Below are positions 1 through 64,000 of a stretch of DNA of 64,000 nt, piece by piece. The notes beneath the pieces were generated by a model. The model was not told the origin of the DNA. It made no database searches and worked only from the letters and a program-made list of their open reading frames with translations. The stretch is from the NCBI RefSeq assembly GCF_003368325.1, contig NZ_CP031467.1, positions 4,154,001 through 4,218,000 on the forward strand, in the 5' to 3' direction. Position 1 is the first letter of the stretch; the number at the start of each line of letters is the position of its first letter. The position numbers and the translations under genes were made by a program. This stretch comes from Paraburkholderia caffeinilytica. Lineage in GTDB: Bacteria > Pseudomonadota > Gammaproteobacteria > Burkholderiales > Burkholderiaceae.

Positions 1-147
1 GTCGCGGCGCTTAAAGGCCAGTGGACCACGGCGTGGAATCTGGTCGCCGCCGGCTCGGTGCTTGCCGCCTTGCCCTCGGTTCTGATGTTCTTCCTGATGC
101 AGAAGCATTTCGTCGCCGGCCTGACTTTCGGCGCAAGCAAGGGCTGA
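1..147 (+). CDS. Carbohydrate ABC transporter permease, C-terminal fragment
   Basis: The window opens inside a gene; frame 1 stays open to TGA at 145-147, giving 48 residues. They contain one hydrophobic span (LVAAGSVLAALPSVLMFFL) and end in QKHFVAGLTFGASKG, the typical C-terminus of MalG-type (CUT1 family) inner-membrane sugar permeases. The GH42 beta-galactosidase begins 37 bp downstream on the same strand, so this is probably the last transport gene of an oligosaccharide uptake and hydrolysis operon. The family call rests on the C-terminal signature only; the substrate is inferred from the neighbour. Confidence 0.75.
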   Translation, partial: VAALKGQWTTAWNLVAAGSVLAALPSVLMFFLMQKHFVAGLTFGASKG

Positions 148-184
148 TCGCCCGTTTGCCGTCATCTAACAAAGAGACTCTCTC

Positions 185-2179
185 ATGCGACTTGGTGTTT
201 GCTACTACCCTGAACAATGGCCGCGTTCGATGTGGGCCGACGATGCAAAACGTATGGTCGATCTCGGCATCACACATGTGCGGATCGCGGAATTCGCGTG
301 GAGCCGGATGGAGCCGCGCGCCGGCGAATTCGAGTGGGGCTGGCTCGACGAAGCCGTCGAGACGCTGGCCTCTGCAGGACTGAAACTCGTGCTGGGCACA
401 CCGACCGCGTCGCCGCCGAAATGGCTGATCGATGCGTACCCGGACGTGTTGCCGGTGCGTGCGGACGGTACGCGCTGGAATTTCGGCTCGCGTCGCCATT
501 ACGATATTTCCAGCGAGATATATCGGCGTGAGTGCGTGCGTATCGTTGCCGCGATGGCCGAGCGCTATGGGCCGCATCCGTCTATCGTCGCGTGGCAGAC
601 CGATAACGAACTCGGTTGCCATGAGACCGTGCCGAGCTATTCGAGCGCGGCACTGACGCGTTTTCAGGCGTGGCTGCGGCATCGTTACGAGCGCGTCGAG
701 GCGTTGAACGACGCATGGGGCAACGTATTCTGGAGCATGGAGTATCCGTCGTTCGAGGCGATCGGTTTGCCTAACCTCACGCCCACCGACGCCAATCCGA
801 TCCACCTGCTCGATTTTCGCCGCTTCATGTCCGACGAGGTGGCCAGCTTCCATCGCGAGCAGATTGACGTGCTGCGTGAGCATGCGCCTGAGGCGGATCT
901 ACTGCACAACTTCATGGGTTTCTTCACGACCTTCGATCATTACCGTTTCGCAGAAGACAACGCGCTCGACGTGGCAGCGTGGGACAGCTATCCGATCGCG
1001 CGCACGGAATCGATCGCACTGCCTGAAGAGCAGAAGGCGCGTTATGCACGCACCGCCCACCCGGACGTCTCCGCGTTCGATCACGACCGCTATCGCGCGA
1101 TCGGCGCCGGCCGGTTCTGGGTAATGGAGCAACAGGCAGGCCCGGTGAACTGGGCGCCGTGGAATCCGGTGCCCGCGAAGGGCATGGTCCGGCTGTGGGC
1201 GTACGAAGCATTCGCACATGGCGCGGAACTGGTGTCGTATTTCCGCTGGCGTCAGTGTCCGTATGCGCAGGAACAGATGCATTCGGGTCTCAACTTGCCG
1301 AACAACGAACTGTCGCCTGGCGGCCTCGAAGTCCAGCAGGCGGCGCGTGAAATTGCCTCGTCTGAAGCGCTGTCCGGACTCGGTGCACCGTCGCGCGCGG
1401 CCACCGCAGTCGTGTTCGACTACGAGACGCAGTGGATGTTCGAGATTCAGCGTCATGGCAAAACCTTCGACTATCAGACGCTGGCGTTCGACTACTACGA
1501 GGCGCTGCGTGAACTCGGTCTCGACGTCGATATCGTGTCGAGCAGGGCTGATCTTTCGCAGTACCGGTTGGTGGTGGTGCCGAGCATCGCGGTGATCGAT
1601 GACGCATTGGTCGATCAGATCGAAAGGAGTTCGGCGCAATGGGTATTCGGTCCGAGGAGTGGCTCAAAGACCGCGACCTTCGCCATTCCTTCGAGCCTGC
1701 CACCCGGCGCGTTGCAACGCGTTCTGCCGATGCAGGTGCTCGAAGTCGAAACGCTACGCCCGACGCTCACGCCAGCGCTTTCGATCGGAGACACGCAAGG
1801 TGTCGCGCTGCATTGGCGCGAACACGTTCGCGCCAATGGCGAGACGACCGTCGATGCGCAGTTCGACGATTCATGGCCGGCGGTTCTTACTCATGGAAAC
1901 GTTCGCTATGTGGCGGGTTGGTTGTCGCACGCATTGCATCGCGAGGTTTTGCAACAGGCAGCGAAGGATGCCGGCATCGAGACACAGTTGCTGCCTGACG
2001 GCTTGCGTCTACGTCGGCGTGGAGATCTGACCTTCGCGTTCAACTTCGGCCCGGCCCAGGTAGAGGCGCCGGCGCCGGCCAACGCAACTGTCGTGCTCGG
2101 ACAACTGAAGCTTGAAACCGGCGATGTCTGCGCGTGGAAGACGGTAGAAACCAGCACATTGAAATCGCTTTCGTTATGA
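185..2179 (+). CDS. Beta-galactosidase, glycoside hydrolase family 42
   Basis: A 664-residue cytoplasmic protein of normal GH42 length. The N-terminus has the family signature GVCYYPEQWP. The predicted acid/base is in WQTDNELGCH (Asn141-Glu142) and the nucleophile in FWVMEQQAGP (Glu315). An (alpha/beta)8 barrel covers about residues 1-390, followed by the trimerisation domain and a small C-terminal beta domain. No signal peptide is visible, which fits hydrolysis of galactosides after ABC import. The ATG lies after AAAGAGA. The upstream permease end and the downstream aldo/keto reductase on the same strand suggest a galactoside operon. Confidence 0.93.
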   Translation: MRLGVCYYPEQWPRSMWADDAKRMVDLGITHVRIAEFAWSRMEPRAGEFEWGWLDEAVETLASAGLKLVLGTPTASPPKWLIDAYPDVLPVRADGTRWNFGSRRHYDISSEIYRRECVRIVAAMAERYGPHPSIVAWQTDNELGCHETVPSYSSAALTRFQAWLRHRYERVEALNDAWGNVFWSMEYPSFEAIGLPNLTPTDANPIHLLDFRRFMSDEVASFHREQIDVLREHAPEADLLHNFMGFFTTFDHYRFAEDNALDVAAWDSYPIARTESIALPEEQKARYARTAHPDVSAFDHDRYRAIGAGRFWVMEQQAGPVNWAPWNPVPAKGMVRLWAYEAFAHGAELVSYFRWRQCPYAQEQMHSGLNLPNNELSPGGLEVQQAAREIASSEALSGLGAPSRAATAVVFDYETQWMFEIQRHGKTFDYQTLAFDYYEALRELGLDVDIVSSRADLSQYRLVVVPSIAVIDDALVDQIERSSAQWVFGPRSGSKTATFAIPSSLPPGALQRVLPMQVLEVETLRPTLTPALSIGDTQGVALHWREHVRANGETTVDAQFDDSWPAVLTHGNVRYVAGWLSHALHREVLQQAAKDAGIETQLLPDGLRLRRRGDLTFAFNFGPAQVEAPAPANATVVLGQLKLETGDVCAWKTVETSTLKSLSL

Positions 2180-2242
2180 CCCCCTTCGATCAAACATCGA
2201 ATCTAACGCCGCCTCGCGGCACGCGATACAAGGAAACTAGCA

Positions 2243-3286
2243 ATGACTTACGAAGCAGCTTCAGAACGCTATTCGGACATGCAATACCGCGTCTGCGGCA
2301 AGTCGGGTCTCAAACTGCCGGCGCTGTCGCTGGGCCTGTGGCACAACTTCGGCGATACCACGCCGATTTCCACGCAGCGCGATATCCTGCGCACGGCCTT
2401 CGACCTGGGCATCACGCACTTCGACCTCGCCAACAACTACGGCCCCCCGTACGGCAGCGCCGAAACCAATTTCGGCCGGCTCTTCAAGGATGACTTCAAG
2501 CCGTATCGCGACGAATTGCTGATCTCGTCGAAAGTGGGTTGGGACATGTGGCCGGGGCCGTACGGACAGGGCGGTGGCTCGCGTAAATACGTACTCGCGA
2601 GTCTTGATCAGAGCCTGCAGCGCATGGGTCTCGACTACGTCGATATCTTCTATTCGCATCGTTTCGATGCCGATACGCCGCTCGAAGAAACCGCCGGTGC
2701 ATTGGCGAGTGCCGTGCAGCAGGGCAAGGCGCTGTACATCGGAATTTCGTCATACTCGCCAACCAAGACGCTCGAAATGGCCAGGCTGCTTGCCGAGTAC
2801 AAGGTGCCGCTGCTGATCCATCAGCCGGCGTACAACATGCTCAACCGCTGGATCGAACGCGAACTGCTGGACACGCTCGAGCAAGTTGGCGCGGGCGCCA
2901 TCGCGTTCACGCCGCTCGCGCAGGGCTTGCTCACCGGCAAGTATCTGAACGGCGTGCCGGACGACGCGCGCGTCAACAAGCCGGGTGGCGGTTCGTTAAA
3001 GCAGGAGCATCTGAGCCCGCAAAACATCGAACACGTGCGCAAGCTCAACGACATCGCGCAGCGTCGCGGACAAAGCCTTGCGCAGATGGCGCTCGCCTGG
3101 GCGCTGCGCGATCCGCGTGTCACATCCGTGCTGATCGGCGCAAGCCGCGCGGAACAGGTGCGCGAGAACGTTGGTGCGCTGAAGAATCTCGCGTTCTCGA
3201 GGGAAGAGCTGGCGGAGATCGACCGCTACGCAACCGAAGGCGGGATCATCCTGCCGGAAAAACCGTCGACCGATAGGGTAATCTGA
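2243..3286 (+). CDS. Aldo/keto reductase, YghZ / L-glyceraldehyde 3-phosphate reductase family
   Basis: A 347-residue NADPH-dependent aldo/keto reductase. The start MTYEAASERYSDMQYRVCGK and the block DLANNYGPPYGSAE are typical of the YghZ subgroup. The catalytic tetrad is visible as Asp61, Tyr66, Lys97 and His139 (IFYSHR). ATG follows AAGGAAAC at good spacing. It lies 63 bp after the beta-galactosidase and is probably co-transcribed with it. E. coli YghZ reduces L-glyceraldehyde 3-phosphate and other small aldehydes; the substrate here is unknown. It converges on the CoA-transferase gene, 84 bp away, with no clear terminator between them. Confidence 0.88.
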   Translation: MTYEAASERYSDMQYRVCGKSGLKLPALSLGLWHNFGDTTPISTQRDILRTAFDLGITHFDLANNYGPPYGSAETNFGRLFKDDFKPYRDELLISSKVGWDMWPGPYGQGGGSRKYVLASLDQSLQRMGLDYVDIFYSHRFDADTPLEETAGALASAVQQGKALYIGISSYSPTKTLEMARLLAEYKVPLLIHQPAYNMLNRWIERELLDTLEQVGAGAIAFTPLAQGLLTGKYLNGVPDDARVNKPGGGSLKQEHLSPQNIEHVRKLNDIAQRRGQSLAQMALAWALRDPRVTSVLIGASRAEQVRENVGALKNLAFSREELAEIDRYATEGGIILPEKPSTDRVI

Positions 3287-3370
3287 ATACAGGGCGAGCG
3301 TCGCTGAATCGCCGCCTGCCGACTCTCACAAACTGTACGCGAGGGGGCGTCGCGAATCGATCTCGCCGGC

Positions 3371-4480
3371 TTAAACGATACCGCGCTCGTGAAAGCGGCG
3401 AACGCTTTCGGCGTCGTACCCGAGTTCGGCGAGAATGGTATCCGTGTGTTCGCCGAGCACGGGAGGTGCGATGACCTGAGGTGATGGCGTGTCGCTCAAG
3501 GTCACCGGATAGCCGACCATATCGACGCGCCCATGTTTGGGGTGGTCCGCAAAGATCCGCATGCCGGTTTCCCATACCTGAGGGTCGTCAAGCGCTTCGT
3601 TAACCTGATGGATCGGCGCAGCCGGCACATCCGCGGCGGCGAATCGTTCCAGCCAGTAGGCACGGTCCTGCGCGGCGAGCAATGGCTTGAGCTCAGCATG
3701 GATTGTTTTCCAGTGCTGACGCCGCGCACCATGCGTCTTGTAGCGCGCGTCTGCGGCGAGATCGGTCCGATCGAGTGCGGCGACGAAACCTTGCCAGAAC
3801 TTATCGGGGGAGGACAGATGAACCACGAGCGGTAATCCGTCGCGGCAAACAAAGGCATAGACCTGCGACGCCTGCGGTCGAGAATAGGCATTGGGGACGT
3901 GGCCCGTTTTGAAGAACACCGCATAAGCTTCGTGCATGAACCGCATCGTTGCCTGCAGTAAACTGGTATTGACGCGCTGGCCGAGATGCGTGGTAGCGCG
4001 TGCGTTGAGTGCCGCGAGAACCCCATAGGCGGCGAACAGGCCAGTCAGCGTATCGGAGAACGTGGGGCCGACGGGTTGCGGATCCTCGCGATCGATGAGC
4101 AGGCTCAGAAGTCCGCTTAAGCCCTGGCCAACGGCGTCGTAGCATGCTCGGCCCGCGTAGCATCCGGTGGTGCCGACGCCGGTGATGGCACAGTAGACCA
4201 GTTTTGGATTGCGGGACTTGAGCATGTCGTAGTCGATGCCGAGTTTGGCAGCGCCGCCAGGGCGGAAATTCTCTATCAGCACGTCCGCGCCGTCGATGAG
4301 ACTGAACAGGATGTCCCGGCTTTCTGGCGCACGCAGATCGAGCGTCAGGCTGCGTTTATTGCGGTTGAACGCAACGAACGGGGCACCGTAGCCATCCGAT
4401 TCGACGCTCCAGCCCCGAAACGGATCGCCTCCGTTGGTATCCTCGATCTTGATAACGTCAGCCCCGAGATCGCCAAGCAA
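3371..4480 (-). CDS. CoA-transferase family III (CaiB/BaiF)
   Basis: Class III CoA-transferases move CoA between carboxylic acids through an aspartyl-CoA intermediate. Seen here: LLGDLGADVIKIE near the N-terminus, the ENFRPGGAAKLGIDY block, and ACYDAVGQGLSG, which holds the predicted catalytic Asp. The coordinates use an internal TTG. The conserved N-terminus (AGPLKGIKVIEVARFVTGPF) is encoded in the same frame upstream to 4573, but no ATG, GTG or TTG precedes it before an in-frame TGA at 4574-4576; ATT at 4565-4567 is the only near-start. The true start is therefore uncertain and the gene may be damaged. It pairs with the enoyl-CoA hydratase upstream. Confidence 0.8.
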   Translation of the reverse strand: MLGDLGADVIKIEDTNGGDPFRGWSVESDGYGAPFVAFNRNKRSLTLDLRAPESRDILFSLIDGADVLIENFRPGGAAKLGIDYDMLKSRNPKLVYCAITGVGTTGCYAGRACYDAVGQGLSGLLSLLIDREDPQPVGPTFSDTLTGLFAAYGVLAALNARATTHLGQRVNTSLLQATMRFMHEAYAVFFKTGHVPNAYSRPQASQVYAFVCRDGLPLVVHLSSPDKFWQGFVAALDRTDLAADARYKTHGARRQHWKTIHAELKPLLAAQDRAYWLERFAAADVPAAPIHQVNEALDDPQVWETGMRIFADHPKHGRVDMVGYPVTLSDTPSPQVIAPPVLGEHTDTILAELGYDAESVRRFHERGIV

Positions 4481-4714
4481 TTGTCCACAAAATGGTCCGG
4501 TAACGAAGCGGGCGACTTCGATGACTTTGATCCCTTTGAGCGGACCTGCGGAATTAGCGATGCCAATTGCTCTTCAATGTGTTGGGTGTGTCACAAGGGG
4601 GTTCGAGACGCGGCCGCCTCAGGCGGCCGGTCCGGCGAAAATCATCGATCGGATGTCTCGACGTGTCGGGTAAGGGGACGTTTCGTCCGGCACAGGATGC
4701 GACCCCTTCTCGAA

Positions 4715-5560
4715 CTAGGCGTCCTGGATGACGTCTGGTCTTTGGTAATTAGTGTTTGTACCTCCTTTCTGAGAACTTAGATACTCCTCCAGATTGGCGG
4801 TCGGATCAACGGACAGACGCTGACGCCAGCCGATGAGGCGGTCGACATCGAGCGCCTGGGAGAGCGGCAATTCGCGGCCCAATTGGACGGCAAGTTTCGC
4901 GTTCTCCAGCGGGGCCGAGTGTCGCGATGAGAGTTCGGCGGCGATGTCGTTGGTCGTTGTTTCCAATGAAGACTCAGCGACCGACAACGAGACGAGACCC
5001 AACCTATCGGCTTCCGTTCCTGAGAGGTTGCGCCCCAGCAACTGGATGAACACGGCTTTCTTGACCGGGATCTGGGCGTGCAGCAACGTGCTGGTGGCGA
5101 TCTGGCCGAAGCTGCCGCGAACCAGTTCGGGCATGCCGATCTGTGCGGTATCGGCAGCAATCACGAGGTCGTGCACGTTCATGAGCGCGAACGCACCGCC
5201 CAGACAGTAGCCGTGCACCTGCGCAATCATGATGCGAGGAAAGTCGCGCAGTGCCTTGGTGAGTGCGATCGTGGGCCCCGGGCGATCCCAGTCGGCAACC
5301 CGACCATTCGCCACACCGCGAAGGTAGTGCAGATCCAGCCCCGAACTGAAGGAAGAGCCGGCACCTTTGGTAATGACAATCTTGAGATCGCGATCCGCCC
5401 TAATAATTTCGAGCGATTCAAAAAATGCGTCAACGAGAGTGGGGTTCAGGCAATTTCGCTTTTCCGGCCGATTCAGCACAATTCGGGCTACCCCCGCATC
5501 GTGCATCCGTTCAAGCTTAAGCTCCGGCCATTCTTTGAGTGTCGTCCACGTGGTTGTCAT
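4715..5560 (-). CDS. Enoyl-CoA hydratase/isomerase (crotonase) family protein
   Basis: A 281-residue crotonase-fold protein. Visible blocks are VLNRPEKRNCLNP (residues ~25-37), the first oxyanion-hole loop GAGSSFSSGLDLHYL and the second loop YCLGGAFALMNVHDL, followed by MPELVRGSFGQIAT near the active site. The ATG at 5560 was chosen because GGAG lies 6 bp upstream; longer in-frame starts would add a low-complexity tail not typical of the family. It is transcribed toward the CoA-transferase gene. Together they suggest activation of an acid to its CoA ester followed by hydration or C-C cleavage. The specific substrate cannot be read from sequence. Confidence 0.87.
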   Translation of the reverse strand: MTTTWTTLKEWPELKLERMHDAGVARIVLNRPEKRNCLNPTLVDAFFESLEIIRADRDLKIVITKGAGSSFSSGLDLHYLRGVANGRVADWDRPGPTIALTKALRDFPRIMIAQVHGYCLGGAFALMNVHDLVIAADTAQIGMPELVRGSFGQIATSTLLHAQIPVKKAVFIQLLGRNLSGTEADRLGLVSLSVAESSLETTTNDIAAELSSRHSAPLENAKLAVQLGRELPLSQALDVDRLIGWRQRLSVDPTANLEEYLSSQKGGTNTNYQRPDVIQDA

Positions 5561-6033
5561 TGTCATCTCCATGAGTTGTCGTTTCGATTGATCGGACTTT
5601 GTCGACGTCGATCGTATTCTGGGCGGAGCACTGTAGCCATGGGCGCAGAACCTATGGGGTAATAGACGCGACGCTATGACCAACGCATCGACCGTCGGGA
5701 TATGAACACCACACATAACGCAACAGCTATGAACCCATAGCGCCTTGGCCAATTGTCGGGGCGCGAAAGGACACGCTACATTGCGCTGACCCGCGTTGTT
5801 CCAGACCGTTTCGTTGCCGTCACCAGCACTGCAATTGCGCACGCCGGGCTGGATACAGGAAATTTCAAATAGCCGACTTGAACGCCAATCCTCGCGCTCT
5901 CACGGATTCTGATCATGGCGACACACACGAAGCGTAGCCACGGGGCGAGGGCAAACAGACGCGCGGTGTTTAGTGGCAGATTCATCTGCTCCGAAGCAGT
6001 CCGCGACACGAACAAACATAAAGGAGACTGATC
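5561..6033. promoter_or_regulatory. Divergent intergenic region between hydratase and amidohydrolase
   Basis: This 473-bp stretch separates two divergently transcribed genes and has no convincing coding capacity. It contains spaced inverted heptamers, CTATGGG near 5650 and CCCATAG near 5733, and an AAGGAG ribosome-binding site just before 6034. It should hold both promoters and probably the operator of an off-window regulator. No -35/-10 pair is clear enough to call. Confidence 0.45.
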
Positions 6034-7033
6034 ATGCGCATTCTCGATTCTCATTTTCACTGGTGGCCTCGGTCGACCTTCGATGAGCTCTGCAAGCGGA
6101 AAGGCTATCCGAGAGCCGAAAGTAACGGCAAAGGCGGCTATACCTACTGGCGGCAGGAGGGAGGGCGCGGCCCGCTTCAATCTCGGCGCCGAGTGGTTCG
6201 ATCTGGACAAGCAGTTGGCGTACATGGACACCCTGGAACACGACGTCGACGTGATCTGCTCCATCGGACCATTCTCGCGACACTTTTCGGATCTGCCCGT
6301 CGACGAGGGGCGTGCTGCGGCAATGTCGTGGAACGAGGAAATGGCGGCCGCTCAGCGCCGCTATCCCGGACGGCTTTGGGCCAGTGCGGCAGTACCCTTG
6401 CGCGATACCGACGTTGCCATCGAAGTGGTCGATCATGCGATCGGCACGCTTGGTCTGATTGGCGTCAATCTGCCGGGCACTGTCGGCTCGCTCGACCGGA
6501 TCGACGCCGAGCGGCTCGAACCGTTCTATGCCCATGTCGAAAAGCTTGGCGTCCCGATTTTCCTGCATCCGACCGACTCGATCTTTCCTGACATTCTCGA
6601 CGGATACAACGGAGCGCTGTATCTGAGTCTGGGGCGTGTAGTTGATATCTCCGTGTCGGCTTGCAGACTCGTGCTCTCCGGGATCATGGAACGTCATCCC
6701 GGTCTGAAGATCATCATGTCGCATACGGGAGGCGCATTGCCTTATCAGGCCGGTCGCATGGATAAAAATGCCAAGGCTGCCGGCTTGCCGCTGCCGCCAA
6801 GTACGTACATCAAGCGCATGTACACCGATACAGTCTCGCCGCACGAATTGGGCATGCGTTTTGCGGTTGAATTTTATGGCGCCGACCATGTGATGTATGG
6901 CAGCGACTACCCGTGTTGGAGTCCGGCGACGGCCTTGGAGTTATTCGGGCAAGTGGGGCTGTCCAGCGCAGACCAGCAGAAGATCTTTTACGGCAACGCG
7001 CGGCGCCTCTTCGGTTTGCCCGACACCGACTAA
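6034..7033 (+). pseudogene. Amidohydrolase family 2 protein, interrupted by a frameshift
   Basis: The ORF starting at 6034 (AAGGAG 7 bp before ATG) encodes MRILDSHFHWWP, carrying the HxH metal-binding motif (His7, His9), and stays homologous to about YTYWRQEGG. The rest of the enzyme (ARFNLGAEWFDLDKQLAYMD through GSDYPCW to LFGLPDTD) is in the +1-shifted frame that ends at 7033. One extra base in the G/A-rich run around 6158-6172 explains this. The 316-residue downstream ORF alone lacks the metal-binding N-terminus and should be inactive. Relatives (ACMSD / 4-oxalomesaconate hydratase / gamma-resorcylate decarboxylase type) decarboxylate or hydrate aromatic-derived acids. Sequencing error is possible. 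Confidence 0.8.
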
Positions 7034-7160
7034 GGGCGTCTGTACGAACTGCACGGACCAGACGGCGGCACCACAGCTCGGCCGGATGTGAAAAACCAGT
7101 TGGCCGTCCGCGGTAATGCGCCATTCGTAACTGCAAAAAACTCGACAGGAGACAATTCAA

Positions 7161-8516
7161 ATGCCCGGAAAGTATTCGGTCGATATCGAACAGTTGATCG
7201 ACCAGCACAAGCTCAGTCCGTTCCAGATTTTTGTGGCTGTCTTGTGTGCATGTGCGCTCCTGGTGGACGGCTTCGATACGATGGCGATCGGCTATGTCGC
7301 GCCGGCACTCATCAAGGCATGGGGCATCAACCGCGCGGCCATGACGCCCGCTTTCGCAGCTGGCCAGATTGGCCTGATGATTGGCTCGCTGGTCGTCGGC
7401 CCGCTGGCGGACCGGATAGGACGTCGTCCCGTCATGATTCTTTGCAGCGCTACGTTCGGTGTGCTGTCGTTACTGACAATGTCTGTATCGTCCGTTCCGG
7501 AACTGGTTGCTGTCCGGTTTCTGACCGGTCTAGGGCTGGGAGGTGCGATGCCTAACGCGCTGGCGCTCACGAGCGAATATGTGCCGTCGCGGATCCGCAT
7601 CACGGCGATGATGGTCATGTTTTGCGGTTTCTCGATAGGAGCCGCGCTGGGTGGACTAGTCGTGGCCAAGTTGATAGCGGTGCATGGTTGGCAAGTGGTT
7701 TTCTTGATTGGCGGCATCCTTCCTCTGGCGTTTGCAGTCGTGCTGATATTTTTTCTGCCCGAATCACTGCGCTACCTGGCGGTGACCGGCAAGCATCCGA
7801 AACGCCTCGCGAAGCACGTGAACCGTATTGTCCCGGATGCCGATTCGACCTGCGGCGATGCTATCTATGTTGTGGCCGAGAAAATCGTGAAGGGATCTGT
7901 TGTACGCGAGTTATTCGCTGGCGGCCGGAAGAGGATCACGTTGCTGTTGTGGACCATCACGTTCATGAATCTGCTCGATCTGAATTTGCTGTCGAGCTGG
8001 TTGCCGGCGATGTTGCGGGATGGCGGGCTGCATATCGAGATGGCCGCGTTGATCACAATCGGGTACCAGGCGGGAGGAACCGTCGGGACGCTGACGCTGG
8101 GACGCTTTGTCGATCGCTTTCCACCGTTTCTGATACTGGTCATGACGTATGTATTCGCATTCCTGAGCATTTTTTTCGTCGGACTTGTTAGCGGAAATAC
8201 TTGGCTGCTCGGTGTACTCGTTTTCGCCGCCGGCTTTTGCGTGATCGGCGGTACGGGGGCATGCGATGCGCTGGTGGCGACCTGCTATCCGACGGAGACT
8301 CGGGTGACGGGACTCGGCTGGGCGATTCGGGTTGGGAGAATCGGCGCCATTCTGGGACCCACCATCGGTGGCATTGCGCTTGGCATGGATTGGTCTACTG
8401 CAAGTTTTTTCGCAATGGGCGCGGTGCCGATGCTCGGGGCCGCAGCGGCCGCTGGTACGATTCACATGACGCGGCGCAAGGCCGCTTTCAGAGAAGTCAC
8501 GGTGCTGGGTTCGTGA
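7161..8516 (+). CDS. MFS transporter, aromatic acid:H+ symporter (AAHS) family
   Basis: A 451-residue, 12-helix permease. The N-terminus (IEQLIDQHKLSPFQIFV) and first helix ending LLVDGFDTMAIGYVAPAL are diagnostic for the AAHS family (PcaK/BenK/MhpT-like), whose conserved Asp in DGFD is needed for aromatic-acid uptake. The MFS loop motif PLADRIGRRPVMI follows. ATG is preceded by CAGGAGAC. It lies 127 bp after the amidohydrolase on the same strand, supporting an aromatic-carboxylate substrate for this small cluster. Codon use and GC resemble the neighbours. Confidence 0.9.
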   Translation: MPGKYSVDIEQLIDQHKLSPFQIFVAVLCACALLVDGFDTMAIGYVAPALIKAWGINRAAMTPAFAAGQIGLMIGSLVVGPLADRIGRRPVMILCSATFGVLSLLTMSVSSVPELVAVRFLTGLGLGGAMPNALALTSEYVPSRIRITAMMVMFCGFSIGAALGGLVVAKLIAVHGWQVVFLIGGILPLAFAVVLIFFLPESLRYLAVTGKHPKRLAKHVNRIVPDADSTCGDAIYVVAEKIVKGSVVRELFAGGRKRITLLLWTITFMNLLDLNLLSSWLPAMLRDGGLHIEMAALITIGYQAGGTVGTLTLGRFVDRFPPFLILVMTYVFAFLSIFFVGLVSGNTWLLGVLVFAAGFCVIGGTGACDALVATCYPTETRVTGLGWAIRVGRIGAILGPTIGGIALGMDWSTASFFAMGAVPMLGAAAAAGTIHMTRRKAAFREVTVLGS

Positions 8517-9404
8517 GCGTCACGCCGCGATCTAACACGGATTGTGGCAATACAACGCGCTGAATCGTTGTTCGACGTTTGACGGACGTCACGCGCATAG
8601 CGTCAAAAACAGCATGACGCCATTCAGAATCTCTTGACGTCCCTCAGTTACCCTATCGAGTACAACAATACGCTCAGCCGGAAATTCAAATGTCAGCCCG
8701 CCGGGTGACTAACGACGGCTGCCGGAGCCCGACAGGCGCAATGGAGCAATCTCGATCTCTTCAACAGGCGCTTTGCGCTGCTGACAATCCAACCTGACAA
8801 CGGCCCTGGCACTCGTCGCCGCGCATAACAATGTCCAAACTATGAGATTTTTAATTTTCCAATAATTAAATCCTGATTTTCATATAAGGATTTCCTTATT
8901 TTTATTGAAGAATTTTTTTAATTTGTATCTCTTTTAATAAATTATCTTTACCTAATAAAATAACCACTTTTTGCCCTTCAGCCTGACCGAAAGCGGCCGT
9001 ATACCTTGAGGAAGCAGGGATCATCAGCATGTTTCACGATCGCGGCTGAACCAATCGCGTGGCACAGGCGCACCGTGATCCTCACGGCATCTGGGTTGTC
9101 ATGCAGCGTAATTGGTGACATAGGAATGGTGGCGTCGCCGATACAAATTTCGTTCCGCATTTTTAGTCATCGTTGGTCAAAATTAATCACGCTGCCACGA
9201 CGTGCGTGTCTCGAGGCGCGTTAAGTCTTCAATTGCATTCATTGAGGTGCAGCAGGGAAAGAGGCCGCGATGATGTTGTTTGCCGGTGGGTATCGATGGC
9301 GCACATCGCGCCCGCGAAGGCAAACGTTTGCCAACTATCGACGGCACCCGGAATGGTTTCATGAATCAACTGCCGGGACCGTCTCATCAGGAGTGGAGAA
9401 GCGC
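8517..9404. other. 888-bp non-coding gap with an AT-rich core
   Basis: No supported gene lies between the MFS permease and the lyase. A block at about 8840-8975 is strikingly AT-rich against the GC-rich background. It contains a 16-bp palindrome, ATAAGGATTTCCTTAT (8884-8899), followed by TTTTATT, which could be an operator or a weak terminator. A TTTGACG/CGTCAAA stem (8578-8584 with 8601-8607) lies just after the MFS gene. AT-rich blocks often mark promoters bound by H-NS-like proteins or recently acquired DNA; which applies here is not visible. Confidence 0.5.
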
Positions 9405-11696
9405 ATGACGGGATCGAAATCAAACAAGATCGATGCACGACCAGAACACGTGAATTCAGGCGCTCCTGAAATACAGTCTGGACAATCCGATGCGTTTGCG
9501 ATGCAGGCGCAAATTGCTGAAGGCATTTCGCGTCGCACATTTCTATACAGCCTCGGAGCATTGGCTCTATCCGCCTGCGGCGGCGGAGGAGGAACTTCGT
9601 CGGCTCAGGCGTCCCAGTCATCGCAATCGGTGGCCGCATCGCGCGCTGCAGTGCAGAGCAGTTCGTCGTCGAGCGCGTTTGTGCATCCAGGTTTGTTGCA
9701 TACCCAGGCGGACTTCGATCGGATGAGCCAGAAGGTCGCGGCGCAAGCGTCCCCCTGGATCGATAGCTGGAACATCCTGATCTTGAATAGTCACGCAAGC
9801 CTGTCGTGGACGCCTAACCCGCAGGAGGTTGTCTATCGGGGTGATGACGGGGTTCATACGCAGAACTACGGCTCGCTGTTCAATGACATCGCTGCGGCTT
9901 ACGCGTGCGCGTTGCGCTGGAAAGTCACGGGCAACACAGCTTATGCCGACAAGGCGGTGCAGATCATGAACGCCTGGTCGTCCAAGTTGACTGGGTTGGG
10001 CGGCGATTCGAACGTCGATCTCGCGGCAGGCATCTACGGCTATGAATTCGCCAATGTCGGTGAAATCATGCGCGCCTATTCAGGTTGGGCAGCCGCCGAC
10101 TTCGCCAGCTTCCAGAACATGATGCGCAGCTACTTCTATCCGATCAACCACGATTTCATCAATCGGCACAACAACACCGAGGTGACGCACTATTGGGCCA
10201 ACTGGGATCTGTGCAACGTGGCATCGATCATGGCTATCGGTGTGCTGTGCGACGACCAGTCGCTATTCGACGAGGCTGTCACGTACTTCAAGAGGGGCGC
10301 GGGCAACGGCGCGATTCTGCAGGCCGTCTACTACGTCCATCCGGGCTATCTGGGTCAATGGCAGGAGTCGGGGCGTGACCAGGGACACGCCACGCTCGGC
10401 ATCGCACTCGGGGGAGCGATCTGCGAAATGGCCTGGAATCAGGGTGTCGATCTGTACGGTTACGATAACAACCGGTTCCTCATGGGGGCGGAATACGTTG
10501 CGAAAAGCAACCTGATCGAGTCGGGTACGACCTTTTACACCGTGCCCTACATCCGCTACAACAATGTAGACAACGTGAACCAGGCCGTGTTTTCGACTTC
10601 GGCTCAAGGTACGGCGCGCCCTTGCTGGGCGCTGGTTTACAACCACTACGTCAACCGCAAGGGCTTGGCCGCGCCTTATACGCAGAAGTTCGCGACGCTG
10701 GTCCAGCCTGAAGGTGGCGGAGGCAACTATGGACCGAACAGCGGCGGCTACGACCAACTAGGCTACGGAACGTTGACCTGCACGCTCGACGCGATCGGGA
10801 GCGGCGTGGCGCCGAGCGTGCTCGTCGCGATTGCGAGCGCAGGGCAGGTCATCCTGTCGTGGTGGGGCACCGCGTACGCGACGAGCTATAACGTCAAACG
10901 CGGCACCACGTCCGGCGGACCCTACACATCCATCGCGAGTGGTGTTACCGATCTGCTCAGTTATACGGACAGCGGTCTCGCGGCCGGGACCTATTACTAC
11001 GTCGTGACCGCGGTGACACCGTCCGGTGAAACGGCTGCGTCAAACGAGGCCGTTGTGACCACTGCGGTGCAACTGCAGACCTACCTGGCATTCGACGAAA
11101 GCAGTGGCGCCAGTGCGGCGGATTCGAGCGGAAACGGACATTCCGGCACGCTGGTTGGCGGTGCGAGCCGGGCGGTTGGCAAGAAGGGCAATGCCGTGTC
11201 GCTCGACGGCAGCACGGGTTATGTCAGCCTGCCAGACAACATCGTGGCCGACGTGTCGGACTTTACGATCGCGGCGTGGGTGTATTGGAACGCGGCGAAG
11301 ACCTGGGAGCGTGTATTTGACTTCGGTTCCGGCACGGGTCGCTACATGATGCTGACCCCGCGCGCCAATAGCGGGTTCGCACGCTTTGCCATCACGCTCA
11401 ACGGTGGCGCGGGCGAGCAGGACATCAACGGCAATGTCGCCCTGCCGACCGGGCAGTGGGTGCACGTCGCGGTGACGTTATCGGGCAGCGTCGGTACGCT
11501 GTATCTGAATGGCGGGGAGATCGGCTCCAGCACGGCGATGTCGTTTTCACCGTTCCATCTGGAAAGCACCAGCCAGAACTGGATCGGACGATCGCAGTTC
11601 TCAGGCGATCCGTACTTCAACGGATTGATCGACGAGTTCCGCATCTACCGTAACGCGCTCAGTGCGGAACAGATCGCGGCATTGATTTCGGCGTAG
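9405..11696 (+). CDS. Exported alginate-lyase-like polysaccharide lyase with FN3 and LamG domains
   Basis: A 763-residue multidomain lipoprotein. ATG at 9405 follows GGAGTGGAGA. Residues ~42-58 carry a twin-arginine lipoprotein signal, SRRTFLYSLGALALSAC, with lipobox Cys58, followed by a Gly/Ser/Ala-rich linker. Residues ~90-450 resemble the alpha/alpha-barrel alginate_lyase family (PL5-like), with the polar block RHNNTEVTHYWANWDLCN as likely active-site region. Residues ~460-555 are an FN3-type domain and ~560-763 a LamG/concanavalin-like jellyroll ending in FNGLIDEFRIYRNALS, typical of carbohydrate-binding modules. Likely a periplasmic or outer-membrane enzyme on uronate-rich polymers; the exact polymer is unknown. 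The AT-rich upstream gap suggests separate regulation or transfer. Confidence 0.82.
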   Translation: MTGSKSNKIDARPEHVNSGAPEIQSGQSDAFAMQAQIAEGISRRTFLYSLGALALSACGGGGGTSSAQASQSSQSVAASRAAVQSSSSSSAFVHPGLLHTQADFDRMSQKVAAQASPWIDSWNILILNSHASLSWTPNPQEVVYRGDDGVHTQNYGSLFNDIAAAYACALRWKVTGNTAYADKAVQIMNAWSSKLTGLGGDSNVDLAAGIYGYEFANVGEIMRAYSGWAAADFASFQNMMRSYFYPINHDFINRHNNTEVTHYWANWDLCNVASIMAIGVLCDDQSLFDEAVTYFKRGAGNGAILQAVYYVHPGYLGQWQESGRDQGHATLGIALGGAICEMAWNQGVDLYGYDNNRFLMGAEYVAKSNLIESGTTFYTVPYIRYNNVDNVNQAVFSTSAQGTARPCWALVYNHYVNRKGLAAPYTQKFATLVQPEGGGGNYGPNSGGYDQLGYGTLTCTLDAIGSGVAPSVLVAIASAGQVILSWWGTAYATSYNVKRGTTSGGPYTSIASGVTDLLSYTDSGLAAGTYYYVVTAVTPSGETAASNEAVVTTAVQLQTYLAFDESSGASAADSSGNGHSGTLVGGASRAVGKKGNAVSLDGSTGYVSLPDNIVADVSDFTIAAWVYWNAAKTWERVFDFGSGTGRYMMLTPRANSGFARFAITLNGGAGEQDINGNVALPTGQWVHVAVTLSGSVGTLYLNGGEIGSSTAMSFSPFHLESTSQNWIGRSQFSGDPYFNGLIDEFRIYRNALSAEQIAALISA

Positions 11697-11866
11697 TGAC
11701 AGGCTGGCGGACGTCGGCGCCCTCTGAACGTGTCGGCATCCGCGCACCATTCGCGAACATATGCAGAACTGATTTCATATTGTGATTGCGGGTCCACGCA
11801 TAACGCGAGGCCGCGGAAGCTGGCAACAATTTGGGCATCGTCCCTGACAATCAAGGATCTTTCGTA

Positions 11867-12505
11867 ATGGGACATTCCCAGGACTTCCTGCAGCGATTCA
11901 GTGGGACAATCACGAGTCGTGACCGGGCCATAATGTTTCGTCAAAGACCAGTCACAGTCTGGTTGACAGGGTTATCCGGGGCGGGAAAATCGACCATCGC
12001 TTTCGAACTCGAACGGCAACTGGTGTCGTCAGGCCACGCGTGCTATGTCCTCGACGGTGACAACATCCGCCATGGATTGACATGTGATCTCGGCTTCGGC
12101 CACGTCGACCGGCGCGAGAATATCCGCAGGGTCGCACACGTAGCCCAATTGATGAACGACGCCGGCCTGATCGTCATTGCGGCGTTGATTTCGCCCTTGC
12201 GCGAAGATCGAGAAGCGGCGCGCAAGATCATTGAGCAGGACAAATTTGTCGAGACCTATGTTTGTACATCCGTCGACACGTGCGAGCGTCGCGACCCAAA
12301 AGGTCTGTATGCCAAGGCGCGTTCCGGGGAAATTGCTTCGTTTACGGGCGTGTCGGCACCCTATGAATCGCCGCAGAATCCTGATCTGCGAGTGGACACT
12401 GCGACATCGACCGTGGACGAATGCGTATCGGGCATTCTCGATTACTTGCGCAATACGAGTCTTGTGGATTCCCGATGGCCTGATGGTGTTCGGTCGAGAA
12501 AGTAA
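11867..12505 (+). CDS. cysC: Adenylyl-sulfate kinase (APS kinase)
   Basis: A 212-residue cytoplasmic kinase that phosphorylates adenosine 5'-phosphosulfate to PAPS. Visible: Walker A loop LTGLSGAGKST, the APS-site block DGDNIRHGLTCDLGF, and the family block RRDPKGLYAKARSGEI with FTGVSAPYESPQNPDL. The ATG at 11867 was chosen because AAGGA lies 9 bp upstream; an in-frame start at 11831 adds 12 residues. No ATP sulfurylase genes (cysD/cysN) adjoin it, so it is an orphan copy. PAPS serves sulfate assimilation or sulfotransferases; the neighbouring polysaccharide lyase is only a positional hint. Confidence 0.93.
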   Translation: MGHSQDFLQRFSGTITSRDRAIMFRQRPVTVWLTGLSGAGKSTIAFELERQLVSSGHACYVLDGDNIRHGLTCDLGFGHVDRRENIRRVAHVAQLMNDAGLIVIAALISPLREDREAARKIIEQDKFVETYVCTSVDTCERRDPKGLYAKARSGEIASFTGVSAPYESPQNPDLRVDTATSTVDECVSGILDYLRNTSLVDSRWPDGVRSRK

Positions 12506-12642
12506 GATCGCGTGACGACGAATGCCAATTAACGGTGGCACAAACCGATAACGTCATGATGCCTCCGCCATGCGCGGTTGCCGGGGAACCAGTGTGAATC
12601 TGGCGGACGCGCGTCAAACGGAACGGCGCCCACCGGACCAGC

Positions 12643-13698
12643 TCATGCCGTCAGATGTGGCCCAAGCAGTGACAGGTCGGCACCGCCGAGGCGGTCGCTC
12701 GCGGTCTGCAACTGATGCCAGTATGGGTAAAGCAGAGGAGGCGCACTGACCTTGTCCAGCCGTGCGCGCTGATCTGCGCTCAGGGTGACGTTCGCCGCGC
12801 CGAGGTTGTCCTGCAACTGCGCCTCATTGCGTCCGCCGATGATGACCGAGGTGACGGCGGGTCGCGCCAGCGTCCACGCCAGCGTGACCTGTGCAGCGGA
12901 CGCCTTATGCTCCTCGGCAATCTCAACAAGCGTGTCGACGATCGACCACAGACGTTCCTCGTCGCGAATCGGTGGCTCAGTCCAGCCGGCTAACTGGCGC
13001 GTGCCTTCCGCTGAGGCATTGCGGCGATGCTTGCCGGACAGCAGGCCGCCTGCAAGCGGACTCCAGACCAGAATGCCGAGCCCCTGGTCGAGCGCGATTG
13101 GCGCGAGTTCGTATTCGGCTTCGCGCGCTTCGAGCGTGTAGTGGATCTGCTGGCTGATGAAACGCGGCAGACGGTCACGTTCGCTCACATGCCGCGCCTT
13201 CATCAAGTGCCAGCCCGAGTAGTTCGAACAACCGACATACCGGATTTTGCCGTGCCGCACGAGCAGGTCGAGTGCTTCGAGCGTTTCCTCGAGCGGCGTC
13301 AGCCCGTCCCACTGATGGACCTGATATAGATCAATTACGTCGGTTTTGAGCCGCCGCAGGCTCGCCTCGCAGGCCTGGATCAAATGGTGCCGCGACAGGC
13401 CGCGATCGTTCGGGCCGTTGCCCATAGGGAAGCGGGCCTTCGTTGCGATCAGCACACCGCCCTTGCGCTTGCCGCCAAGTGCCTCGCCGACGATTTCTTC
13501 GGACGCGCCGTCCGAATAGACGTCCGCTGTATCGATCAGGTTGACGCCCGCGTCGATGCACATGTCGATCTGCCGGCGTGCTTCGTCAAGGCCGACCTCG
13601 CCGACCTTCGCGAATTTCCCCTTGCCGCCCATAGTCATGGTGCCCAGCGTGATGGTCGATACTTTGAGGCCTGAGCGGCCGAGTTGACGATATTCCAA
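12643..13698 (-). CDS. Aldo/keto reductase
   Basis: A 351-residue NADP-dependent oxidoreductase of the aldo/keto reductase fold. Features include the N-terminus MEYRQLGRSGLKVSTITLG, the catalytic Asp and Tyr in IDTADVYSDGASEE, a Lys in LIATKARF and a His in DLYQVHQWDG. The C-terminal NADP-binding SVIIGGRNEAQLQDNL is intact. It resembles the YajO/AKR11 group of broad-specificity reductases, but the substrate is unknown. It is divergent from the LysR gene starting near 13913, a standard regulator-target arrangement, with 214 bp between the start codons. Confidence 0.88.
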   Translation of the reverse strand: MEYRQLGRSGLKVSTITLGTMTMGGKGKFAKVGEVGLDEARRQIDMCIDAGVNLIDTADVYSDGASEEIVGEALGGKRKGGVLIATKARFPMGNGPNDRGLSRHHLIQACEASLRRLKTDVIDLYQVHQWDGLTPLEETLEALDLLVRHGKIRYVGCSNYSGWHLMKARHVSERDRLPRFISQQIHYTLEAREAEYELAPIALDQGLGILVWSPLAGGLLSGKHRRNASAEGTRQLAGWTEPPIRDEERLWSIVDTLVEIAEEHKASAAQVTLAWTLARPAVTSVIIGGRNEAQLQDNLGAANVTLSADQRARLDKVSAPPLLYPYWHQLQTASDRLGGADLSLLGPHLTA

Positions 13699-13828
13699 GG
13701 TGAAACCCTCCTGTTATGTGGACAGTATCTTGAGCGTCTGGATGGCCCCAGGCCGGACGCACTGGGGTGGGTCGTGCCATGCAGTTTTTTTGCAGCAAAT
13801 GCGTCAATGCCCTCGACAATAAAGTAGT

Positions 13829-13857
13829 TTGACTTATCGTTCCAACGGAAATATGTG
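13829..13857 (+). promoter_or_regulatory. Candidate promoter of the LysR gene
   Basis: TTGACT at 13829-13834 lies 17 bp from TATGTG at 13852-13857, a fair sigma-70 pair, about 55 bp before the chosen LysR start. The spacer contains TTCC-AAC-GGAA, a short dyad that could be an autoregulatory LysR site. Prediction from pattern only. Confidence 0.35.
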
Positions 13858-13912
13858 ATTAAATTGTGCGTTATTGGTGATGAATCTGATGGTGTCTTTA
13901 ACGAGGCGGCAA

Positions 13913-14827
13913 GTGGACCTGAAACAACTTGAGCATTTCGTGGCGGTCGCCGAAGAACGGCATTTCACGCGCGCGTCGCGGCGCCTCAATCTCGTTCAGT
14001 CGGGGCTGTCGGCGTCGATTCGTTCGCTGGAGGAAGACCTTGGCGGGCCGTTGTTCATTCGCAGCACGCGGCGTGTCGACCTGACTCCGGCCGGCGAAGT
14101 GCTGTTCGACGAAGCGCGACGTGTGCTCGCGGCCGCGCGCGACGCGCGCCATGCCGTGACGCAGGTTCATGGGCTTGCGCGGGGCCGGCTCAGCATCGGT
14201 GCGATCCACAGTCTCGCGCCGTTCGTCGATCTGCCGGCTTCATTGGCGCTGTTCCGGGCCGCGTTCAGCGGGATCGATATCCAGCTGACGCTCGACGGCT
14301 CGCGCGCGCTGCTTGATCAGGTACGCGAAGGGCGCCTCGATCTCGCGTTCACGCAGCCGCCGGATGCGCTGTCCGACGATCTCGCCTTGCGGATGTTCGC
14401 GTGCGAAGGGATGGTCGTCGCCTGCGCGACGCGTCATCGACTTGCGGGTGCGAGTGAACTCACGTTGTCTGATCTCGGCGAAGAAACGTTCGCTGATCTG
14501 CGTCCGGACTGGAGCGTGCGGCGGCTTGTCGATCGCAGTTTTGCGGCTGCGGGGCTGCAGCGCTCAATCGCCTTCGAGGTCAACGACATACCCATGTTGC
14601 TCGAACTGGTAGCGGAGGGCCTGGCGATCGCGATGGTGCCGGAATCTGTCGCAGCAGAACGCGTTCGCGACACGCGTGGCACGCCGATCGCGACGGCAAC
14701 ATTTCGCGAAAGGGAGGAACCTTGCTGGGAGCTTGCGGCAGTCTTCAAGGGCAGCGCCAGCGAACCGGTCGCACCGATCGCGCGAGCCTTCCTTGATCTG
14801 CTCGGGTTGCCGGACGCGGCGGTCTGA
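13913..14827 (+). CDS. LysR family transcriptional regulator
   Basis: Starting at GTG 13913 (GAGG 6 bp upstream) the protein is 304 residues, the normal LysR length, and begins MDLKQLEHFVAVAEERHFTR; starts at 13874 or 13880 would add a short tail. The winged helix-turn-helix is at about residues 1-60 (ASRRLNLVQSGLSASIRSLE) and a periplasmic-binding-protein-like effector domain at ~90-295. It is divergent from the aldo/keto reductase gene at 12643-13698, its most likely target. The effector is unknown. Confidence 0.88.
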   Translation: MDLKQLEHFVAVAEERHFTRASRRLNLVQSGLSASIRSLEEDLGGPLFIRSTRRVDLTPAGEVLFDEARRVLAAARDARHAVTQVHGLARGRLSIGAIHSLAPFVDLPASLALFRAAFSGIDIQLTLDGSRALLDQVREGRLDLAFTQPPDALSDDLALRMFACEGMVVACATRHRLAGASELTLSDLGEETFADLRPDWSVRRLVDRSFAAAGLQRSIAFEVNDIPMLLELVAEGLAIAMVPESVAAERVRDTRGTPIATATFREREEPCWELAAVFKGSASEPVAPIARAFLDLLGLPDAAV

Positions 14828-15087
14828 TGGAGCAGCCGTTGCTGCACCGGTGGCGGCAGAAGTTGGTTAAGTTCCGCACGGCGCAGTATGCTCACAGACT
14901 TGCAGCCGACCGCCGGTATCGAACAACCCTCAACGACTACGGAAGGACGCTGGGGGACTGCGTTCACCCAGAAAGCTAGTGCGCTCATCTGCTGATGAAC
15001 GGACAAGAGGCATTGCCAACACCCATCACGCGATGGACTGCGATGCGGATGCGATGGTATCCCGCGCAGTGATCCGGAGATCAAGCG

Positions 15088-15840
15088 TTAGAAACCGAAG
15101 CCGCCTCCGTCGACGTTCAGCACCTGCCCGGTGATAAACCTCGCATCGTCCGATGCGAGGAACGCCAGTGCGCCGGTCAGGTCGTCAGGAAGCTCGGTAC
15201 GCGGAATAAACTGGCGGGCGCACACGGCATTGAAGGCTTCGGCCGGCAGATTTGCCGCGCTGCCCGCGTGGCGTGTCAGACCCGGGGAAATTGCGTTGAC
15301 GGTGATCCCATGCGCGCCGAGTTCGGCCGCGAGGGCACGCGTCAATCCGATTACCGCCATCTTGCTGCTGGCATACGCAGACATGCCCGGCGGCGGCCCC
15401 CAGACCGTGCTGGACGCCAGATTGATGATGCGTCCCCAGCGCCGCTCGGCCATGCCGACCGAGAACGCCTGAGCGAGCAGAAACGGCGCGTCGACGTTGA
15501 CGGTCATGATCTGCCGCCACAGCGTGGCCGTAATCGACGCCAGCGGCGCCATCGGCATGAAGGCCGCGTTATTGACCAGCACGTCGACCTTGCCGACCTG
15601 TTCGAGGACCTGCGCCGCAAAGCGCTCGACATGAGCGGGATCGGCAAGATCGCAGGCGAACGTCGTAGCGCGAGCGCCGGCCGCGTTGATCTGCGAGGCC
15701 AGCGTGTCGCACGGTTCGCGGTCGGTCAAGACCAGTTCATGGCCGCTTGCCGCGAGGCGCAGCGCGAACGCCTCGCCCAGTCCGCCGGCTGCGCCTGTAA
15801 CGACGGCCACGCGACCGTTGGGTTGATTCGATGTGGTCAT
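15088..15840 (-). CDS. Short-chain dehydrogenase/reductase (SDR)
   Basis: A 250-residue classical SDR. The cofactor-binding TGAAGGLGEAFA is at residues ~16-27, NNAAFMP at ~90, catalytic Ser in INLASSTVWG, and the YxxxK motif in SAYASSKMAVIG. The C-terminus TGQVLNVDGGGFGF is typical. The Asp in LTDRE after beta-2 favours NAD(H). It is the distal gene of the long minus-strand catabolic run. A palindromic repeat occupies 15856-15930, between it and the upstream flavoprotein gene, so its mRNA may be processed or separately controlled. The substrate is unknown. Confidence 0.88.
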   Translation of the reverse strand: MTTSNQPNGRVAVVTGAAGGLGEAFALRLAASGHELVLTDREPCDTLASQINAAGARATTFACDLADPAHVERFAAQVLEQVGKVDVLVNNAAFMPMAPLASITATLWRQIMTVNVDAPFLLAQAFSVGMAERRWGRIINLASSTVWGPPPGMSAYASSKMAVIGLTRALAAELGAHGITVNAISPGLTRHAGSAANLPAEAFNAVCARQFIPRTELPDDLTGALAFLASDDARFITGQVLNVDGGGFGF

Positions 15841-15855
15841 TTCAATGTGTCTCCT

Positions 15856-15930
15856 GTCGACCTGAGTTGGCGCTTTAGCTGTCGATCAGAGTTCGCGCTC
15901 TAGTGCGTTACTCGGATCCCATGCAAAGCC
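15856..15930. repeat. Degenerate copy of a palindromic intergenic repeat
   Basis: The stretch begins GTCGACCTGAGTTGGCGCTT and ends CGGATCCCATGCAAAGCC. It matches, with substitutions, the repeat at 23570-23670 in order and flanks (GTCGACC...GAGTT.GCGCT...CCCATGCAAAGC). It sits immediately 5' of the Shine-Dalgarno of the SDR gene, the same relative position as the copy before the FAH gene. Its arms can fold into imperfect stems. Likely a REP-like extragenic element rather than a gene-specific operator. Confidence 0.6.
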
Positions 15931-15955
15931 GTATGTATTGTGAAAGCGTGGAAGG

Positions 15956-17089
15956 TCAAAGCGGTTCGCGCAGGGCTTGCTGAGCCTCGACCATCACGCG
16001 TGTGTGTTCTTCCCGCGAGCCACCGTCCTGCTCGATCTGCCCCATGCGGCCCGAGGCCGTGACCACCAGCCGTGCGCGGTCATAGTGGCGGCCCGCGTAA
16101 GCGATCAATGCGCCTTCTAGTGAATGGCGGCGCTGCAGTTCCTCAGCCAGCACGATGGCGCCCTCGACGGCGATCCCGGCGCCCGATGCCAGGTGCGGCG
16201 TGGTGGCGTGCACTGCGTCGCCGAGCAGCACGATACGCCCTTTGTGCCACGGCGCAGCGATCATATGACCGGCGAGCGGCCGGTACAGCACCCGGTGATT
16301 CCTGAGCGAACCGTCCAGCAACGCGGCGCGGAATTCTCCGATCGCTCCGCCGAACTCCTCCAGCAATCCCGCGAGCATCAACGGCCATTGTTCCGGCGCG
16401 ATGAAGTCCGTTCCGTCGCGCTTGTCGAGCACGAACAGATAGCATTCGGTCGCGCTGATCGGGTTCATCCCCGCCTTGGTGGTCTTGCCCATGTAGATCG
16501 TCGAGTTCTCTCGCAGGCGCGGCACCACCGCGCGCCACGATCCCTGGCCGGTGAACTGCGGACCGGCTATGTCCGGCATCACAAGCTTGCGCACGGTTGA
16601 ATTGACGCCGTCCGCGCCGATCACCAGATCGTAGCGGTCGCGACTGCCATCGGTGAAGAGGACGTCGACGCCGTCTTCATCCTGCGCGATATTTTTGAAA
16701 CTCAAGCCAAGCCGGACGTTCGCGCCGGCATCCTGGGTGGCGTTGCCCAGGATATCGGCCAGCACCGTGCGCATGATGCCTGCGCCGCCCGGCAGATCGT
16801 CTGCGCCCACTGCGGGCGTGATCGGCACGCTGACGTTGACGTTGCCGTTCGCATCGCAGATATCGACGGCTGTCCAGGAGCCGCCGCGGCGCAATACCTC
16901 GTCGACCACGCCGACTTCGCGCAGGCTGCGTAGCGTTGGGCCGCTGATCGTGATGCCGGCGCCGTCCGGCGCCCATTGCGGATTGACTTCGACGAGATCG
17001 ACGGCGATGCCCTGCCTGCGCAGCATGATCGCGGCACACATGCCGCCGATGCCGCCGCCAACGATCAGGACTTTCTTGACCAGTGCCAT
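15956..17089 (-). CDS. FAD-dependent aromatic-type monooxygenase
   Basis: A 377-residue class A flavoprotein hydroxylase. It has the N-terminal Rossmann motif VLIVGGGIGGMCAAIMLR, the NAD(P)H/FAD DG motif VIGADGVNSTVRKL near the middle, and the GD motif IVLLGDAVHATTPHLASGAG. No membrane span is visible. ATG at 17089 follows AGAGA; the frame is open further upstream but conserved residues start here. Such enzymes hydroxylate phenolic or heteroaromatic rings using NAD(P)H and O2. It is in line with the alpha/beta hydrolase, Rieske ferredoxin and VOC dioxygenase genes, suggesting a ring-hydroxylation step in this cluster. Confidence 0.87.
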   Translation of the reverse strand: MALVKKVLIVGGGIGGMCAAIMLRRQGIAVDLVEVNPQWAPDGAGITISGPTLRSLREVGVVDEVLRRGGSWTAVDICDANGNVNVSVPITPAVGADDLPGGAGIMRTVLADILGNATQDAGANVRLGLSFKNIAQDEDGVDVLFTDGSRDRYDLVIGADGVNSTVRKLVMPDIAGPQFTGQGSWRAVVPRLRENSTIYMGKTTKAGMNPISATECYLFVLDKRDGTDFIAPEQWPLMLAGLLEEFGGAIGEFRAALLDGSLRNHRVLYRPLAGHMIAAPWHKGRIVLLGDAVHATTPHLASGAGIAVEGAIVLAEELQRRHSLEGALIAYAGRHYDRARLVVTASGRMGQIEQDGGSREEHTRVMVEAQQALREPL

Positions 17090-17123
17090 AGTATGTCTCT
17101 GTATGCGTGGTGGAATCGTCCGG

Positions 17124-18287
17124 TCAGGCGACCGAACCGCCGAGCTGTTCGGCCAGCCAGTCGGCAATCTGATTGCCGGCGTTCAATGGGTTGTCGAGCG
17201 AACTGTGTTCGACGCCGCCTTCGCGGGCCGTGAAAACAAACAGATCTTTCTTCGGACTATTGACGAGTTGCTCAAAGGTCTGATGCGCATACTTCAACGG
17301 GATCTGACGGTCGTTCTCGCCGTGCGTGACGAGAAAGGGCACGCGAATGCGGTCCAGCACGCCGTTCAGGTGCATGTGTTCGGCCCTGGCAAAGAACTGG
17401 TCCATATCCTGCACGCCGAATACCCACTGCACGTGTTTCCAGTAGTGAGGCACCGGATTTTCGCCTTCACGCTTCAGGCGGGCCTGCTGCACTTCGCGCC
17501 AGTCGTGGTTCGCGCCCCAGACTGCGCCGCACGCGAAGCGCGGTTCGAACGCCACCGCGCGCGGGCAGTAGTAGCCGCCCAGCGAGACGCCCAGTGCACC
17601 GATACGCTGCGGGTCGACTTCATGGTGCTGTTGCAGCCAGTCCACGATCGGTGTGGCCCAGACTTCGGTGTTATGCACGGCCGGCAGGTTGGCGAGGCGC
17701 AATGCCTCACCGGTGCCCGGCTGATCGACAAACAGCGCGGACAGCCCGCGCCGCGCGAACATCGTGCCCATCACGCTTTTCTGCAGCATCTCCTTGGTCG
17801 AATCTAGACCGTTCATCACGACCACGATCGGCGTGCGTTGTCCGGGCTGGAGACCTTCGGCGCGTACGTAGAGCGCGGACAGGTGCGTGTCACGATAAGG
17901 GATCTCCACGCGCACGCAATTTTCGCGGCTCAGCTTTCGGCCCTGCTCGAACAGTTCCAGCGAGCGCTTGTAGATCGCGAGGCGGGCCTCGAAACCATGT
18001 GCCTGCATTCGCTCGGCGATGCAGTAATAGAGACCGGCGCGGCCCAGCTTTTCGCCTGCAGACAGGGTGTGGCCGCGCGCCAGATCGTCGTCGGCTAGTG
18101 CGATCAGTTTGTCCGCGCCGCCTTTCCATGCTTCGTAGAAGGCCAGCGTGCCGGGGTCGTCGCCGGCGCGGGCCGCCTCCAGCAGGGGCGCACACATTGC
18201 ATCCACCTCTCCGATGTTGCCGCCGTGGGTGAGGGCGATCATCGTCGAGAGGCTCCAGACGTAGTTGGTAGGGAAGTACTGGAACAT
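17124..18287 (-). CDS. Alpha/beta hydrolase (FrsA / DHPON-hydrolase-like)
   Basis: A 387-residue protein with a helical N-terminal cap (~1-125) and a C-terminal alpha/beta-hydrolase domain. The nucleophile elbow is GVSLGGYY (Ser235), a later Asp lies in THGENDRQIP and the His in GGVEHSSLD. Length and cap resemble 2,6-dihydroxypseudooxynicotine hydrolase and FrsA-type esterases. In nicotine breakdown that family hydrolyses a C-C bond next to a hydroxylated pyridine ring. Placed between a flavin hydroxylase and a Rieske/VOC pair, a C-C or ester bond cleavage during ring catabolism is plausible but not proven. Confidence 0.8.
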   Translation of the reverse strand: MFQYFPTNYVWSLSTMIALTHGGNIGEVDAMCAPLLEAARAGDDPGTLAFYEAWKGGADKLIALADDDLARGHTLSAGEKLGRAGLYYCIAERMQAHGFEARLAIYKRSLELFEQGRKLSRENCVRVEIPYRDTHLSALYVRAEGLQPGQRTPIVVVMNGLDSTKEMLQKSVMGTMFARRGLSALFVDQPGTGEALRLANLPAVHNTEVWATPIVDWLQQHHEVDPQRIGALGVSLGGYYCPRAVAFEPRFACGAVWGANHDWREVQQARLKREGENPVPHYWKHVQWVFGVQDMDQFFARAEHMHLNGVLDRIRVPFLVTHGENDRQIPLKYAHQTFEQLVNSPKKDLFVFTAREGGVEHSSLDNPLNAGNQIADWLAEQLGGSVA

Positions 18288-18306
18288 GGTGTAGTCGTGT
18301 CAGGTA

Positions 18307-18666
18307 TCAGTCGAAGATCGAAGGCAGCTTGGCGGGAATCCAGACCTTGCCGTTCTCAAGCCGTGCCGGCACCCTGGTGAGGTGCTGGCCGGCGCAGGGG
18401 CCGGCGAAGCAGTGGCCCGTGCGGATGTCGAAATGCGCCGAGTGCGCGTAACAGACGATGTGGCTTCCGTCGCCCGAGAGGAATCGGTCCTGCCGGTACT
18501 CCATCGGCCGATGCTCGTGCGGACAGTCGTTGAGCCAGACGAACACCTCGTCGCCTTGCCGCACGACGCATAACTGGTCATCGAGCCCCTGCCGCAGCAG
18601 GCCGCGCGAGCCGCCGTCAGGCAGATAGTCCAGCGCGCAGAGCACGCGTTCAGCGAACATCGTCAT
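18307..18666 (-). CDS. Rieske [2Fe-2S] ferredoxin-like protein
   Basis: A 119-residue soluble single-domain Rieske protein. The cluster ligands are visible as Cys48-x-His50 (CPHEH) and Cys72-x2-His75 (CYAHSAHF). It ends 6 bp from the VOC gene upstream, and 19 bp separate it from the hydrolase gene downstream, so it is tightly embedded in the operon. No catalytic iron domain is present, so it is not itself an oxygenase. It is probably an electron carrier, or an auxiliary that reactivates the neighbouring extradiol dioxygenase. Confidence 0.85.
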   Translation of the reverse strand: MTMFAERVLCALDYLPDGGSRGLLRQGLDDQLCVVRQGDEVFVWLNDCPHEHRPMEYRQDRFLSGDGSHIVCYAHSAHFDIRTGHCFAGPCAGQHLTRVPARLENGKVWIPAKLPSIFD

Positions 18667-18672
18667 GGCGCT

Positions 18673-19614
18673 TTACTCGCCCGGCGCCCACTTGCCGCGA
18701 GCGTCGAACAGGAAAATCTGCGAATTGTCCGAGCCGGGATCGCAGGCGCGCGGCGTCCAGTTGTCGTCATGCAGGTCCATATCGGCGTCGAACTCGATGG
18801 TCGCGCCAAACGGGCTGTTGAAGTACCAGAAGTAGTTGCTGCCGAGAATGTGGCGGCCCGGCCCCCAGAAGCTCTTGTAGCCCTTTCTGACGAAGTTCCA
18901 GCCGTGCTGCAGCACTTCACTTGCCGAACCGAGGTGGAACGTGAAGTGGTTGCAGCCGATCATGTGATCGTTCTGACTTTCGATCATGAACAGCGTGTGG
19001 TGATCCTGTGTGCCGGCCGGGCGCATGAACGGACCCAGATGATTGAAGCGGTCGGTGACGATAAAGCCGAGGCGAGCGTAGAAGGCTTCGGCCTTCTGCG
19101 CGTCTTCGACGAAATAGACCACGTGCGAGAGCGTGCGCGGTTTGATCACGGCGTCGGGGTCGACGGCGCAGTCGTTGAGTGGGCGGCCGGGTGGCTGTCC
19201 CGGCACGTTGAAGCCGAGATAGCGCGCCTCGTACTTGTGGCGGCGCGTGACCATGAACGCGACGCCGAAGCCGGCGTCGTCGATGCAGTGCAGCGTGCCG
19301 TCGGCATCGACGCTAACCTCGCGGTCGGCTTCGAGGTTGGCCTTGATCGACGCGAGCGTATCGGCGTTGTCCACGCCATAGACGGTCTCGCGCAGGCTGG
19401 GTGTGGCGGCCTTCGGCGGCAACGGCGGCAGGCTTGGGTCATCGGCTGCGCGCATGATGAGGCCGGTGCCGTCGAGCGCGGTGAAGATGCCACCGCGCAC
19501 CGGATCGTAGTCGACTTCGTCAAGGCCGTAGTCGAGCAGATACTGGCGCGCGCCGGCCATGTCGTCGATGCCGTCGATGCCGAAGACGAGGAATTCGAGT
19601 CCGACAATGTTCAT
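18673..19614 (-). CDS. VOC-superfamily extradiol-type dioxygenase
   Basis: A 313-residue two-domain vicinal-oxygen-chelate protein. The C-terminal half has the 2-His-1-Glu metal site expected for extradiol ring-cleaving dioxygenases: His164 (LSHVVYFVE), His223 (CNHFTFHLG) and Glu274 (GATIEFDAD). Length matches catechol 2,3-dioxygenase-type enzymes. The start codon lies directly after a strong stem-loop whose 3' arm includes GGGAGG, the likely ribosome-binding site. With the flavin hydroxylase and FAH-family hydrolase it forms a plausible hydroxylation, ring cleavage and hydrolysis sequence. The substrate is unknown. Confidence 0.85.
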   Translation of the reverse strand: MNIVGLEFLVFGIDGIDDMAGARQYLLDYGLDEVDYDPVRGGIFTALDGTGLIMRAADDPSLPPLPPKAATPSLRETVYGVDNADTLASIKANLEADREVSVDADGTLHCIDDAGFGVAFMVTRRHKYEARYLGFNVPGQPPGRPLNDCAVDPDAVIKPRTLSHVVYFVEDAQKAEAFYARLGFIVTDRFNHLGPFMRPAGTQDHHTLFMIESQNDHMIGCNHFTFHLGSASEVLQHGWNFVRKGYKSFWGPGRHILGSNYFWYFNSPFGATIEFDADMDLHDDNWTPRACDPGSDNSQIFLFDARGKWAPGE

Positions 19615-19695
19615 GATGCCTCCCGCTGGGCCACCCCGAGGGAGGCATCGGCCCCCTCGGGGGGCAGCGAACGATAGTGAGCGTGGGGGTAGTTC
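19615..19695 (-). repeat. GC-rich stem-loops occluding the VOC gene ribosome-binding site
   Basis: Perfect 10-bp arms GATGCCTCCC (19615-19624) and GGGAGGCATC (19640-19649) are separated by 15 bp, directly against the ATG at 19614. On the minus strand the 3' arm supplies GGGAGG as Shine-Dalgarno. A second stem, GCCCCC (19651-19656) with GGGGGGC (19659-19665), follows, then GTGAGCGTGGGGGT. This composition matches GC-rich intergenic repeats common in Burkholderiales; that family statement is from memory. Confidence 0.7.
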
Positions 19696-19748
19696 ATGAG
19701 TGGGTTCCTTTGTGATGTCTCAGCGTCAGGCGAACCGGTTAGTCCGCT

Positions 19749-20693
19749 TCAGTCCGCCATTGCTCGCGTAATGAGTTGATCGACGCTGCCGTCGTGGCGC
19801 AGTCCGAGACGCTCGGCTTCGGGCGTCAGCAGCGGCGGATAGGTTGCGAAGAGTCGCTCGATGAAGGGATCGGGCGCATAGGTCACGAGCGCTGTGCGGT
19901 CGGCGCCGAAGCGCGCGGCTAGCGCGTCGACGAGCTCGCCCACGGTCAGGCGCAGCACCGGCATCTGGTAGCTGCGGCGCGCGTTGAAGCGGTCGGGGTC
20001 GACCGTGGCCGCGTGCAGCAGGTTGTCGACGCAGGTGCTCACGGAAATCCACCAGGCCACGCCTTCGGCTGAAACCGGCACGGTGAGGGGAACACCCGCA
20101 GCCAGTTTCCAGAACAGCAGGCTCATGAACGCGGACATCATGCCCGTGCCATCGCCCGGTCGCGCGACGACTCCTGGCAGACGCAACGAGCAGCCCTGCA
20201 CCCAGCCGAGTCGCGATGCGTCGGCGACGAGCGCTTCTCCCATCAGCTTGTGCGCGCCGTAGCTCAATGCCGGCGCGGGCAGGGTCTGTTCATCGACGGT
20301 CGCAGGCAAATGCTCGCCATAGACCGCTACGGTGCTGGCGAACACAAAACGTGGTGCGTGTGCCTGGCTGCGCAGATCTTCCAGCAACCCGAGTGTTGCA
20401 TCGAGGTTGATCGAACGGCCGAGCGCGTAGTTCTTTTCCGCAGCGCCACCGGGGATGCTCGCAAGATGGAACACTGCATCGACAGGGGCCGCGTTGGCAT
20501 TCGCGCGAACTGCAGCGTCGGCGATACTGCCAGGCAGTTGCACGACGCGTGAATCGGCGGGCGGGGCATCGAAGCCGACGTCCATCAACGTGAGCCGCGA
20601 GACAGGCTTTCCGCCGAGGCCCTCGGACAGCAGACGCCTGACCAGCACCCGCCCGACGAAGCCTTGCGCTCCGGTCACGACAACATGAGTCAT
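19749..20693 (-). CDS. NAD-dependent epimerase/dehydratase, DenD-like
   Basis: A 314-residue extended SDR. The N-terminal Rossmann motif is VTGAQGFVGRVLVRRL, and the active-site region has STVAVYGE with SYGAHKLMGE supplying the Tyr-x3-Lys pair. The pattern (HLASIPGGAAEKNY, SLRLPGVVARPG) resembles D-erythronate 2-dehydrogenase (DenD) and related acid-sugar dehydrogenases. Its start overlaps the stop of the upstream flavoprotein gene by 4 bp (ATGA), so translation is coupled. It probably oxidises a hydroxyl on a hydroxyacid intermediate; the true substrate is not determinable here. Confidence 0.83.
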   Translation of the reverse strand: MTHVVVTGAQGFVGRVLVRRLLSEGLGGKPVSRLTLMDVGFDAPPADSRVVQLPGSIADAAVRANANAAPVDAVFHLASIPGGAAEKNYALGRSINLDATLGLLEDLRSQAHAPRFVFASTVAVYGEHLPATVDEQTLPAPALSYGAHKLMGEALVADASRLGWVQGCSLRLPGVVARPGDGTGMMSAFMSLLFWKLAAGVPLTVPVSAEGVAWWISVSTCVDNLLHAATVDPDRFNARRSYQMPVLRLTVGELVDALAARFGADRTALVTYAPDPFIERLFATYPPLLTPEAERLGLRHDGSVDQLITRAMAD

Positions 20694-22549
20694 TTGGCGC
20701 CTCCCTTGCGGAACGGCAGCGAGGCGAGGAACGCGAGACGCGACGCCCCAAGCATCTTCAGTCCAGCTCGCGCCGATGAGGCATCGAGACGGGCTTCCAT
20801 CGGCATCGTGCCGAAGCTCTTGCCCTTGATGACGAGTTCGTCGCCGACCCGTTCGAGCGATTCGACGTGCATCAGTTCTTCATCGGCGGGGCCGCGCAGC
20901 ACCATACCGGTCTTCTTCGCGGCCGCCACCGTAGCGGGCACGCCCGTGTCCTGCCGCGCGCCTGCCGCGACACTGCTGAAGTCCATGCCGAGCTGTTCGA
21001 ACATCCTGATCGCCGTGGCGCGGCCCGCGCCGTAGACTCCGCCGCCGGGGTGCTGGAACGGGCCTGCGAGGTACAGGCGCTCCACGCCCGGCACCGTGAA
21101 CTGGCCCAGATCCGGCGTCGGTCGATGCCCGGCACTCTGATAAAAATACGGCGCCACGCCGTGCAGATCGCCGCGCATCATGCTGTTCGGACTGGACCGT
21201 TCGAGATCCACCGGGCTGACGATGCTGCGGGCGACAATGTTCTCGCTCGTCAGGTTCGAGACGAACTTGCGATAGTGGGCGAGCGACAGATCGCCGATTT
21301 CTTCCTTGAATTCGTCCCAATGCTGACCTGCCCAGCGCTTGTCCTTCACGTTGTACGGCGCGAACGTGATGCCATGGAACATGCCGGCGCCAGCCGGTAC
21401 GCGGGTCTTGTCACCGATGCTTTCGTCGCCGCCGGCGCACAGGCGCCGCTCGGTAATCAGGCCGCGCTTCAGGTCGTCGAAGTCGGCCAGCATCTCGTCG
21501 AGACTGTCGGTCGCCATGAACTCCAGCATCGTCGCGTAACCCACCTCTTCGCCGGCGTGGTAGCGCGCGTTCTCCTTCAGGTCGTAGTGGCTGACCATGA
21601 TCGAGAAAGGCGCGAGCGTCGCCCGCTCGGCACGCTGCAAGACGGGCTCCGGCACGCCTTCGACAAACTTGCGGATCACATGCGGATGGATTGCGCCGAT
21701 CACCGCATCCTTCGCGATGATCTGCTCGCCGCTCGCCAGTTGCACGCCCGTGGCACGGCCCGCGCTCGTGAGGATTTTCGCGACTTCGGCGTTGCAACGC
21801 ACTTCGCCGCCATACGATTCGATACAGCGCACGAGCGATTCGGTCAGCTTGCCGCTACCGCCGACGGGCTGCGAGACCCCATAGGTGTGGATGATGCCGG
21901 GCATCAGCAGCACGCCCATGCCGGTGCCCAGTTCATTGGGCGCCTGCAGGTTCTCGCTGACGAGCCGCAGCAGGTGAATCTTGATCTTGTCGCTTTCATA
22001 GAGCTGGTTCACGAGGTCCAGGCAATCCCGGTTCATGTAATCCAGCATCAGCCGCCCTTCGTCGCTGCGGTCGAGCATCGCGACGAGTTCGCCGAGCGGC
22101 GGCGGGGGAGAGTAGAGCCCCGGCATGAAAACCTGCAGGATCTGCTGGCTCATCTTGACGAAGTTGCGATAGGTCTCCGCATCCTTCGGCGACACCTTGG
22201 CAAAGCATTCGCAGGTCTTGTCGATGTCCTTGTAAGTGAAGAGCGCCGACTGGTCCGGGAAGATCGTTGCGTGCGGCACGGGCGAGTAGTGGTAGTTCAA
22301 GCCGTGTTTCGAGAGCAGCCCCAGTTCGTCCTGGCGCAGCATCGGATTGCCCTGAATCATGATGTGCACGCTCGAGTGCTCGTCATGCCAGTAGCCTGGC
22401 GTGTTCAGCTCGCGTGTGCTGACGCCGCCGCCCGGCCACGCCTTGCGTTCGAGCACCAGCACTTTCTTGCCTGCTTTCGCGAGATACGCGGCGGCGACGA
22501 GGCCGTTATGGCCCGCGCCCATCGCGACGATGTCGTAAGTCTGGCTCAT
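20690..22549 (-). CDS. FAD-dependent oxidoreductase, phytoene-desaturase/PYROXD2-like
   Basis: A 619-residue flavoprotein. The dinucleotide-binding motif GAGHNGLVAAAYLAKAGKKV is near the N-terminus, and the C-terminal FAD motif appears in LYLAGPFQHPGGGVYGAGR. ATG at 22549 overlaps the FAH stop by 4 bp; longer in-frame starts add Arg-rich residues with no domain. The family (CrtI-like amine oxidase superfamily) dehydrogenates or isomerises C-C and C-N bonds. The tight 4-bp overlaps on both sides show that it is an integral operon member. The reaction is unknown. Confidence 0.84.
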   Translation of the reverse strand: MSQTYDIVAMGAGHNGLVAAAYLAKAGKKVLVLERKAWPGGGVSTRELNTPGYWHDEHSSVHIMIQGNPMLRQDELGLLSKHGLNYHYSPVPHATIFPDQSALFTYKDIDKTCECFAKVSPKDAETYRNFVKMSQQILQVFMPGLYSPPPPLGELVAMLDRSDEGRLMLDYMNRDCLDLVNQLYESDKIKIHLLRLVSENLQAPNELGTGMGVLLMPGIIHTYGVSQPVGGSGKLTESLVRCIESYGGEVRCNAEVAKILTSAGRATGVQLASGEQIIAKDAVIGAIHPHVIRKFVEGVPEPVLQRAERATLAPFSIMVSHYDLKENARYHAGEEVGYATMLEFMATDSLDEMLADFDDLKRGLITERRLCAGGDESIGDKTRVPAGAGMFHGITFAPYNVKDKRWAGQHWDEFKEEIGDLSLAHYRKFVSNLTSENIVARSIVSPVDLERSSPNSMMRGDLHGVAPYFYQSAGHRPTPDLGQFTVPGVERLYLAGPFQHPGGGVYGAGRATAIRMFEQLGMDFSSVAAGARQDTGVPATVAAAKKTGMVLRGPADEELMHVESLERVGDELVIKGKSFGTMPMEARLDASSARAGLKMLGASRLAFLASLPFRKGGAK

Positions 22550-23553
22550 GTGCGTACTCCTGCCTGAACGGTCTGCACTGCCTGCACGAACCGATGATCG
22601 ATCGCTCCGAATAGGGATTGGCCGTCGCGGTCCAGCATCTCGAAGCGCAGACGCTCGCCGAAGCGCAGCCACGGTGTTGACGACTCACCGGTTTCGATCG
22701 CTTCGATCGCGCGCTGTTCGGCGAGGCACGCGGACCCGGCGCTGCGGTAGTCGAGGTTCGAAAAAGTCCCTGAGCCGATAATCGTGCCGGCGCGCAGGTT
22801 ACGGTTGTAAGTGATGTATTCGATCAGCTCGTGAAAGCCAAAACTCATTTCGCGGCCGTTCGGGTGACCGAAGGGTTCGCCGTTGCGCTGGACATTCATG
22901 TCGAGATGCACGCGTCCGTCCTGCCATGCATCGCCGAGCTCGTCCGGCGTGAGCGCAACGGGAGCAAAGGCCGTCGCCGGCTTCGCGAGAATGAAGCCGA
23001 AACCCATCCCGAGTTCGCGGAACAGATGCTTGCGCATGCTGACGTCGTTGAAGAGCACGAGTAGCCGGATGTGCGAAAGCGCGTCGTTTGCCCGCGTGCC
23101 GATCGGCGTGTCGCCGAGTACGACACCGACCTCTCCCTCGAAGTCGCAGTTATCCGCTTCGTTGGGGAACGGGTAATCGTCGTGCGGCCCGGCGAAATCG
23201 TCGCCCTGACGCTGGATCAGAATGGGAATCGAGGCGTCCGACTTCTTCTCGGGATGGTAAGCCTGCGTCATGATCCGGCCGTGGTTCAGGAAGGCCGAAG
23301 CGTCGATGAACTGATGGGTGCGGGGCAGCGGGGCAGTGCACGCGTACGGGTCGAAGCTGAACGCTTCGGGTGCGCGCCCGCCGTTCAACGCGTCGTACAG
23401 CGCAGCTAATGCAGGCTGGGTGCGCTCCCAGTCGTCCAGCGCGGTGCGCAGATTCGGTACAATGGCGCCAGCGCTGACCGCGAGACGCAGATCGCGCGAC
23501 ACGACGATTAGCACTCCGTCAGGATGTTTGCCTCTAAGCGATGCGAGTTTCAT
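22546..23553 (-). CDS. Fumarylacetoacetate hydrolase (FAH) family protein
   Basis: A 335-residue protein with an N-terminal FAH_N-like region and the C-terminal FAH fold. The metal-binding Glu pair is in CDFEGEVGVVLG, with a further acidic/catalytic block LFNDVSMR and GSGTFSNLDY near the C-terminus. The family cleaves C-C bonds of beta-diketo acids or isomerises/decarboxylates ring-cleavage products. Directly upstream is a palindromic repeat and AAGGAGAC. A FAH protein beside an extradiol-type VOC enzyme fits a meta-cleavage-like route. Confidence 0.88.
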   Translation of the reverse strand: MKLASLRGKHPDGVLIVVSRDLRLAVSAGAIVPNLRTALDDWERTQPALAALYDALNGGRAPEAFSFDPYACTAPLPRTHQFIDASAFLNHGRIMTQAYHPEKKSDASIPILIQRQGDDFAGPHDDYPFPNEADNCDFEGEVGVVLGDTPIGTRANDALSHIRLLVLFNDVSMRKHLFRELGMGFGFILAKPATAFAPVALTPDELGDAWQDGRVHLDMNVQRNGEPFGHPNGREMSFGFHELIEYITYNRNLRAGTIIGSGTFSNLDYRSAGSACLAEQRAIEAIETGESSTPWLRFGERLRFEMLDRDGQSLFGAIDHRFVQAVQTVQAGVRT

Positions 23554-23569
23554 TGTGTCTGTCTCCTTT

Positions 23570-23670
23570 GTCGACCGGAGTTAGCGCTTTAGCGCTTAGT
23601 CCGGTCCCATGCAAAGCGGTCGACCGGAGTTAGCGCCTACTCTGGTCCCATAGCGCTTACTCCAGTCCCA
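23570..23670. repeat. Tandem palindromic intergenic repeats
   Basis: Copy 1 (23573-23606) pairs GACCGGAGTTAGCGCT with AGCGCTTAGTCCGGTC, two mismatches, around a TT. After CCCATGCAAAGCG, copy 2 (23622-23647) pairs GACCGGAGT with ACTCTGGTC. A half copy follows at 23651-23668. The block lies between the SDR stop (23675) and the FAH ribosome-binding site. Shared flanks with 15856-15930 show a dispersed repeat family; function may be mRNA stability or transcript processing. Confidence 0.75.
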
Positions 23671-23674
23671 CGTG

Positions 23675-24442
23675 TTATCTAAGCGGACGGCCGCCGTCGA
23701 CGGGCAGCACACATCCGGTGGTGAAGCGCAGGTCGCGTATCGCGGCGAGCACGGCGAACGCGATCTCTTCGGGCTGCGCCAGGCGGCCGAGCGGCGTGCG
23801 GCTCGCCTGCTCGTCGCGCCAGGCCTGGTCCATCGATTTGACGAATTCGGTATCGACCAGACCAGGCGAAACGGACACCACGCGGATCGCCGGCGAGAGT
23901 GCACGCGCGAGCGACTTCGTCAGGTTATCGAGCGCGGCTTTCGACGCGCAATAGATCACGTTGCTGCCCATCGCGGTCTGCGCGGCGATCGACGAGATGT
24001 TGACCACCACAGCGCCGCCTGGCAGGTCGCTGCATTTGAGCAGACGCGCCAACGCGCGCACCATCGCGAAGGGACCGCGCACGTTGGTGGCGAGGACATC
24101 GTCGATTAGCGCGTCATCCAGACCGTCGAGATCGTCGTGCGCGACGAAGCGGGTCGTGCCTGCACAGTTCACCAACACGTCGCAACGCCCGTAGCGAGAC
24201 TCGATGTCGTCAGCGAGACGGGCTAGCGCGGCACTGTCGGTGACGGGCGCCGCTAGCGCGCAGTGCCCCGTTCCGGGTAGTTGTTCGACCAGCGCCTGGG
24301 CTGTGCCGGTCGAGCTGCGATAACCGGCGGCGACGCGAAAGCCCGCTTGCGCAAGCGCGTGGCAGATCTGCGCGCCAAGGCCGCCGGTTGCGCCGGTGAC
24401 GACGGCGACCGGGTGTGCGTCGGGAGCGGTGGTCGGCATCAT
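23675..24442 (-). CDS. Short-chain dehydrogenase/reductase (SDR)
   Basis: A 255-residue classical SDR with TGATGGLGAQICHAL for cofactor, NCAGTTRF, catalytic Ser in NISSIAAQT and the YxxxK motif in NVIYCASKAALDNL. The C-terminus TTGCVLPVDGGRPLR is standard. ATG at 24442 (a second ATG follows at 24439) lies just inside the stop of the HisD-like gene (TGA 24444-24446), giving near-overlap and probable translational coupling. The Arg in GYRSSTG suggests NADP(H) preference. Substrate unknown. Confidence 0.87.
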   Translation of the reverse strand: MMPTTAPDAHPVAVVTGATGGLGAQICHALAQAGFRVAAGYRSSTGTAQALVEQLPGTGHCALAAPVTDSAALARLADDIESRYGRCDVLVNCAGTTRFVAHDDLDGLDDALIDDVLATNVRGPFAMVRALARLLKCSDLPGGAVVVNISSIAAQTAMGSNVIYCASKAALDNLTKSLARALSPAIRVVSVSPGLVDTEFVKSMDQAWRDEQASRTPLGRLAQPEEIAFAVLAAIRDLRFTTGCVLPVDGGRPLR

Positions 24443-24443
24443 G

Positions 24444-25727
24444 TCAACCCTGCTTGCCGAGACGCCGCACGCGGATGTCGGCCTGTTCCTTGTGGCCGGA
24501 GAAGTGCTCGAGCGCACAGAGCCGCGAGCAGACTTCGCCGATCTTCACCGAGGCTTCATCGGTCAGGATGCGCTGGTAGCTATGCGTCTTGATGAACTTG
24601 CCGACCCACAGGCCCCCCGTGTAACGGCCCGCGCCCATCGTCGGCAGCGTATGGTTCGTGCCGATCACCTTGTCGCCGTACGAGACGTTGGTGCGGTGGC
24701 CGAGGAACAGCGCGCCGTAGTTGGTCATGCGATGCAGGAACCAGTCGGGGTCGCGCGTCATCACTTGCACGTGCTCGGAGCAAAGACGTTCGGCTTCCTG
24801 CAGCATTTCTTCGTCCGTTTCGCACAGAATGATTTCGCCATAGTCGCGCCATGCGACGCTGGCAACCGGCGCCGTGTCGAGGCGGGCCAGCACCGTTTCG
24901 ATTGCGGCCGGCAACTCCGCGGCGATTTTTTTGCTCGTGGTGATGCAGTAGGCCGGCGAGGTCGGACCGTGTTCGGCTTGGCCGAGCAGATCGACGGCAA
25001 CCAGTTCCGCGTCGACCGAGTCGTCGCAGATCACGAGTGTTTCGGTCGGGCCGGCAAACAGGTCGATGCCGACGCGGCCGTACAACTGACGCTTGGCCTC
25101 CGCGACAAACGCGTTGCCGGGGCCAACGATCATATCGACCGGCGCGATGTGTTCCGTACCGATCGCCATCGCTGCGACACCCTGCACGCCGCCCATCACA
25201 TAGATCTCGTCGGCGCCCGCGAGCGCCATGGCGGCGATGATTTCCGGCGAAGGTTTGCCATCGAACGGCGGCGCGCAGGCGATCACGCGTTTTACGCCCG
25301 CGACTTTTGCTGTCAGCACGCTCATGTGCGCCGACGCGAGCAGCGGATACTTGCCACCGGGAATGTAACAACCCACTGAATTGACGGGGATGTTCTTGTG
25401 ACCCAGCACGACCCCCGGCAGCGTTTCCACTTCGACATCGCGCAGCGACAGCAACTGGACCTGCGCGAAGCGGCGGATCTGAGCCTGCGCGAACTTGATG
25501 TCTTCAATGGCCTGCGGGCTAAGCGAATCGATGCAGGCCTGAATTTCCGCGTTGGTGAGGCGTAGCGACGGCGGATTCCATTTGTCGAAGCGTTCCGAAT
25601 ACTCACGTACGGCCGCTTCGCCGCGCTGTTCGATGTCAGCGATGATCTTTTCGACCGTCGCGCGCACTTGCGCCTGGTTGTCTGCTTTCACCTGGGCGCT
25701 CTGGCCGGCCTTGATGTAGTCGATCAT
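24444..25727 (-). CDS. Histidinol-dehydrogenase-family NAD dehydrogenase (catabolic paralogue)
   Basis: A 427-residue protein of normal HisD length. Zn-site residues are recognisable: Gln/His in GQAEHGPTS, Glu-His in SEHVQVM, Asp in [14 protein letters not shown]. The block IGTNHTLPT...[15 protein letters not shown] is typical of HisD paralogues that act outside histidine synthesis, for example sulfopropanediol 3-dehydrogenase (HpsN). No his genes adjoin it. It sits between the ABM and SDR genes, so it probably performs a two-step oxidation of an alcohol to an acid in this catabolic route. ATG 25727 was chosen because conserved sequence starts at MIDYIKAGQ. Confidence 0.87.
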
Positions 25728-25780
25728 GTCGGTTTCCCAATCAGTTTGGACGTAGAGGGGGGCGGCGTTGGCCGCGAGTT

Positions 25781-26089
25781 TTAGCTTGTTGCGCGGTTCG
25801 CGAACACGAGTTGATAGTGCGCGGCGCTGGGCGGCGCGGCAAAAAACGGCTGCAGCAGCGCGCGCCATTCGCCGAAACGAGGCGACTCGCGAAAGCCCTG
25901 CATATGATCTTCAACCGTATTCCAGTGGACCAGCAGCCGGTATTCGCAGCCATCCTCGATGCAGCGATGCAACGCATGATCGAGGTAGCCGGGCATGCTG
26001 GCGAGAATGGTTTGCGCGGTTGCGAATGCGGCTTCGAAGCCGGTATCGCTGCCGGGCGCGATGCGGAAATGGGCGAGTTCGAGAATCAT
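25781..26089 (-). CDS. Antibiotic biosynthesis monooxygenase (ABM) domain protein
   Basis: A 102-residue single-domain protein starting [20 protein letters not shown] and ending [11 protein letters not shown]. It has the dimeric ferredoxin-like fold signature of ABM proteins ([17 protein letters not shown]). The start at 26089 overlaps the SMP-30 stop by 4 bp. Members are cofactor-free quinone-forming monooxygenases or small-molecule isomerase-like proteins. No catalytic assignment is possible here. Confidence 0.83.
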
Positions 26090-27114
26090 GCGGCTCTCCA
26101 GTGCGCGAGCGGCAAGCCGGCCACCGGCGAGCGGAAGCTGGCGAGCGTCGTACCGGCGAGGCTGCCCAGATAGACCGTGCGTAGATCGGGTCCGCCGAAC
26201 GTGATGCTCGCCATCATCGGCGCGAGTGTGCCTCGGCACGCCCCCATCAGTTCGGGGGTCGTGGTGCCTCGCGCGTAATGCGCTTCGTAATGGGCGAATG
26301 CTTCAGGGTTGCCGTCGTCGAGCAGCGTCAGTACTTCGCCTTCGGGCGTGAGCGCGATCAGCTTTTCGTTGAGGATCAGCGTGATCCATAGATTGCCGTA
26401 CGCATCGAAAGCGAAGCCGTCAGGAAAACCACCCAGATCGTGCGGACCGTAGATTTCCCGGTTACTGAGCGAACCGTCTTCGGCGACGCGCAGCCGCGAA
26501 ATGCGGCGTGCGTTTGTCTCCACGACGTAGAGCCATTCTTCGTTCGCGTCGAGCCGGATTTCGTTGGTGCCGACAAAGCCGTCCGCGACGATGCGAATGC
26601 CGTTGGCGTCGATCAGGCCGACGTAGCCGTCAGCGGTTTTTTCGTTGATCGAGCGGGTCCAGGGTACCTGGCGTGTCGTGACCGTGAACCAGATGCGCCC
26701 CTTCGAGTCGGTCAGGACGAAGTTGGTCTTGCCCAACGACGTGCCGTCGATGCGGTCGTACAGCGTGCGCGACGAGCCATCCCGCGTCATCAGTTCGATC
26801 GCATCGGTGCCGAAGTTCGCGATCACGATGTTGCCTTCGCGGTCGAATGCGAGTCCGTTGGGCAAAGTCTTGCCATTCACGAGCTGTTCGGCGTCGTTCG
26901 CGGCAGGCGCGCTAGCCGCATCGTTCTGCTGTGCGATCAGTGTCTGCGTGCCGTCGGCATCGATACGCATGACGCCGCCGCGGGCATCCGCAGTCCATAG
27001 CGTGCCGTCGGGCTCGGCGAGAATGCATTCGGGGCGCAGCAGATCGCGGCCGACCATGTGGATCGCGTCGCGGCTCACCTGCCAGCCGCGCAAGGGATTG
27101 GATGATGAAGTCAT
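26086..27114 (-). CDS. SMP-30/gluconolactonase/LRE-like lactonase
   Basis: A 342-residue six-bladed beta-propeller. Metal-ligand blocks typical of the family are retained: RPECILAEPDG (Glu), LPNGLAFDREGN (Asn), GTNEIRLDANEEWLYV (Asn) and FPDGFAFDAYGN (Asp). This suggests an active lactonase opening a sugar-acid or aromatic-derived lactone. No signal peptide is seen. ATG at 27114 starts MTSSSNPLRGWQV; the longer frame to 27213 adds no domain. It lies 73 bp from the VOC gene and overlaps the ABM gene. Confidence 0.86.
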   Translation of the reverse strand: MTSSSNPLRGWQVSRDAIHMVGRDLLRPECILAEPDGTLWTADARGGVMRIDADGTQTLIAQQNDAASAPAANDAEQLVNGKTLPNGLAFDREGNIVIANFGTDAIELMTRDGSSRTLYDRIDGTSLGKTNFVLTDSKGRIWFTVTTRQVPWTRSINEKTADGYVGLIDANGIRIVADGFVGTNEIRLDANEEWLYVVETNARRISRLRVAEDGSLSNREIYGPHDLGGFPDGFAFDAYGNLWITLILNEKLIALTPEGEVLTLLDDGNPEAFAHYEAHYARGTTTPELMGACRGTLAPMMASITFGGPDLRTVYLGSLAGTTLASFRSPVAGLPLAHWRAA

Positions 27115-27187
27115 TGAAGAATGGCGTGTGATGGATTGATCCGGTTGAGGCGCAGCGCGGTGTGTTGTGCGTGTCGCATGAAGCCCG

Positions 27188-27706
27188 TTACGCAGCGCTG
27201 CGGTCAGCAGCAAACGGTTCGAGCAGCTCGATCAGGTTGCCGCACACATCGCGAATGAACGCGGTCGGATTGCCGTCGACCACCAGTTCGAACGCGATAT
27301 CGGCACCCTGTGCGCGTAACGCGGCGACCGCTTGCGGGACACATGGCACCTCGAAGCACATGTGCTTGTTGCCGTGCGTGCGCAGATCCAGATTCGGGAT
27401 GCGGCGCGTTTCCGGCAGGGGGGCCGCGCCCGGCACTTCGAAGATTTCGATCCGATAACTGTCACGGCGTACGAAAGCGATCTGCGCCGGAATCTTGTCG
27501 ATCGTCATGCGCGATTCGAGTGAGAAGCCGAGCATGCGCCCGTACCAGTCAATCGCGGCGTCAAGGTCGGGCACGCTGATGCCGAAGTGATGAGGGCGCA
27601 GGACGGGCAAAAGCGGCACGTCGGCTTGCATTTGATCCGGTACGGCGGTGTATCCACTGTCGCGGGTTGGCGCGCTCTCAGGCAGCGTCACGGGCGCTGT
27701 TGTCAT
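27188..27706 (-). CDS. VOC (glyoxalase/bleomycin-resistance) family protein
   Basis: A 172-residue single VOC module: LRPHHFGISVPDLDAAIDWY (first His), GNKHMCFEVP (second His) and GNLIELLEP (Glu) form a plausible metal site. The first ~35 residues are a non-conserved extension. It is the promoter-proximal gene of the long minus-strand operon and is divergent from the NodD-like LysR gene, 153 bp away. Function could be a lyase, epimerase or dioxygenase step. Confidence 0.83.
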   Translation of the reverse strand: MTTAPVTLPESAPTRDSGYTAVPDQMQADVPLLPVLRPHHFGISVPDLDAAIDWYGRMLGFSLESRMTIDKIPAQIAFVRRDSYRIEIFEVPGAAPLPETRRIPNLDLRTHGNKHMCFEVPCVPQAVAALRAQGADIAFELVVDGNPTAFIRDVCGNLIELLEPFAADRSAA

Positions 27707-27799
27707 GGTTCGTGTCTCCGTATTGCTCGCGTCCGGCGCAGTGCCAGGCGGAATCTCGTTTGCATGGCCGTACTGTAGAGCGGTTTATTTGTCGAGACT

Positions 27800-27828
27800 A
27801 TCAATTCCCAGTGGAAACACGCATTGAT
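27800..27828. promoter_or_regulatory. Inverted repeat in the divergent VOC/LysR promoter region
   Basis: ATCAAT (27800-27805) and ATTGAT (27823-27828) form perfect 6-bp arms 17 bp apart, located between the divergent starts at 27706 and 27860. LysR proteins of the NodD type bind such long dyads (ATC-Nx-GAT half-sites). It is the natural operator candidate for the adjacent regulator. Confidence 0.45.
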
Positions 27829-27859
27829 CGCATCGGATGATTGCGAGATACTGGCGACC

Positions 27860-28792
27860 ATGAGACTGGGTCACTTCGACATGAATCTGCTGGTCGCGCT
27901 CGATGCGCTGCTCGATACGCGCAGCGTCACGCGCGCGAGCGAGCGTCTGCATATCGGTGCGTCCGCGACGAGCAGTGCGCTTGGGCGGCTGCGGGAATAT
28001 TTCGGCGACGAACTGCTGATGCAGGTGGGGCGGCGCATGGAATTGACGCCGCTTGGGCGCAGCCTCGCACAACCGGTGCGGGAGATCCTGCTTACCGTGC
28101 AATCCACGGTGGTGGCGCGGCTCGAATTCGATCCCGCGCAGGCACGCCGCAACTTCGTGATCCGCGCCTCCGACTATCTGACCACGGTGCTGCTGATCGA
28201 CGTGGTGCAGCGGCTGCAGCGCGAGGCGCCGGGCATTACGCTGCATATCGCCAACATGGCCGACGATGTGCCGGACCGGCTCGATCGCGGCGAAGTCGAT
28301 TTCGTCATTTATCCGAGCGTGTCGGTCAATCCTGAGCACCCATCGCAGACGCTGTTCGAGGAGACATACAGTTGCGTCGTGTGGACCGGCAACACGCTCG
28401 TCGGCGAGACCCTGAGCCTCGAACAGTACCGGCAGATGGGTCACGTCGCGGCGACGTTCGGCGACAGCCGCAGCGTCAGCTTCGAAAGCCTTGTGATGGC
28501 CAATCTCGGTGTGTCGCGCTCGATCGAGGTGACCACCACCAATTTCAATACCTTGCCCCAGCTCGTCATCGGCACGACGCGCATTGCGACGGTCCATACG
28601 CGGCTTGCGCAGATCTACGCGCATTACCTTCCCTTACGGCTGTTGCCGCCGCCAATGGATTTTCCGCCGCTGGTCGAGGTGATGCAGTGGCATGCGATCA
28701 ACAACAGCGATCCCGCCCATGTCTGGATGCGTCGCGTGCTGCTGGAGCAGGCGCAGATGCGCTCGGGCGTACCCGCCGTCAGCCTCACGTGA
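27860..28792 (+). CDS. LysR family regulator, NodD-like subgroup
   Basis: A 310-residue LysR protein beginning MRLGHFDMNLLVALDALLDT, a start shared by NodD/LinR/NahR-type regulators. The helix-turn-helix is at ~20-65 (RSVTRASERLHIGASATSSAL). Ala-Thr-Ser replaces the more usual Gln-Pro/Ala-Ala-Val-S in the recognition helix, which may alter operator preference. The effector domain is at ~95-300. It is divergent from the thirteen-gene catabolic run and upstream of an MFS permease gene, so it probably activates both on an aromatic inducer. Confidence 0.88.
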   Translation: MRLGHFDMNLLVALDALLDTRSVTRASERLHIGASATSSALGRLREYFGDELLMQVGRRMELTPLGRSLAQPVREILLTVQSTVVARLEFDPAQARRNFVIRASDYLTTVLLIDVVQRLQREAPGITLHIANMADDVPDRLDRGEVDFVIYPSVSVNPEHPSQTLFEETYSCVVWTGNTLVGETLSLEQYRQMGHVAATFGDSRSVSFESLVMANLGVSRSIEVTTTNFNTLPQLVIGTTRIATVHTRLAQIYAHYLPLRLLPPPMDFPPLVEVMQWHAINNSDPAHVWMRRVLLEQAQMRSGVPAVSLT

Positions 28793-28980
28793 TGCCAACC
28801 TGCGCTGCGTTCGTTTGACGCAGTCAAATGGTCCTGTCAACGCAATCTGATTGTGTCGTACGTTGTCTGCCGGAATCATTCGTCTCACACAAACGGGAAC
28901 CTTGTCTTGTTGTTCAGGCGGCGCTGCACGCCGCAGGTTGAACGGCCGGGGTATACCCCTTCATAAACGGAGACGAACTC

Positions 28981-30210
28981 ATGCATGTGCAGAACAACCG
29001 GCGCGATGCCGCGCTGGCCCCCCGCGAAGCAACCTTCTTTCATGCGCTGATTCTGCTAAGCACGGTGATCTGCGGAACACTCGCGCCGACCGTGATCGGA
29101 CCTGTGCTTCCCGCAATGCAGCGGCATTTCGCGAGCGTACCGGGAATCGAAACCCTGGTTCCGGTCGTCGTCACGATGCCGATGCTGATACTCGGCGCGC
29201 TGGCGATGGCGATCGGCGCCGTCAGCGACCGGGTTGGCCGCAAGCGCGTGCTGGTCAGCGCGCTTGTTCTTTACGCTGTGGCGGGCACTGCGCCGCTTTA
29301 CCTCGATTCGATCTACGCGATTCTTGCGAGCCGTGCGCTCGTCGGGTTTGCCGAGGCGGCGGTAATGACCATCAGCACCTCGTTCATCGGCGACTATTTC
29401 AGCGGGACGCAGCGCGATCGCTATGCGTCGCTGCAGATCACGGTGGCGTCGACATCGGCGTTCATCTTCAACCTGATGGGCGGCGCACTCGGCGCATACG
29501 GCTGGCGTATGCCGTTCACGGCGTACGCGTTGCCGTTGCTGCTGGCGCCACTCGTGCAGATATTCATCTGGGAAACGCGCAGCGCGGCAGGCACGCCAGT
29601 AGCGGGCGGTCACGCTGCTTCCGACGAACCGGTATTCAATCCGTTGCTGCTCACGCGGATCTGCGCGGTCGCGTTCGCTGTCGGTCTTGTCTTCATGGTG
29701 GTGCCGGTTCACTTGTCGTTCATGCTGGTCGATCTCGGGGTTCGTTCGACCAATGAGATCGGCCTCGCCTATGCGCTGAACAGCGTGGGTATCATTGCCG
29801 GTACGCTGGCGTTCGGATGGTTCCTTGCGAGCCGGCTCGCGGTGCTGCAACAGCTCGCGATCGGCACGCTGGTCTGCGGCCTCGGCTTCCTGATCATGGG
29901 CGTGGCGCACGATTTCACGTTGCTCACGCTCGGCGGCGCGATCAACGGCGTGGGCTGTGGCGTTGTCCTGCCCGCGCTGGTCAGCTGGGGTCTGCGTTCG
30001 CTGCCCTTTGCACGCCGCGGATTTGGCACCGGAGCATTCACCGCGAGCCAGTTCATCGGCTACTTCTGCAGTCCGCTGATCGTGATGCCGCTGGTCGGTC
30101 ACTGGGGCTCGCGCTTCTCGGTCGTTGAAGGCTGGGGCATAGGGCTCCTTCTCATCGCCGCGCTCGCATTCGCCGGGGCGCTGCGCACACACCGGCTGAA
30201 GCTCAGCTGA
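28981..30210 (+). CDS. MFS transporter
   Basis: A 409-residue permease with 12 predicted hydrophobic spans, the first starting FFHALILLSTVICGTLAPTV. The loop 2-3 motif GAVSDRVGRKRVLV is intact. The N-terminus is short and cytoplasmic. It is followed 18 bp later by the SDR gene, so the two are co-transcribed. Given the context it probably imports the cluster's growth substrate, or exports a toxic intermediate; no substrate-specific motif is recognised. Confidence 0.87.
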   Translation: MHVQNNRRDAALAPREATFFHALILLSTVICGTLAPTVIGPVLPAMQRHFASVPGIETLVPVVVTMPMLILGALAMAIGAVSDRVGRKRVLVSALVLYAVAGTAPLYLDSIYAILASRALVGFAEAAVMTISTSFIGDYFSGTQRDRYASLQITVASTSAFIFNLMGGALGAYGWRMPFTAYALPLLLAPLVQIFIWETRSAAGTPVAGGHAASDEPVFNPLLLTRICAVAFAVGLVFMVVPVHLSFMLVDLGVRSTNEIGLAYALNSVGIIAGTLAFGWFLASRLAVLQQLAIGTLVCGLGFLIMGVAHDFTLLTLGGAINGVGCGVVLPALVSWGLRSLPFARRGFGTGAFTASQFIGYFCSPLIVMPLVGHWGSRFSVVEGWGIGLLLIAALAFAGALRTHRLKLS

Positions 30211-30228
30211 TCCGTCTCGAGGCTCCTC

Positions 30229-31035
30229 ATGAAATCTGTTTTCAAACATGCACGCCCGGTGCAGGAAGGCCAGCGCCTGCAAGGCAAGGTGGCGCTGGTC
30301 ACCGGGATCGGCAGCGGCATCGGAAAAACGTGTGCGTTGCTGTTCGCTGCACAGGGCGCACACGTCGTCGGCTGCGATATCGACGTATCAGCGGCAGAAC
30401 AAACGGTCAAGGAAGCCGGCGCGCGTGGTCTTTCGCTCGACAGCCTGCATCCGTGCGACCTGACCGATCCGACCGGGGCAGCGCGCCTGGTCGAGTTTGC
30501 GCTGGCGCGGCACGATGGTTTCGACGTGGTCGTCAACGCGGCAGCGTTTGGCGCGTTCGCGTGGCTGCAGGACATGGACTACGAGACGCAATGGCGCAGA
30601 ACGCTCACCGGCGAACTCGACATCGTATTCCTGCTGTGCAAGGCGGCGTGGCCAGCGCTGATTGCGCGCGGCGGCGGGGCGGTCATTAACTTCGCTTCGG
30701 CCAACGCGACTGTCGCTCTTGCGGGATCGCCTGCGCTTGCGCATTGCGCGGGTAAGGGTGGTGTGCTCGCGATGACCCGCCAGCTCGCGATGGAGGGCGG
30801 TCCACACGGTATTCGTGTCAACAGCATCTCGCCCGGGCTGGTAGAGACCGCCGCGACTCGCGCGCACATGCTGCGTCAGCCGGAATTTCTTGAGCGTGCA
30901 CTTGCCAAGTCGATGACCGGGCGGATTGGTCAACCGGAAGACATCGCATGGTGCGCGGTGTTCCTCGCATCGGACGAAGCGAGCTGGATAACAGCCGCTG
31001 ACTTTTCTGTCGACGGTGGCGCTACGGCCTGGTAG
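30229..31035 (+). CDS. SDR-family protein with altered active site
   Basis: A 268-residue SDR. The cofactor motif VTGIGSGIGKTCALLFA and NAAAFGAF are normal, and the predicted catalytic Ser lies in INFASANATV. The YxxxK position reads AHCAGK, so the catalytic Tyr is replaced by His. The C-terminus WITAADFSVDGGATAW is intact, which argues against decay. It may therefore use another general acid or act as a lyase/binding protein. A decayed copy of its 3' end lies at 34258-34440. Confidence 0.82.
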   Translation: MKSVFKHARPVQEGQRLQGKVALVTGIGSGIGKTCALLFAAQGAHVVGCDIDVSAAEQTVKEAGARGLSLDSLHPCDLTDPTGAARLVEFALARHDGFDVVVNAAAFGAFAWLQDMDYETQWRRTLTGELDIVFLLCKAAWPALIARGGGAVINFASANATVALAGSPALAHCAGKGGVLAMTRQLAMEGGPHGIRVNSISPGLVETAATRAHMLRQPEFLERALAKSMTGRIGQPEDIAWCAVFLASDEASWITAADFSVDGGATAW

Positions 31036-31130
31036 CGCTCCCCCGCAAAGCTTTCCATTTTAAGAGCCAGACCGCGCCTTCAACGGCGTGGGTGGCCGCG
31101 TGCTGCCATAAAAAAATCAAGGAGATGAAA

Positions 31131-32831
31131 ATGAGATCGAACAGGTTTGGAATTTGGCCCAGCGGGACACCGGCTTCGTGGCACATTTCGGCCATCGCAT
31201 TGGCGACCGTGCTGGCGAGCAGCGCAGCCGTCGCGCAGACAGCTACGGATTCGCCGAGCACGGTCGAGGTCGCCGGGCCTAAAGAAGGGGCCGCGAAAGG
31301 CGTGCCTAACAATGGCGTGCGCAAGTCGGGCCGGGTCGCCCGGGATTCAACGAAAGAGAAGCTGGCACGCAACAGGACCGGTACGTCGGCATCTGGAACG
31401 CACGGTCGAGATACGGACGCCAACAGAGAGGCCACTACTGCCCATCTGATGGTTGCATCCTCAACAGCCGGAAGCCGTGAAACACCCTTGGTTCTGTCCG
31501 AAGATGGCGGCGTCAACAACCCGGCGCCATACAACAGTGAGGGTGTCCCGACCGTAAAGGGACCGAGGCCCGCGTCCGCCTCGAACGGTCCCTTTGCAAC
31601 CCTTGGAGACTCTCTGGCTGAGCACGGGATCAATTACCAGGGGATTTTCCTGGCTGCTACATTTAATAACCTGAGTACTGGCGTAGCGCCTGGCCACTTC
31701 GGCGCCCAGGGGATCTTCATTAATGGCGTGGATCTGGACCTCGACAAGATTGCAAGCGTGAAGGAGGCGAAAATCCATATCGAGGGTGTGATTTTTCCCT
31801 TCACGTACCCAACGAAGAACATGGTCAACTTTGGTACGTTTTCCAGCAGCTATTTGGGATCGGATCAATTTCCGTCGCATTCGACCGGAGCACCCTGGCT
31901 CTCATTGCTTACCTACGAACAGACGGTTTTCAACGATCGCCTCAATTTCGAATTCGGGAAAACCAATCTGCTGCGGTACTTTTTCGCTCCAAATTGCGGG
32001 CTGGATTTCGAGTGTACCGATTCGCTGGTCAAATGGGATAGCGGCGTTCCGGACGCGAGCCTTGGGACGTTGGGGGGGCGAGTTAAATATAACGTAACGC
32101 CACAAATCTGGTTCGAGGGCGGGGTTCAACAGCTTCGCAACTATACCGATCAGATAAAGGCAAATGGCTGGGATATCTTTTCGACTGATGGCGGTCAGGG
32201 CGCGTTCATGGTTGGCGGGGCCGGTTACCACACCGACTTCACGACGTCTGCCCATCCGTCGGACTATCACCTCGATTATTACTATGCGAACACGAAGGTG
32301 ACCGATCCTTATTACCTTACGTCTCATCAGGGTAGTTCAGGTGTCATCTTCAAGATGCAGCAAACGATTTGGTCGGAAACCGGCACAACGGTCTCCTCAC
32401 CGGCTGATATCCCTCGCAGTCTTGCGTTCTTTTCGTCGGTTGAGCGATCGTTCGACGCTGCCCGTCCAATCGGCTGGGGTCTCACCGCTGGGTTGACCTT
32501 AACAAAACCGTTCAATTACAGGTCGAGCTGGTTCGGCGTCGACCAGATAAATGTCAAAGCGATGTATGACCGAATCAACAAGTCGACTTTGCTGGCTCAG
32601 CGGGATACGCGAATGCTGGCGGGTGGCAGTGCTGAAATGACGTCGCCCAATGAATATCGCTTTGAGTTGAGCAGCACGTTCAGCTTGACCCGGTATGCAA
32701 AGCTGGAGCCAGTGGTCGAATACATCCTCAATCCAGATAGCGCATTTGCGTTTGGCTATCCAAATGTGCCAAGAAGTGGTTGGCTTGCGGGGGTGACCCT
32801 GGCGATCACAATTGGCAACACTCATCTGTAA
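31131..32831 (+). CDS. OprB-family carbohydrate-selective porin
   Basis: A 566-residue outer-membrane protein. ATG at 31131 follows AAGGAG at 6 bp. A signal peptide ends near AAVAQTATD. Residues ~45-155 are a long, low-complexity Lys/Ser/Thr/Ala linker unusual for OprB. The beta-barrel then starts at GINYQGIFLAATFNNLSTG and ends GVTLAITIGNTHL. Motifs FEFGKTNLLRYFF and CGLDFECTDSL resemble the central OprB barrel. It probably admits the substrate of the preceding MFS permease; sugar selectivity is family knowledge, not shown here. Confidence 0.82.
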   Translation: MRSNRFGIWPSGTPASWHISAIALATVLASSAAVAQTATDSPSTVEVAGPKEGAAKGVPNNGVRKSGRVARDSTKEKLARNRTGTSASGTHGRDTDANREATTAHLMVASSTAGSRETPLVLSEDGGVNNPAPYNSEGVPTVKGPRPASASNGPFATLGDSLAEHGINYQGIFLAATFNNLSTGVAPGHFGAQGIFINGVDLDLDKIASVKEAKIHIEGVIFPFTYPTKNMVNFGTFSSSYLGSDQFPSHSTGAPWLSLLTYEQTVFNDRLNFEFGKTNLLRYFFAPNCGLDFECTDSLVKWDSGVPDASLGTLGGRVKYNVTPQIWFEGGVQQLRNYTDQIKANGWDIFSTDGGQGAFMVGGAGYHTDFTTSAHPSDYHLDYYYANTKVTDPYYLTSHQGSSGVIFKMQQTIWSETGTTVSSPADIPRSLAFFSSVERSFDAARPIGWGLTAGLTLTKPFNYRSSWFGVDQINVKAMYDRINKSTLLAQRDTRMLAGGSAEMTSPNEYRFELSSTFSLTRYAKLEPVVEYILNPDSAFAFGYPNVPRSGWLAGVTLAITIGNTHL

Positions 32832-32942
32832 TCAACCGCTTTTCATGAGCGGAAAATGCAGTTGTTAATGCGGCCGCTTTGCGACGAATTGAACGCAAAA
32901 AATTTCCGTCCCTTCGGCGGACCAATTTATGGAGACTTTGCT

Positions 32943-33998
32943 GTGAAAAGAAAAACCCGATTCATTGCATCACTCGCCAGCACGCTGGCTGCCGCTCTTT
33001 TTTCGCAGTACGCGGCGGCAACCACCACATGCGACAGAGCCTGTCTTACCCATGTCGCAGACGGACTACTCGGCTCGATGGTCGCGCATGATCCATCGGC
33101 GCTTCCCCTGTCTACCGGATACAAAGCGACTGAAAATGCCGTACCGGCTGCCCTGAGTATGATGACCATCTGGCGTACGGCGACTGGCATCAAGCACAAA
33201 TACTATGTAATCGACCCAAAGTCGGAGCAGCTATTTCTGGTTGTCACCATTAGCGAAGGAGCGGGTAACGCTCTACTATTCGGACGACTCAAGGTTCGCG
33301 ATCAGAGCATATCGGAAATTGAACTTTACACCGATCGATCGCGTAGCGATGGTGGTTTCCAGTTCGACGCGGATGGTCTTGGCAAGCTCCCTGACGCGTG
33401 GACGATCGACCTCGCGCCGCAGCGACGGGCATCCCGGGCCCAACTCATTTCGGCGGGACGCAGTATCTTCGACACCGACCCTGCGCTTACGAGTCCACCA
33501 TTCGCGGCGAGTTGCGTCATGATGGAAAACGGAAAGGTAGTCGCAGAAAATCCCGACGTTCTGAAGGAGGTCATGCCGCCGCCCGATAAGTCACAACCGT
33601 CGCTCCCACCGCTGCATCAGAATGCGGACGGAACCGTCTCGATTCCTTGCGGATCGCCGCCTTTTCGCCCCACCGACAGACACGCACGCACGGATATCGT
33701 TGATGAGGAACAAAGCGTCGTGGTCAGCCTCGCAACTGTCCCCGGGGTTGTCGAACCCTATGTGATCACGAAACCAACCGAATCGGCCTTCGTGCCGGAT
33801 GCAATGCTGAAACCTTATGTCGATATGCTGACAAAACAGCAAGCATCTGGGCGATTCGTCCTGGCGGCGCTGAAACCGACGCGTGCGTCCGTGACGGTTG
33901 CACAGATGCACAGGATCTATGACGGCAAAGTACAGGGCATGCACCTGCTTGAAAAACTGGGGCCGCCGGAAGCCATGTCGCCGTGGGTCGAAAAATAA
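32943..33998 (+). CDS. Secreted protein of unknown function, possibly DUF8021
   Basis: Starting at GTG 32943 (GGAG 8 bp upstream), the 351-residue protein begins MKRKTRFIASLASTLAAALF and has a cleavable signal ending near YAAATTTCD. The mature N-terminus CDRACLTHVADGLLGSMVAHDP resembles the DUF8021 family of secreted bacterial and fungal proteins. Cys pairs (CDRAC, and one near PCGSPP) may form disulfides. No catalytic motif is recognised. It follows the porin gene by 111 bp and was probably recruited with it. An inverted repeat at 34010-34048 lies just after the stop. Confidence 0.72.
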   Translation: MKRKTRFIASLASTLAAALFSQYAAATTTCDRACLTHVADGLLGSMVAHDPSALPLSTGYKATENAVPAALSMMTIWRTATGIKHKYYVIDPKSEQLFLVVTISEGAGNALLFGRLKVRDQSISEIELYTDRSRSDGGFQFDADGLGKLPDAWTIDLAPQRRASRAQLISAGRSIFDTDPALTSPPFAASCVMMENGKVVAENPDVLKEVMPPPDKSQPSLPPLHQNADGTVSIPCGSPPFRPTDRHARTDIVDEEQSVVVSLATVPGVVEPYVITKPTESAFVPDAMLKPYVDMLTKQQASGRFVLAALKPTRASVTVAQMHRIYDGKVQGMHLLEKLGPPEAMSPWVEK

Positions 33999-34009
33999 AT
34001 AGATGTCGT

Positions 34010-34048
34010 CGTGCCACATTACTACGAGCTTTGTGGGCGTGTGGCACG
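34010..34048. terminator. Stem-loop after the secreted-protein gene
   Basis: CGTGCCACA (34010-34018) and TGTGGCACG (34040-34048) are perfect 9-bp arms around a 21-bp loop, starting 11 bp after the stop codon at 33998. There is no T-run, so intrinsic termination is doubtful; it may stabilise the 3' end or mark factor-dependent termination. Confidence 0.4.
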
Positions 34049-34257
34049 GACCCGAGGAGCACTGGCGGAGTGCATCCGGTCGCGCTAACGGCTCAAAGTA
34101 AGTTGGGAGGTTGGTGGATGTCGAGGGTTGTCCGAGTAGTCGAGCCGCGGATGATTGCCGCAAGAGGGCAATACAGGTCTCGAAACGCGGGCAGACTGAC
34201 GTGGTGTACGTGCTGCCGCTCTGAAAGGGCTCTGTATTCTGAATCGAAGGTGACTCA

Positions 34258-34440
34258 CACGGCATTCGCATGAACAGCACTTCGCCTGCGCTCTTCGAAA
34301 CAGCCGCCACTCGCGCATGCAGGCACGGCCAGAATTTCTGGAGCAGGCACTCGGCAAGATGATGATCAGGCGCATCGGCCAGTACGAAGACGTTGCTTGG
34401 TGCGCGTTTTTTTTGCCTCCGATGAGGCGATCTGGATTCA
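34258..34440 (+). pseudogene. Remnant of an SDR gene C-terminus
   Basis: Translation in two frames gives GIRMNSTSPALFETAATRA, then ARPEFLEQALGKMMIRRIGQ and DVAWCAFF. This matches the 3' part of the SDR at 30229-31035 (GIRVNSISPGLVETAATRA, QPEFLERALAKSMTGRIGQ). A small deletion near 34318 shifts the frame, and the fragment ends near the LysR stop. It is a decayed partial duplicate with no start codon or upstream half. Confidence 0.75.
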
Positions 34441-35400
34441 ACCTTGCACGTAATCGTCGTCGAGGTAGCGCGCAAGGCAACGGCGTACATAGGCGTGTGC
34501 GTCATCGCGATCGGAACGACGATGCCAGGCTACGTACACGCGCAAACTCAGGCTATCGTCGCCGAACGGCTCGACGGCGAGTTGCGCGCTCTGCGGAAAT
34601 GAGCGGGCGACAAGCGCCGGCAGGATCGCGACCAACGGTCGTGCCGCCACCATGCGCGCCACCGACGCTGCCCCCGCGCACCCGGCGGCGATCCGACGCG
34701 TGAGGCCGTGACGCTCGAAATAGCCATCTACAACAATATTCCGCGCCGGTTCATAGCTAACCTTAAGATGCGGCAGCAAAGCAATGCACTCAAGCTTCAA
34801 CGGCCGCGCTCCATTGATTAGCCGTGGATCGTAGACCTGTACGAATGATGTCTCGCACGCGAGCACCGCCACGTGCCACGGCTTGAATTCGGCATCGCCG
34901 ATCGCTATGGCGAGATCGATCTGCCCAGCATCCAGTGCGTCAAGCGTCTCACCAAGCGGCAACGGCGTGACGAAGATTTCAATGTCCGGTGCCACGTCGA
35001 AAAGATGTTCCATCAGAGGCGGCATCACCATCCTCTCGATCTGTTCGGGCACGGAAACCACTAGCCGGGAATGCGCATGTCGCAGGTCGAATGGCTGCGC
35101 GGTAATGAGCACCCGCTCCGCACCTTCGATCCATTCATAGATCATCGGCTTGAGTCGCATCGCGAAAGCCGTAGGCACCATCCGTGGTCCCGCCCTGACG
35201 AAGAGTTCGTCGCGAAAGACTTCTCGCAAACGACTGAGCGCATGGCTCGCCGCGGATTGACTGATGGCGAGCCGGTCCGCCGTGCGCGTCACGTTACCGT
35301 CTTCCGCAAAAAGTGCGTCGAGCGTGACCAGCAGATTCAGATCGCAGCGCCTGAAGCGGCGGTGAAATGCCGCTGGACGCGGCGCATCGATATGGCTCAT
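34438..35400 (-). CDS. LysR family regulator, NodD-like subgroup
   Basis: A 320-residue protein. After an ~18-residue leader, RRCDLNLLVTLDALFAEDG starts the winged helix (to ~80; AISQSAASHALSRLREVF is the recognition segment). The effector domain is at ~105-300. Its 3' end abuts the SDR remnant, and its start is 118 bp from the divergent DUF4148 gene. The flanking catabolic remnants suggest that its original target operon may be gone. The effector is unknown. Confidence 0.87.
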   Translation of the reverse strand: MSHIDAPRPAAFHRRFRRCDLNLLVTLDALFAEDGNVTRTADRLAISQSAASHALSRLREVFRDELFVRAGPRMVPTAFAMRLKPMIYEWIEGAERVLITAQPFDLRHAHSRLVVSVPEQIERMVMPPLMEHLFDVAPDIEIFVTPLPLGETLDALDAGQIDLAIAIGDAEFKPWHVAVLACETSFVQVYDPRLINGARPLKLECIALLPHLKVSYEPARNIVVDGYFERHGLTRRIAAGCAGAASVARMVAARPLVAILPALVARSFPQSAQLAVEPFGDDSLSLRVYVAWHRRSDRDDAHAYVRRCLARYLDDDYVQG

Positions 35401-35518
35401 GGCGCTTATTCGGGGTATTCATTTGTCTTGCGGGCGTACTGCTCGCACACTGCATATATGCGGGCGCCAGAGAATCGGAGATCGCCCATCCACTCGAACC
35501 GATACTGGAGCATGCACA

Positions 35519-35767
35519 GTGAACAAGATCTTGACCGTCACGCTGACGGTTGCCCTAGTTACCGCGACTGCTCCCCTAATGGCGCAGGTCGAAATTCAGG
35601 TACCTAGCCGTCAGCAGGTTCGCGACGAATTGGTCAATCTTGAGAGGCATGGTTACAGCCCACAGTCCTATTACTGGCGCGAAAGCCTCGCCGCAGCGGA
35701 GCACCAGATCGAAGAGGAGAACCGTCAAAGACAGAAAGATCTCGCGATAACCAGCGTGCGTAAATGA
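35519..35767 (+). CDS. DUF4148 domain small exported protein
   Basis: An 82-residue protein from GTG 35519, preceded by GGAG. Signal peptide MNKILTVTLTVALVTATAPLMA is followed by SRQQVRDELVNLERHGYSPQ, the conserved DUF4148 core seen widely in Burkholderiaceae as small periplasmic proteins. The C-terminus is charged (EEENRQRQKDL). Function unknown; often stress-induced small proteins. Confidence 0.8.
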   Translation: MNKILTVTLTVALVTATAPLMAQVEIQVPSRQQVRDELVNLERHGYSPQSYYWRESLAAAEHQIEEENRQRQKDLAITSVRK

Positions 35768-35812
35768 TTGAACGATGAAAGCGGGCGCGGCACGCGCGTC
35801 CCGCGGCGTTCG

Positions 35813-35908
35813 TTATTGCTTGATACCCTCGACCTGAATTTGAAGCTTCGTCACCGTACTAAAGCCATACTTCTTGCCCCAATCCATGCCGAAGTTGCCA
35901 GGTTTCGG
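35813..35908 (-). pseudogene. Truncated 3' end of a second YceI-type gene
   Basis: The minus strand downstream of the YceI stop reads PKPGNFGMDWGKKYGFSTVT then KLQIQVEGIKQ and TAA (35813-35815). This resembles the usual C-terminal strands of YceI proteins (FGMxWG...VxLxIxVEgik). There is no start codon or upstream half, so it is a leftover from duplication or recombination. Confidence 0.55.
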
Positions 35909-35910
35909 CG

Positions 35911-36468
35911 TTATTGGCTGGTGTTGACGATGTGGAACTGGACCTTGACCGTGTCGGAGACCACGGACGAGTCGGCCCACTCACCGGTTCCGAGTTTGAA
36001 CTGCGAACGACGGATCGGTAACGTTCCGTCGAACACTTCATCGTTACCTTGGTGCGAGAAGGTCACCCGCACGACGACGTTGACCATCGCACCCTTGACC
36101 GTCAGTTGCCCGGCGACGTCGACAGCATTCTTGCCCGCACCCTTGACGCTGGTGGACCGAAACGTTGCTCGTGGATAAACAGCCGATTCGAACCATTCCT
36201 TGTTGCGAGCCTCCGAGTTGAAGCTGTCGTCGCCGAGGTCGTAACTCGCGGTGTTGACGTCGATTGACGCGGCTGCCGCTTCCGGATGCGCCGGATCGAA
36301 CGCGATGTTCGCATCGAACCTCCTGAACCTGCCGTCCACCGGCACATTCATCTGTGTCAGCGTCGCCGTCACCGAACTGCGCGCGATATCGACATGGGCC
36401 TGAGCAGCAACGCTGCCGACACCACAGCATGTAGCGACCGCTATATGAGGAAGCAATGCCTTGAGCAT
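35911..36468 (-). CDS. YceI family periplasmic lipid-binding-like protein
   Basis: A 185-residue exported protein. The signal peptide ends near VAAQA-HVDI. The mature part is a YceI beta-barrel: VPVDGRFRRFDANIAFDP, SIDVNTASYDLGDDSFNSEA, WFESAVYPRATFRS and LTVKGAMVNVVVRVTF. YceI proteins bind isoprenoid lipids such as ubiquinone precursors. It is transcribed just after a cytochrome b561 gene (48-bp gap), a pairing frequent in Proteobacteria that implies a shared redox or quinone-related role. Confidence 0.88.
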   Translation of the reverse strand: MLKALLPHIAVATCCGVGSVAAQAHVDIARSSVTATLTQMNVPVDGRFRRFDANIAFDPAHPEAAAASIDVNTASYDLGDDSFNSEARNKEWFESAVYPRATFRSTSVKGAGKNAVDVAGQLTVKGAMVNVVVRVTFSHQGNDEVFDGTLPIRRSQFKLGTGEWADSSVVSDTVKVQFHIVNTSQ

Positions 36469-36516
36469 CGATAGATTTCAAAAAATGAAGAAAGCAGGTG
36501 ATAGCATCACCCGGCG

Positions 36517-37077
36517 CTATTTCTCAAATGGCAACATGCGAGTCAACAGGCGGTCGCGATCTATGAAGTGATGCTTCAATGCCGCTAGCACATGCATCGC
36601 GATGGGCGCGAGCAGCATGTAATTCAGGTAGATGTGTGTGTATCTGAATAGCGGGCGCAGTACCGGGTCCGGTCCGATGATGCGCGGCAGCGGAATCAAG
36701 CCGAGATAGACCACCTGTATGTTCGCCGCGGAGCTATATAGATAGCCCGACACCGGTATTGCGAACATCAGCGCGTATAGCATCCAATGGGTCGCCTCCG
36801 CGGCGACGCGTTGCCAATGCGTGGTGGATTGCGGTAATGGTGGCGCGGTATGCAGCGTTCGCCAAACCAGTCGGACGACAGCGAGAACGAGCACGGTACA
36901 GCCAATCCATTTGTGCCATGAAAAGTAGCGCAGCTTGGTTGGCGTGAAACCTGGAATGTCGGTCATGAACCAGCCAATTACAAAGCCACCGATCATCAAA
37001 GTCGCGACGACCCAGTGGAGCGTCATCGCAGTTCGGGTGTATTTCCAAGCGGGTAGAGACGGGAAAGCGTGCTGCAT
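36517..37077 (-). CDS. Cytochrome b561
   Basis: A 186-residue integral membrane b-type cytochrome with four hydrophobic helices. Candidate haem-ligating His residues are in TLHWVVATLMIGGFVIGWFM, FSWHKWIGC and IAMHVLAALKHHF. It resembles CybB-type superoxide:ubiquinone oxidoreductase. Transcribed just before the YceI gene on the same strand; the pair probably works at the inner membrane/periplasm interface. Confidence 0.9.
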   Translation of the reverse strand: MQHAFPSLPAWKYTRTAMTLHWVVATLMIGGFVIGWFMTDIPGFTPTKLRYFSWHKWIGCTVLVLAVVRLVWRTLHTAPPLPQSTTHWQRVAAEATHWMLYALMFAIPVSGYLYSSAANIQVVYLGLIPLPRIIGPDPVLRPLFRYTHIYLNYMLLAPIAMHVLAALKHHFIDRDRLLTRMLPFEK

Positions 37078-37107
37078 GGGGTCCTCGGCGTGAGCGCATT
37101 GCGCGAA

Positions 37108-37543
37108 TTAGGTAGGGATCGTCTGACGCGTCGTGATCGCGAGGCCGCGGGCGATCAGTGGCGAGAAGCCACCGCCAAAGCACCAGCCATTGACTATCGC
37201 AATGGGTCGGCTTCGCGTACATGCACAAAAGCTGCCACTGCCGCCGGCATGCGTCACGCCGGATCTTTTCCTGCAGCACCTCTGGACCGGCGTCGACCTC
37301 GCGGAAATAATCCTTCAAGCCCATACCGCCGGTCCGTGCGTCGCCTTCGTCGGCCAGGGCTAGCACGGCCGCTTCGCGATCGAGTTCGATCGCATCCAGC
37401 ACTTCGATCGTTTCCGCGTTGAGCGTCGGACTCATAGCGTTGCGCTTTTCCGGACGATTGAGCGCGACGCACGCAATGCTGTCCTCGACCTCGACTTCGA
37501 CTTCGACCCTCAAGGTTTCCGGCATCCTTCGTATGCCATTCAT
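37108..37543 (-). pseudogene. Truncated p-hydroxycinnamoyl-CoA hydratase/lyase (feruloyl-CoA type)
   Basis: From ATG 37543 (GGAGAG upstream) the frame reads NRPEKRNAMSPTLNAETIEV, then GLKDYFREVDAGPEVLQEKI and LLCMYAKPT, matching the N-terminal half of the vanillin-forming crotonase. An extra base in GGG (37204-37206) shifts the frame; the other frame continues IAIVNGWCFGGGFSPLIARG then ITTRQTIPT and stops at 37108-37110. The remaining half is missing, replaced by the cytochrome b561 region. The enzyme is not functional. Confidence 0.8.
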
Positions 37544-37650
37544 TCTCTCCAGAAAAATCGCCCCAGGGTAGGGCGCGTGTTATCGATCTAGTGTCAAGTA
37601 ACTCGACACTACAGATCTGCATCCGCAACCTCTGCTCGGCCTGGCGCGCA

Positions 37651-38703
37651 TCAGAACTTCGTCCGTATGCCAACGCCCAGCGTATCGCCGGTCGATTTCC
37701 CGGTCAGGTGATCGGACAGATAGGCGGCGTACACGTCGGTACGCTTTGAAAGCGGATAGTCATAGCCGACCGCCCACGTCTTGCGCACCACGCCGTCGAC
37801 CGGGCCGTTGCTCTTCGAGTAGGCATACGAACCGAGAATCGAGCCGACACCAAGCGGAATCGAAAAACCGGCCTGTCCCCTGTTGACGATGACTGTGCCG
37901 TTGTTCGTCCTGTCATTGGTGCGCAGATATTGCGCGTATAGCTTGACCAGCCTGAAGTCATAAGTTGCGGCGAGCTCGCTTGTACTCTGGCTGCTCAGGC
38001 CCGGCACGCCGGCAAGCGCAGTGCTGATGTCGCCGGCCGCGAAGCTGTAGTTTTCGTACTGGTAGACGCCCGTTGCTGCGAACGGTCCATGAAAGTAGAA
38101 GAATTGGGCACTCCATTTACGTTGCCCTGCAGCTCCAGCCGAATTGCCAAACGAATACATTGCCGCGCCGGAGAGCCCGCCAAACCGCGGGGTGCTGTAC
38201 TGGACCGCATTGTTCCAGCCTGTATCGCCGATTACGCTCTGGCCGCCGAGACCCAGATAGGTTTGCAGCACCACAGGCGAAAACGTAAATGAATCGACAA
38301 AGGGGTTGAACAGGATCGTCGAGATGAAGAGGTTAGTACTTTGGCGACCCGCGGTGAATGTGCCATATGGCGATTCAATGCCGACATACGCGTTTCGTGA
38401 GAAGAAGACATCATTCGGGAAGCGGCCGATCTGCCCGTTTTGCGGCTGGAAGAAGCCTTCCAGCGCGAAAATGGCCTTCGTGTCCGCACCGAGATCCTCA
38501 GCGCCTTTCATGCCGAAATAGGACGTGGATAAGCCGCCGCTTGATTCCTGCCACGCCGTTCGACCGCCAATGGACTTTGTCGCTCCGGCAAAAACGTCGA
38601 TTTGCCCGTACAGGCTGACGCTGGTTTGTGCAAGGCATGGACTGCCGAGCATGGCGCAGGCAATCCACAGTGGGTAAGCATTTTTTCCTCCTGGAATATG
38701 CAT
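37651..38703 (-). CDS. Gram-negative general porin
   Basis: A 350-residue trimeric-porin-type protein. ATG 38703 follows GGAGGAGAAC. The signal peptide ends at SPCLAQ-TSVSLYGQIDVFAG, the classic porin_4 start. Blocks GMKGAEDLGADTKAIFALEG and SRNAYVGIESPYGTFTAGR are typical, and it ends in Phe (GVGIRTKF), the outer-membrane targeting residue. It lies downstream of the MFS gene in the cyclase/FAH operon and probably provides outer-membrane entry for that pathway's substrate. Confidence 0.93.
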   Translation of the reverse strand: MHIPGGKNAYPLWIACAMLGSPCLAQTSVSLYGQIDVFAGATKSIGGRTAWQESSGGLSTSYFGMKGAEDLGADTKAIFALEGFFQPQNGQIGRFPNDVFFSRNAYVGIESPYGTFTAGRQSTNLFISTILFNPFVDSFTFSPVVLQTYLGLGGQSVIGDTGWNNAVQYSTPRFGGLSGAAMYSFGNSAGAAGQRKWSAQFFYFHGPFAATGVYQYENYSFAAGDISTALAGVPGLSSQSTSELAATYDFRLVKLYAQYLRTNDRTNNGTVIVNRGQAGFSIPLGVGSILGSYAYSKSNGPVDGVVRKTWAVGYDYPLSKRTDVYAAYLSDHLTGKSTGDTLGVGIRTKF

Positions 38704-38820
38704 GTTCTCCTCCATTTATATAATTAGATATCCGAAATAATAAATATCAACGAAGCAGGATGACGAAAGACTGCTTCACCAGTCGCCAGGTTGGGTTTCG
38801 TTGCGCCGGATTCGCTTCTG

Positions 38821-40038
38821 TCAGGCAGCGTCCGTCTGAATATGGCCCACGATGCCGCGGCGCCGCGACGGTGTCGGCGCAATCAGTCCGAAGGCGGTAA
38901 AGGCAATCGATACGATGCCGAGGTAAGGCAGCCCCGCGTCAAACCCGTAGCTGGCAACAATTCGGCCGAATCCAAGCGGCACCGCAAAGCCTCCAACCGC
39001 CGCAAGCGAGAGCATCAGACCGGAGGCCGCGGGCACGTCATGCAGCGGGATACGGTCGGGATACATCGCAGGCACGCTGAACCACGGTGTGAGTCCGATC
39101 ATAGTGATCAACCCGATCGCTGCGGCAGCAAGATGCAACGATCCCCCGTCGAGACGAGGCAGCATCACGGTCACGATTCCACTCACGACGAACGCGCCGC
39201 AGATAAGCAGCTTGATCCGGCCGAAGCGGTCCGACAACCAGCCGCCCAACATCGCAGCCGGAATGCCGCTCAGCAACAGCAATGCACTAAGGCGTCCGCC
39301 TTCGGTCGGTGAGAAGCGCAGGACGCGCTCCGCGTAGATCGGCAGGAACTGCGCAAGGGTAAAGAACGAGCCGTACGAGCCGACGATACTCAGTCCCCAC
39401 CACCAGAGCGCCCCATTGCACAGCACGCGGCGAACGGCACGTGTATCAAGGTGACCGCCGTCGAGCGTCGCCGCAGCCGCGCGCGGAACGATCGGTGCGA
39501 TCCAGGCGAGTAGCAGTACCCCAAATCCGATGAACCCAGCGATGACAATAGCGGTATGCCAGCCAACGGCTGTCACAACCATTGACCACAGGAACAGTCC
39601 CGTCGCCGCACCGAGCGCGAAGGCGACGCCAGTTGTCAGTCCCATCGCGAACGACAATTCGCGGTCGCGGAACCAGGCGCTGACGAGTCCCACCACCGCA
39701 CCAAGACAGCAGGCCCCACCGGCACCTGCGATCAGTCGGGTGACCAGCATCGCCGGATACGACGACACCAGCGCGCCACTGAGCGATGCGCAAGCTTCGA
39801 GCGCAATGCCGATGAGCAGCGCGCAGCGCATGCCGAATCGGGCGGACAGCCAACCCGCCGGCAGATGGCAAATACCGTACCCCCCGACAAACGCTGCAAC
39901 GAGCGCCGCGACCTGCGGAATCGATAGTCCGTATTCGTGCGCGATCGCCGGAAAAGCCGGAACGACGCAGAACCAGTTGAGGGTGAACTGAAAGACGCCA
40001 AGGCAAAGCACCGCGAGTGCAATCCAACGATTGTTCAT
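38821..40038 (-). CDS. MFS transporter
   Basis: A 405-residue 12-helix permease starting MNNRWIALAVLCLGVFQFTL (ATG 40038 after AGGAAG). Motif-A-like LPAGWLSARFGMRCALLIG and the second-half repeat GGWLSDRFGRIKLLI are visible. It lies 11 bp after the FAH gene, so they are co-transcribed. Probably the importer for the acid processed by the FAH and cyclase proteins. A possible longer start at 40140 would overlap the FAH coding end and is unlikely. Confidence 0.87.
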   Translation of the reverse strand: MNNRWIALAVLCLGVFQFTLNWFCVVPAFPAIAHEYGLSIPQVAALVAAFVGGYGICHLPAGWLSARFGMRCALLIGIALEACASLSGALVSSYPAMLVTRLIAGAGGACCLGAVVGLVSAWFRDRELSFAMGLTTGVAFALGAATGLFLWSMVVTAVGWHTAIVIAGFIGFGVLLLAWIAPIVPRAAAATLDGGHLDTRAVRRVLCNGALWWWGLSIVGSYGSFFTLAQFLPIYAERVLRFSPTEGGRLSALLLLSGIPAAMLGGWLSDRFGRIKLLICGAFVVSGIVTVMLPRLDGGSLHLAAAAIGLITMIGLTPWFSVPAMYPDRIPLHDVPAASGLMLSLAAVGGFAVPLGFGRIVASYGFDAGLPYLGIVSIAFTAFGLIAPTPSRRRGIVGHIQTDAA

Positions 40039-40049
40039 GATCCGCTTCC

Positions 40050-41045
40050 TTAATGTTCGTCCGGATGCGCAACGACCCGGTTGCGTAACACGCCGATTTT
40101 TTCGACTTCGATCTCGATCATGTCGCCGTCCTTGATCCACCGGTTCAGCTCGAGACCACTGCCGCTGCCGACCGTGCCCGATCCGAGGAATTCGCCAACA
40201 TGCAAAGTTTCGTCCGCAGACACGTGTTCGATCATTCGTTCGAAGCTATAACGCATGTCTTTTGTCGATCCATGCGACCACTGCTCGCCATTCACGCGCA
40301 CTGTGACGGTCAGATCATAGGGATCCTCAATTTCATCGGCAGTCACGATCCATGGGCCCATCGCATTGCCGGTATCGAAGTCCTTACCTTTTGCCGGGCC
40401 GAACGGTCCTTCCATCTCGTGTTCCTGAAGATCGCGTGCCGAAAAATCGTTGAAGATCGTAAAACCGAATATGTGCTGGCGCGCGTTGCGGCTATCGATA
40501 TCCCGTCCGGTGCGCCCGATATACACCCCCAGTTCTGCTTCATAGTCCAGCAGCCTGGCGCGCCGCGGCCAGCGCACGTCGTGCTCATGACCGATCACGT
40601 TGAGGCGGTTGGCCTTGTAGTAGATCGGCTGTTCGTAATACACCGGTGGCAATACGATGTCTTGTGGCTCCGGCAGGGCAACCTGGTCGCCGCCGCGTCG
40701 ATCCGCGCGCAGGCGGGCAATCGCTGCCCCGGCCTGTTGCATATGCAGGTCAAAGGTCGAGAAGTCCCGAATCTGTTCCGGTATCGGGACGGGCGCAAGA
40801 AGCCGTACCGAATCGAAGGTGTACACGAATGGCTCGTCGCCGTGCGCGCGCGCCATTAACTCGAAGGCGGCGTCAAGCGCGCGCGGGCCGCTGCGCATCA
40901 ACGCCAGCATGTCGGCGAAGGCCGGCAGGACTGTGCCGTGATGCGCGAGAAACGCATCGGACAGCCCGACCACACGCTGTTGGGCCGGCAACACGACGCC
41001 GATGCGCGCAACATGGTCACGGGTCTCGAAGGTGGCGAGTTTCAC
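40050..41045 (-). CDS. Fumarylacetoacetate hydrolase family protein
   Basis: A 331-residue FAH-fold hydrolase. The N-terminal MKLATFETRDHVARIGVVLP is followed by the metal block DYEAELGVYIGRTGRDID, IFNDFSARDLQ and the C-terminal SGTVGSGSGLELNRWIKDGD. Start overlaps the stop of the upstream cyclase by 4 bp. It is a different subfamily from the FAH at 22546-23553. Likely cleaves or isomerises a diketo/hydroxy acid ring-fission product. Confidence 0.9.
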   Translation of the reverse strand: MKLATFETRDHVARIGVVLPAQQRVVGLSDAFLAHHGTVLPAFADMLALMRSGPRALDAAFELMARAHGDEPFVYTFDSVRLLAPVPIPEQIRDFSTFDLHMQQAGAAIARLRADRRGGDQVALPEPQDIVLPPVYYEQPIYYKANRLNVIGHEHDVRWPRRARLLDYEAELGVYIGRTGRDIDSRNARQHIFGFTIFNDFSARDLQEHEMEGPFGPAKGKDFDTGNAMGPWIVTADEIEDPYDLTVTVRVNGEQWSHGSTKDMRYSFERMIEHVSADETLHVGEFLGSGTVGSGSGLELNRWIKDGDMIEIEVEKIGVLRNRVVAHPDEH

Positions 41046-41839
41046 GAGCAGGACTCCGGGTCGATGATGGCGACTGCACGCGTGAAGCCGGCGGACGCGC
41101 CCTTGATCTTGTAGGGGAAACAGCAGACCGTGAAGCCGAACGGCGGCAGCAGATCCAGGTTGGTCAGTTTCTCGAGTTGGCCGTAGCCGATCTCTCTGCC
41201 TGCCTTGTGGCCCTCCCAGATAATCGACGGATCGCCGCTCCGGAGGTATTCCTCACGGGTATAACGGAATGGCGCATCCCAGCTCCACGCGTCCGTGCCG
41301 ACCACACGCACGCCGCGCTCAAGCAGGTAAAGGGTCGCGGCACGTCCCATTCCGCAGCCGCTGTCCACATAGGCGGGCGTGCCGTACGCGCGGGCGGCGG
41401 CGGTGTTGACCAGCACGATGTCACGCGGCTTGAGGACGTGTCCGATTCGGGCCAATTCCGCCTCGACTTCATCTGCGCGCACAACATGTCCATCCGGCCG
41501 CGCGCGAAAGTCCAGCTTCACGCCGGGTGCCATGCACCAGTCAAGCGGCAGTTCGTCGATGCCGATCGCGCGTTCGCCACGGTTCATGGTCGACGCATAG
41601 TGCAGCGGCGCATCCATGTGGGTGCCACTATGCGTGTGCAGGATCAGGTCTTCGACCGCCCATCCCTCACCATCGGGCAGTTCGTTCGGTGAAAGGCCGG
41701 GGAACATCGCGGCGATCTGCTCAGCGCCGCGGTGGTGATCGGTGTAGTGGATTTGTGGACGCAGGCCTGGCGGATCGGCCGGCACGTCGTTCTCCAGCGC
41801 GACCGACAGGTCGATAAAGCGTAAATGCTCGGTGTTCAT
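41042..41839 (-). CDS. Cyclase family protein (kynurenine-formamidase-like)
   Basis: A 265-residue metal-dependent amidohydrolase-like protein. HTHSGTHMDAPLHY matches the family HxGTHxDxPxH metal motif. ATG 41839 follows GGAGGAGTTCC. The family (PF04199) includes kynurenine formamidase and isatin hydrolase; this 265-residue form is nearer the uncharacterised soil cyclases. First gene of the operon and divergent from the GntR regulator, so it likely catalyses an early hydrolytic step. Confidence 0.87.
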   Translation of the reverse strand: MNTEHLRFIDLSVALENDVPADPPGLRPQIHYTDHHRGAEQIAAMFPGLSPNELPDGEGWAVEDLILHTHSGTHMDAPLHYASTMNRGERAIGIDELPLDWCMAPGVKLDFRARPDGHVVRADEVEAELARIGHVLKPRDIVLVNTAAARAYGTPAYVDSGCGMGRAATLYLLERGVRVVGTDAWSWDAPFRYTREEYLRSGDPSIIWEGHKAGREIGYGQLEKLTNLDLLPPFGFTVCCFPYKIKGASAGFTRAVAIIDPESCS

Positions 41840-41905
41840 GGAACTCCTCCTATGGTCCGCATAGTGGATGACGTGTGTCGGCCTTTCCATCGGTAAATAC
41901 CATTA

Positions 41906-41915
41906 TTATCGATAA
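41906..41915. promoter_or_regulatory. Palindromic operator candidate between cyclase and GntR genes
   Basis: TTATCGATAA is a perfect 10-bp palindrome in an AT-rich stretch inside the 146-bp divergent region. TTTATTGACAAAAAG just downstream provides a further half-site-like sequence. FCD-type GntR proteins bind short dyads like this, so autoregulation and control of the cyclase operon are plausible. Confidence 0.45.
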
Positions 41916-41985
41916 AATAGACTTTATTGACAAAAAGAAGGTCGTAGCGCAGGATCACGCTATCCATCTCAAGCATGTCCCACCC

Positions 41986-42666
41986 ATGGAAATACTCGTC
42001 AAGGAAACGCTGACCGAGGCAATTCTCGAGCGTCTCGTCGAAGACATCGTGTCCGGCGTGCTGCCGCCTGAGCACAACCTGCGCATCGAGCAATTGAAGG
42101 AGCAGTACGGCATCGGTGCTTCGCCATTGCGCGAGGCACTCGCGCGGCTGACCTCGCTGGGTTTCGTGACCAATGAGACGCGGCGCGGCTTCCGTGTCGC
42201 GCCCCTGTCGCAAGCCGACCTTTCAGACCTGACTCGCATGCGTCAGTTGGTCGAGACGGAGGCGCTGCGTGAAGCGATCGCGGCAGGCAATGCCAACTGG
42301 GAGATGGAGATCGCCGGCAGCTTCGCGAAGCTGTCACTCGCCGTGACGCGCCATTACGATGCGCCGGCGGAGGCGCGGCGCACGATTGAAATCGCTCACA
42401 AGAGCTTCCACACCGCCTTGCTCGGGGCTTGCCGCTCGCAACGGCTGATGGAACTGCAGTCCACCTTCTACGATCAGGCGAGTCGCTACCGTCATGTGAT
42501 CCTCGCCGACGCACAGGAACTTGACGGTTTCGTCGAGCGGCATGAGACGCTCATGCGCACCGTGCTTGGCAGGGACGCGGAGGCGGCAGCAGCAGCGCTG
42601 TCAGAACATCTGGCGATTACGCCTCAGGAGGTTTATGGGCTTGATTCGCGGATGACGGAAAGATAA
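41986..42666 (+). CDS. GntR family regulator, FCD (FadR C-terminal) subfamily
   Basis: A 226-residue regulator. N-terminal winged helix ~10-75: LRIEQLKEQYGIGASPLREALARL and GFVTNETRRGFRVAPLS. The all-helical FCD domain covers ~85-210, with candidate metal-binding His residues in IAHKSFHTALLGACRS and RYRHVILADAQE. ATG 41986 gives the family's normal length; the frame is open back to GTG 41875 but would cover the operator region. Divergent from and probably controlling the cyclase-FAH-MFS-porin operon. Confidence 0.88.
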   Translation: MEILVKETLTEAILERLVEDIVSGVLPPEHNLRIEQLKEQYGIGASPLREALARLTSLGFVTNETRRGFRVAPLSQADLSDLTRMRQLVETEALREAIAAGNANWEMEIAGSFAKLSLAVTRHYDAPAEARRTIEIAHKSFHTALLGACRSQRLMELQSTFYDQASRYRHVILADAQELDGFVERHETLMRTVLGRDAEAAAAALSEHLAITPQEVYGLDSRMTER

Positions 42667-43239
42667 CCGGCGTCTGGCTCCACGAATGGACGAAGTCGGA
42701 GAGTCGGGCTATGCACAATCGCTCGGAAGGCCAGTTCACAACGCCCTCGACAATTTCGCCCTTAGCTAGGGCGACGCGTCAGGCATTGTCACTGCGCGAC
42801 TTTCGGGCAGGGAACGAGTCCCCGGGGACAGCCGTTATTGGTCGAACTGCCACGGGGAGGCGCCGGCGCAGTAACGAGCCGCTGCTGCCCGACCGCTACC
42901 ACCGCCCCCTTATCCAGAGGAGTCTTGGCGCGAATTTTCCATCGGCACCTTCGCCTCGCGCGCGTCCGTTAATGGACGGCGGTGGGCGGTAGGCGGCTTC
43001 GGCTGTGATCCGGTCGATTCGCCGTCGAGGGTGCCATTAGGATGGCGACCTGTCGATGCCGGTAAGTGCTGGCGTTGCGGTCTGCCGGCTGGCAAGCATC
43101 GGTCACCTGCGACAGGCCGAAGAGTTTGGCCTACGAGAGTCGAGAAAGACGCCTTCCAAAAGTCTCCGTAGGATGGACCATGTATCGCCGATGCATCGCC
43201 GGGTGCACTTTAGCCGCTATATCTCTGGCTAGCTTACCC

Positions 43240-43426
43240 AAGCCATCGGCTCGGCGACGGTAAGAAATTTCGCCTTGAACAACGTCTCTGCGCATTCGTC
43301 GTTGGCATGACTGTCGAGTACGACTCCGCCGCCGACGCCGACGCCCAAGCGGACTCTGTGCGTGTTCGATGGACTAGGGGCAGAGACCGTGAGCGTGCGA
43401 ATCGCTTCCGAAAGACAGAAATCCCC
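43240..43426 (-). pseudogene. pabB: Remnant of aminodeoxychorismate synthase component I (pabB) C-terminus
   Basis: The minus-strand frame reads GDFCLSEAIRTLTVSAPSPS, RLGVGVGGGVVLDSHANDEC and AETLFKAKFLT. This resembles the chorismate-binding C-terminus (CxSVAIRTL...GxGGGIVxDSxxxxEYxEcxxKArFL). Only about 60 residues survive, and the upstream end runs into the importer promoter. A small piece of a decayed or recombined gene. Confidence 0.6.
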
Positions 43427-43437
43427 ACACTCACACG

Positions 43438-43502
43438 ACACTTTTTCTTTCCTATTTGGAAAGAAAAGGTCGTCTTTTTTTATTATTTTTGGGTACCTAC
43501 AG
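43438..43502 (+). promoter_or_regulatory. Conserved regulon promoter, copy 1 (ABC importer)
   Basis: GTCGTC (43469-43474), 22 bp of T-rich DNA, then CTACAG (43497-43502). Upstream, CTTTCC-TATTT-GGAAAG forms a stem and AAAAG-N5-CTTTT a dyad. Spacing and T-tract match copies at 49064-49097 and 56876-56909. CTACAG/TACAGT would be the -10 region; the -35 is not consensus, so an activator is likely. Confidence 0.65.
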
Positions 43503-43605
43503 TTTTCCTGCACCCAGTCGTTCAGTGCGCATAAATCCACCTACGAATGCCAGCGCCGGGAGACCTCGCTGCGTCAGTGAATAAGCGACAACACAGGAGT
43601 TCGGA

Positions 43606-44496
43606 ATGCTGTTCAGACTTTTCGTTCCAGCGGTTCTTCTCGTTGCGGGCAGTACGATGTTTTCGGTGCATGCCAACGCCGCAGACACGCTCGCCAAAAT
43701 CAAAAGCACTGGCGAAATACGGCTGGGAGTGCGGGATGCTTCCGTGCCGTTTTCGTACCTCGACCAGAACCAGAACTACGTCGGGTTCTCGGTCGACCTG
43801 TGCCACGCAGTGGTCGACAAACTGAAGCAGACCATGCCGACGTTGAAGGTGACGAATGTTCCGGTCACTTCGGCCAATCGCATCGCGCTCGTGAACAACG
43901 GAAACGTCGACATTGAATGCGCGAGTACGGCGAACAGCCTCGACCGCCAAAAGCAGGTTGGTTTCTCGGTCGGTACGTTTGTCAGCCATACCCGCTGGCT
44001 GGTGAAAGCAGACTCGGGCATCAAGTCTGCGGCTGACCTCAAGGGGAAGACCGTGGTCTACACCCAAGGCTCAAATGCTTTGGGTTTCGCGAAGGAAATC
44101 AGTGAGAAGAACAACCTCGACCTGAAGTTCATCCCGGCACATGACCATGGCGAGTCAATGCTCGTTCTGGAAAGCGGCCGCGCGGCTGCCTTCATCGAAG
44201 ACGACATTCTCCTGGCCGCAAAGAAAGCGGACTCCAAGGACCCGGCTACCTTCACGTTCCTGCCGGAATCCTATAACTCGCTCGTCTACGGTTTGATGTT
44301 CGCGAAGGACGACCCCGGCTTCAAGAAGACGGTCGACGATACATTGAAGTCGCTGATGGCATCAGGTGAATTCAACAAAATCTACGCGAAATGGTTCGAA
44401 GGTCAGATTCCGCCCCGCGGCATCAAACTGAACTTTCCGATGAGCGATGACCTGAAGGAGCGCGTCAAGGCTCCGAGCGACAAGTTGCCTTCGTAA
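43606..44496 (+). CDS. Polar amino-acid ABC transporter, substrate-binding protein (GltI-like)
   Basis: A 296-residue periplasmic binding protein. Signal peptide ends near VHANA-ADTLAKI. The type II SBP core is visible: GEIRLGVRDASVPFSYLDQN, VGFSVDLCHAVVDKLKQ, RIALVNNGNVDIECASTAN. The family's Asp that binds the ligand alpha-amino group is plausible in EDDILL. ATG has AGGAG at 7 bp. It leads a four-gene importer operon. Close to glutamate/aspartate binding proteins, so an acidic or polar amino acid is the likely cargo; exact ligand unknown. Confidence 0.9.
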   Translation: MLFRLFVPAVLLVAGSTMFSVHANAADTLAKIKSTGEIRLGVRDASVPFSYLDQNQNYVGFSVDLCHAVVDKLKQTMPTLKVTNVPVTSANRIALVNNGNVDIECASTANSLDRQKQVGFSVGTFVSHTRWLVKADSGIKSAADLKGKTVVYTQGSNALGFAKEISEKNNLDLKFIPAHDHGESMLVLESGRAAAFIEDDILLAAKKADSKDPATFTFLPESYNSLVYGLMFAKDDPGFKKTVDDTLKSLMASGEFNKIYAKWFEGQIPPRGIKLNFPMSDDLKERVKAPSDKLPS

Positions 44497-44539
44497 ATCT
44501 GTCCGGGGCAACGGCACTGTTCATTAACTGGGGGCAACC

Positions 44540-45265
44540 ATGCAACTCCTGTTCGAAACAACAGTCGATGGAAATCACTACATCAACTGGTTGCTCTCAG
44601 GCCTTTATTGGACTGTGCTGCTGTGGCTTGGCGCCGCCGTCATCTCGGCGGTGCTCGGAGTGGTGGTTGGTTCGGGTCGGACGTCGCGCAGCAAGGTGCT
44701 CCGCACGTTAAGTCGCGCGTACGTTCAAGTATTCAGGAATATCCCTCTGCTGCTTCAGGCGTTTCTCTGGTACTTCGTCTTCCCGGAGATTCTGCCTGCC
44801 GCATTGGGAAGTGCAATCAAGCAAATACCTCCACCGTGGGCCAGTTTCGTACCTGCATTGATTGCGGTCGGCCTGTACACGGGAGCGCGCGTCGCCGAGC
44901 AGATTCGTGCAGGCATTCAGTCATTGCCGAAAGGACAGCGTGAGGCAGCACACGCGCTGGGGCTGTCTAGCTTTACCACGTACGCATGCATCCTGGTACC
45001 CCAGTCGCTGCGAACAATGGCGCCCTCACTTACAAGTGAAGCATTGGCATTGCTCAAAAACACATCGGTCGCAATGACAATCGGCCTGCTCGACCTGACA
45101 GCGCAGGCACAGCAGATGAATGAGTTCACGTTCCGGACCTTCGAGTCGTTCAGCGTGGTCACAGTGACGTACTTCGCCCTCTCGATTGTCATCTATGGTG
45201 CGGCCGAAATTATGACGCGGCGGTTCTCCATGAAATCGAATGTCCCAACGGTCAGCAAGGCATAG
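44540..45265 (+). CDS. Amino-acid ABC transporter permease (GltJ-like)
   Basis: A 241-residue inner-membrane permease of the HisMQ family, with an N-terminal periplasmic stretch (TTVDGNHYINWLLSGLYW) typical of GltJ. The EAA coupling loop reads LPKGQREAAHALGLSSF. Multiple hydrophobic helices (first ~20-42). It is 43 bp after the binding-protein gene and 8 bp before the second permease gene, so it forms half of a heterodimeric channel. Confidence 0.92.
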   Translation: MQLLFETTVDGNHYINWLLSGLYWTVLLWLGAAVISAVLGVVVGSGRTSRSKVLRTLSRAYVQVFRNIPLLLQAFLWYFVFPEILPAALGSAIKQIPPPWASFVPALIAVGLYTGARVAEQIRAGIQSLPKGQREAAHALGLSSFTTYACILVPQSLRTMAPSLTSEALALLKNTSVAMTIGLLDLTAQAQQMNEFTFRTFESFSVVTVTYFALSIVIYGAAEIMTRRFSMKSNVPTVSKA

Positions 45266-45273
45266 AGGCAAGC

Positions 45274-46002
45274 ATGACTACGTATGACCTTGGAGCCATC
45301 CAGCGCGCGCTCCCGTATCTCGGCGAGGGCATGGTGTTCACCCTCAAGCTCACTGTCTTCGCGTTTCTCGGCGGCCTGGCTATCGGGGTTGTCCTGGCCG
45401 TGATTCGTCACATCCGGGTCCCGGTGCTCGACCGTATCGTCTGGGCGTACGTGACGGTCATGCGGTCAATTCCGCTCATCATGGTGCTGTTCTGGTTCTT
45501 CTTTCTTGTCCCGCTAGCGCTTCGCCATTTCTCTCCGGCGGGAATCTCGGTCTCGGTAAGTCCGCAACTGACGGCCTTCGTTACGTACACGCTTTTTGAG
45601 GCAGCCTACTTCTGCGAAATCATCCGCTCGGGCCTGCTGTCCGTGCCGAGAGGTCAATATGAGGGAGCGAAAGCTTTGGGCTTTTCTACCTGGCATGCGT
45701 ATTCACTCGTCATCGTTCCACAGGCACTCAAGGCGGTGATCCCAATCATGGTTACGCAGGCAATCATTCTGTTCCAGGACACGTCTCTCGTGTACGTCCT
45801 GTCGCTGACTGACTTTGTCGGGGCGGCCTCGAAGATTGCCCAGCGTGACGGCAAGCTTGTCGAGTTTTACACCTTCGCGGCTGTCGTCTACTTCGTAATC
45901 TGCTCCGGCGTCTCGGAGCTTGCTGACTACCTTCGGGCACGTCGCCAGGCAAAGGGCGAAACACGTACTCCGGCTCCAGTTGGTGTCACCGCAGCCAGTT
46001 GA
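45274..46002 (+). CDS. Amino-acid ABC transporter permease (GltK-like)
   Basis: A 242-residue HisMQ-family permease, partner of the preceding gene. N-terminus MTTYDLGAIQRALPYLGEGM; EAA loop VPRGQYEGAKALGFSTWHAY; later DTSLVYVLSLTDFVGAA is characteristic. The C-terminal tail is hydrophilic. The ATPase gene follows by 32 bp. GltK/GltJ homology supports acidic or amide amino-acid uptake. Confidence 0.92.
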   Translation: MTTYDLGAIQRALPYLGEGMVFTLKLTVFAFLGGLAIGVVLAVIRHIRVPVLDRIVWAYVTVMRSIPLIMVLFWFFFLVPLALRHFSPAGISVSVSPQLTAFVTYTLFEAAYFCEIIRSGLLSVPRGQYEGAKALGFSTWHAYSLVIVPQALKAVIPIMVTQAIILFQDTSLVYVLSLTDFVGAASKIAQRDGKLVEFYTFAAVVYFVICSGVSELADYLRARRQAKGETRTPAPVGVTAAS

Positions 46003-46034
46003 CTCCACCCAATCACCCGTTACAGGGAGCAGAA

Positions 46035-46787
46035 ATGAATGCAACCGAAATCCCGGTCGTCGAACTCGTATCGCTAACCAAGCGCTTCGGCGCGCACACT
46101 GTTCTCAACGACGTCAACCTGAAGATAGGTGTGGGACAGAAAGTGGTGATTTGCGGACCATCAGGGTCTGGGAAGTCGACCCTTATCCGTTGTATCAACG
46201 GGCTGGAGGACATTGATAGCGGAGAGGTCGTCGTCCGCAATCCACAAACTGGCGAGCGATACCAGAAACCAGCAGATGTACGTCGCCATGTAGGCATGGT
46301 GTTCCAGAGTTTCAATCTGTTTCCGCACTACACGGTGCTCCAAAACTGCATGCTCGCACCCGTGAAAGTGAACGGCGCAGGCAAAGATGAGGCGAGGGAA
46401 ATTGCGACACGGTTGCTCACCAAGGTCCGCGTTGCAAATCAGGCGGAAAAGTATCCTCCGCAACTGTCAGGAGGTCAGCAACAACGAGTGGCCATCGCAA
46501 GAGCGTTATGCATGAGTCCGAGCGTTATGCTCTTTGACGAGCCAACTTCGGCATTGGACCCGGAGATGGTTAAGGAGGTCCTCGACACAATGGTTGCGTT
46601 GGCGACCGAGGGCATGACGATGCTCTGCGTGACCCACGAAATGTCGTTTGCGCGGCGGGTCGCCGACCGAATCATCTTTGTAGACGCCGGCCGCATCCTT
46701 GTCGACGCCTCGCCGGACGAATTCTTCAGCGACGCAGCCCATCCGCGTGTGCGCGAGTTTCTTGGTCAGGTGCTGGCACACGCCTGA
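46035..46787 (+). CDS. Amino-acid ABC transporter ATP-binding protein (GltL-like)
   Basis: A 250-residue ATPase with all motifs: Walker A GPSGSGKSTLIRC, Q-loop MVFQSFNLFPH, signature LSGGQQQRVAIARAL, Walker B VMLFDEPTSALDPE and H-loop CVTHEMSFA. ATG 46035 has GGGAG upstream; an in-frame earlier start at 45999 overlaps the permease stop. It completes the importer. A GCGCCCG-TT-CGGGCGC stem (46856-46871) separates it from the aminotransferase gene. Confidence 0.94.
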   Translation: MNATEIPVVELVSLTKRFGAHTVLNDVNLKIGVGQKVVICGPSGSGKSTLIRCINGLEDIDSGEVVVRNPQTGERYQKPADVRRHVGMVFQSFNLFPHYTVLQNCMLAPVKVNGAGKDEAREIATRLLTKVRVANQAEKYPPQLSGGQQQRVAIARALCMSPSVMLFDEPTSALDPEMVKEVLDTMVALATEGMTMLCVTHEMSFARRVADRIIFVDAGRILVDASPDEFFSDAAHPRVREFLGQVLAHA

Positions 46788-46855
46788 ATGAAAGACCGCC
46801 CACCGACGAGCACACTCGCGGCGCGGCACTTCCCCCTACCATCTTCCATTTTGCA

Positions 46856-46871
46856 GCGCCCGTTCGGGCGC
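46856..46871. other. Stem-loop before the class V aminotransferase gene
   Basis: GCGCCCG (46856-46862) and CGGGCGC (46865-46871) form a perfect 7-bp palindrome with a TT centre, ending 10 bp before the ATG at 46882. No T-run follows. It could restrict ribosome access or be an operator between the importer and enzyme genes. Confidence 0.4.
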
Positions 46872-46881
46872 GCAGCAACTA

Positions 46882-48021
46882 ATGCACATGACAAGACTCC
46901 TCGATAACGCGGCAATCAGGGCGGATTTTCCCGTGGCCAGCAAAATGCTCTATCTGGACTCGGCACACCAGACGCCGCTAGGCGTGACCGCGAAGTTGGC
47001 AATCGAAGACTTTCTCGCGGAAAGCTTTGAGATGGCGGGTCCAAAGCCAAAATGGCTGGCCCGGGTTGAGCATGTGCGGGGGGGCCTGGCGTCATTCATT
47101 GGAGCATCTCCTGACGAAATCGCATACACGAAGAACACGTCGGAAGGCCTCAACATCGCTGCCAATGCGATTGATTTCAACGCTGGCGACAACGTCCTGC
47201 TGATTGAAGGCGACCATCCCAACAACGCCTATACGTGGCTGAATTTGCGTCGTAAAGGCGTCGAGGTGCGGTTCGTCAAATTATCTGGAGAGGTTGCGAA
47301 TGCCCAGACTTTCGCTCCCTACGTCGACTGCAAAACGCGAGCGATATCGCTTTCGCACGTGACCTTTCACGCCGGGCAGCGACACGACATCCGGTCTATT
47401 GGCCAGCTTTGCAAAAAGAAGGCTCTTTATCTCGTTGTCGATGCAATGCAGTCGGTCGGAGTCTTGCCGCTTGACGTCAAAGACCTGGGGATTTCGATTC
47501 TGGCGGCAGGATGCCACAAAGGACTGCTGGTGCCCCAAGGGCTCGGATTCCTTTACGTCAATTCAAGCCTCGAAAGCCTTGAGCCCGTGTATCTCGCCAC
47601 GGCTGGGCTCGCGAATCCGCCGGCCGATTTCATAGCACGTCCCGATGATGTCACTTTGCGAGCAGGGGCTGGTCGATTCGAGCTCGGTAACTTCAACCTG
47701 CCAGGGATTCATGCGCTGGGCGCTACGTTGGGATTGCTCGAGAACATCGGCGTCGACAACATTGAGGCGCACGTCCTCAGACTCGGGGACAGACTTATCG
47801 AGCATCTCGATGACCTTCGCATCCGACTTGTCGGGCCACGGGATGCGACTGAGCGTGCGCACATTTACACGATGGCGCTCTCGCCTGACTGGTTGGCGTA
47901 TTTCTCAGAGAACAATGTCCGCGTATCGCCAGAGCGCGATGGCATCAGAATTTCGTTCGGCATTTTCAACAACGAAACAGATGTTGACGCTGTCGCAGAC
48001 CTTATCCGAAAACGCCTTTAA
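46882..48021 (+). CDS. Class V PLP-dependent aminotransferase/lyase-like enzyme
   Basis: A 379-residue fold-type I PLP enzyme. PLP-site residues: Asp187 and Gln190 in VVDAMQSVGV, and Schiff-base Lys213 in AGCHKGLLVPQG. Other blocks are LDSAHQTPLG near the start and the EGDHPNNAYTW substrate segment with His112. It resembles cysteine-desulfurase/isopenicillin-N-epimerase-type proteins, which include transaminases, epimerases and beta-lyases. It has no cysteine-desulfurase Cys loop that I can identify. A second ATG at residue 3 is possible. It lies 94 bp after the ATPase gene in the amino-acid regulon. Confidence 0.85.
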   Translation: MHMTRLLDNAAIRADFPVASKMLYLDSAHQTPLGVTAKLAIEDFLAESFEMAGPKPKWLARVEHVRGGLASFIGASPDEIAYTKNTSEGLNIAANAIDFNAGDNVLLIEGDHPNNAYTWLNLRRKGVEVRFVKLSGEVANAQTFAPYVDCKTRAISLSHVTFHAGQRHDIRSIGQLCKKKALYLVVDAMQSVGVLPLDVKDLGISILAAGCHKGLLVPQGLGFLYVNSSLESLEPVYLATAGLANPPADFIARPDDVTLRAGAGRFELGNFNLPGIHALGATLGLLENIGVDNIEAHVLRLGDRLIEHLDDLRIRLVGPRDATERAHIYTMALSPDWLAYFSENNVRVSPERDGIRISFGIFNNETDVDAVADLIRKRL

Positions 48022-48094
48022 GCCCCAGAAAGACTTCGTTCGAGAGCGAACGCGCTCAACTGGCCGCTGCGGCCGACCAGCCTCAGCCTAGCCT

Positions 48095-49000
48095 TCATTC
48101 CGATGGTTCGGCGGCCAGCGTTAGTGCATCGAGAACCGCCGCGATAGCGGGTCGTTTTGCGGTTCCGCGGGGCAAGACCATGAATACGCGCCGGTTCAAC
48201 ACGGGGTCAATTGGAATGACCGAGAATTCGGGGTCTTTCTCTGCCAGCCGCAGCGCGAGCCGTGGCAACACAGCGACGGCACAGCCGGTCCGGACCATTT
48301 CCAGCGTGACTGCCGTGTTGCGGCTGCTTGTCGTCACTTTCGGGGTGAACCCGCCTGCATAGCAGGCGTTCAGAAGGAACGTGTGGTAGGTCGCCGCCGA
48401 CTGATTCAACGCCCAGCGTTCGTGCGCGAGGTCCGATAGCGCAATGGATTTTCGTCCAGCAAGCTTGTGCTTCGACGATACAACCGCATCAAAGTGGTCA
48501 ACACATAAAGGATGAAACTCAAGTGCACTTGCGAGTGCTTCGGCGCTCACGAGGTCATCCACGATGGCGAGGTCGGTCTGCTTGGCCGCGGCCGCTCTCA
48601 GGCCTTCGGATGGTTCCAGTTCGGTAAATATGACGTTCAACTGAGGGTGCTGCTCAAGTAGTCGGCTGATGGCGACCGGCACGACACTGCTCGCCAGCGA
48701 CCCGAATGCCGACATTCGCACCTCGCCACTGACTTCCACATTCGCGGCAGCGACCTCGGACTCAATATCCGCGACCATTTCGAACAAGCCAGTCGCTCTT
48801 GCCACCAGACGCCGTCCGGCAGGCGTCAGTTGGACGCCGCGACCTGACCGCTCGATTAGAACCGTCTCGAGTTCCTCTTCCAGTTGGGCGAGCTGTTGAG
48901 AAACGGCTGGCCGCGTGAGACGGACCGCTTCCGCGACCGCCGAAATCGTTCCAAGGACCGACAACTCGTGCAACAGATGAAGGCGGCTGAGGTTGAGCAT
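48095..49000 (-). CDS. LysR family regulator, probable regulator of the amino-acid regulon
   Basis: A 301-residue LysR protein starting MLNLSRLHLLHELSVLGTIS with AGGAG 6 bp upstream. Recognition helix LTRPAVSQQLAQLEEEL at ~25-45; effector domain ~90-295. It converges on the aminotransferase gene and is divergent from the beta-hydroxyacid dehydrogenase gene. The shared 216-bp intergenic region contains promoter copy 2, making this the best candidate to bind all three copies. The inducer is unknown. Confidence 0.88.
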   Translation of the reverse strand: MLNLSRLHLLHELSVLGTISAVAEAVRLTRPAVSQQLAQLEEELETVLIERSGRGVQLTPAGRRLVARATGLFEMVADIESEVAAANVEVSGEVRMSAFGSLASSVVPVAISRLLEQHPQLNVIFTELEPSEGLRAAAAKQTDLAIVDDLVSAEALASALEFHPLCVDHFDAVVSSKHKLAGRKSIALSDLAHERWALNQSAATYHTFLLNACYAGGFTPKVTTSSRNTAVTLEMVRTGCAVAVLPRLALRLAEKDPEFSVIPIDPVLNRRVFMVLPRGTAKRPAIAAVLDALTLAAEPSE

Positions 49001-49044
49001 CCCGCACTCCTACAAGGATATGGAGCAAATGGTAAGCGAAACTT

Positions 49045-49097
49045 ACTCATAGGGTCAAAAAGTGTCGTCTTTTTTTTCTAAATTTGTCTTCCTATAG
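49045..49097 (+). promoter_or_regulatory. Conserved regulon promoter, copy 2 (dehydrogenase operon)
   Basis: GTCGTC (49064-49069), 22 bp, CTATAG (49092-49097). The upstream arm CATAGGGTCAAA mirrors the downstream ATTTGTCTTCCTATAG, and AAAAAG-N6-CTTTTT forms a dyad across GTCGTC. It shares most bases from GTCAAAAAGTGTCGTCTTTT onward with copy 3. Located between the LysR gene and its divergent neighbour. TATAGT is the probable -10. Confidence 0.7.
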
Positions 49098-49128
49098 TCA
49101 CATCACCGGCACGCAATTTCTGGTCGAA

Positions 49129-49146
49129 ACAAGGGAAAACCCTTGT
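49129..49146 (+). promoter_or_regulatory. Leader hairpin in the dehydrogenase operon mRNA
   Basis: ACAAGGG-AAAA-CCCTTGT is a perfect 7-bp stem with a four-base loop, about 30 bp after promoter copy 2 and 70 bp before the start codon. It has no T-run, so simple termination is unlikely. It may stabilise the leader or bind a regulator. Confidence 0.45.
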
Positions 49147-49216
49147 CTGACAATGACTTAGGTGTTGCGCGTTTTGCCCGGCTTAACCAATCAGATTCCA
49201 GTTGGAGGAAGCTCAA

Positions 49217-50107
49217 ATGAAGGTTGCATTTATCGGAGTGGGACGCATGGGTGGCCGTATGGCAGCCCGTCTGGTCGCAGCGGGTCATCAGGTGCGCGTG
49301 TTCGACCCTAGCCAGGCAGCCGTTGACGCTCTCGCATCGAAGGGTGCAATCGCCGCGAAGAGCCCTGCTGAGGCAGCGCAGGATGCGGAACGCATTCTCC
49401 TCAGCCTGCCGAGCCCGAAGACGCTGCGCGATGCGGTGACTGGCGAAACCGGTGTTCTGCAGACGGCGGCAGAAGGCGCAATCATTGTCGACTTCAGCAC
49501 CGTCGACCCGGCGACGACCAAAGAGATTGCTGCTGCAGCCGCAGCAAAGAAAGTCAGCTTCGTCGATTCGCCCGTGAGCGGTGGGGTTGCAGGCGCCGAG
49601 AACGGCAAGCTCGTTCTGATGGTCGGTGGCTCGCCCGAAGTAATCGAAAAACTGAACTCGATTTTTGAAGTTCTGGCCGGCCGCGTCGTGCATTGCGGAG
49701 ATACGGGCGCGGGTCAGCTCACGAAACTGAGCCACAACCTGCTCACGGCAATCAACACCGTCGCGCTCGGCGAAGTCCTGACCGCGAGCGTCAAGGCAGG
49801 CGCGAAACTCGACGTGCTGTGCGACGTCCTGACCGCTGGCCTCGCTGGCAGCAAGATGCTCGACTACCTGCCGAAGACCCTGTTCACAGAGCAGCGCCCG
49901 GCCAACTTCGCCATTGACCTGATGCACAAAGACATCAAGTTGTGCCTCGACGAATTCTCGAATCTTCCGATGCCGCTCGGCCAGCTCGTGCTGCAAACCT
50001 ACAACGCGGCTCGCGCAAAGGGTCTCGGCGGTAAGGATTCGACCAGCGTGAATGAAATCTACGAAGAGCTGCTTGGCGTGCGCCTTAGCCTGCCCGTCGC
50101 CCAGTAA
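49217..50107 (+). CDS. NAD(P)-dependent beta-hydroxyacid dehydrogenase (HIBADH family)
   Basis: A 296-residue enzyme of normal family length. N-terminal GxGxxG in FIGVGRMGGRMAARL; substrate motif FVDSPVSGGVAGAENG at ~115-130; catalytic Lys170 in GAGQLTKLSHNL. ATG 49217 follows GGAGGAAG. Members oxidise 3-hydroxyisobutyrate, tartronate semialdehyde, 6-phosphogluconate-like acids or 4-hydroxybutyrate. It is the first gene of the operon behind promoter copy 2, and the aldehyde dehydrogenase gene follows by 26 bp, so a hydroxyacid/semialdehyde/acid sequence is plausible. Confidence 0.9.
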   Translation: MKVAFIGVGRMGGRMAARLVAAGHQVRVFDPSQAAVDALASKGAIAAKSPAEAAQDAERILLSLPSPKTLRDAVTGETGVLQTAAEGAIIVDFSTVDPATTKEIAAAAAAKKVSFVDSPVSGGVAGAENGKLVLMVGGSPEVIEKLNSIFEVLAGRVVHCGDTGAGQLTKLSHNLLTAINTVALGEVLTASVKAGAKLDVLCDVLTAGLAGSKMLDYLPKTLFTEQRPANFAIDLMHKDIKLCLDEFSNLPMPLGQLVLQTYNAARAKGLGGKDSTSVNEIYEELLGVRLSLPVAQ

Positions 50108-50133
50108 GTCAATTGAACACCAAAGGAAATAAC

Positions 50134-51633
50134 GTGAATTCCATGACCGACAACGTATCCGCCGAAATCGTCGTTCCGAAGGCGGGCATTACCGGCCTGC
50201 TGATTAACAACGAGTGGCGCACCCCCGCAAAGGGCAAGACCCTTGATGTCGAAAATCCGTCGCGCCGCACGAAGATTGTCTCCATCGGTGCGAGCGACGA
50301 AGAAGACGTCAAGGCGGCCGTTGCCGCAGCGAGCGCTGCTTTCCCTGCATGGCGTCGTATGGCATCACGTGCACGCGGCGCACTTCTGATTGAACTGGGC
50401 AATCGCGTCACCGCCAACGCTGAAGAAATCGCTCGTGTTCTCGCTGCCGAAAGCGGCAATGCACTGCGCACGCAGAGCCGCCCGGAAGTTCTGGGCGCCG
50501 CAGAAGTTCTGCGTTACTACGGCGGTGTCATCGCCGAACAAAAGGGCGAAACGCTCCCGCTCGGTCCGGGTCTCTTCAGCTACACGACGCGTGAGCCGCT
50601 CGGCGTCGTCGGCGCCATCATCCCGTGGAATTCGCCGGTCGTCCTGGCGGCCGTAAAAATCGGCATGGCGCTTGGCACTGGCAATACGCTGGTTCTGAAG
50701 CCGGCAGAAGACGCGCCCCTCGCCGTTATCAAAATCGCAGAACTCGCAACCGGGCTGTTCCCCGCGGGCGTATTCAACGTCGTGACGGGCACGGGTATCG
50801 GTGCCGGCGCTCCTCTCGCGGCGCATCCGAATGTCGCGAAGGTTTCGTTTACCGGCTCGCTGGAAGTCGGAAAACTGGTTGGTCACGCGGTTGCTGACCG
50901 CATTGGCCACGCAACGCTGGAGCTCGGTGGCAAGAGCCCGTGCATCGTCTATCCCGATGCAGCGACCCCGGAACATATCGACTCGACGGTCACCGGCATC
51001 ATCAATGCGATGCGCTTCGCCCGCCAAGGTCAGTCGTGTACCGCCGGCTCGCGTCTCTACGTCCATGAAAGCGTCTGGGACCAGGTGATGACCCAAGTGG
51101 TCGCCAAGGTGAAGGAGCTGAAAATCGGCGACTCACTGGACGAATCGAGCGACATCGGCGCAATCATCAGCGCTGAGCGCTACTCGGAAGTTCGCGCGTT
51201 CATCGAAGAAGCCATCAACAACGGCGCGAAGGTCCTGACGGGCTCGCTGCCGCCAACAGTCGATGAAGCGAAAGGCTTCTTCCCTGAGCCGGTGATTTTC
51301 ACCGGCGTCGACAACAACTGGCGCGTGTGCCGTGAAGAAGTCTTTGGCCCGGTTCTGGTGGCATTGCCCTGGAAGGACGAAGAGGAAGTGTTGCAATGGG
51401 CGAACGACTCCGTCTACGGCCTTGCTGCTTATGTCTTCACGAATGACCTGACCACGGCGCTGCGCGTCACGGAAAAAATTGACGCGGGCTGGTTGCAGGT
51501 CAATCGCGCTGGCGGCCAGATTCCGGGTATGTCGTACGGTGGCGCGAAGCAAAGCGGCATCGGTGCCGAGTATTCCATTGAAGGCGCACTGGAAGCGTAC
51601 ACGTCGCGAAAGAGCGTAACCATCAACGTGTAA
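50134..51633 (+). CDS. NAD(P)-dependent aldehyde dehydrogenase
   Basis: A 499-residue class I-type aldehyde dehydrogenase. Catalytic Glu263 is in TLELGGKSP, nucleophilic Cys302 in RQGQSCTAGSR, and the cofactor motif in SFTGSLEVGK. GTG 50134 has AAGGAA 6 bp upstream; ATG 50143 is an alternative. Sequence suggests the betaine/aminobutyraldehyde/semialdehyde broad group, not methylmalonate-semialdehyde dehydrogenase. Co-transcribed with the hydroxyacid dehydrogenase and symporter genes. Confidence 0.9.
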   Translation: MNSMTDNVSAEIVVPKAGITGLLINNEWRTPAKGKTLDVENPSRRTKIVSIGASDEEDVKAAVAAASAAFPAWRRMASRARGALLIELGNRVTANAEEIARVLAAESGNALRTQSRPEVLGAAEVLRYYGGVIAEQKGETLPLGPGLFSYTTREPLGVVGAIIPWNSPVVLAAVKIGMALGTGNTLVLKPAEDAPLAVIKIAELATGLFPAGVFNVVTGTGIGAGAPLAAHPNVAKVSFTGSLEVGKLVGHAVADRIGHATLELGGKSPCIVYPDAATPEHIDSTVTGIINAMRFARQGQSCTAGSRLYVHESVWDQVMTQVVAKVKELKIGDSLDESSDIGAIISAERYSEVRAFIEEAINNGAKVLTGSLPPTVDEAKGFFPEPVIFTGVDNNWRVCREEVFGPVLVALPWKDEEEVLQWANDSVYGLAAYVFTNDLTTALRVTEKIDAGWLQVNRAGGQIPGMSYGGAKQSGIGAEYSIEGALEAYTSRKSVTINV

Positions 51634-51710
51634 CCGCTGCAGATAAGGTAGCCCGGCGACCGACCGGGTTACCACCACACCTTTACCGGGCAATAGGTTG
51701 GGAGTTAATC

Positions 51711-53027
51711 ATGAGCGCAAATCTGGCAGCAACGGCTTCGGACGAAGCTAAGGAGGCTCGAAGCGTTTCGACGCGAGCAGCATTCAGTTCGTTCATCGGC
51801 ACGACGGTCGAATGGTACGACTATTTTCTGTACGGTACAGCCGCAGCACTGGTATTTCCGAAAGTCTTCTTTAATGACTTAACCCCGGAGCTGGCAACGC
51901 TTGCTTCGATGGCCTCCTTCGCCGTTGCATTCGTGCTGCGCCCGCTCGGAGGTATGGTCATCGGTCACTTCGGTGACCAGATGGGCCGCAAAAAGATGCT
52001 GGTCTTCACCCTGCTTGTGATGGGAATTTGCACCGCCGGCATCGGCTTTCTGCCCTCGTACAACTCAGCGGGTCACTGGAGCCCAGCGCTTCTGATTCTC
52101 CTGCGCGTCATCCAGGGTTTCGCTTTGGGTGGCGAATGGGGTGGTGCAGCACTGATGTCAGTCGAGCACGCGCCAGAGGGTCGCAGAGGTCTTTTCGGAA
52201 GCACCATGCAAATGGGTGTACCGGCCGGCTTGCTGGTGTCTACCGGAGCATTCGCTCTCGTTTCTGCGTTGCCGGACCAGCAGTTCTTCGCATGGGGATG
52301 GCGTTTGCCGTTCATCTTCAGCCTCGCCCTGCTGGCAGTCGGGATGTACATCCGCCTGCAGGTGTCGGAGCCGCCAGCTTTTGAGAAGGTCAAAGAGTCC
52401 GGCAATGTATCGCGCGCCCCGCTGCTTGAAGTATGGCAAAACGAAAAGAAGAAGACCGTCATCATGGTGTTCTTCCAGACCGTGGCGAATGTCGGCTACT
52501 TCCTCATCACCGTTTATGCGCTGACGTACATCACCGGAACATTGCATCTGCCGCGGAGCGTTGCATCGACAGGCCTCCTCGTTGCAGCCGCAGTCGACCT
52601 CTTCATGCAACCGGTTTTCGGATGGCTTTCCGACAAGGTTGGCCGGCGAGTCGTCTACGGGTTTGGTGCCATTTTCTTCGCACTCTATGCATTTCCGCTG
52701 TTCTGGCTTCTCGATACTGCGAACCCGGCACTTATCACGGTCGGACTTGCTCTTGGCCTCGGTATCGGCCACGCGTCCACCGGCTCGCTGCATGGCGTTA
52801 TTTACGCTGAGCAGTACCCGACTCGTTACCGGTTCAGCGGCTCGTCGACCGCGTACCAGCTCTCCGGGATTATCTCCAGTGCGCCAACGCCGCTAATTGC
52901 CGCGTGGCTCGTGGCGCGAAGTGGCAACTCGATGTCCGTCTCCTGGTACGTGGTGGTGGCGGCAATCATTTCACTGGTCTGCGTCCTTCTTGTGAAGGAG
53001 ACCTATCGTGAACCTATCGACCGTTAA
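51711..53027 (+). CDS. MFS transporter, metabolite:H+ symporter (MHS) family
   Basis: A 438-residue permease with the MHS hallmark FIGTTVEWYDYFLYGTAAAL at the first helix and HFGDQMGRKKMLVFTLLVMG for motif A. It resembles ShiA/ProP/KgtP/citrate-type carriers for small organic acids or compatible solutes. ATG has GGGAG upstream. It ends 13 bp before the next predicted start (or overlaps an alternative GTG). A second uptake route, beside the ABC importer, in the same regulon implies that an organic acid as well as an amino acid is handled. Confidence 0.9.
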   Translation: MSANLAATASDEAKEARSVSTRAAFSSFIGTTVEWYDYFLYGTAAALVFPKVFFNDLTPELATLASMASFAVAFVLRPLGGMVIGHFGDQMGRKKMLVFTLLVMGICTAGIGFLPSYNSAGHWSPALLILLRVIQGFALGGEWGGAALMSVEHAPEGRRGLFGSTMQMGVPAGLLVSTGAFALVSALPDQQFFAWGWRLPFIFSLALLAVGMYIRLQVSEPPAFEKVKESGNVSRAPLLEVWQNEKKKTVIMVFFQTVANVGYFLITVYALTYITGTLHLPRSVASTGLLVAAAVDLFMQPVFGWLSDKVGRRVVYGFGAIFFALYAFPLFWLLDTANPALITVGLALGLGIGHASTGSLHGVIYAEQYPTRYRFSGSSTAYQLSGIISSAPTPLIAAWLVARSGNSMSVSWYVVVAAIISLVCVLLVKETYREPIDR

Positions 53028-53040
53028 GAAGAGCGTAACA

Positions 53041-54036
53041 ATGACTTCGGTTAACGACCAGATTACAGGTGAGCGGATTGACCGTCTTATGACAGTAGAA
53101 ATCCGTCCGCTAAACGGCGGTCTTCCAGCAGGCTACGTAGTGCCAATGTACAACGTGTGCCGCGCTCACCATGGAGAGCCACTCAGTTCACTCGCAGCAC
53201 GAAAGCTCACCGACACATTGTCCCGCGGTGACGTCGTTTTCATTGCCACGGGGGCCGGGACACCACCCAATCTGCCGCAAGGTGAAACAGATGGCCCGGT
53301 TGGCGCCGCGGTTCTGGCCCGTGCGCTTGTAGTCGCCTTCGGGGTGCGCGTAGTCCTTGTCACCGAAGATGCACATGCTGCCCCGGTGATGGCGGTTGCT
53401 GCAACCATCAATGCCGAATTGGGCGGCCCCGCCGCAATTTCGACAGTGTGCTTCCCGCTGGGTCTTGAGCCTGGCCGCAGTATCGCGCAAACATTGATGG
53501 AAGAGTACCGACCGAGCGCGGTCGTCTTCGTTGAACGCGATGGCCCGAACAAGGAAGGTTACTTCCACGGGGTACGAGGTGATTGTCGTAACCCTGAAGA
53601 TGTCGGTCACGTTTACCTGCTCGCCGATTTTGCGCGCAAGCGCGGGGTGCTGACGATTGGCGTTGGCGACGGTGGCAATGAAGTTGGGTTTGGCGCGGTT
53701 CGCGATGCCATTACTGCTGTGCACCCGCTGGGAGGCAAATCGCTAGCTGGGCATGAATCCGGCGTTGTCACGGTGACGGTGACCGACGTGGTTGTCAGTG
53801 CGTCGGTCTCGAACTGGGGTGCGTATGCAATCGCCGCAGCGCTTGCCGCGAAGACTGGAAACATCGACGTGCTTCATAGCCAGACCCTCGAACACGAGCT
53901 GATTGAGGCAACAGTGAGAGCCGGTGCCAGAGACGGTGCGACGTCTAAAGCTGAGGTCGCAGTGGACGGCATCAACTGGCAGGGCCACACCTCGTTTGTC
54001 GAACTATTACGAAGCATTGTCATTGTGTCGCTATGA
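53041..54036 (+). CDS. D-glutamate-cyclase-like protein (DUF4392), copy A
   Basis: A 331-residue protein resembling the glutamate cyclase (DUF4392) domain of human DGLUCY, which converts D-glutamate to 5-oxo-D-proline. Blocks: GAGTPPNLPQGETDGPVGAA, FVERDGPNKEGYFHGVRG, TIGVGDGGNEVGFGAV and VSASVSNWGAYAIAAALA. ATG 53041 follows AAGAAGAG; an in-frame GTG at 53008 with AAGGAG would overlap the symporter by 20 bp and is a real alternative. It precedes a SelA-like PLP gene and a second copy. Substrate inferred only from family; it may act on another D- or N-acyl amino acid. Confidence 0.82.
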   Translation: MTSVNDQITGERIDRLMTVEIRPLNGGLPAGYVVPMYNVCRAHHGEPLSSLAARKLTDTLSRGDVVFIATGAGTPPNLPQGETDGPVGAAVLARALVVAFGVRVVLVTEDAHAAPVMAVAATINAELGGPAAISTVCFPLGLEPGRSIAQTLMEEYRPSAVVFVERDGPNKEGYFHGVRGDCRNPEDVGHVYLLADFARKRGVLTIGVGDGGNEVGFGAVRDAITAVHPLGGKSLAGHESGVVTVTVTDVVVSASVSNWGAYAIAAALAAKTGNIDVLHSQTLEHELIEATVRAGARDGATSKAEVAVDGINWQGHTSFVELLRSIVIVSL

Positions 54037-54095
54037 ACGACAGGCACCGGCAAATCTCTCGCAGCAGCACCCAACTGAATTAACAGGTGTAAGTC

Positions 54096-55415
54096 ATGAA
54101 TGACGTGAAGGACGTTAGCAATGCAGCAAAAGCTGCAAGTGTTAGTCCCGTAAAAACGGACAGTTTCGGAAACCCCATCGACCCAACCGTCGGCTTTGCC
54201 AGAGGCTCCATCATTCGCTCCAGCATCGACGAGGCACTTCGGCTTCGCCATGGACAGGCCGTCGCGGCGAAACGGGTGAAAACACTTGGCGCAGAGTCGA
54301 TAGGTGTATTCACTGGCAATCAGCGCGATTTCCCGATTAAGGCTGATGACATCGCCACGCTTTGCGAGGAGTGGGTCGGCCCGGGACTCGAAGCGGAGTC
54401 GCTGCGCCAGGTCGCAATCGGTCACATGGGTGGGAAAACTGACGATGCGGTTGCTACGTTCAATCGAACCAGCGCTGGCATCATCGCCACAATCGCAGCG
54501 CTCGCCGGCGGCAAGCCGGTCGTGTCCGTGGTCCCGCCTGGCGGACGCTCGCACGCCTCCGTGGTCCGCGGTTCGAAAATCGCGGGCGTCGCCGTGGTCG
54601 AGGTGCAGGGCGACAAGGAGTGGCTGACGGCAATTCAGAAAAACGCGCCCGCTCTGGTGGTCATTACCACGGTCACGAGCAGTCTCGAGCGTCTGGACGA
54701 CCACATCACGACCCAGGTCACGGAATACGCTCACGCACTCGGCGCGACTGTCTTTCTGGACGAAGCTTATGGCGCACGTCTTCGCACCGTGTTGCACGGC
54801 GGTCAACTGAGTCTTCAGATGGGGGCGGATATCTCCATCACGAACTGCGATAAGGCGGGGTTGTCGGGCCCGCGTGCAGGCGTCCTTGTGGGGCGCCCAG
54901 AGCTGGTTACAGCAGCAGCTGCAAAGGGCGCTGAGTTTGGTATGGAGGCACGGGCTCCGATAGCAGCCGCTGTATTCCGGTCGCTTCAGAAATATGAGCC
55001 CGAAGACCTGCGCAAGGAGTCTGCCGCGGGTCAACAGCTTGCCACCGTACTCGAAGCGAAGTTGGGCAAGGAGCTTGTCCAACGGAGCGACCTCGGACCG
55101 ATGGTCGACGAAGACGCGGTGCTCCGTGTGCTCCTGGAGCTCGCGGGCAAGACAGGTTCGAAGCCGGTCGTCGTTCCGTGCGAAGCCACATCGGCGCTCG
55201 GCATGGTTCTGCTTCAGGACTACGGCGTATTGACCGTGAACACCCACGGGCAACCGGGTGCACGCGTATCGCTGCGTCTCAAACCGACGCTCGATGCACT
55301 GGGTCGCGTCGGGGGCTTCGATGCTGTTGTGACGGCGGTTATGGAGTCTCTCGATAAGGTCGCGAAGATTATCGATAACCCCGACGCAATCAAGCGCCTT
55401 ATCGTAGGGAGTTAA
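54096..55415 (+). CDS. SelA-like fold-type I PLP enzyme of unknown function
   Basis: A 439-residue PLP protein. PLP-site residues: Asp222 in VFLDEAYGARLR and Schiff-base Lys253 in ITNCDKAGLSGPRAGVLVG, with VPPGGRSHASVVRG (His153) as ring-stacking segment. NRTSAGIIATIAALA resembles the SelA / D-glucosaminate-6-phosphate ammonia-lyase group, not classic aminotransferases. No selB or selC is nearby, so a selenocysteine role is unlikely. It sits 59 bp after copy A and 2 bp before copy B, tightly coupled. Probably an ammonia lyase, racemase or beta-eliminase on an amino acid. Confidence 0.8.
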   Translation: MNDVKDVSNAAKAASVSPVKTDSFGNPIDPTVGFARGSIIRSSIDEALRLRHGQAVAAKRVKTLGAESIGVFTGNQRDFPIKADDIATLCEEWVGPGLEAESLRQVAIGHMGGKTDDAVATFNRTSAGIIATIAALAGGKPVVSVVPPGGRSHASVVRGSKIAGVAVVEVQGDKEWLTAIQKNAPALVVITTVTSSLERLDDHITTQVTEYAHALGATVFLDEAYGARLRTVLHGGQLSLQMGADISITNCDKAGLSGPRAGVLVGRPELVTAAAAKGAEFGMEARAPIAAAVFRSLQKYEPEDLRKESAAGQQLATVLEAKLGKELVQRSDLGPMVDEDAVLRVLLELAGKTGSKPVVVPCEATSALGMVLLQDYGVLTVNTHGQPGARVSLRLKPTLDALGRVGGFDAVVTAVMESLDKVAKIIDNPDAIKRLIVGS

Positions 55416-55417
55416 AT

Positions 55418-56428
55418 ATGGCTTCAAGTATTTTCAGTGCCGTCGATGATAGGCTGGATGCACTTATCTCGTTGGACCTGGGCGGACGCGGCGTCGAGCA
55501 TCTCTATCTGGCTGCCCGGGAGCGACAAGGCGGCTCCCTCGTGGGTGCCGCAGCCGATGCGCTCGCAGCCATCCCTGAAAAAGCGAACGTCTTTGTGACC
55601 ACCGGTTCGGTGTCACGCGCGTGGATTTCGCCATCCATTGGCGAGAACGATGGTCCAGCCGGACTTGCGGCAGTCGTGCGCGCGCTCTCACTGGCGAAGA
55701 AGGCGCTTTGCATCACCTTCGTCGAAGAGACGCTTATCGAAACTACTTCGGCGATTCTGACGACGGCAGGTCTGACTGTTCTTCCCTATGAACAGGCCGT
55801 AATCGCGCGCGACGATGGCAGCCTGGCCGTTGTGTGTGTCGAGCCTTTCCCTGTCGAGGACTCGGCGGCAAGAGACGCTTCGAAATCGCTTCTCGACAAA
55901 TACGACCCGGCACTGTTCTTCTCTACGGAGCGCGTCGGTCGCAACGTCGACGGCATTTACTGCAGCATGCGTGGTATCGACTACGGAATGGGACGGGCTC
56001 GCATCGATTTCCTCTTCGATGAGGCTATCGTGCGGAAAATCCCGACGGTGGCTGTCGGCGATGGTGGTAACGAGATTGGTATGGGCGTCGTCATGGACGC
56101 CGTTCAGAAGCACGTCAAATTTGGCGACAAGCGACCTGATGGCAGCAAGGGTATCGGCGCGGTGACCGGAACCGACGTGCTCGTGACAGCAGCATGTTCC
56201 AACTGGGGCTGCTATGCCATCGCGGGCGCCTTCGCGGCTCGCCAGGGCAAGGCATCGCTGGCACACACGCCGGCGTTAGAGGCTTCTCTCCTCAGGCGCG
56301 GCGTGGATGTCGGTCTAATCAACTCGGTAGCAAATATCGTCGACCCTAACGTCGACGGGATTCCCGAGGCGACGCATCTGGCCGTTGTGCAACTCATCTC
56401 GACGATTATCAGTCCAGCGTTCAAGTAG
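55418..56428 (+). CDS. D-glutamate-cyclase-like protein (DUF4392), copy B
   Basis: A 336-residue paralogue of copy A. Shared blocks are SIGENDGPAGLAAVVRAL, VAVGDGGNEIGMGVVMDAV and VTAACSNWGCYAIAGAFA. It differs where copy A has ERDGPNKEGYFHGVRG: here TERVGRNVDGIYCSMRG, losing the DGP. The two may form a heterodimer, or one copy may be specialised or inactive. ATG follows GGGAG and lies 2 bp after the PLP-gene stop. A strong terminator follows at 56542. Confidence 0.82.
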   Translation: MASSIFSAVDDRLDALISLDLGGRGVEHLYLAARERQGGSLVGAAADALAAIPEKANVFVTTGSVSRAWISPSIGENDGPAGLAAVVRALSLAKKALCITFVEETLIETTSAILTTAGLTVLPYEQAVIARDDGSLAVVCVEPFPVEDSAARDASKSLLDKYDPALFFSTERVGRNVDGIYCSMRGIDYGMGRARIDFLFDEAIVRKIPTVAVGDGGNEIGMGVVMDAVQKHVKFGDKRPDGSKGIGAVTGTDVLVTAACSNWGCYAIAGAFAARQGKASLAHTPALEASLLRRGVDVGLINSVANIVDPNVDGIPEATHLAVVQLISTIISPAFK

Positions 56429-56541
56429 TATTTGTTGAACGGTATCGAGCACCGTGTCTCAGACAGAGCGCACAAAGCTAGGCCAAACCCCCGTTCTTCG
56501 GAGCGTGGAGTATTTGTTTTTTTGGGCGAAGCAACTCCGGG

Positions 56542-56575
56542 CAGCGCCATATTACGGACATGGCGCTGTTCTTTC
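56542..56575 (+). terminator. Intrinsic terminator of the DUF4392/PLP operon
   Basis: CAGCGCCAT (56542-56550) and ATGGCGCTG (56560-56568) are perfect 9-bp arms around a 9-base loop, followed by TTCTTTC. It begins 113 bp after the copy B stop and is the best-formed intrinsic terminator in the window. Confidence 0.75.
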
Positions 56576-56854
56576 GAGACAGCTCGAGTTGCGCCCACAT
56601 TCAGACTCACCTCATCGCCGTCCTCGTCGCATTCGCGGGCTCAAGCGGCACTCCGGGCGTGCCGCGCTCCAGTTGAAAACCTGCACAGGAACAAACCGCC
56701 ATTCAAAGTCGTGAGGGTTCTTGTGCGAGCCGCCGATGATGCCGCACCTACGCACGGGTTGTTCAAGCGCCCCGGTCGCCTTAAACCTCTCCTGACGCGG
56801 CAGGTCGCCGTTTCCTGGGCCGCACTCAAGAAGACGATAACTAGAAAGAAAAAT

Positions 56855-56910
56855 CTTCCTATAGAGTCAAAAAGTGTCGTCTTTTTTTTCTTAATTTGAC
56901 TTCCTATAGT
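56855..56910 (+). promoter_or_regulatory. Conserved regulon promoter, copy 3
   Basis: GTCGTC (56876-56881), 22 bp, CTATAG (56904-56909). CTATAGAGTCAAA upstream and TTTGACTTCCTATAG downstream are near-inverted arms, and TTCCTATAG occurs directly twice. AAAAAG-N6-CTTTTT spans GTCGTC. It differs from copy 2 at only a few bases over this span. It now drives a small ORF and a decayed gene, so it may be a relic promoter. Confidence 0.7.
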
Positions 56911-57082
56911 TGCGACATGGGCTTGCAACTGACTGTGATTTTCGGGAAAAACCTGCCGATAAATCAGGTGGTTGTGGTGGCTCTGAAAACGTTGGCTCAT
57001 CGCCTGTTGTCGTTCGGTCAAATTTCCCGGGTGGGCCGGTAGCCACGCAAATCGTCCTAACCATCAAGCTACTGGTGCGCAA

Positions 57083-57280
57083 ATGAACTCGTTCGAAACC
57101 CCTGTAATCGCCTTATCCCCATATCTCGTAACTCGCAGCACCGAGGCTGCCGTGTGCGTTAGCGCAGGTAAGAAGGCTTCGCTTTACGTAGTCATGCTGC
57201 AGGCTCCAATGAACGCACTTGCCAGCAATGTTTCCGACCGCGCTGACGTTTCGTCTGTCGCAATTCTCGGCTACAACTAA
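57083..57280 (+). CDS. Small hypothetical protein downstream of promoter copy 3
   Basis: A 65-residue ORF, MNSFETPVIALSPYLVTRST to SVAILGYN, with no recognised domain and no good ribosome-binding site (TGGTG only). It is placed between promoter copy 3 and the decayed NADH dehydrogenase gene, 15 bp before its start. Codon use is unremarkable. It may be a short regulon protein, or chance coding in a degenerating region. Confidence 0.35.
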   Translation: MNSFETPVIALSPYLVTRSTEAAVCVSAGKKASLYVVMLQAPMNALASNVSDRADVSSVAILGYN

Positions 57281-57295
57281 GTACAGGAGCTTGTG

Positions 57296-57852
57296 ATGCA
57301 TCGCATCGTAATCGTGGGCGGTGGCGCCGGCAGCCTTGAATTAGCTACGCGTCTTGGCAACAAGCTCGGGAAATCGAAGCGAACTCACATTACGCTGGTT
57401 GACCGCTGCCCGACTCATGTCTGGAAGCCGCTGTTGGATGAAGTGGCAGCAGGAAGTCTCGATGCGCATGCACATCAGATTGATGTATGCAGCACAAGCT
57501 CATTGGCATCACTTCGAATTTGTCCGCGGCGAAATGGTCGGACTGGAGCGCGCGTCGCAGTTTCTACGTCTTGCCCCCATATTCGACACGGAATACGATA
57601 ACGAGGAAATCTTGCCTGCGCGAAGCATCGGGTACGACGCGCTCGTTCTTGCCTTGGGCAGTCAAACACACTTTTTCGGGGTGCCGGGCGCGCAGTCGAA
57701 TGCGATACCTCTTGATACCTTGCCGTAGGCCGAACGATTGAGGTGTAGTCTTCTCCAGACTTGAGTCAAGAAGGCCGCCCTCAATGCCTCAGGTACCGAG
57801 GCGGCAGTGAACGCGGCAATCATTGGTGGCGGCTACGGGCGTCGATCTGGCC
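57296..57852 (+). pseudogene. ndh: Decayed type II NADH dehydrogenase gene
   Basis: ATG 57296 has AGGAG 6 bp upstream. The start [20 protein letters not shown] and [20 protein letters not shown] match NDH-2 FAD proteins. An extra base near 57485 shifts to [20 protein letters not shown] and DALVLALGSQTHFFGVPGA. A TAG at 57726-57728 replaces the expected Gln codon, a second stop lies at 57762-57764, then KAALNASGTEAAVNAAIIGG. A two-base loss near 57834 precedes ATGVDLA. Homology then switches abruptly to a CoA-transferase. Several independent lesions, so clearly dead. Confidence 0.8.
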
Positions 57853-58239
57853 ACCGAAGGCGGGCGCTTCCAGGCGCGTCATGCGATTGCGGCGGTGCTG
57901 GAGCCGTGGTTTGCTGGACGCACCGTGGCAGAGATCGGTGAACGCTTCGATGGCAGCGGTGTGCTATGGGGCGTATATCGCGATTTTCAGCAACTGATCG
58001 AAGAGGACTGGCGCTGCTCCAACGATAACCCCATGTTTGCGCCAGTCGACCAGCCAGGCGTCGGACGGGTGCTGACGCCGCGTGTGTCCTTGTCGTTCGC
58101 CGAAACACCGGCGCCTGCGCCATCTGTTGCGCCGATGCTGGGAGAAAATACGGGCGATGTGCCTGGGCGTTTGCTCGGGCTTACACCCGAACGAGTCAAT
58201 GACCTGACTGCGCGTGGAATTGTTGAAAGGATGATTTGA
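57853..58239 (+). pseudogene. C-terminal remnant of a CoA-transferase family III gene
   Basis: The frame reads TEGGRFQARHAIAAVLEPWF, then ERFDGSGVLWGVYRDFQQLI and PGRLLGLTPERVNDLTARGI, resembling the C-terminal third of CaiB/BaiF proteins of the 2-methylfumaryl-CoA isomerase type. The N-terminal two thirds are absent; the join to the ndh remnant is in-frame with ATGVDLA. It is not the same subfamily as the gene at 3371-4480. Confidence 0.7.
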
Positions 58240-58582
58240 CTGGTGGGTTCGCGCTCGATCGCGATTGCTTCGGGCGAAATTGCGCAAGTGGTCGTTCAGC
58301 GCAATATCTGGTCGTGACGCCGGCTGCTGAACCGGTAGGAGCCAGCGGCGCTGCAGTCGTATGGCCGGTTGTCGGTCTCATGCCGGGCTTTTCGTATGGC
58401 CGAAAACTGGACGTCCGTGGCACGTAAGCGCTATCCACGAGCAGCCGTCAAAAGCCGTGCGGCAGACCGGTCGCTTGCCTGGTGTATTTTTCCCTATCCC
58501 GTCTCCGGTTGACATGTCTTCCGGGTGTGATCAGACATCTCGAACGACATTGCTTGGTTATGGAGCGTCCCCGAACAGCGCC
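58240..58582. other. Degenerate non-coding stretch
   Basis: Between the CoA-transferase and SMP-30 remnants there is no recognisable gene on either strand; short open frames show no family motif. It probably consists of further decayed sequence. Confidence 0.4.
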
Positions 58583-58678
58583 TGTACTGGAGTGATGTTC
58601 GGCGGCCCTAAGCTCACTGAGCTGTACGTCACGTACGATGGGGCGTCCGATATGAGGTATTCGGCAGAAGGAGGATAA
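58583..58678 (+). pseudogene. C-terminal remnant of an SMP-30/gluconolactonase gene
   Basis: CTGVMFGGPKLTELYVTYDG, followed by a short tail and stop, matches the last propeller strands of SMP-30 proteins (CVaFGGpdl.tLYVTs). Upstream sequence is not homologous. It lies 134 bp from the stop of the IclR-SMP-30 fusion on the opposite strand, so lactonase genes seem to have been repeatedly gained and lost here. Confidence 0.6.
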
Positions 58679-58811
58679 GGGCGGGCTTTTTGCTGTCGTC
58701 GGACTTGGTTTGCGTGGTTTGCGGGAGCCGCGATACACCGGCGATTCCGTGCCGATCCAACGGGCGCACGCGGCCTTGCAATGCTCGCAGGGGCGAGTCT
58801 GGATGAACGAA

Positions 58812-60422
58812 TCACGCCTGCACCCTTGCCGGCGCGGCGCCGGGGCGCACTTTCAGCAGTCGCCCTGACCATGGGGCACTCGTCAGCGATTCGAGCGACT
58901 GCAGATGCCGGTCGCTCGTCACGTACAACGCTGGACCGTCCGCATCAGGCACAAAGGCGAGGCCAGTCGGCGCCGCCACCGGCAGACTGACAAGCCGGTC
59001 CACGCTGCCATCGGCCGCGAACCGCACGAGGGTCCAGCCATCTTTTAGCGCGGTCCAGAGGCCGCCGTCTTCGTCAAGGGCAATCCCAGACAGACGCCCT
59101 GAACCCTTTGGCATCGAAGCCAGCCGACGCACGGTCGGCGATCCTTTGCGCAGCATGAACAGGGTCCCGGAATCAGGGGCGACGGCGTAGGCCGTGACGC
59201 CGTCGTGAGCCCAGGTCATTGCTTCGATCCGCTCGCTAAAGCGCCAATGCGGTCTGACGCGGCCCTCGTCATCCACGACGCCGAGGCTGCACTCCGTATC
59301 GCCTTCGGCGCACAAGGCGACCCAACAGCCACCCTGAGGATCGACACAAAGCGCGTTTATCGCAGGGTCGGTCCACACCGAGGCGTCGCTTATCCGCGTG
59401 ACGTGGCCGTCTGCTTCGAGCCGCACGTAATGTCCGTCATGAACGACAATCAGCGTGTCGCCGCGTAACAGCATGGCTGTGATCGGCGCGTCGAGACGCG
59501 CGATGATGCGATCCTGTTTGCCGTCGAAGCAATGCACGGCCGGCGCGAGCGCGTCGGCCCAGTAGAGGCAACGGCTCATGCCAGACCACACGGGAAACGC
59601 ACCGTGAAACGCCCAACCGTCGCTGACCGGTTCGACTTCTTCCACGCCGGACTGATACCTGCTCACGGTCAATTGCGAACCGACGCGCCGTGCGGCGTCG
59701 GCGAGTTCCGGACCGAGCAGTTCGAGCCTTGTGAGGCTTAGCCTGTAGGCAGGACCTGCGACACTCAATGCACCGCGCACCTCGCCCGCGGTATCGACAA
59801 TTGGCGCGGCTACGCAGCGCACGCCGAGCACGATTTCCTCGTCGTCGATCGCGTAGCCGCGTGAGCGCGTAATGCCGAGTTCTATCTGCAGGCGCCGGCG
59901 ATCCGTGATCGTGTGCGGCGTCAGCGCGTCCAGCGTGATGCTTTTGACGAGCGCCTCGCACTGGTCTTTCGGCAGCCGCGACAGGATTGCCTTGCCCTGA
60001 CCCGTGCAATGCAGCGGCTTGCTTTGTCCGAGCGTGGCGGCCGAGCGTTGCGAATGCGCGCCGTCGCATCGTTCGAGCGACAGCACCGTACCGCCGTCCA
60101 GCACCGCGAGGTACGACGTTTCTCCAGTCAGATCGCGCAGCGTGCGCAATTCCACGCTGGCTGCGGCGACCAGATCCGGCATCAGGTACGCGTTGCGCAC
60201 AAGTTCGAGGTAGCGAAAGCCGAGCCGGTAAACCCGCCGCACCTGATCGCGCCGGACCAGCCCGCGTTCGACGAGGGTCGCGAGGATGCGATACAGCGTG
60301 GTCTTTGGCAAGCCGGCCTGGTCGAGTAATTCGGCGTTGCTCATGCCATTGGGCGCCGCGCCGATCAGATCGAGCACGCCCAGCGCCTTATCCAGTGATG
60401 CAGTTCCTTCTCCTACGCTCAT
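58812..60422 (-). CDS. IclR-family regulator fused to an SMP-30-like beta-propeller
   Basis: A 536-residue two-part protein. Residues 1-~255 form a full IclR regulator: winged helix ~7-65 (MSNAELLDQAGLPKTTLYRI) and GAF-like effector domain (QSKPLHCTGQGKAILSRLPK; VLGVRCVAAPIVDTAGEVRG). Residues ~262-536 form an SMP-30/gluconolactonase-like propeller (FPVWSGMSRCLYWADA; SGIALDEDGGLWTALKDGW). The N-terminal metal Glu of the usual GEGPVW is Ala in GAFPVW, and other Asn/Asp ligand positions appear changed, so it is more likely a ligand sensor than an enzyme. No frameshift separates the parts. It is divergent from the RraA operon, whose promoter region holds a perfect IclR-type dyad. Confidence 0.85.
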   Translation of the reverse strand: MSVGEGTASLDKALGVLDLIGAAPNGMSNAELLDQAGLPKTTLYRILATLVERGLVRRDQVRRVYRLGFRYLELVRNAYLMPDLVAAASVELRTLRDLTGETSYLAVLDGGTVLSLERCDGAHSQRSAATLGQSKPLHCTGQGKAILSRLPKDQCEALVKSITLDALTPHTITDRRRLQIELGITRSRGYAIDDEEIVLGVRCVAAPIVDTAGEVRGALSVAGPAYRLSLTRLELLGPELADAARRVGSQLTVSRYQSGVEEVEPVSDGWAFHGAFPVWSGMSRCLYWADALAPAVHCFDGKQDRIIARLDAPITAMLLRGDTLIVVHDGHYVRLEADGHVTRISDASVWTDPAINALCVDPQGGCWVALCAEGDTECSLGVVDDEGRVRPHWRFSERIEAMTWAHDGVTAYAVAPDSGTLFMLRKGSPTVRRLASMPKGSGRLSGIALDEDGGLWTALKDGWTLVRFAADGSVDRLVSLPVAAPTGLAFVPDADGPALYVTSDRHLQSLESLTSAPWSGRLLKVRPGAAPARVQA

Positions 60423-60532
60423 ATTCCCATCCTCTGGAACTCACGAATGAAAACGAGGATAGCACCCGGTTTCATCTGAAGGAGTCGCGAGCTAGCATTC
60501 TCCTCACGATGACGCACCAAACAGCAGATTCA

Positions 60533-60549
60533 GTTCCAGAGTGTGGAAC
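60533..60549. promoter_or_regulatory. Perfect IclR-type operator
   Basis: GTTCCA-GAGTG-TGGAAC is a perfect 17-bp inverted repeat in the divergent region between the IclR-fusion start (60422) and the RraA-like start (60587). IclR proteins typically bind TGGAA/TTCCA dyads. It lies 37 bp before the GTG start, where binding would affect transcription initiation; a lone TGGAACT half-site occurs near 60434. Confidence 0.65.
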
Positions 60550-60586
60550 TGAAGATTCGCGAATTCCCACTGAACAGGAAACGCCA

Positions 60587-61393
60587 GTGAAGATCCACCA
60601 CTATTCAGATTCCCTCGAAACCGACGTCGCGCGCGATGTGGAGGTGAGTGACGAAGTACTTGCGAAACTCGCCCGGGTGAGCAGCGGTTCGCTAACGACG
60701 CAACTCTTCAAGCACGGCTACAAGCAGCCGTCGCTGGTCGGCTTGCGGCCGCTCAACCAGGACGTCGAGCCATTTGCGGGCCGCGCGTTCACGATGCGCT
60801 TCATTCCGGCGCGCGAAGGTATCGACACCTACGGCACGATGACCACCAAGCCGAACATGGACAACCTGCAATGGCAGGGCGTTGAACAGGTGAAGCCGGG
60901 CGACGTGCTGGTGATCGATAGCCAGAACGATCCGCGTGCGGCGTCGGCGGGCAACATCCTGGTCACGCGCCTGCTCGCGCGTGGTGCGAAGGCGATCATC
61001 ACCGACGGCGCGCTGCGCGATGGCACCGAGATCGCGAGGCTGCCACTGCCGGCCTACGCCCGTGAAGTCACGGCGACGACGCGCATCGCCTATCACCACG
61101 TGGCGGATCTGCAGGTGCCGATCGGTTGTGCGGGTGTCGCGATCTATCCGGGCGACATCATCGTCGGCGATTCGGATGGGATCACGGTCGTGCCGCCGCA
61201 TCTGGCCGCCGAGCTGGCTGATTTCTGCACGCAACAGGACGATCTCGAGGGTTACCTGGCGATGCGTATCGCCGCGGGCGAAGCGCTGTGGGGTGTGTAC
61301 CCGCCAAGTGCGCAAGCCTACGAGGACTACGACAGGTGGGTCGCGGCCGGGCGTCCGCAGATTCCCGCGGTGTTCGACAAGAAGGGGGCCTGA
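60587..61393 (+). CDS. RraA-family class II aldolase-like protein
   Basis: A 268-residue protein from GTG 60587 (CAGGAA upstream), beginning MKIHHYSDSLETDVARDVEV. The fold signature of RraA / HMG-CHA aldolases is present: PGDVLVIDSQNDPRAASAGN and AKAIITDGALRDGTEIARL, where Arg-Asp in GALRD is the metal/substrate site. Longer than RNase E inhibitor RraA, and in a catabolic operon, so probably a pyruvate aldolase, oxaloacetate decarboxylase or dehydratase rather than an RNase regulator. ATG 60510 upstream overlaps the operator and is less likely. Confidence 0.83.
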   Translation: MKIHHYSDSLETDVARDVEVSDEVLAKLARVSSGSLTTQLFKHGYKQPSLVGLRPLNQDVEPFAGRAFTMRFIPAREGIDTYGTMTTKPNMDNLQWQGVEQVKPGDVLVIDSQNDPRAASAGNILVTRLLARGAKAIITDGALRDGTEIARLPLPAYAREVTATTRIAYHHVADLQVPIGCAGVAIYPGDIIVGDSDGITVVPPHLAAELADFCTQQDDLEGYLAMRIAAGEALWGVYPPSAQAYEDYDRWVAAGRPQIPAVFDKKGA

Positions 61394-61397
61394 AACG

Positions 61398-61850
61398 ATG
61401 GGCGCTATCGACCACGCAAAGTACGCCGCACTGATTCGCCGCTATTTCGACGCCTGCAACGAAGCCGACTACGACAAGCTCGTCTCGTGCTTCACGCCCG
61501 ATGCCGTGCATTACTTTCCGGCTGGCTTGCCGGACATTCCGTGGCGCACGGCGGACACGATCGCGCGTAAATGGCAATGGTGCGTGGAGAATCTCGGCTC
61601 GCAATGGACCATCGAGAAAATTCTGGTGAGCCATGACAGCCATGAAGCGGTGATCGAGTGGACTCACTGGAAGGGCAAGCTCGGCACCGCGCTGCGCGGC
61701 GACGAATGGTACGTCTTTGACGAAGCCACGGGCCTGATTCGCGAAATCCGCGCGTACTACGCGGCGCCAGCGGACAAGGAAGTGAAAATCAACGAACTGG
61801 TTGCGTTCGATTACGAAGCGCGCGGCTATCACTTGAGGGCTGGGTCATGA
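61398..61850 (+). CDS. SnoaL-like / NTF2-fold protein
   Basis: A 150-residue NTF2-like cone-barrel protein: RRYFDACNEADYDKLVSCFT, DAVHYFPAGLPDIPWRTADT and VIEWTHWKGKLGTALRGDEW. SnoaL-like members act as dehydratases, isomerases or cyclases on small polar compounds. ATG is 4 bp after the RraA-gene stop, and the end overlaps the dehydrogenase start by 4 bp, so it is a true operon member. Substrate unknown. Confidence 0.82.
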   Translation: MGAIDHAKYAALIRRYFDACNEADYDKLVSCFTPDAVHYFPAGLPDIPWRTADTIARKWQWCVENLGSQWTIEKILVSHDSHEAVIEWTHWKGKLGTALRGDEWYVFDEATGLIREIRAYYAAPADKEVKINELVAFDYEARGYHLRAGS

Positions 61851-63310
61851 GCGAAGCGAATCCCGCGTTTGCCGCCATCGACCACGCCACCGCACAAGCG
61901 CACGAGGCGTCATCGCACTGGGCCGCGTCGACGGCAAGCGAACGCGCTCGCTTGCTGCGCGGTCTCGCAGATGTGCTTGAGCAGAACGCCACCGCACTGA
62001 TCGCGCTGGCTAACGACGAAAGCGCTCTTGGCGAACCCCGTCTTACCGGTGAACTGGCTCGCACTGCATTTCAGTTGCGTGGTTTCGCGTCCGCAGCGGA
62101 AGCGGGCGTGCCGTACTTGCAGATCGACGATGCCGCGGCGCCTGGTGCGCCGCCCGCAGGCCGGCCACGCCTGACGCTGGTTCAGGTGCCACTTGGCCCG
62201 GTCGCGATGTTCTCGGCGAGCAATTTCCCGTTCGCGTTCTCGGTGCTCGGCGGCGATACGGCATCGGCGCTCGCTGCCGGTTGTCCGGTGATCGTCAAGG
62301 CGCACAGCGGGCATCCGGCGTTGTCGCGCAAAGTGTTCGAGCTGGCCGTGGCTGTCGTGGCGCAGCAGGGCCTACCGGTGGGTGTGCTGACGCTCGTGGA
62401 AGGCGCATCGCGCGAAGCGGGCGCGTACCTGGTGCGTCATCCGAACATTGCTGCAGTTGCGTTTACCGGTTCGTATCAGGGCGGCGTCGCATTGTGGCGT
62501 GTCGCGAATGAGCGTCCGCGGCCAATTCCATTTTTCGGTGAACTTGGTTCGATCAATCCGCTTGTTGTGCTGCCGGGCGCGCTGGCGAATGGCGTGGCCG
62601 AAGTGGCGAAATCTCTGGCAGGTTCGATCGCGCTGGGTTGCGGGCAATTCTGCACGAGCCCTGGCTTGATCCTTGTCTTCGACGATGCCGATGGCAGGAG
62701 TTTTACGGCTGCGTTGGCCGATGCGCTGAGCACGCAGTCGCCGCATCGAATGTTGACGGACAGTATCCGGTACGGCTTTGACCATGCAGTCGGGAAGATG
62801 GCGAGTCACGCCGCGGTGCGCTCACTAATCGAAATGCGCGAACCCCGCGAGCTGCACGAAGCGGGCGATGACAGCTGTGCCGGTCCGTGGCCGCGTCTGT
62901 TCGAAGTCGAGGCCGCGGCGTTTATCGCCAATTCGGACCTGCATGAGGAAATGTTCGGACCCGCCGCGCTGGTCGTGAAGGTTCGCTCGGTTGCCGAGGT
63001 GCTCCAGGTGCTGCAGGCCGTGGAAGGGTCGCTTACCGTCACGTTGTGGGGTGTTCAACAGAATACCGCCGACAACCTCGCACTCATTCGCGCCGCGGAG
63101 CAGATCGCGGGTCGCGTGCTGTTTGGCGGTGTGCCAACCGGCGTGGCAGTTACGCGTGCCCAGCAGCACGGCGGTCCGTGGCCCGCCTCGACGCAACCGC
63201 AAACCACATCGGTCGGCTATGGAGCGCTTGCACGCTTTCTACGGCCGGTCGCGCTGCAGGATGCACCGGATTGGCTCATCGCGGCAAAGCGCGGAGGGAC
63301 GCTGTCATGA
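61847..63310 (+). CDS. Aldehyde dehydrogenase, alpha-ketoglutarate-semialdehyde type
   Basis: A 487-residue NADP-type aldehyde dehydrogenase. Catalytic Glu is in FFGELGSINPLVVLPG and Cys in LGCGQFCTSPGLILV; SASNFPFAFSVLGGDTASAL with KAHSGHP is the signature of alpha-ketoglutarate-semialdehyde dehydrogenases used in sugar-acid and hydroxyproline catabolism. Overlaps both neighbours by 4 bp. With an aldolase/dehydratase-like RraA protein this suggests breakdown of a sugar acid or similar hydroxyacid to a central 2-oxoacid. Confidence 0.9.
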   Translation: MSEANPAFAAIDHATAQAHEASSHWAASTASERARLLRGLADVLEQNATALIALANDESALGEPRLTGELARTAFQLRGFASAAEAGVPYLQIDDAAAPGAPPAGRPRLTLVQVPLGPVAMFSASNFPFAFSVLGGDTASALAAGCPVIVKAHSGHPALSRKVFELAVAVVAQQGLPVGVLTLVEGASREAGAYLVRHPNIAAVAFTGSYQGGVALWRVANERPRPIPFFGELGSINPLVVLPGALANGVAEVAKSLAGSIALGCGQFCTSPGLILVFDDADGRSFTAALADALSTQSPHRMLTDSIRYGFDHAVGKMASHAAVRSLIEMREPRELHEAGDDSCAGPWPRLFEVEAAAFIANSDLHEEMFGPAALVVKVRSVAEVLQVLQAVEGSLTVTLWGVQQNTADNLALIRAAEQIAGRVLFGGVPTGVAVTRAQQHGGPWPASTQPQTTSVGYGALARFLRPVALQDAPDWLIAAKRGGTLS

Positions 63311-63603
63311 TGAAGCACATTGTGATGTTCCGCCGCCTGGCGACGGTCGATCGTCAACCTGAATTCGAAGCGCAACTGGTGGAGCGCATGCGTGGTCTGG
63401 ACAGGGAGATTCCATTCGTACGCGCATGGAAAGTGTCGGCCAACGAACTCGAGCGCGCGATCTGCTGGGACTATCTGCTCGAATCGGCATTCGACGATCG
63501 CGATGCGCTCGACCGGTATCTGCCGCATCCAGCGCATGTCGCGTTGATTACTGACCTCAAGCGCTATTTCGAATGGGCTGCGTGTGACTACAGCGAGACC
63601 TGA
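63307..63603 (+). CDS. Dabb (stress-responsive A/B barrel) domain protein
   Basis: A 98-residue dimeric alpha-beta-barrel protein: MMKHIVMFRRLATVDRQPEF, DYLLESAFDDRDALDRYLPH and PAHVALITDLKRYFEWAACD. The ATGA overlap with the dehydrogenase stop fixes the start at 63307. Dabb proteins range from stress proteins to cyclases (OliCyc). In the operon it may assist handling of a reactive intermediate. Confidence 0.84.
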   Translation: MMKHIVMFRRLATVDRQPEFEAQLVERMRGLDREIPFVRAWKVSANELERAICWDYLLESAFDDRDALDRYLPHPAHVALITDLKRYFEWAACDYSET

Positions 63604-63674
63604 GGTGTCACTATCCGGTCACGCATCGTTGTTACGAAGCGCTGCGCAATCCATTGTCTGAAGGGAGTTTTCAT

Positions 63675-64000
63675 ATGCATACCGCGAGGGTGGCGCTCGT
63701 GACGGGCGCGGGCAATCTCAAGGGAATCGGGCGTGGCGTGGTTCAGCGTTTGAGCGAAGCGGGAATCGACGTGGTCGTCAATTACCTGAGCGAGGATGAT
63801 GACCATGTGCAAGTTGTAGAGGACGCGCGAGCCTTGGGCCGGCGCGCGTTTGCGGTGCGCGCGGACCTGACGTCGAAAGAGCAGATCAGGTCGATGTTCC
63901 GCGAAATACAGAGCACGTTCGGCCGTCTCGACATTCTCGTGAACAACGCGGGACGGTGTGTGTGGGAGAAGGCGGTCGACATCACACCGGCGGGCATGAG
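63675..64000 (+). CDS. SDR-family dehydrogenase, N-terminal part (cut by window edge)
   Basis: The frame is open from ATG 63675 (AAGGGAG upstream) to the window end, 108 residues. The cofactor motif ALVTGAGNLKGIGRGVVQRL is followed by VNYLSEDDDHV, the DLTSKEQIRS block and NNAGRCVWEK, a classical SDR. The catalytic YxxxK lies beyond the edge. It is 71 bp after the Dabb gene and likely part of the same IclR-controlled operon. Confidence 0.88.
   Translation, partial: MHTARVALVTGAGNLKGIGRGVVQRLSEAGIDVVVNYLSEDDDHVQVVEDARALGRRAFAVRADLTSKEQIRSMFREIQSTFGRLDILVNNAGRCVWEKAVDITPAGM

Follow-up and report, generated by a model that had tools for sequence, protein, structure and literature searches.

A recurrent gene cassette pairing DUF4392 proteins with an MJ0158-like PLP enzyme is a candidate amino acid catabolic unit in Paraburkholderia caffeinilytica and other bacteria

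In Paraburkholderia caffeinilytica, two genes for DUF4392 proteins and one for an MJ0158-like PLP enzyme lie in an operon that forms the core of a recurrent cassette, which we interpret (probability roughly 0.65) as an oxidative catabolic unit, mobile and inducible, whose substrate would be a polar amino acid that is probably acidic and non-standard. This reading builds on gene order, co-occurrence, a cassette-confined promoter element, and kept catalytic and metal-site residues, all evident at the level of sequence; the lactam chemistry, epimerization, and order of steps put forward in the initial annotation reach beyond these observations and are treated here as conditional. No account of the cassette turned up in the open-licence literature searched. 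The confined promoter core, the importer types that are <35% alike, and the aminotransferase swap in Rhodobacterales appear to be new in this analysis.

Results

The window, a stretch of 64,000 nucleotides, carries the operon on its forward strand (49217–56428). In order, its genes encode a protein of the beta-hydroxyacid dehydrogenase family (HADH; 49217..50107), an aldehyde dehydrogenase like those acting on phenylacetaldehyde and betaine aldehyde (ALDH; 50113..51633; PF00171), an MHS-type metabolite/H+ symporter (51711..53027; TIGR00883 at 411.8 bits, under the cut-off of 443.45), the DUF4392 protein GCYa (DUF4392(a); 53008..54036), the MJ0158-like PLP enzyme (54096..55415), and a second DUF4392 protein, GCYb (DUF4392(b); 55418..56428). 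The HADH gene starts at an ATG with GGAGG upstream, with a longer alternative TTG reading from 49202. A LysR regulator gene that is conserved across loci (48095..49000, reverse strand; PF00126, PF03466) lies divergently in front. Upstream on the forward strand, an ABC importer of the GltI type for polar amino acids comprises a periplasmic binding protein (43606..44496), two permeases (44540..45265 and 45274..46002; ORFs with homologues linked in other loci), and an ATPase (46035..46787; the longest ORF runs from 45999 and the start was set at 46035). A gene for a class V PLP enzyme of the cysteine desulfurase-like superfamily follows (46882..48021, forward strand; PF00266). Downstream of the operon is a forward-strand remnant of a flavoprotein gene of the pyridine nucleotide-disulfide oxidoreductase family (57293..57833), recognized by homology to the gene at the cassette copy on contig C3. 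The initial annotation had described the six-gene layout, gaps of 2–59 bp around the PLP gene, and an importer and class V gene upstream; ORFs, gaps (59 bp between GCYa and PLP, 2 bp between PLP and GCYb), and upstream genes (importer at 43606–46787) were all found as described. Rfam and tRNA scans of the window returned nothing.

Looked for across genomes, the DUF4392–PLP–DUF4392 triplet is kept far beyond the P. caffeinilytica strain, in bacteria associated with soil and plants. Of 25 places examined around close relatives of the PLP gene, all have DUF4392(b) directly after it, and 20 keep HADH, ALDH, and both DUF4392 genes in the order of the window, HADH-ALDH-(MHS)-GCYa-PLP-GCYb. Hosts of these ordered cassettes are Burkholderiaceae, Pseudorhodoferax, Bradyrhizobium, and Rhizobiaceae, and several of the cassettes are on plasmids. 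Plasmid location was noted in 17 records, a large share of them from soybean nodules. P. caffeinilytica itself carries three copies, on contigs C2 and C3, each accompanied by an importer and a class V PLP gene, and within the genus a strong match was obtained in 7 of 144 genomes, the host included. HADH and GCYa are both present in 15 of 16 loci and both missing in the other. On two Rhodobacterales plasmids (L068 and L104), a class III aminotransferase takes the place of HADH and DUF4392(a) is likewise absent; the plasmids are closely similar and the swap is probably one event. The MHS symporter occurs in nine of 16 loci, was seen solely in those of Burkholderiaceae, and is missing in Trinickia. 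Two apparent irregularities were rejected: a broken PLP gene suspected from annotation in S. fredii has no stop within the match, and a fused PLP frame of 868 residues in genome G1000 is an open high-GC frame across separate genes.

Sites of a promoter element precede the operon and its associated genes. The regulatory region before the operon (49030..49100, forward strand), which could be aligned in nine Burkholderiaceae loci, has a GTAA-N7-TTxC dyad, GTCAAAAAGTGTCGTC-T8, and TTTGTCTTCCTATAGT. Pattern searches located the core GTCGTCTTTTTTT (GTCGTC-T7) three times on the forward strand of the window: before the importer operon (43469..43481), before the HADH operon (49064–49076), and some 400 bp ahead of the remnant oxidoreductase gene (56876..56888). 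With one mismatch allowed, 0.03 such sites are expected in the window, and three occurred in none of 100 shuffles. Across the 8.3-Mb genome there are six exact matches. Each lies at one of the three cassette copies and precedes the operon, the amino acid importer, or the flavoprotein oxidoreductase gene; a reversed-pattern control gave none. At the two cassette copies outside the window, two further sites with one mismatch precede the importers. Because the genome-wide search with one mismatch gave 16 matches versus 11 for the control, only exact matches are specific. In Trinickia, the core precedes a different importer. The initial annotation had proposed the same promoter type for importer, class V gene, and operon; for the importer and operon the evidence is stronger than it claimed, whereas the class V gene, which follows the importer genes, has no core in the 94 bp before it. 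The element is confined to cassettes and common to importer, operon, and, in some loci, the flavoprotein gene. Position and the dyad suggest a link between the LysR protein and this element.

The PLP enzyme is clearly related to MJ0158 of Methanocaldococcus jannaschii (PDB 2aeu; E 7.4e-41; about 29% identity in structural alignment), yet its score against TIGR03576 (206.8 bits) is under the curated cut-off of 304.45. The structure search was a comparison against the PDB, and families other than those it returned may also resemble the protein. D252-K253 aligns with the D-K of 2aeu and is invariant in 19 cassette and 17 mixed sequences, which suggests that Lys253 binds PLP as a Schiff base; the predicted model is weak there (pLDDT under 50 at 252–259). 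The fold comparison appears compatible with elimination and aldol cleavage alike and does not separate them. Unlike the cassette, the M. jannaschii genome has no DUF4392 match (0 of 14 control genomes had one), and none was found near members of a 30%-identical PLP subfamily from other Burkholderiales (L052–L057). We know of no function for MJ0158.

Both outer genes of the triplet belong to PF14336 (GLUCM-like_C), with 203.3 bits for GCYa and 196.1 bits for GCYb against a cut-off of 27.9. Six acidic metal ligands are described for TON_0340 (PMC5132392), and when mapped by motif and spacing (the N-terminal piece scores weakly alone) the corresponding columns are kept in 46, 45, 46, 46, 46, and 45 of 46 DUF4392 sequences, counted after three short matches were dropped. 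GCYa and GCYb are diverged paralogues, 33% identical. A recent tandem duplication was rejected because the tree groups all GCYb (100/99) and all GCYa (85/64, or 98/99 with L071), with several long branches and unsure deep joins.

HADH matches PF03446 (170.8 bits) and PF14833 (97.2 bits); its best solved match is 3cky, a 2-hydroxymethylglutarate dehydrogenase, and its best equivalog score, for 2-hydroxy-3-oxopropionate reductase, is 221.3 bits, below the cut-off of 397. By type, the ALDH belongs with phenylacetaldehyde and betaine aldehyde dehydrogenases and is not semialdehyde-specific, which fits poorly with the beta-hydroxy acids usual for HADH. The importer binding protein (PF00497) matches PRK10797 at 270.9 bits, below the subfamily cut-off of 375, and its closest solved relative is 2ia4/2vha; its motifs align well with 2ia4, the Shigella glutamate/aspartate protein. 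The linkage to a polar amino acid importer, also pointed out in the initial annotation, recurs with different importers of this kind beside the cassette, of at least three types that are <35% alike. The class V PLP gene is also linked in one Rhizobiaceae locus (55.6% identity), and the class V enzyme in L068 has no match to that of the window. The flavoprotein gene is broken in the window into two frames that cover only about the first 180 of the 436 residues of the C3-copy homologue; it is intact in four of 16 loci, one of which (L008) is without a recognized core. Its best family score is 134.6 against a cut-off of 310, and a role as NADH oxidant is a guess.

Discussion

As a catabolic unit, the cassette would operate as follows. 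An ABC importer, together with the MHS symporter in most Burkholderiaceae loci, would bring the amino acid in, and the LysR protein may sense the substrate or an intermediate and activate the promoters. DUF4392(b), as a two-metal-site enzyme, would act with the MJ0158-like PLP enzyme to prepare or rearrange the amino acid, for example by ring opening or closing or by hydrolysis. The PLP enzyme would cleave a bond at the alpha or beta carbon or adjacent to one of them, in an elimination or retro-aldol type of reaction, and release a fragment ending in an alcohol. HADH would then oxidize this alcohol to an aldehyde, which ALDH would convert to an acid, and the flavoprotein perhaps reoxidizes the reduced nucleotide. 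In Rhodobacterales, the aminotransferase would perform the step of HADH on an amine-ended fragment; since DUF4392(a) is absent there together with HADH, it probably acts on the branch of HADH. We place low confidence in the precise sequence given here for the DUF4392 and PLP reactions. Catabolic operons for ectoine and canavanine have a similar logic of importer, PLP chemistry, and conversion of an alcohol or amine to an aldehyde and then an acid. They use other enzyme families and, to our knowledge, none has a DUF4392 or MJ0158-like enzyme. We did not adopt 4-substituted glutamates, beta-substituted alanines, oxyvinylglycines, nicotianamine-type compounds, or homoserine-yielding analogues as substrates, for none of which there was evidence.

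The initial annotation called the outer genes D-glutamate cyclases. A mouse protein with a DUF4392 domain turns D-glutamate into 5-oxo-D-proline (PMC5339696), and it is conceivable, though improbable, that the cassette pair does the same to imported D-glutamate, with the other operon genes serving to remove the product. Membership of both proteins in PF14336 and the GltI type of the importer would suit such a route, but it offers no obvious step for HADH, ALDH, or the PLP enzyme. The mammalian cyclase (DGLUCY) is a DUF1445–DUF4392 fusion (PMC5132392) that has the domain and its six acidic ligands in common with the cassette proteins, whereas the latter are stand-alone, exist as two paralogues, and have linked genes for a PLP enzyme and two dehydrogenases. 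The cassette contains neither DUF1445 (PF07286) nor a 5-oxoprolinase gene, and the three DUF1445 genes of the host are on contig C1, apart from the cassettes; D-glutamate cyclase was set aside as the function of the operon on these grounds and kept as a rival. In the scanned loci of family f13, from the class of the window (L091–L093; L094 was left out), DUF4392 also adjoins amino acid enzymes, but it is single and lies with DUF1445 in two of the three (L091, L093) and with carboxyltransferase-type 5-oxoprolinase subunits in L091 and L092, none of which the cassette has. The missing DUF1445 is not decisive because it was also unseen among annotated neighbors of DUF4392 at L069–L071 and in two scanned neighbors each at L087–L090 (one neighbor at L090 and one at L089 matched no family). 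The earlier assignment to the DUF4392 family holds, and the metal ligands are intact, but we regard the functional label as unsafe for these proteins.

It is somewhat less improbable, but still unlikely, that the unit serves mainly in detoxification and less in nutrition, breaking down an antimetabolite such as a canavanine- or oxyvinylglycine-like amino acid analogue of plant, fungal, or bacterial origin. Patchy spread, plasmid-borne copies with many records from soybean nodules, and three copies in one genome are consistent with detoxification, but dedicated importers under the promoter element of the cassette itself point to use of the compound. Moreover, no efflux pump or self-protection gene was recognized among labelled clusters recurring in at least three of 16 loci (unlabelled ones are mostly antisense overlaps). 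A selenium- or tRNA-linked function, with the PLP protein acting as the selenocysteine synthase that some Sinorhizobium and Bradyrhizobium records annotate, is highly implausible: the Pfam and NCBIfam matches of this protein at E 0.001 include no SelA model, on which ground SelA identity was rejected, MJ0158 is its closest solved relative, and the linked genes look catabolic. The description "SelA-like" in the initial annotation holds for the general fold only.

We retain the reading of an oxidative catabolic unit for a probably non-standard amino acid. A more specific form of it, which we offer speculatively, is that GCYa and GCYb make up a two-metal-site enzyme as an obligate heteromer and, with the PLP enzyme, one catalytic unit for a non-textbook reaction that couples the opening or closure of a ring to PLP-dependent cleavage of a bond; the substrate would be a non-protein amino acid from plants or soil. 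Neither DUF4392 nor the MJ0158-type PLP enzymes have a settled physiological role, and the cassette ties both families to a single unit in culturable bacteria that is probably inducible and has its own promoter element. DUF4392 also makes up the C-terminal half of a human protein. With a reporter on the cassette promoter, the inducer could be found and the substrate deduced from it, which would open both families to direct functional tests. The island is carried by plasmids of rhizobia from soybean nodules and occurs in Burkholderiaceae as well, so bacteria of soil or root habitats may meet the compound as a genuine resource or threat. If true, a heteromeric DUF4392–PLP unit would be the first physiological role for MJ0158-like enzymes and a second chemistry for DUF4392.

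Results and Discussion

Six collinear genes, for a beta-hydroxyacid dehydrogenase (HADH), an aldehyde dehydrogenase (ALDH), an MHS symporter, the DUF4392 protein GCYa, an MJ0158-like PLP enzyme and a second DUF4392 protein, GCYb, together with a divergent LysR gene, occupy positions 48095-56428. Gaps from HADH to GCYb are, in order, 5, 77, -20, 59, and 2 bp. Four genes for a polar amino acid ABC importer and one for a class V PLP enzyme lie 5' of this cassette. The host genome (8.32 Mb in three contigs; the window is C2:4154001-4218000) has three copies of the PLP gene (100%, 97%, and 81%), one of them on C3, a 174.6-kb contig that is probably a plasmid. The operon, LysR gene, importer, and class V gene are present at each copy, and the six DUF4392 genes detected in the genome all fall within the three cassettes. 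Over the stretch compared, the C3 copy (L042) encodes GCYa and GCYb identical to their Paraburkholderia caffeinitolerans counterparts (L004) and those of the window copy differ from these versions by as much as 6%, a pattern suggestive of recent exchange.

The grouping of a PLP gene with two DUF4392 genes, proposed in the initial annotation, is a real and widely conserved unit. Across the places examined with a PLP gene at least 50% identical, HADH, ALDH, GCYa, PLP, and GCYb are collinear in 20 of 25, several of which are near-identical and thus represent fewer independent cases, and GCYb adjoins PLP in all 25 (gene order in L104 and L105 was taken from annotation). The five exceptions are a copy at a contig end (L012), an additional PLP-GCYb pair in Pseudorhodoferax (L011), two Rhodobacterales plasmids (L068 and L104), and a Bradyrhizobium copy cut by an IS (L065). 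In the last, on a plasmid of Bradyrhizobium japonicum USDA 135, insertion sequences occupy the expected upstream half and PLP, GCYb, and the importer remain.

The distribution of the cassette is patchy, and the counts, drawn from sampled genomes and plasmid records, are a lower bound on its spread. A scan of species genomes yielded nine loci, from Paraburkholderia (4), Caballeronia, Trinickia, Pandoraea, Bradyrhizobium, and Pseudorhodoferax. Among 72,556 plasmid records, 17 match (Bradyrhizobium 8, Sinorhizobium 6, Caballeronia 1, Rhodobacterales 2), and gene surroundings were examined in seven of these. Within the genus, 18 genomes are positive; seven of the 144, counting the host, have strong PLP matches (E < 1e-100) and the other 11 matches are weak and partial. 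Seven of 399 genomes sampled from the order are positive at 1e-20, six at only 30-31% identity, and 11 of the 12 positives among 398 phylum genomes score ≤25.4 bits. In the family of genome G071, three of 297 genomes are positive, all with the full cassette. Counted in any setting, DUF4392 is rare: 10 of 398 phylum genomes have it, the host among them.

Neighbors were compared at 16 loci (excluding L004, L012, L065, and L101-L105, and disregarding antisense overlaps). ALDH, PLP, and GCYb occur in all 16, HADH, GCYa, and a homologous LysR gene in 15 each, MHS in nine, the class V PLP gene in six, and an intact flavoprotein oxidoreductase homolog in four; the stretches are too short to reveal an importer at every locus. 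Importers adjacent to cassettes belong to several clades that are less than 35% alike: a GltI type in Burkholderiaceae, one common to Sinorhizobium, Bradyrhizobium, and Pseudorhodoferax, whose members are 54-96% alike, and another from Bradyrhizobium. Trinickia has yet another type, with the promoter core described below. The strongest indication of an amino acid substrate comes from this pattern, in which cassettes have recruited distinct polar amino acid importers more than once.

When the LysR-HADH intergenic regions of nine Burkholderiaceae loci are aligned, a single conserved block emerges, consisting, in order, of a GTAA-N7-TTxC dyad, GTCAAAAAGTGTCGTC-T7/8, and TTTGTCTTCCTATAGT (consensus from 19 distinct instances). 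Its core, GTCGTCTTTTTTT, has three exact matches in the window, where 0.03 are expected with one mismatch allowed and 0 of 100 shuffles reached three. The six exact matches genome-wide are all at cassettes (reversed control, 0): three precede HADH, one in each copy; one precedes the window importer; and two lie about 400 bp upstream of the flavoprotein gene, one in the window and one on C3. The promoter type suggested earlier to be shared by operon and importer is thus borne out. Allowing one mismatch gives 16 matches versus 11 for the control; of the ten extra matches, each of the two inspected precedes the importer at one of the remaining two cassette copies. At L044 and L005, both from other species, the flavoprotein gene likewise has the core 5' of it; none was detected at that position in L008, and the alphaproteobacterial loci scanned yielded nothing beyond a degenerate form in L064. 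Its placement at cassettes indicates a small Burkholderiaceae regulon marked by this element, to which the LysR protein may bind. At 57293-57833, the window has a flavoprotein oxidoreductase remnant in two frames, still preceded by the core, and the C3 copy has a full-length homolog. At 58812-60422 (-), an IclR regulator and an SMP-30/gluconolactonase-like domain share a single reading frame.

DUF4392 and relatives of the PLP enzyme also occur in other settings. In family f13, which belongs to the same class as the window, loci L091-L093 place DUF4392 alongside DUF1445, genes for 5-oxoprolinase-type subunits, and aminotransferase or PALP genes, likely a bacterial D-glutamate cyclase locus. A lone DUF4392 gene on Sinorhizobium meliloti pSymA (L071), related to GCYa (38%), has a tripartite tricarboxylate transporter and a Rid-family gene as neighbors, with oxoprolinase-type genes close by. 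An entirely different setting is a 3573-residue frame in genome G328 (L086:4679-15400, -) in which two DUF4392 domains occur together with a DUF4781 match. A second subfamily of the PLP enzyme (L052-L057; ∼30% identical) has a similar N-terminal TDxxGxxIDP motif, and its neighborhoods have no DUF4392 match; a TctC-type receptor gene is directly 3' of the PLP gene in L054 and close downstream in L057. The cyclase and SelA labels initially given to the cassette genes are not safe.

The two closely similar Rhodobacterales plasmids encode LysR, a class III aminotransferase, ALDH, PLP, GCYb, and a class V PLP enzyme, that of L068 being of a different subfamily from the window's. Both lack HADH and GCYa, a variant that probably reflects a single evolutionary event. 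In the simplest reading, the PLP step would free an alcohol-ended fragment in the HADH group and an amine-ended fragment in Rhodobacterales; both would reach ALDH as aldehydes, and GCYa would serve the alcohol branch. Genomic context supports the role initially proposed for the cassette, in which a polar amino acid is taken up and oxidized.
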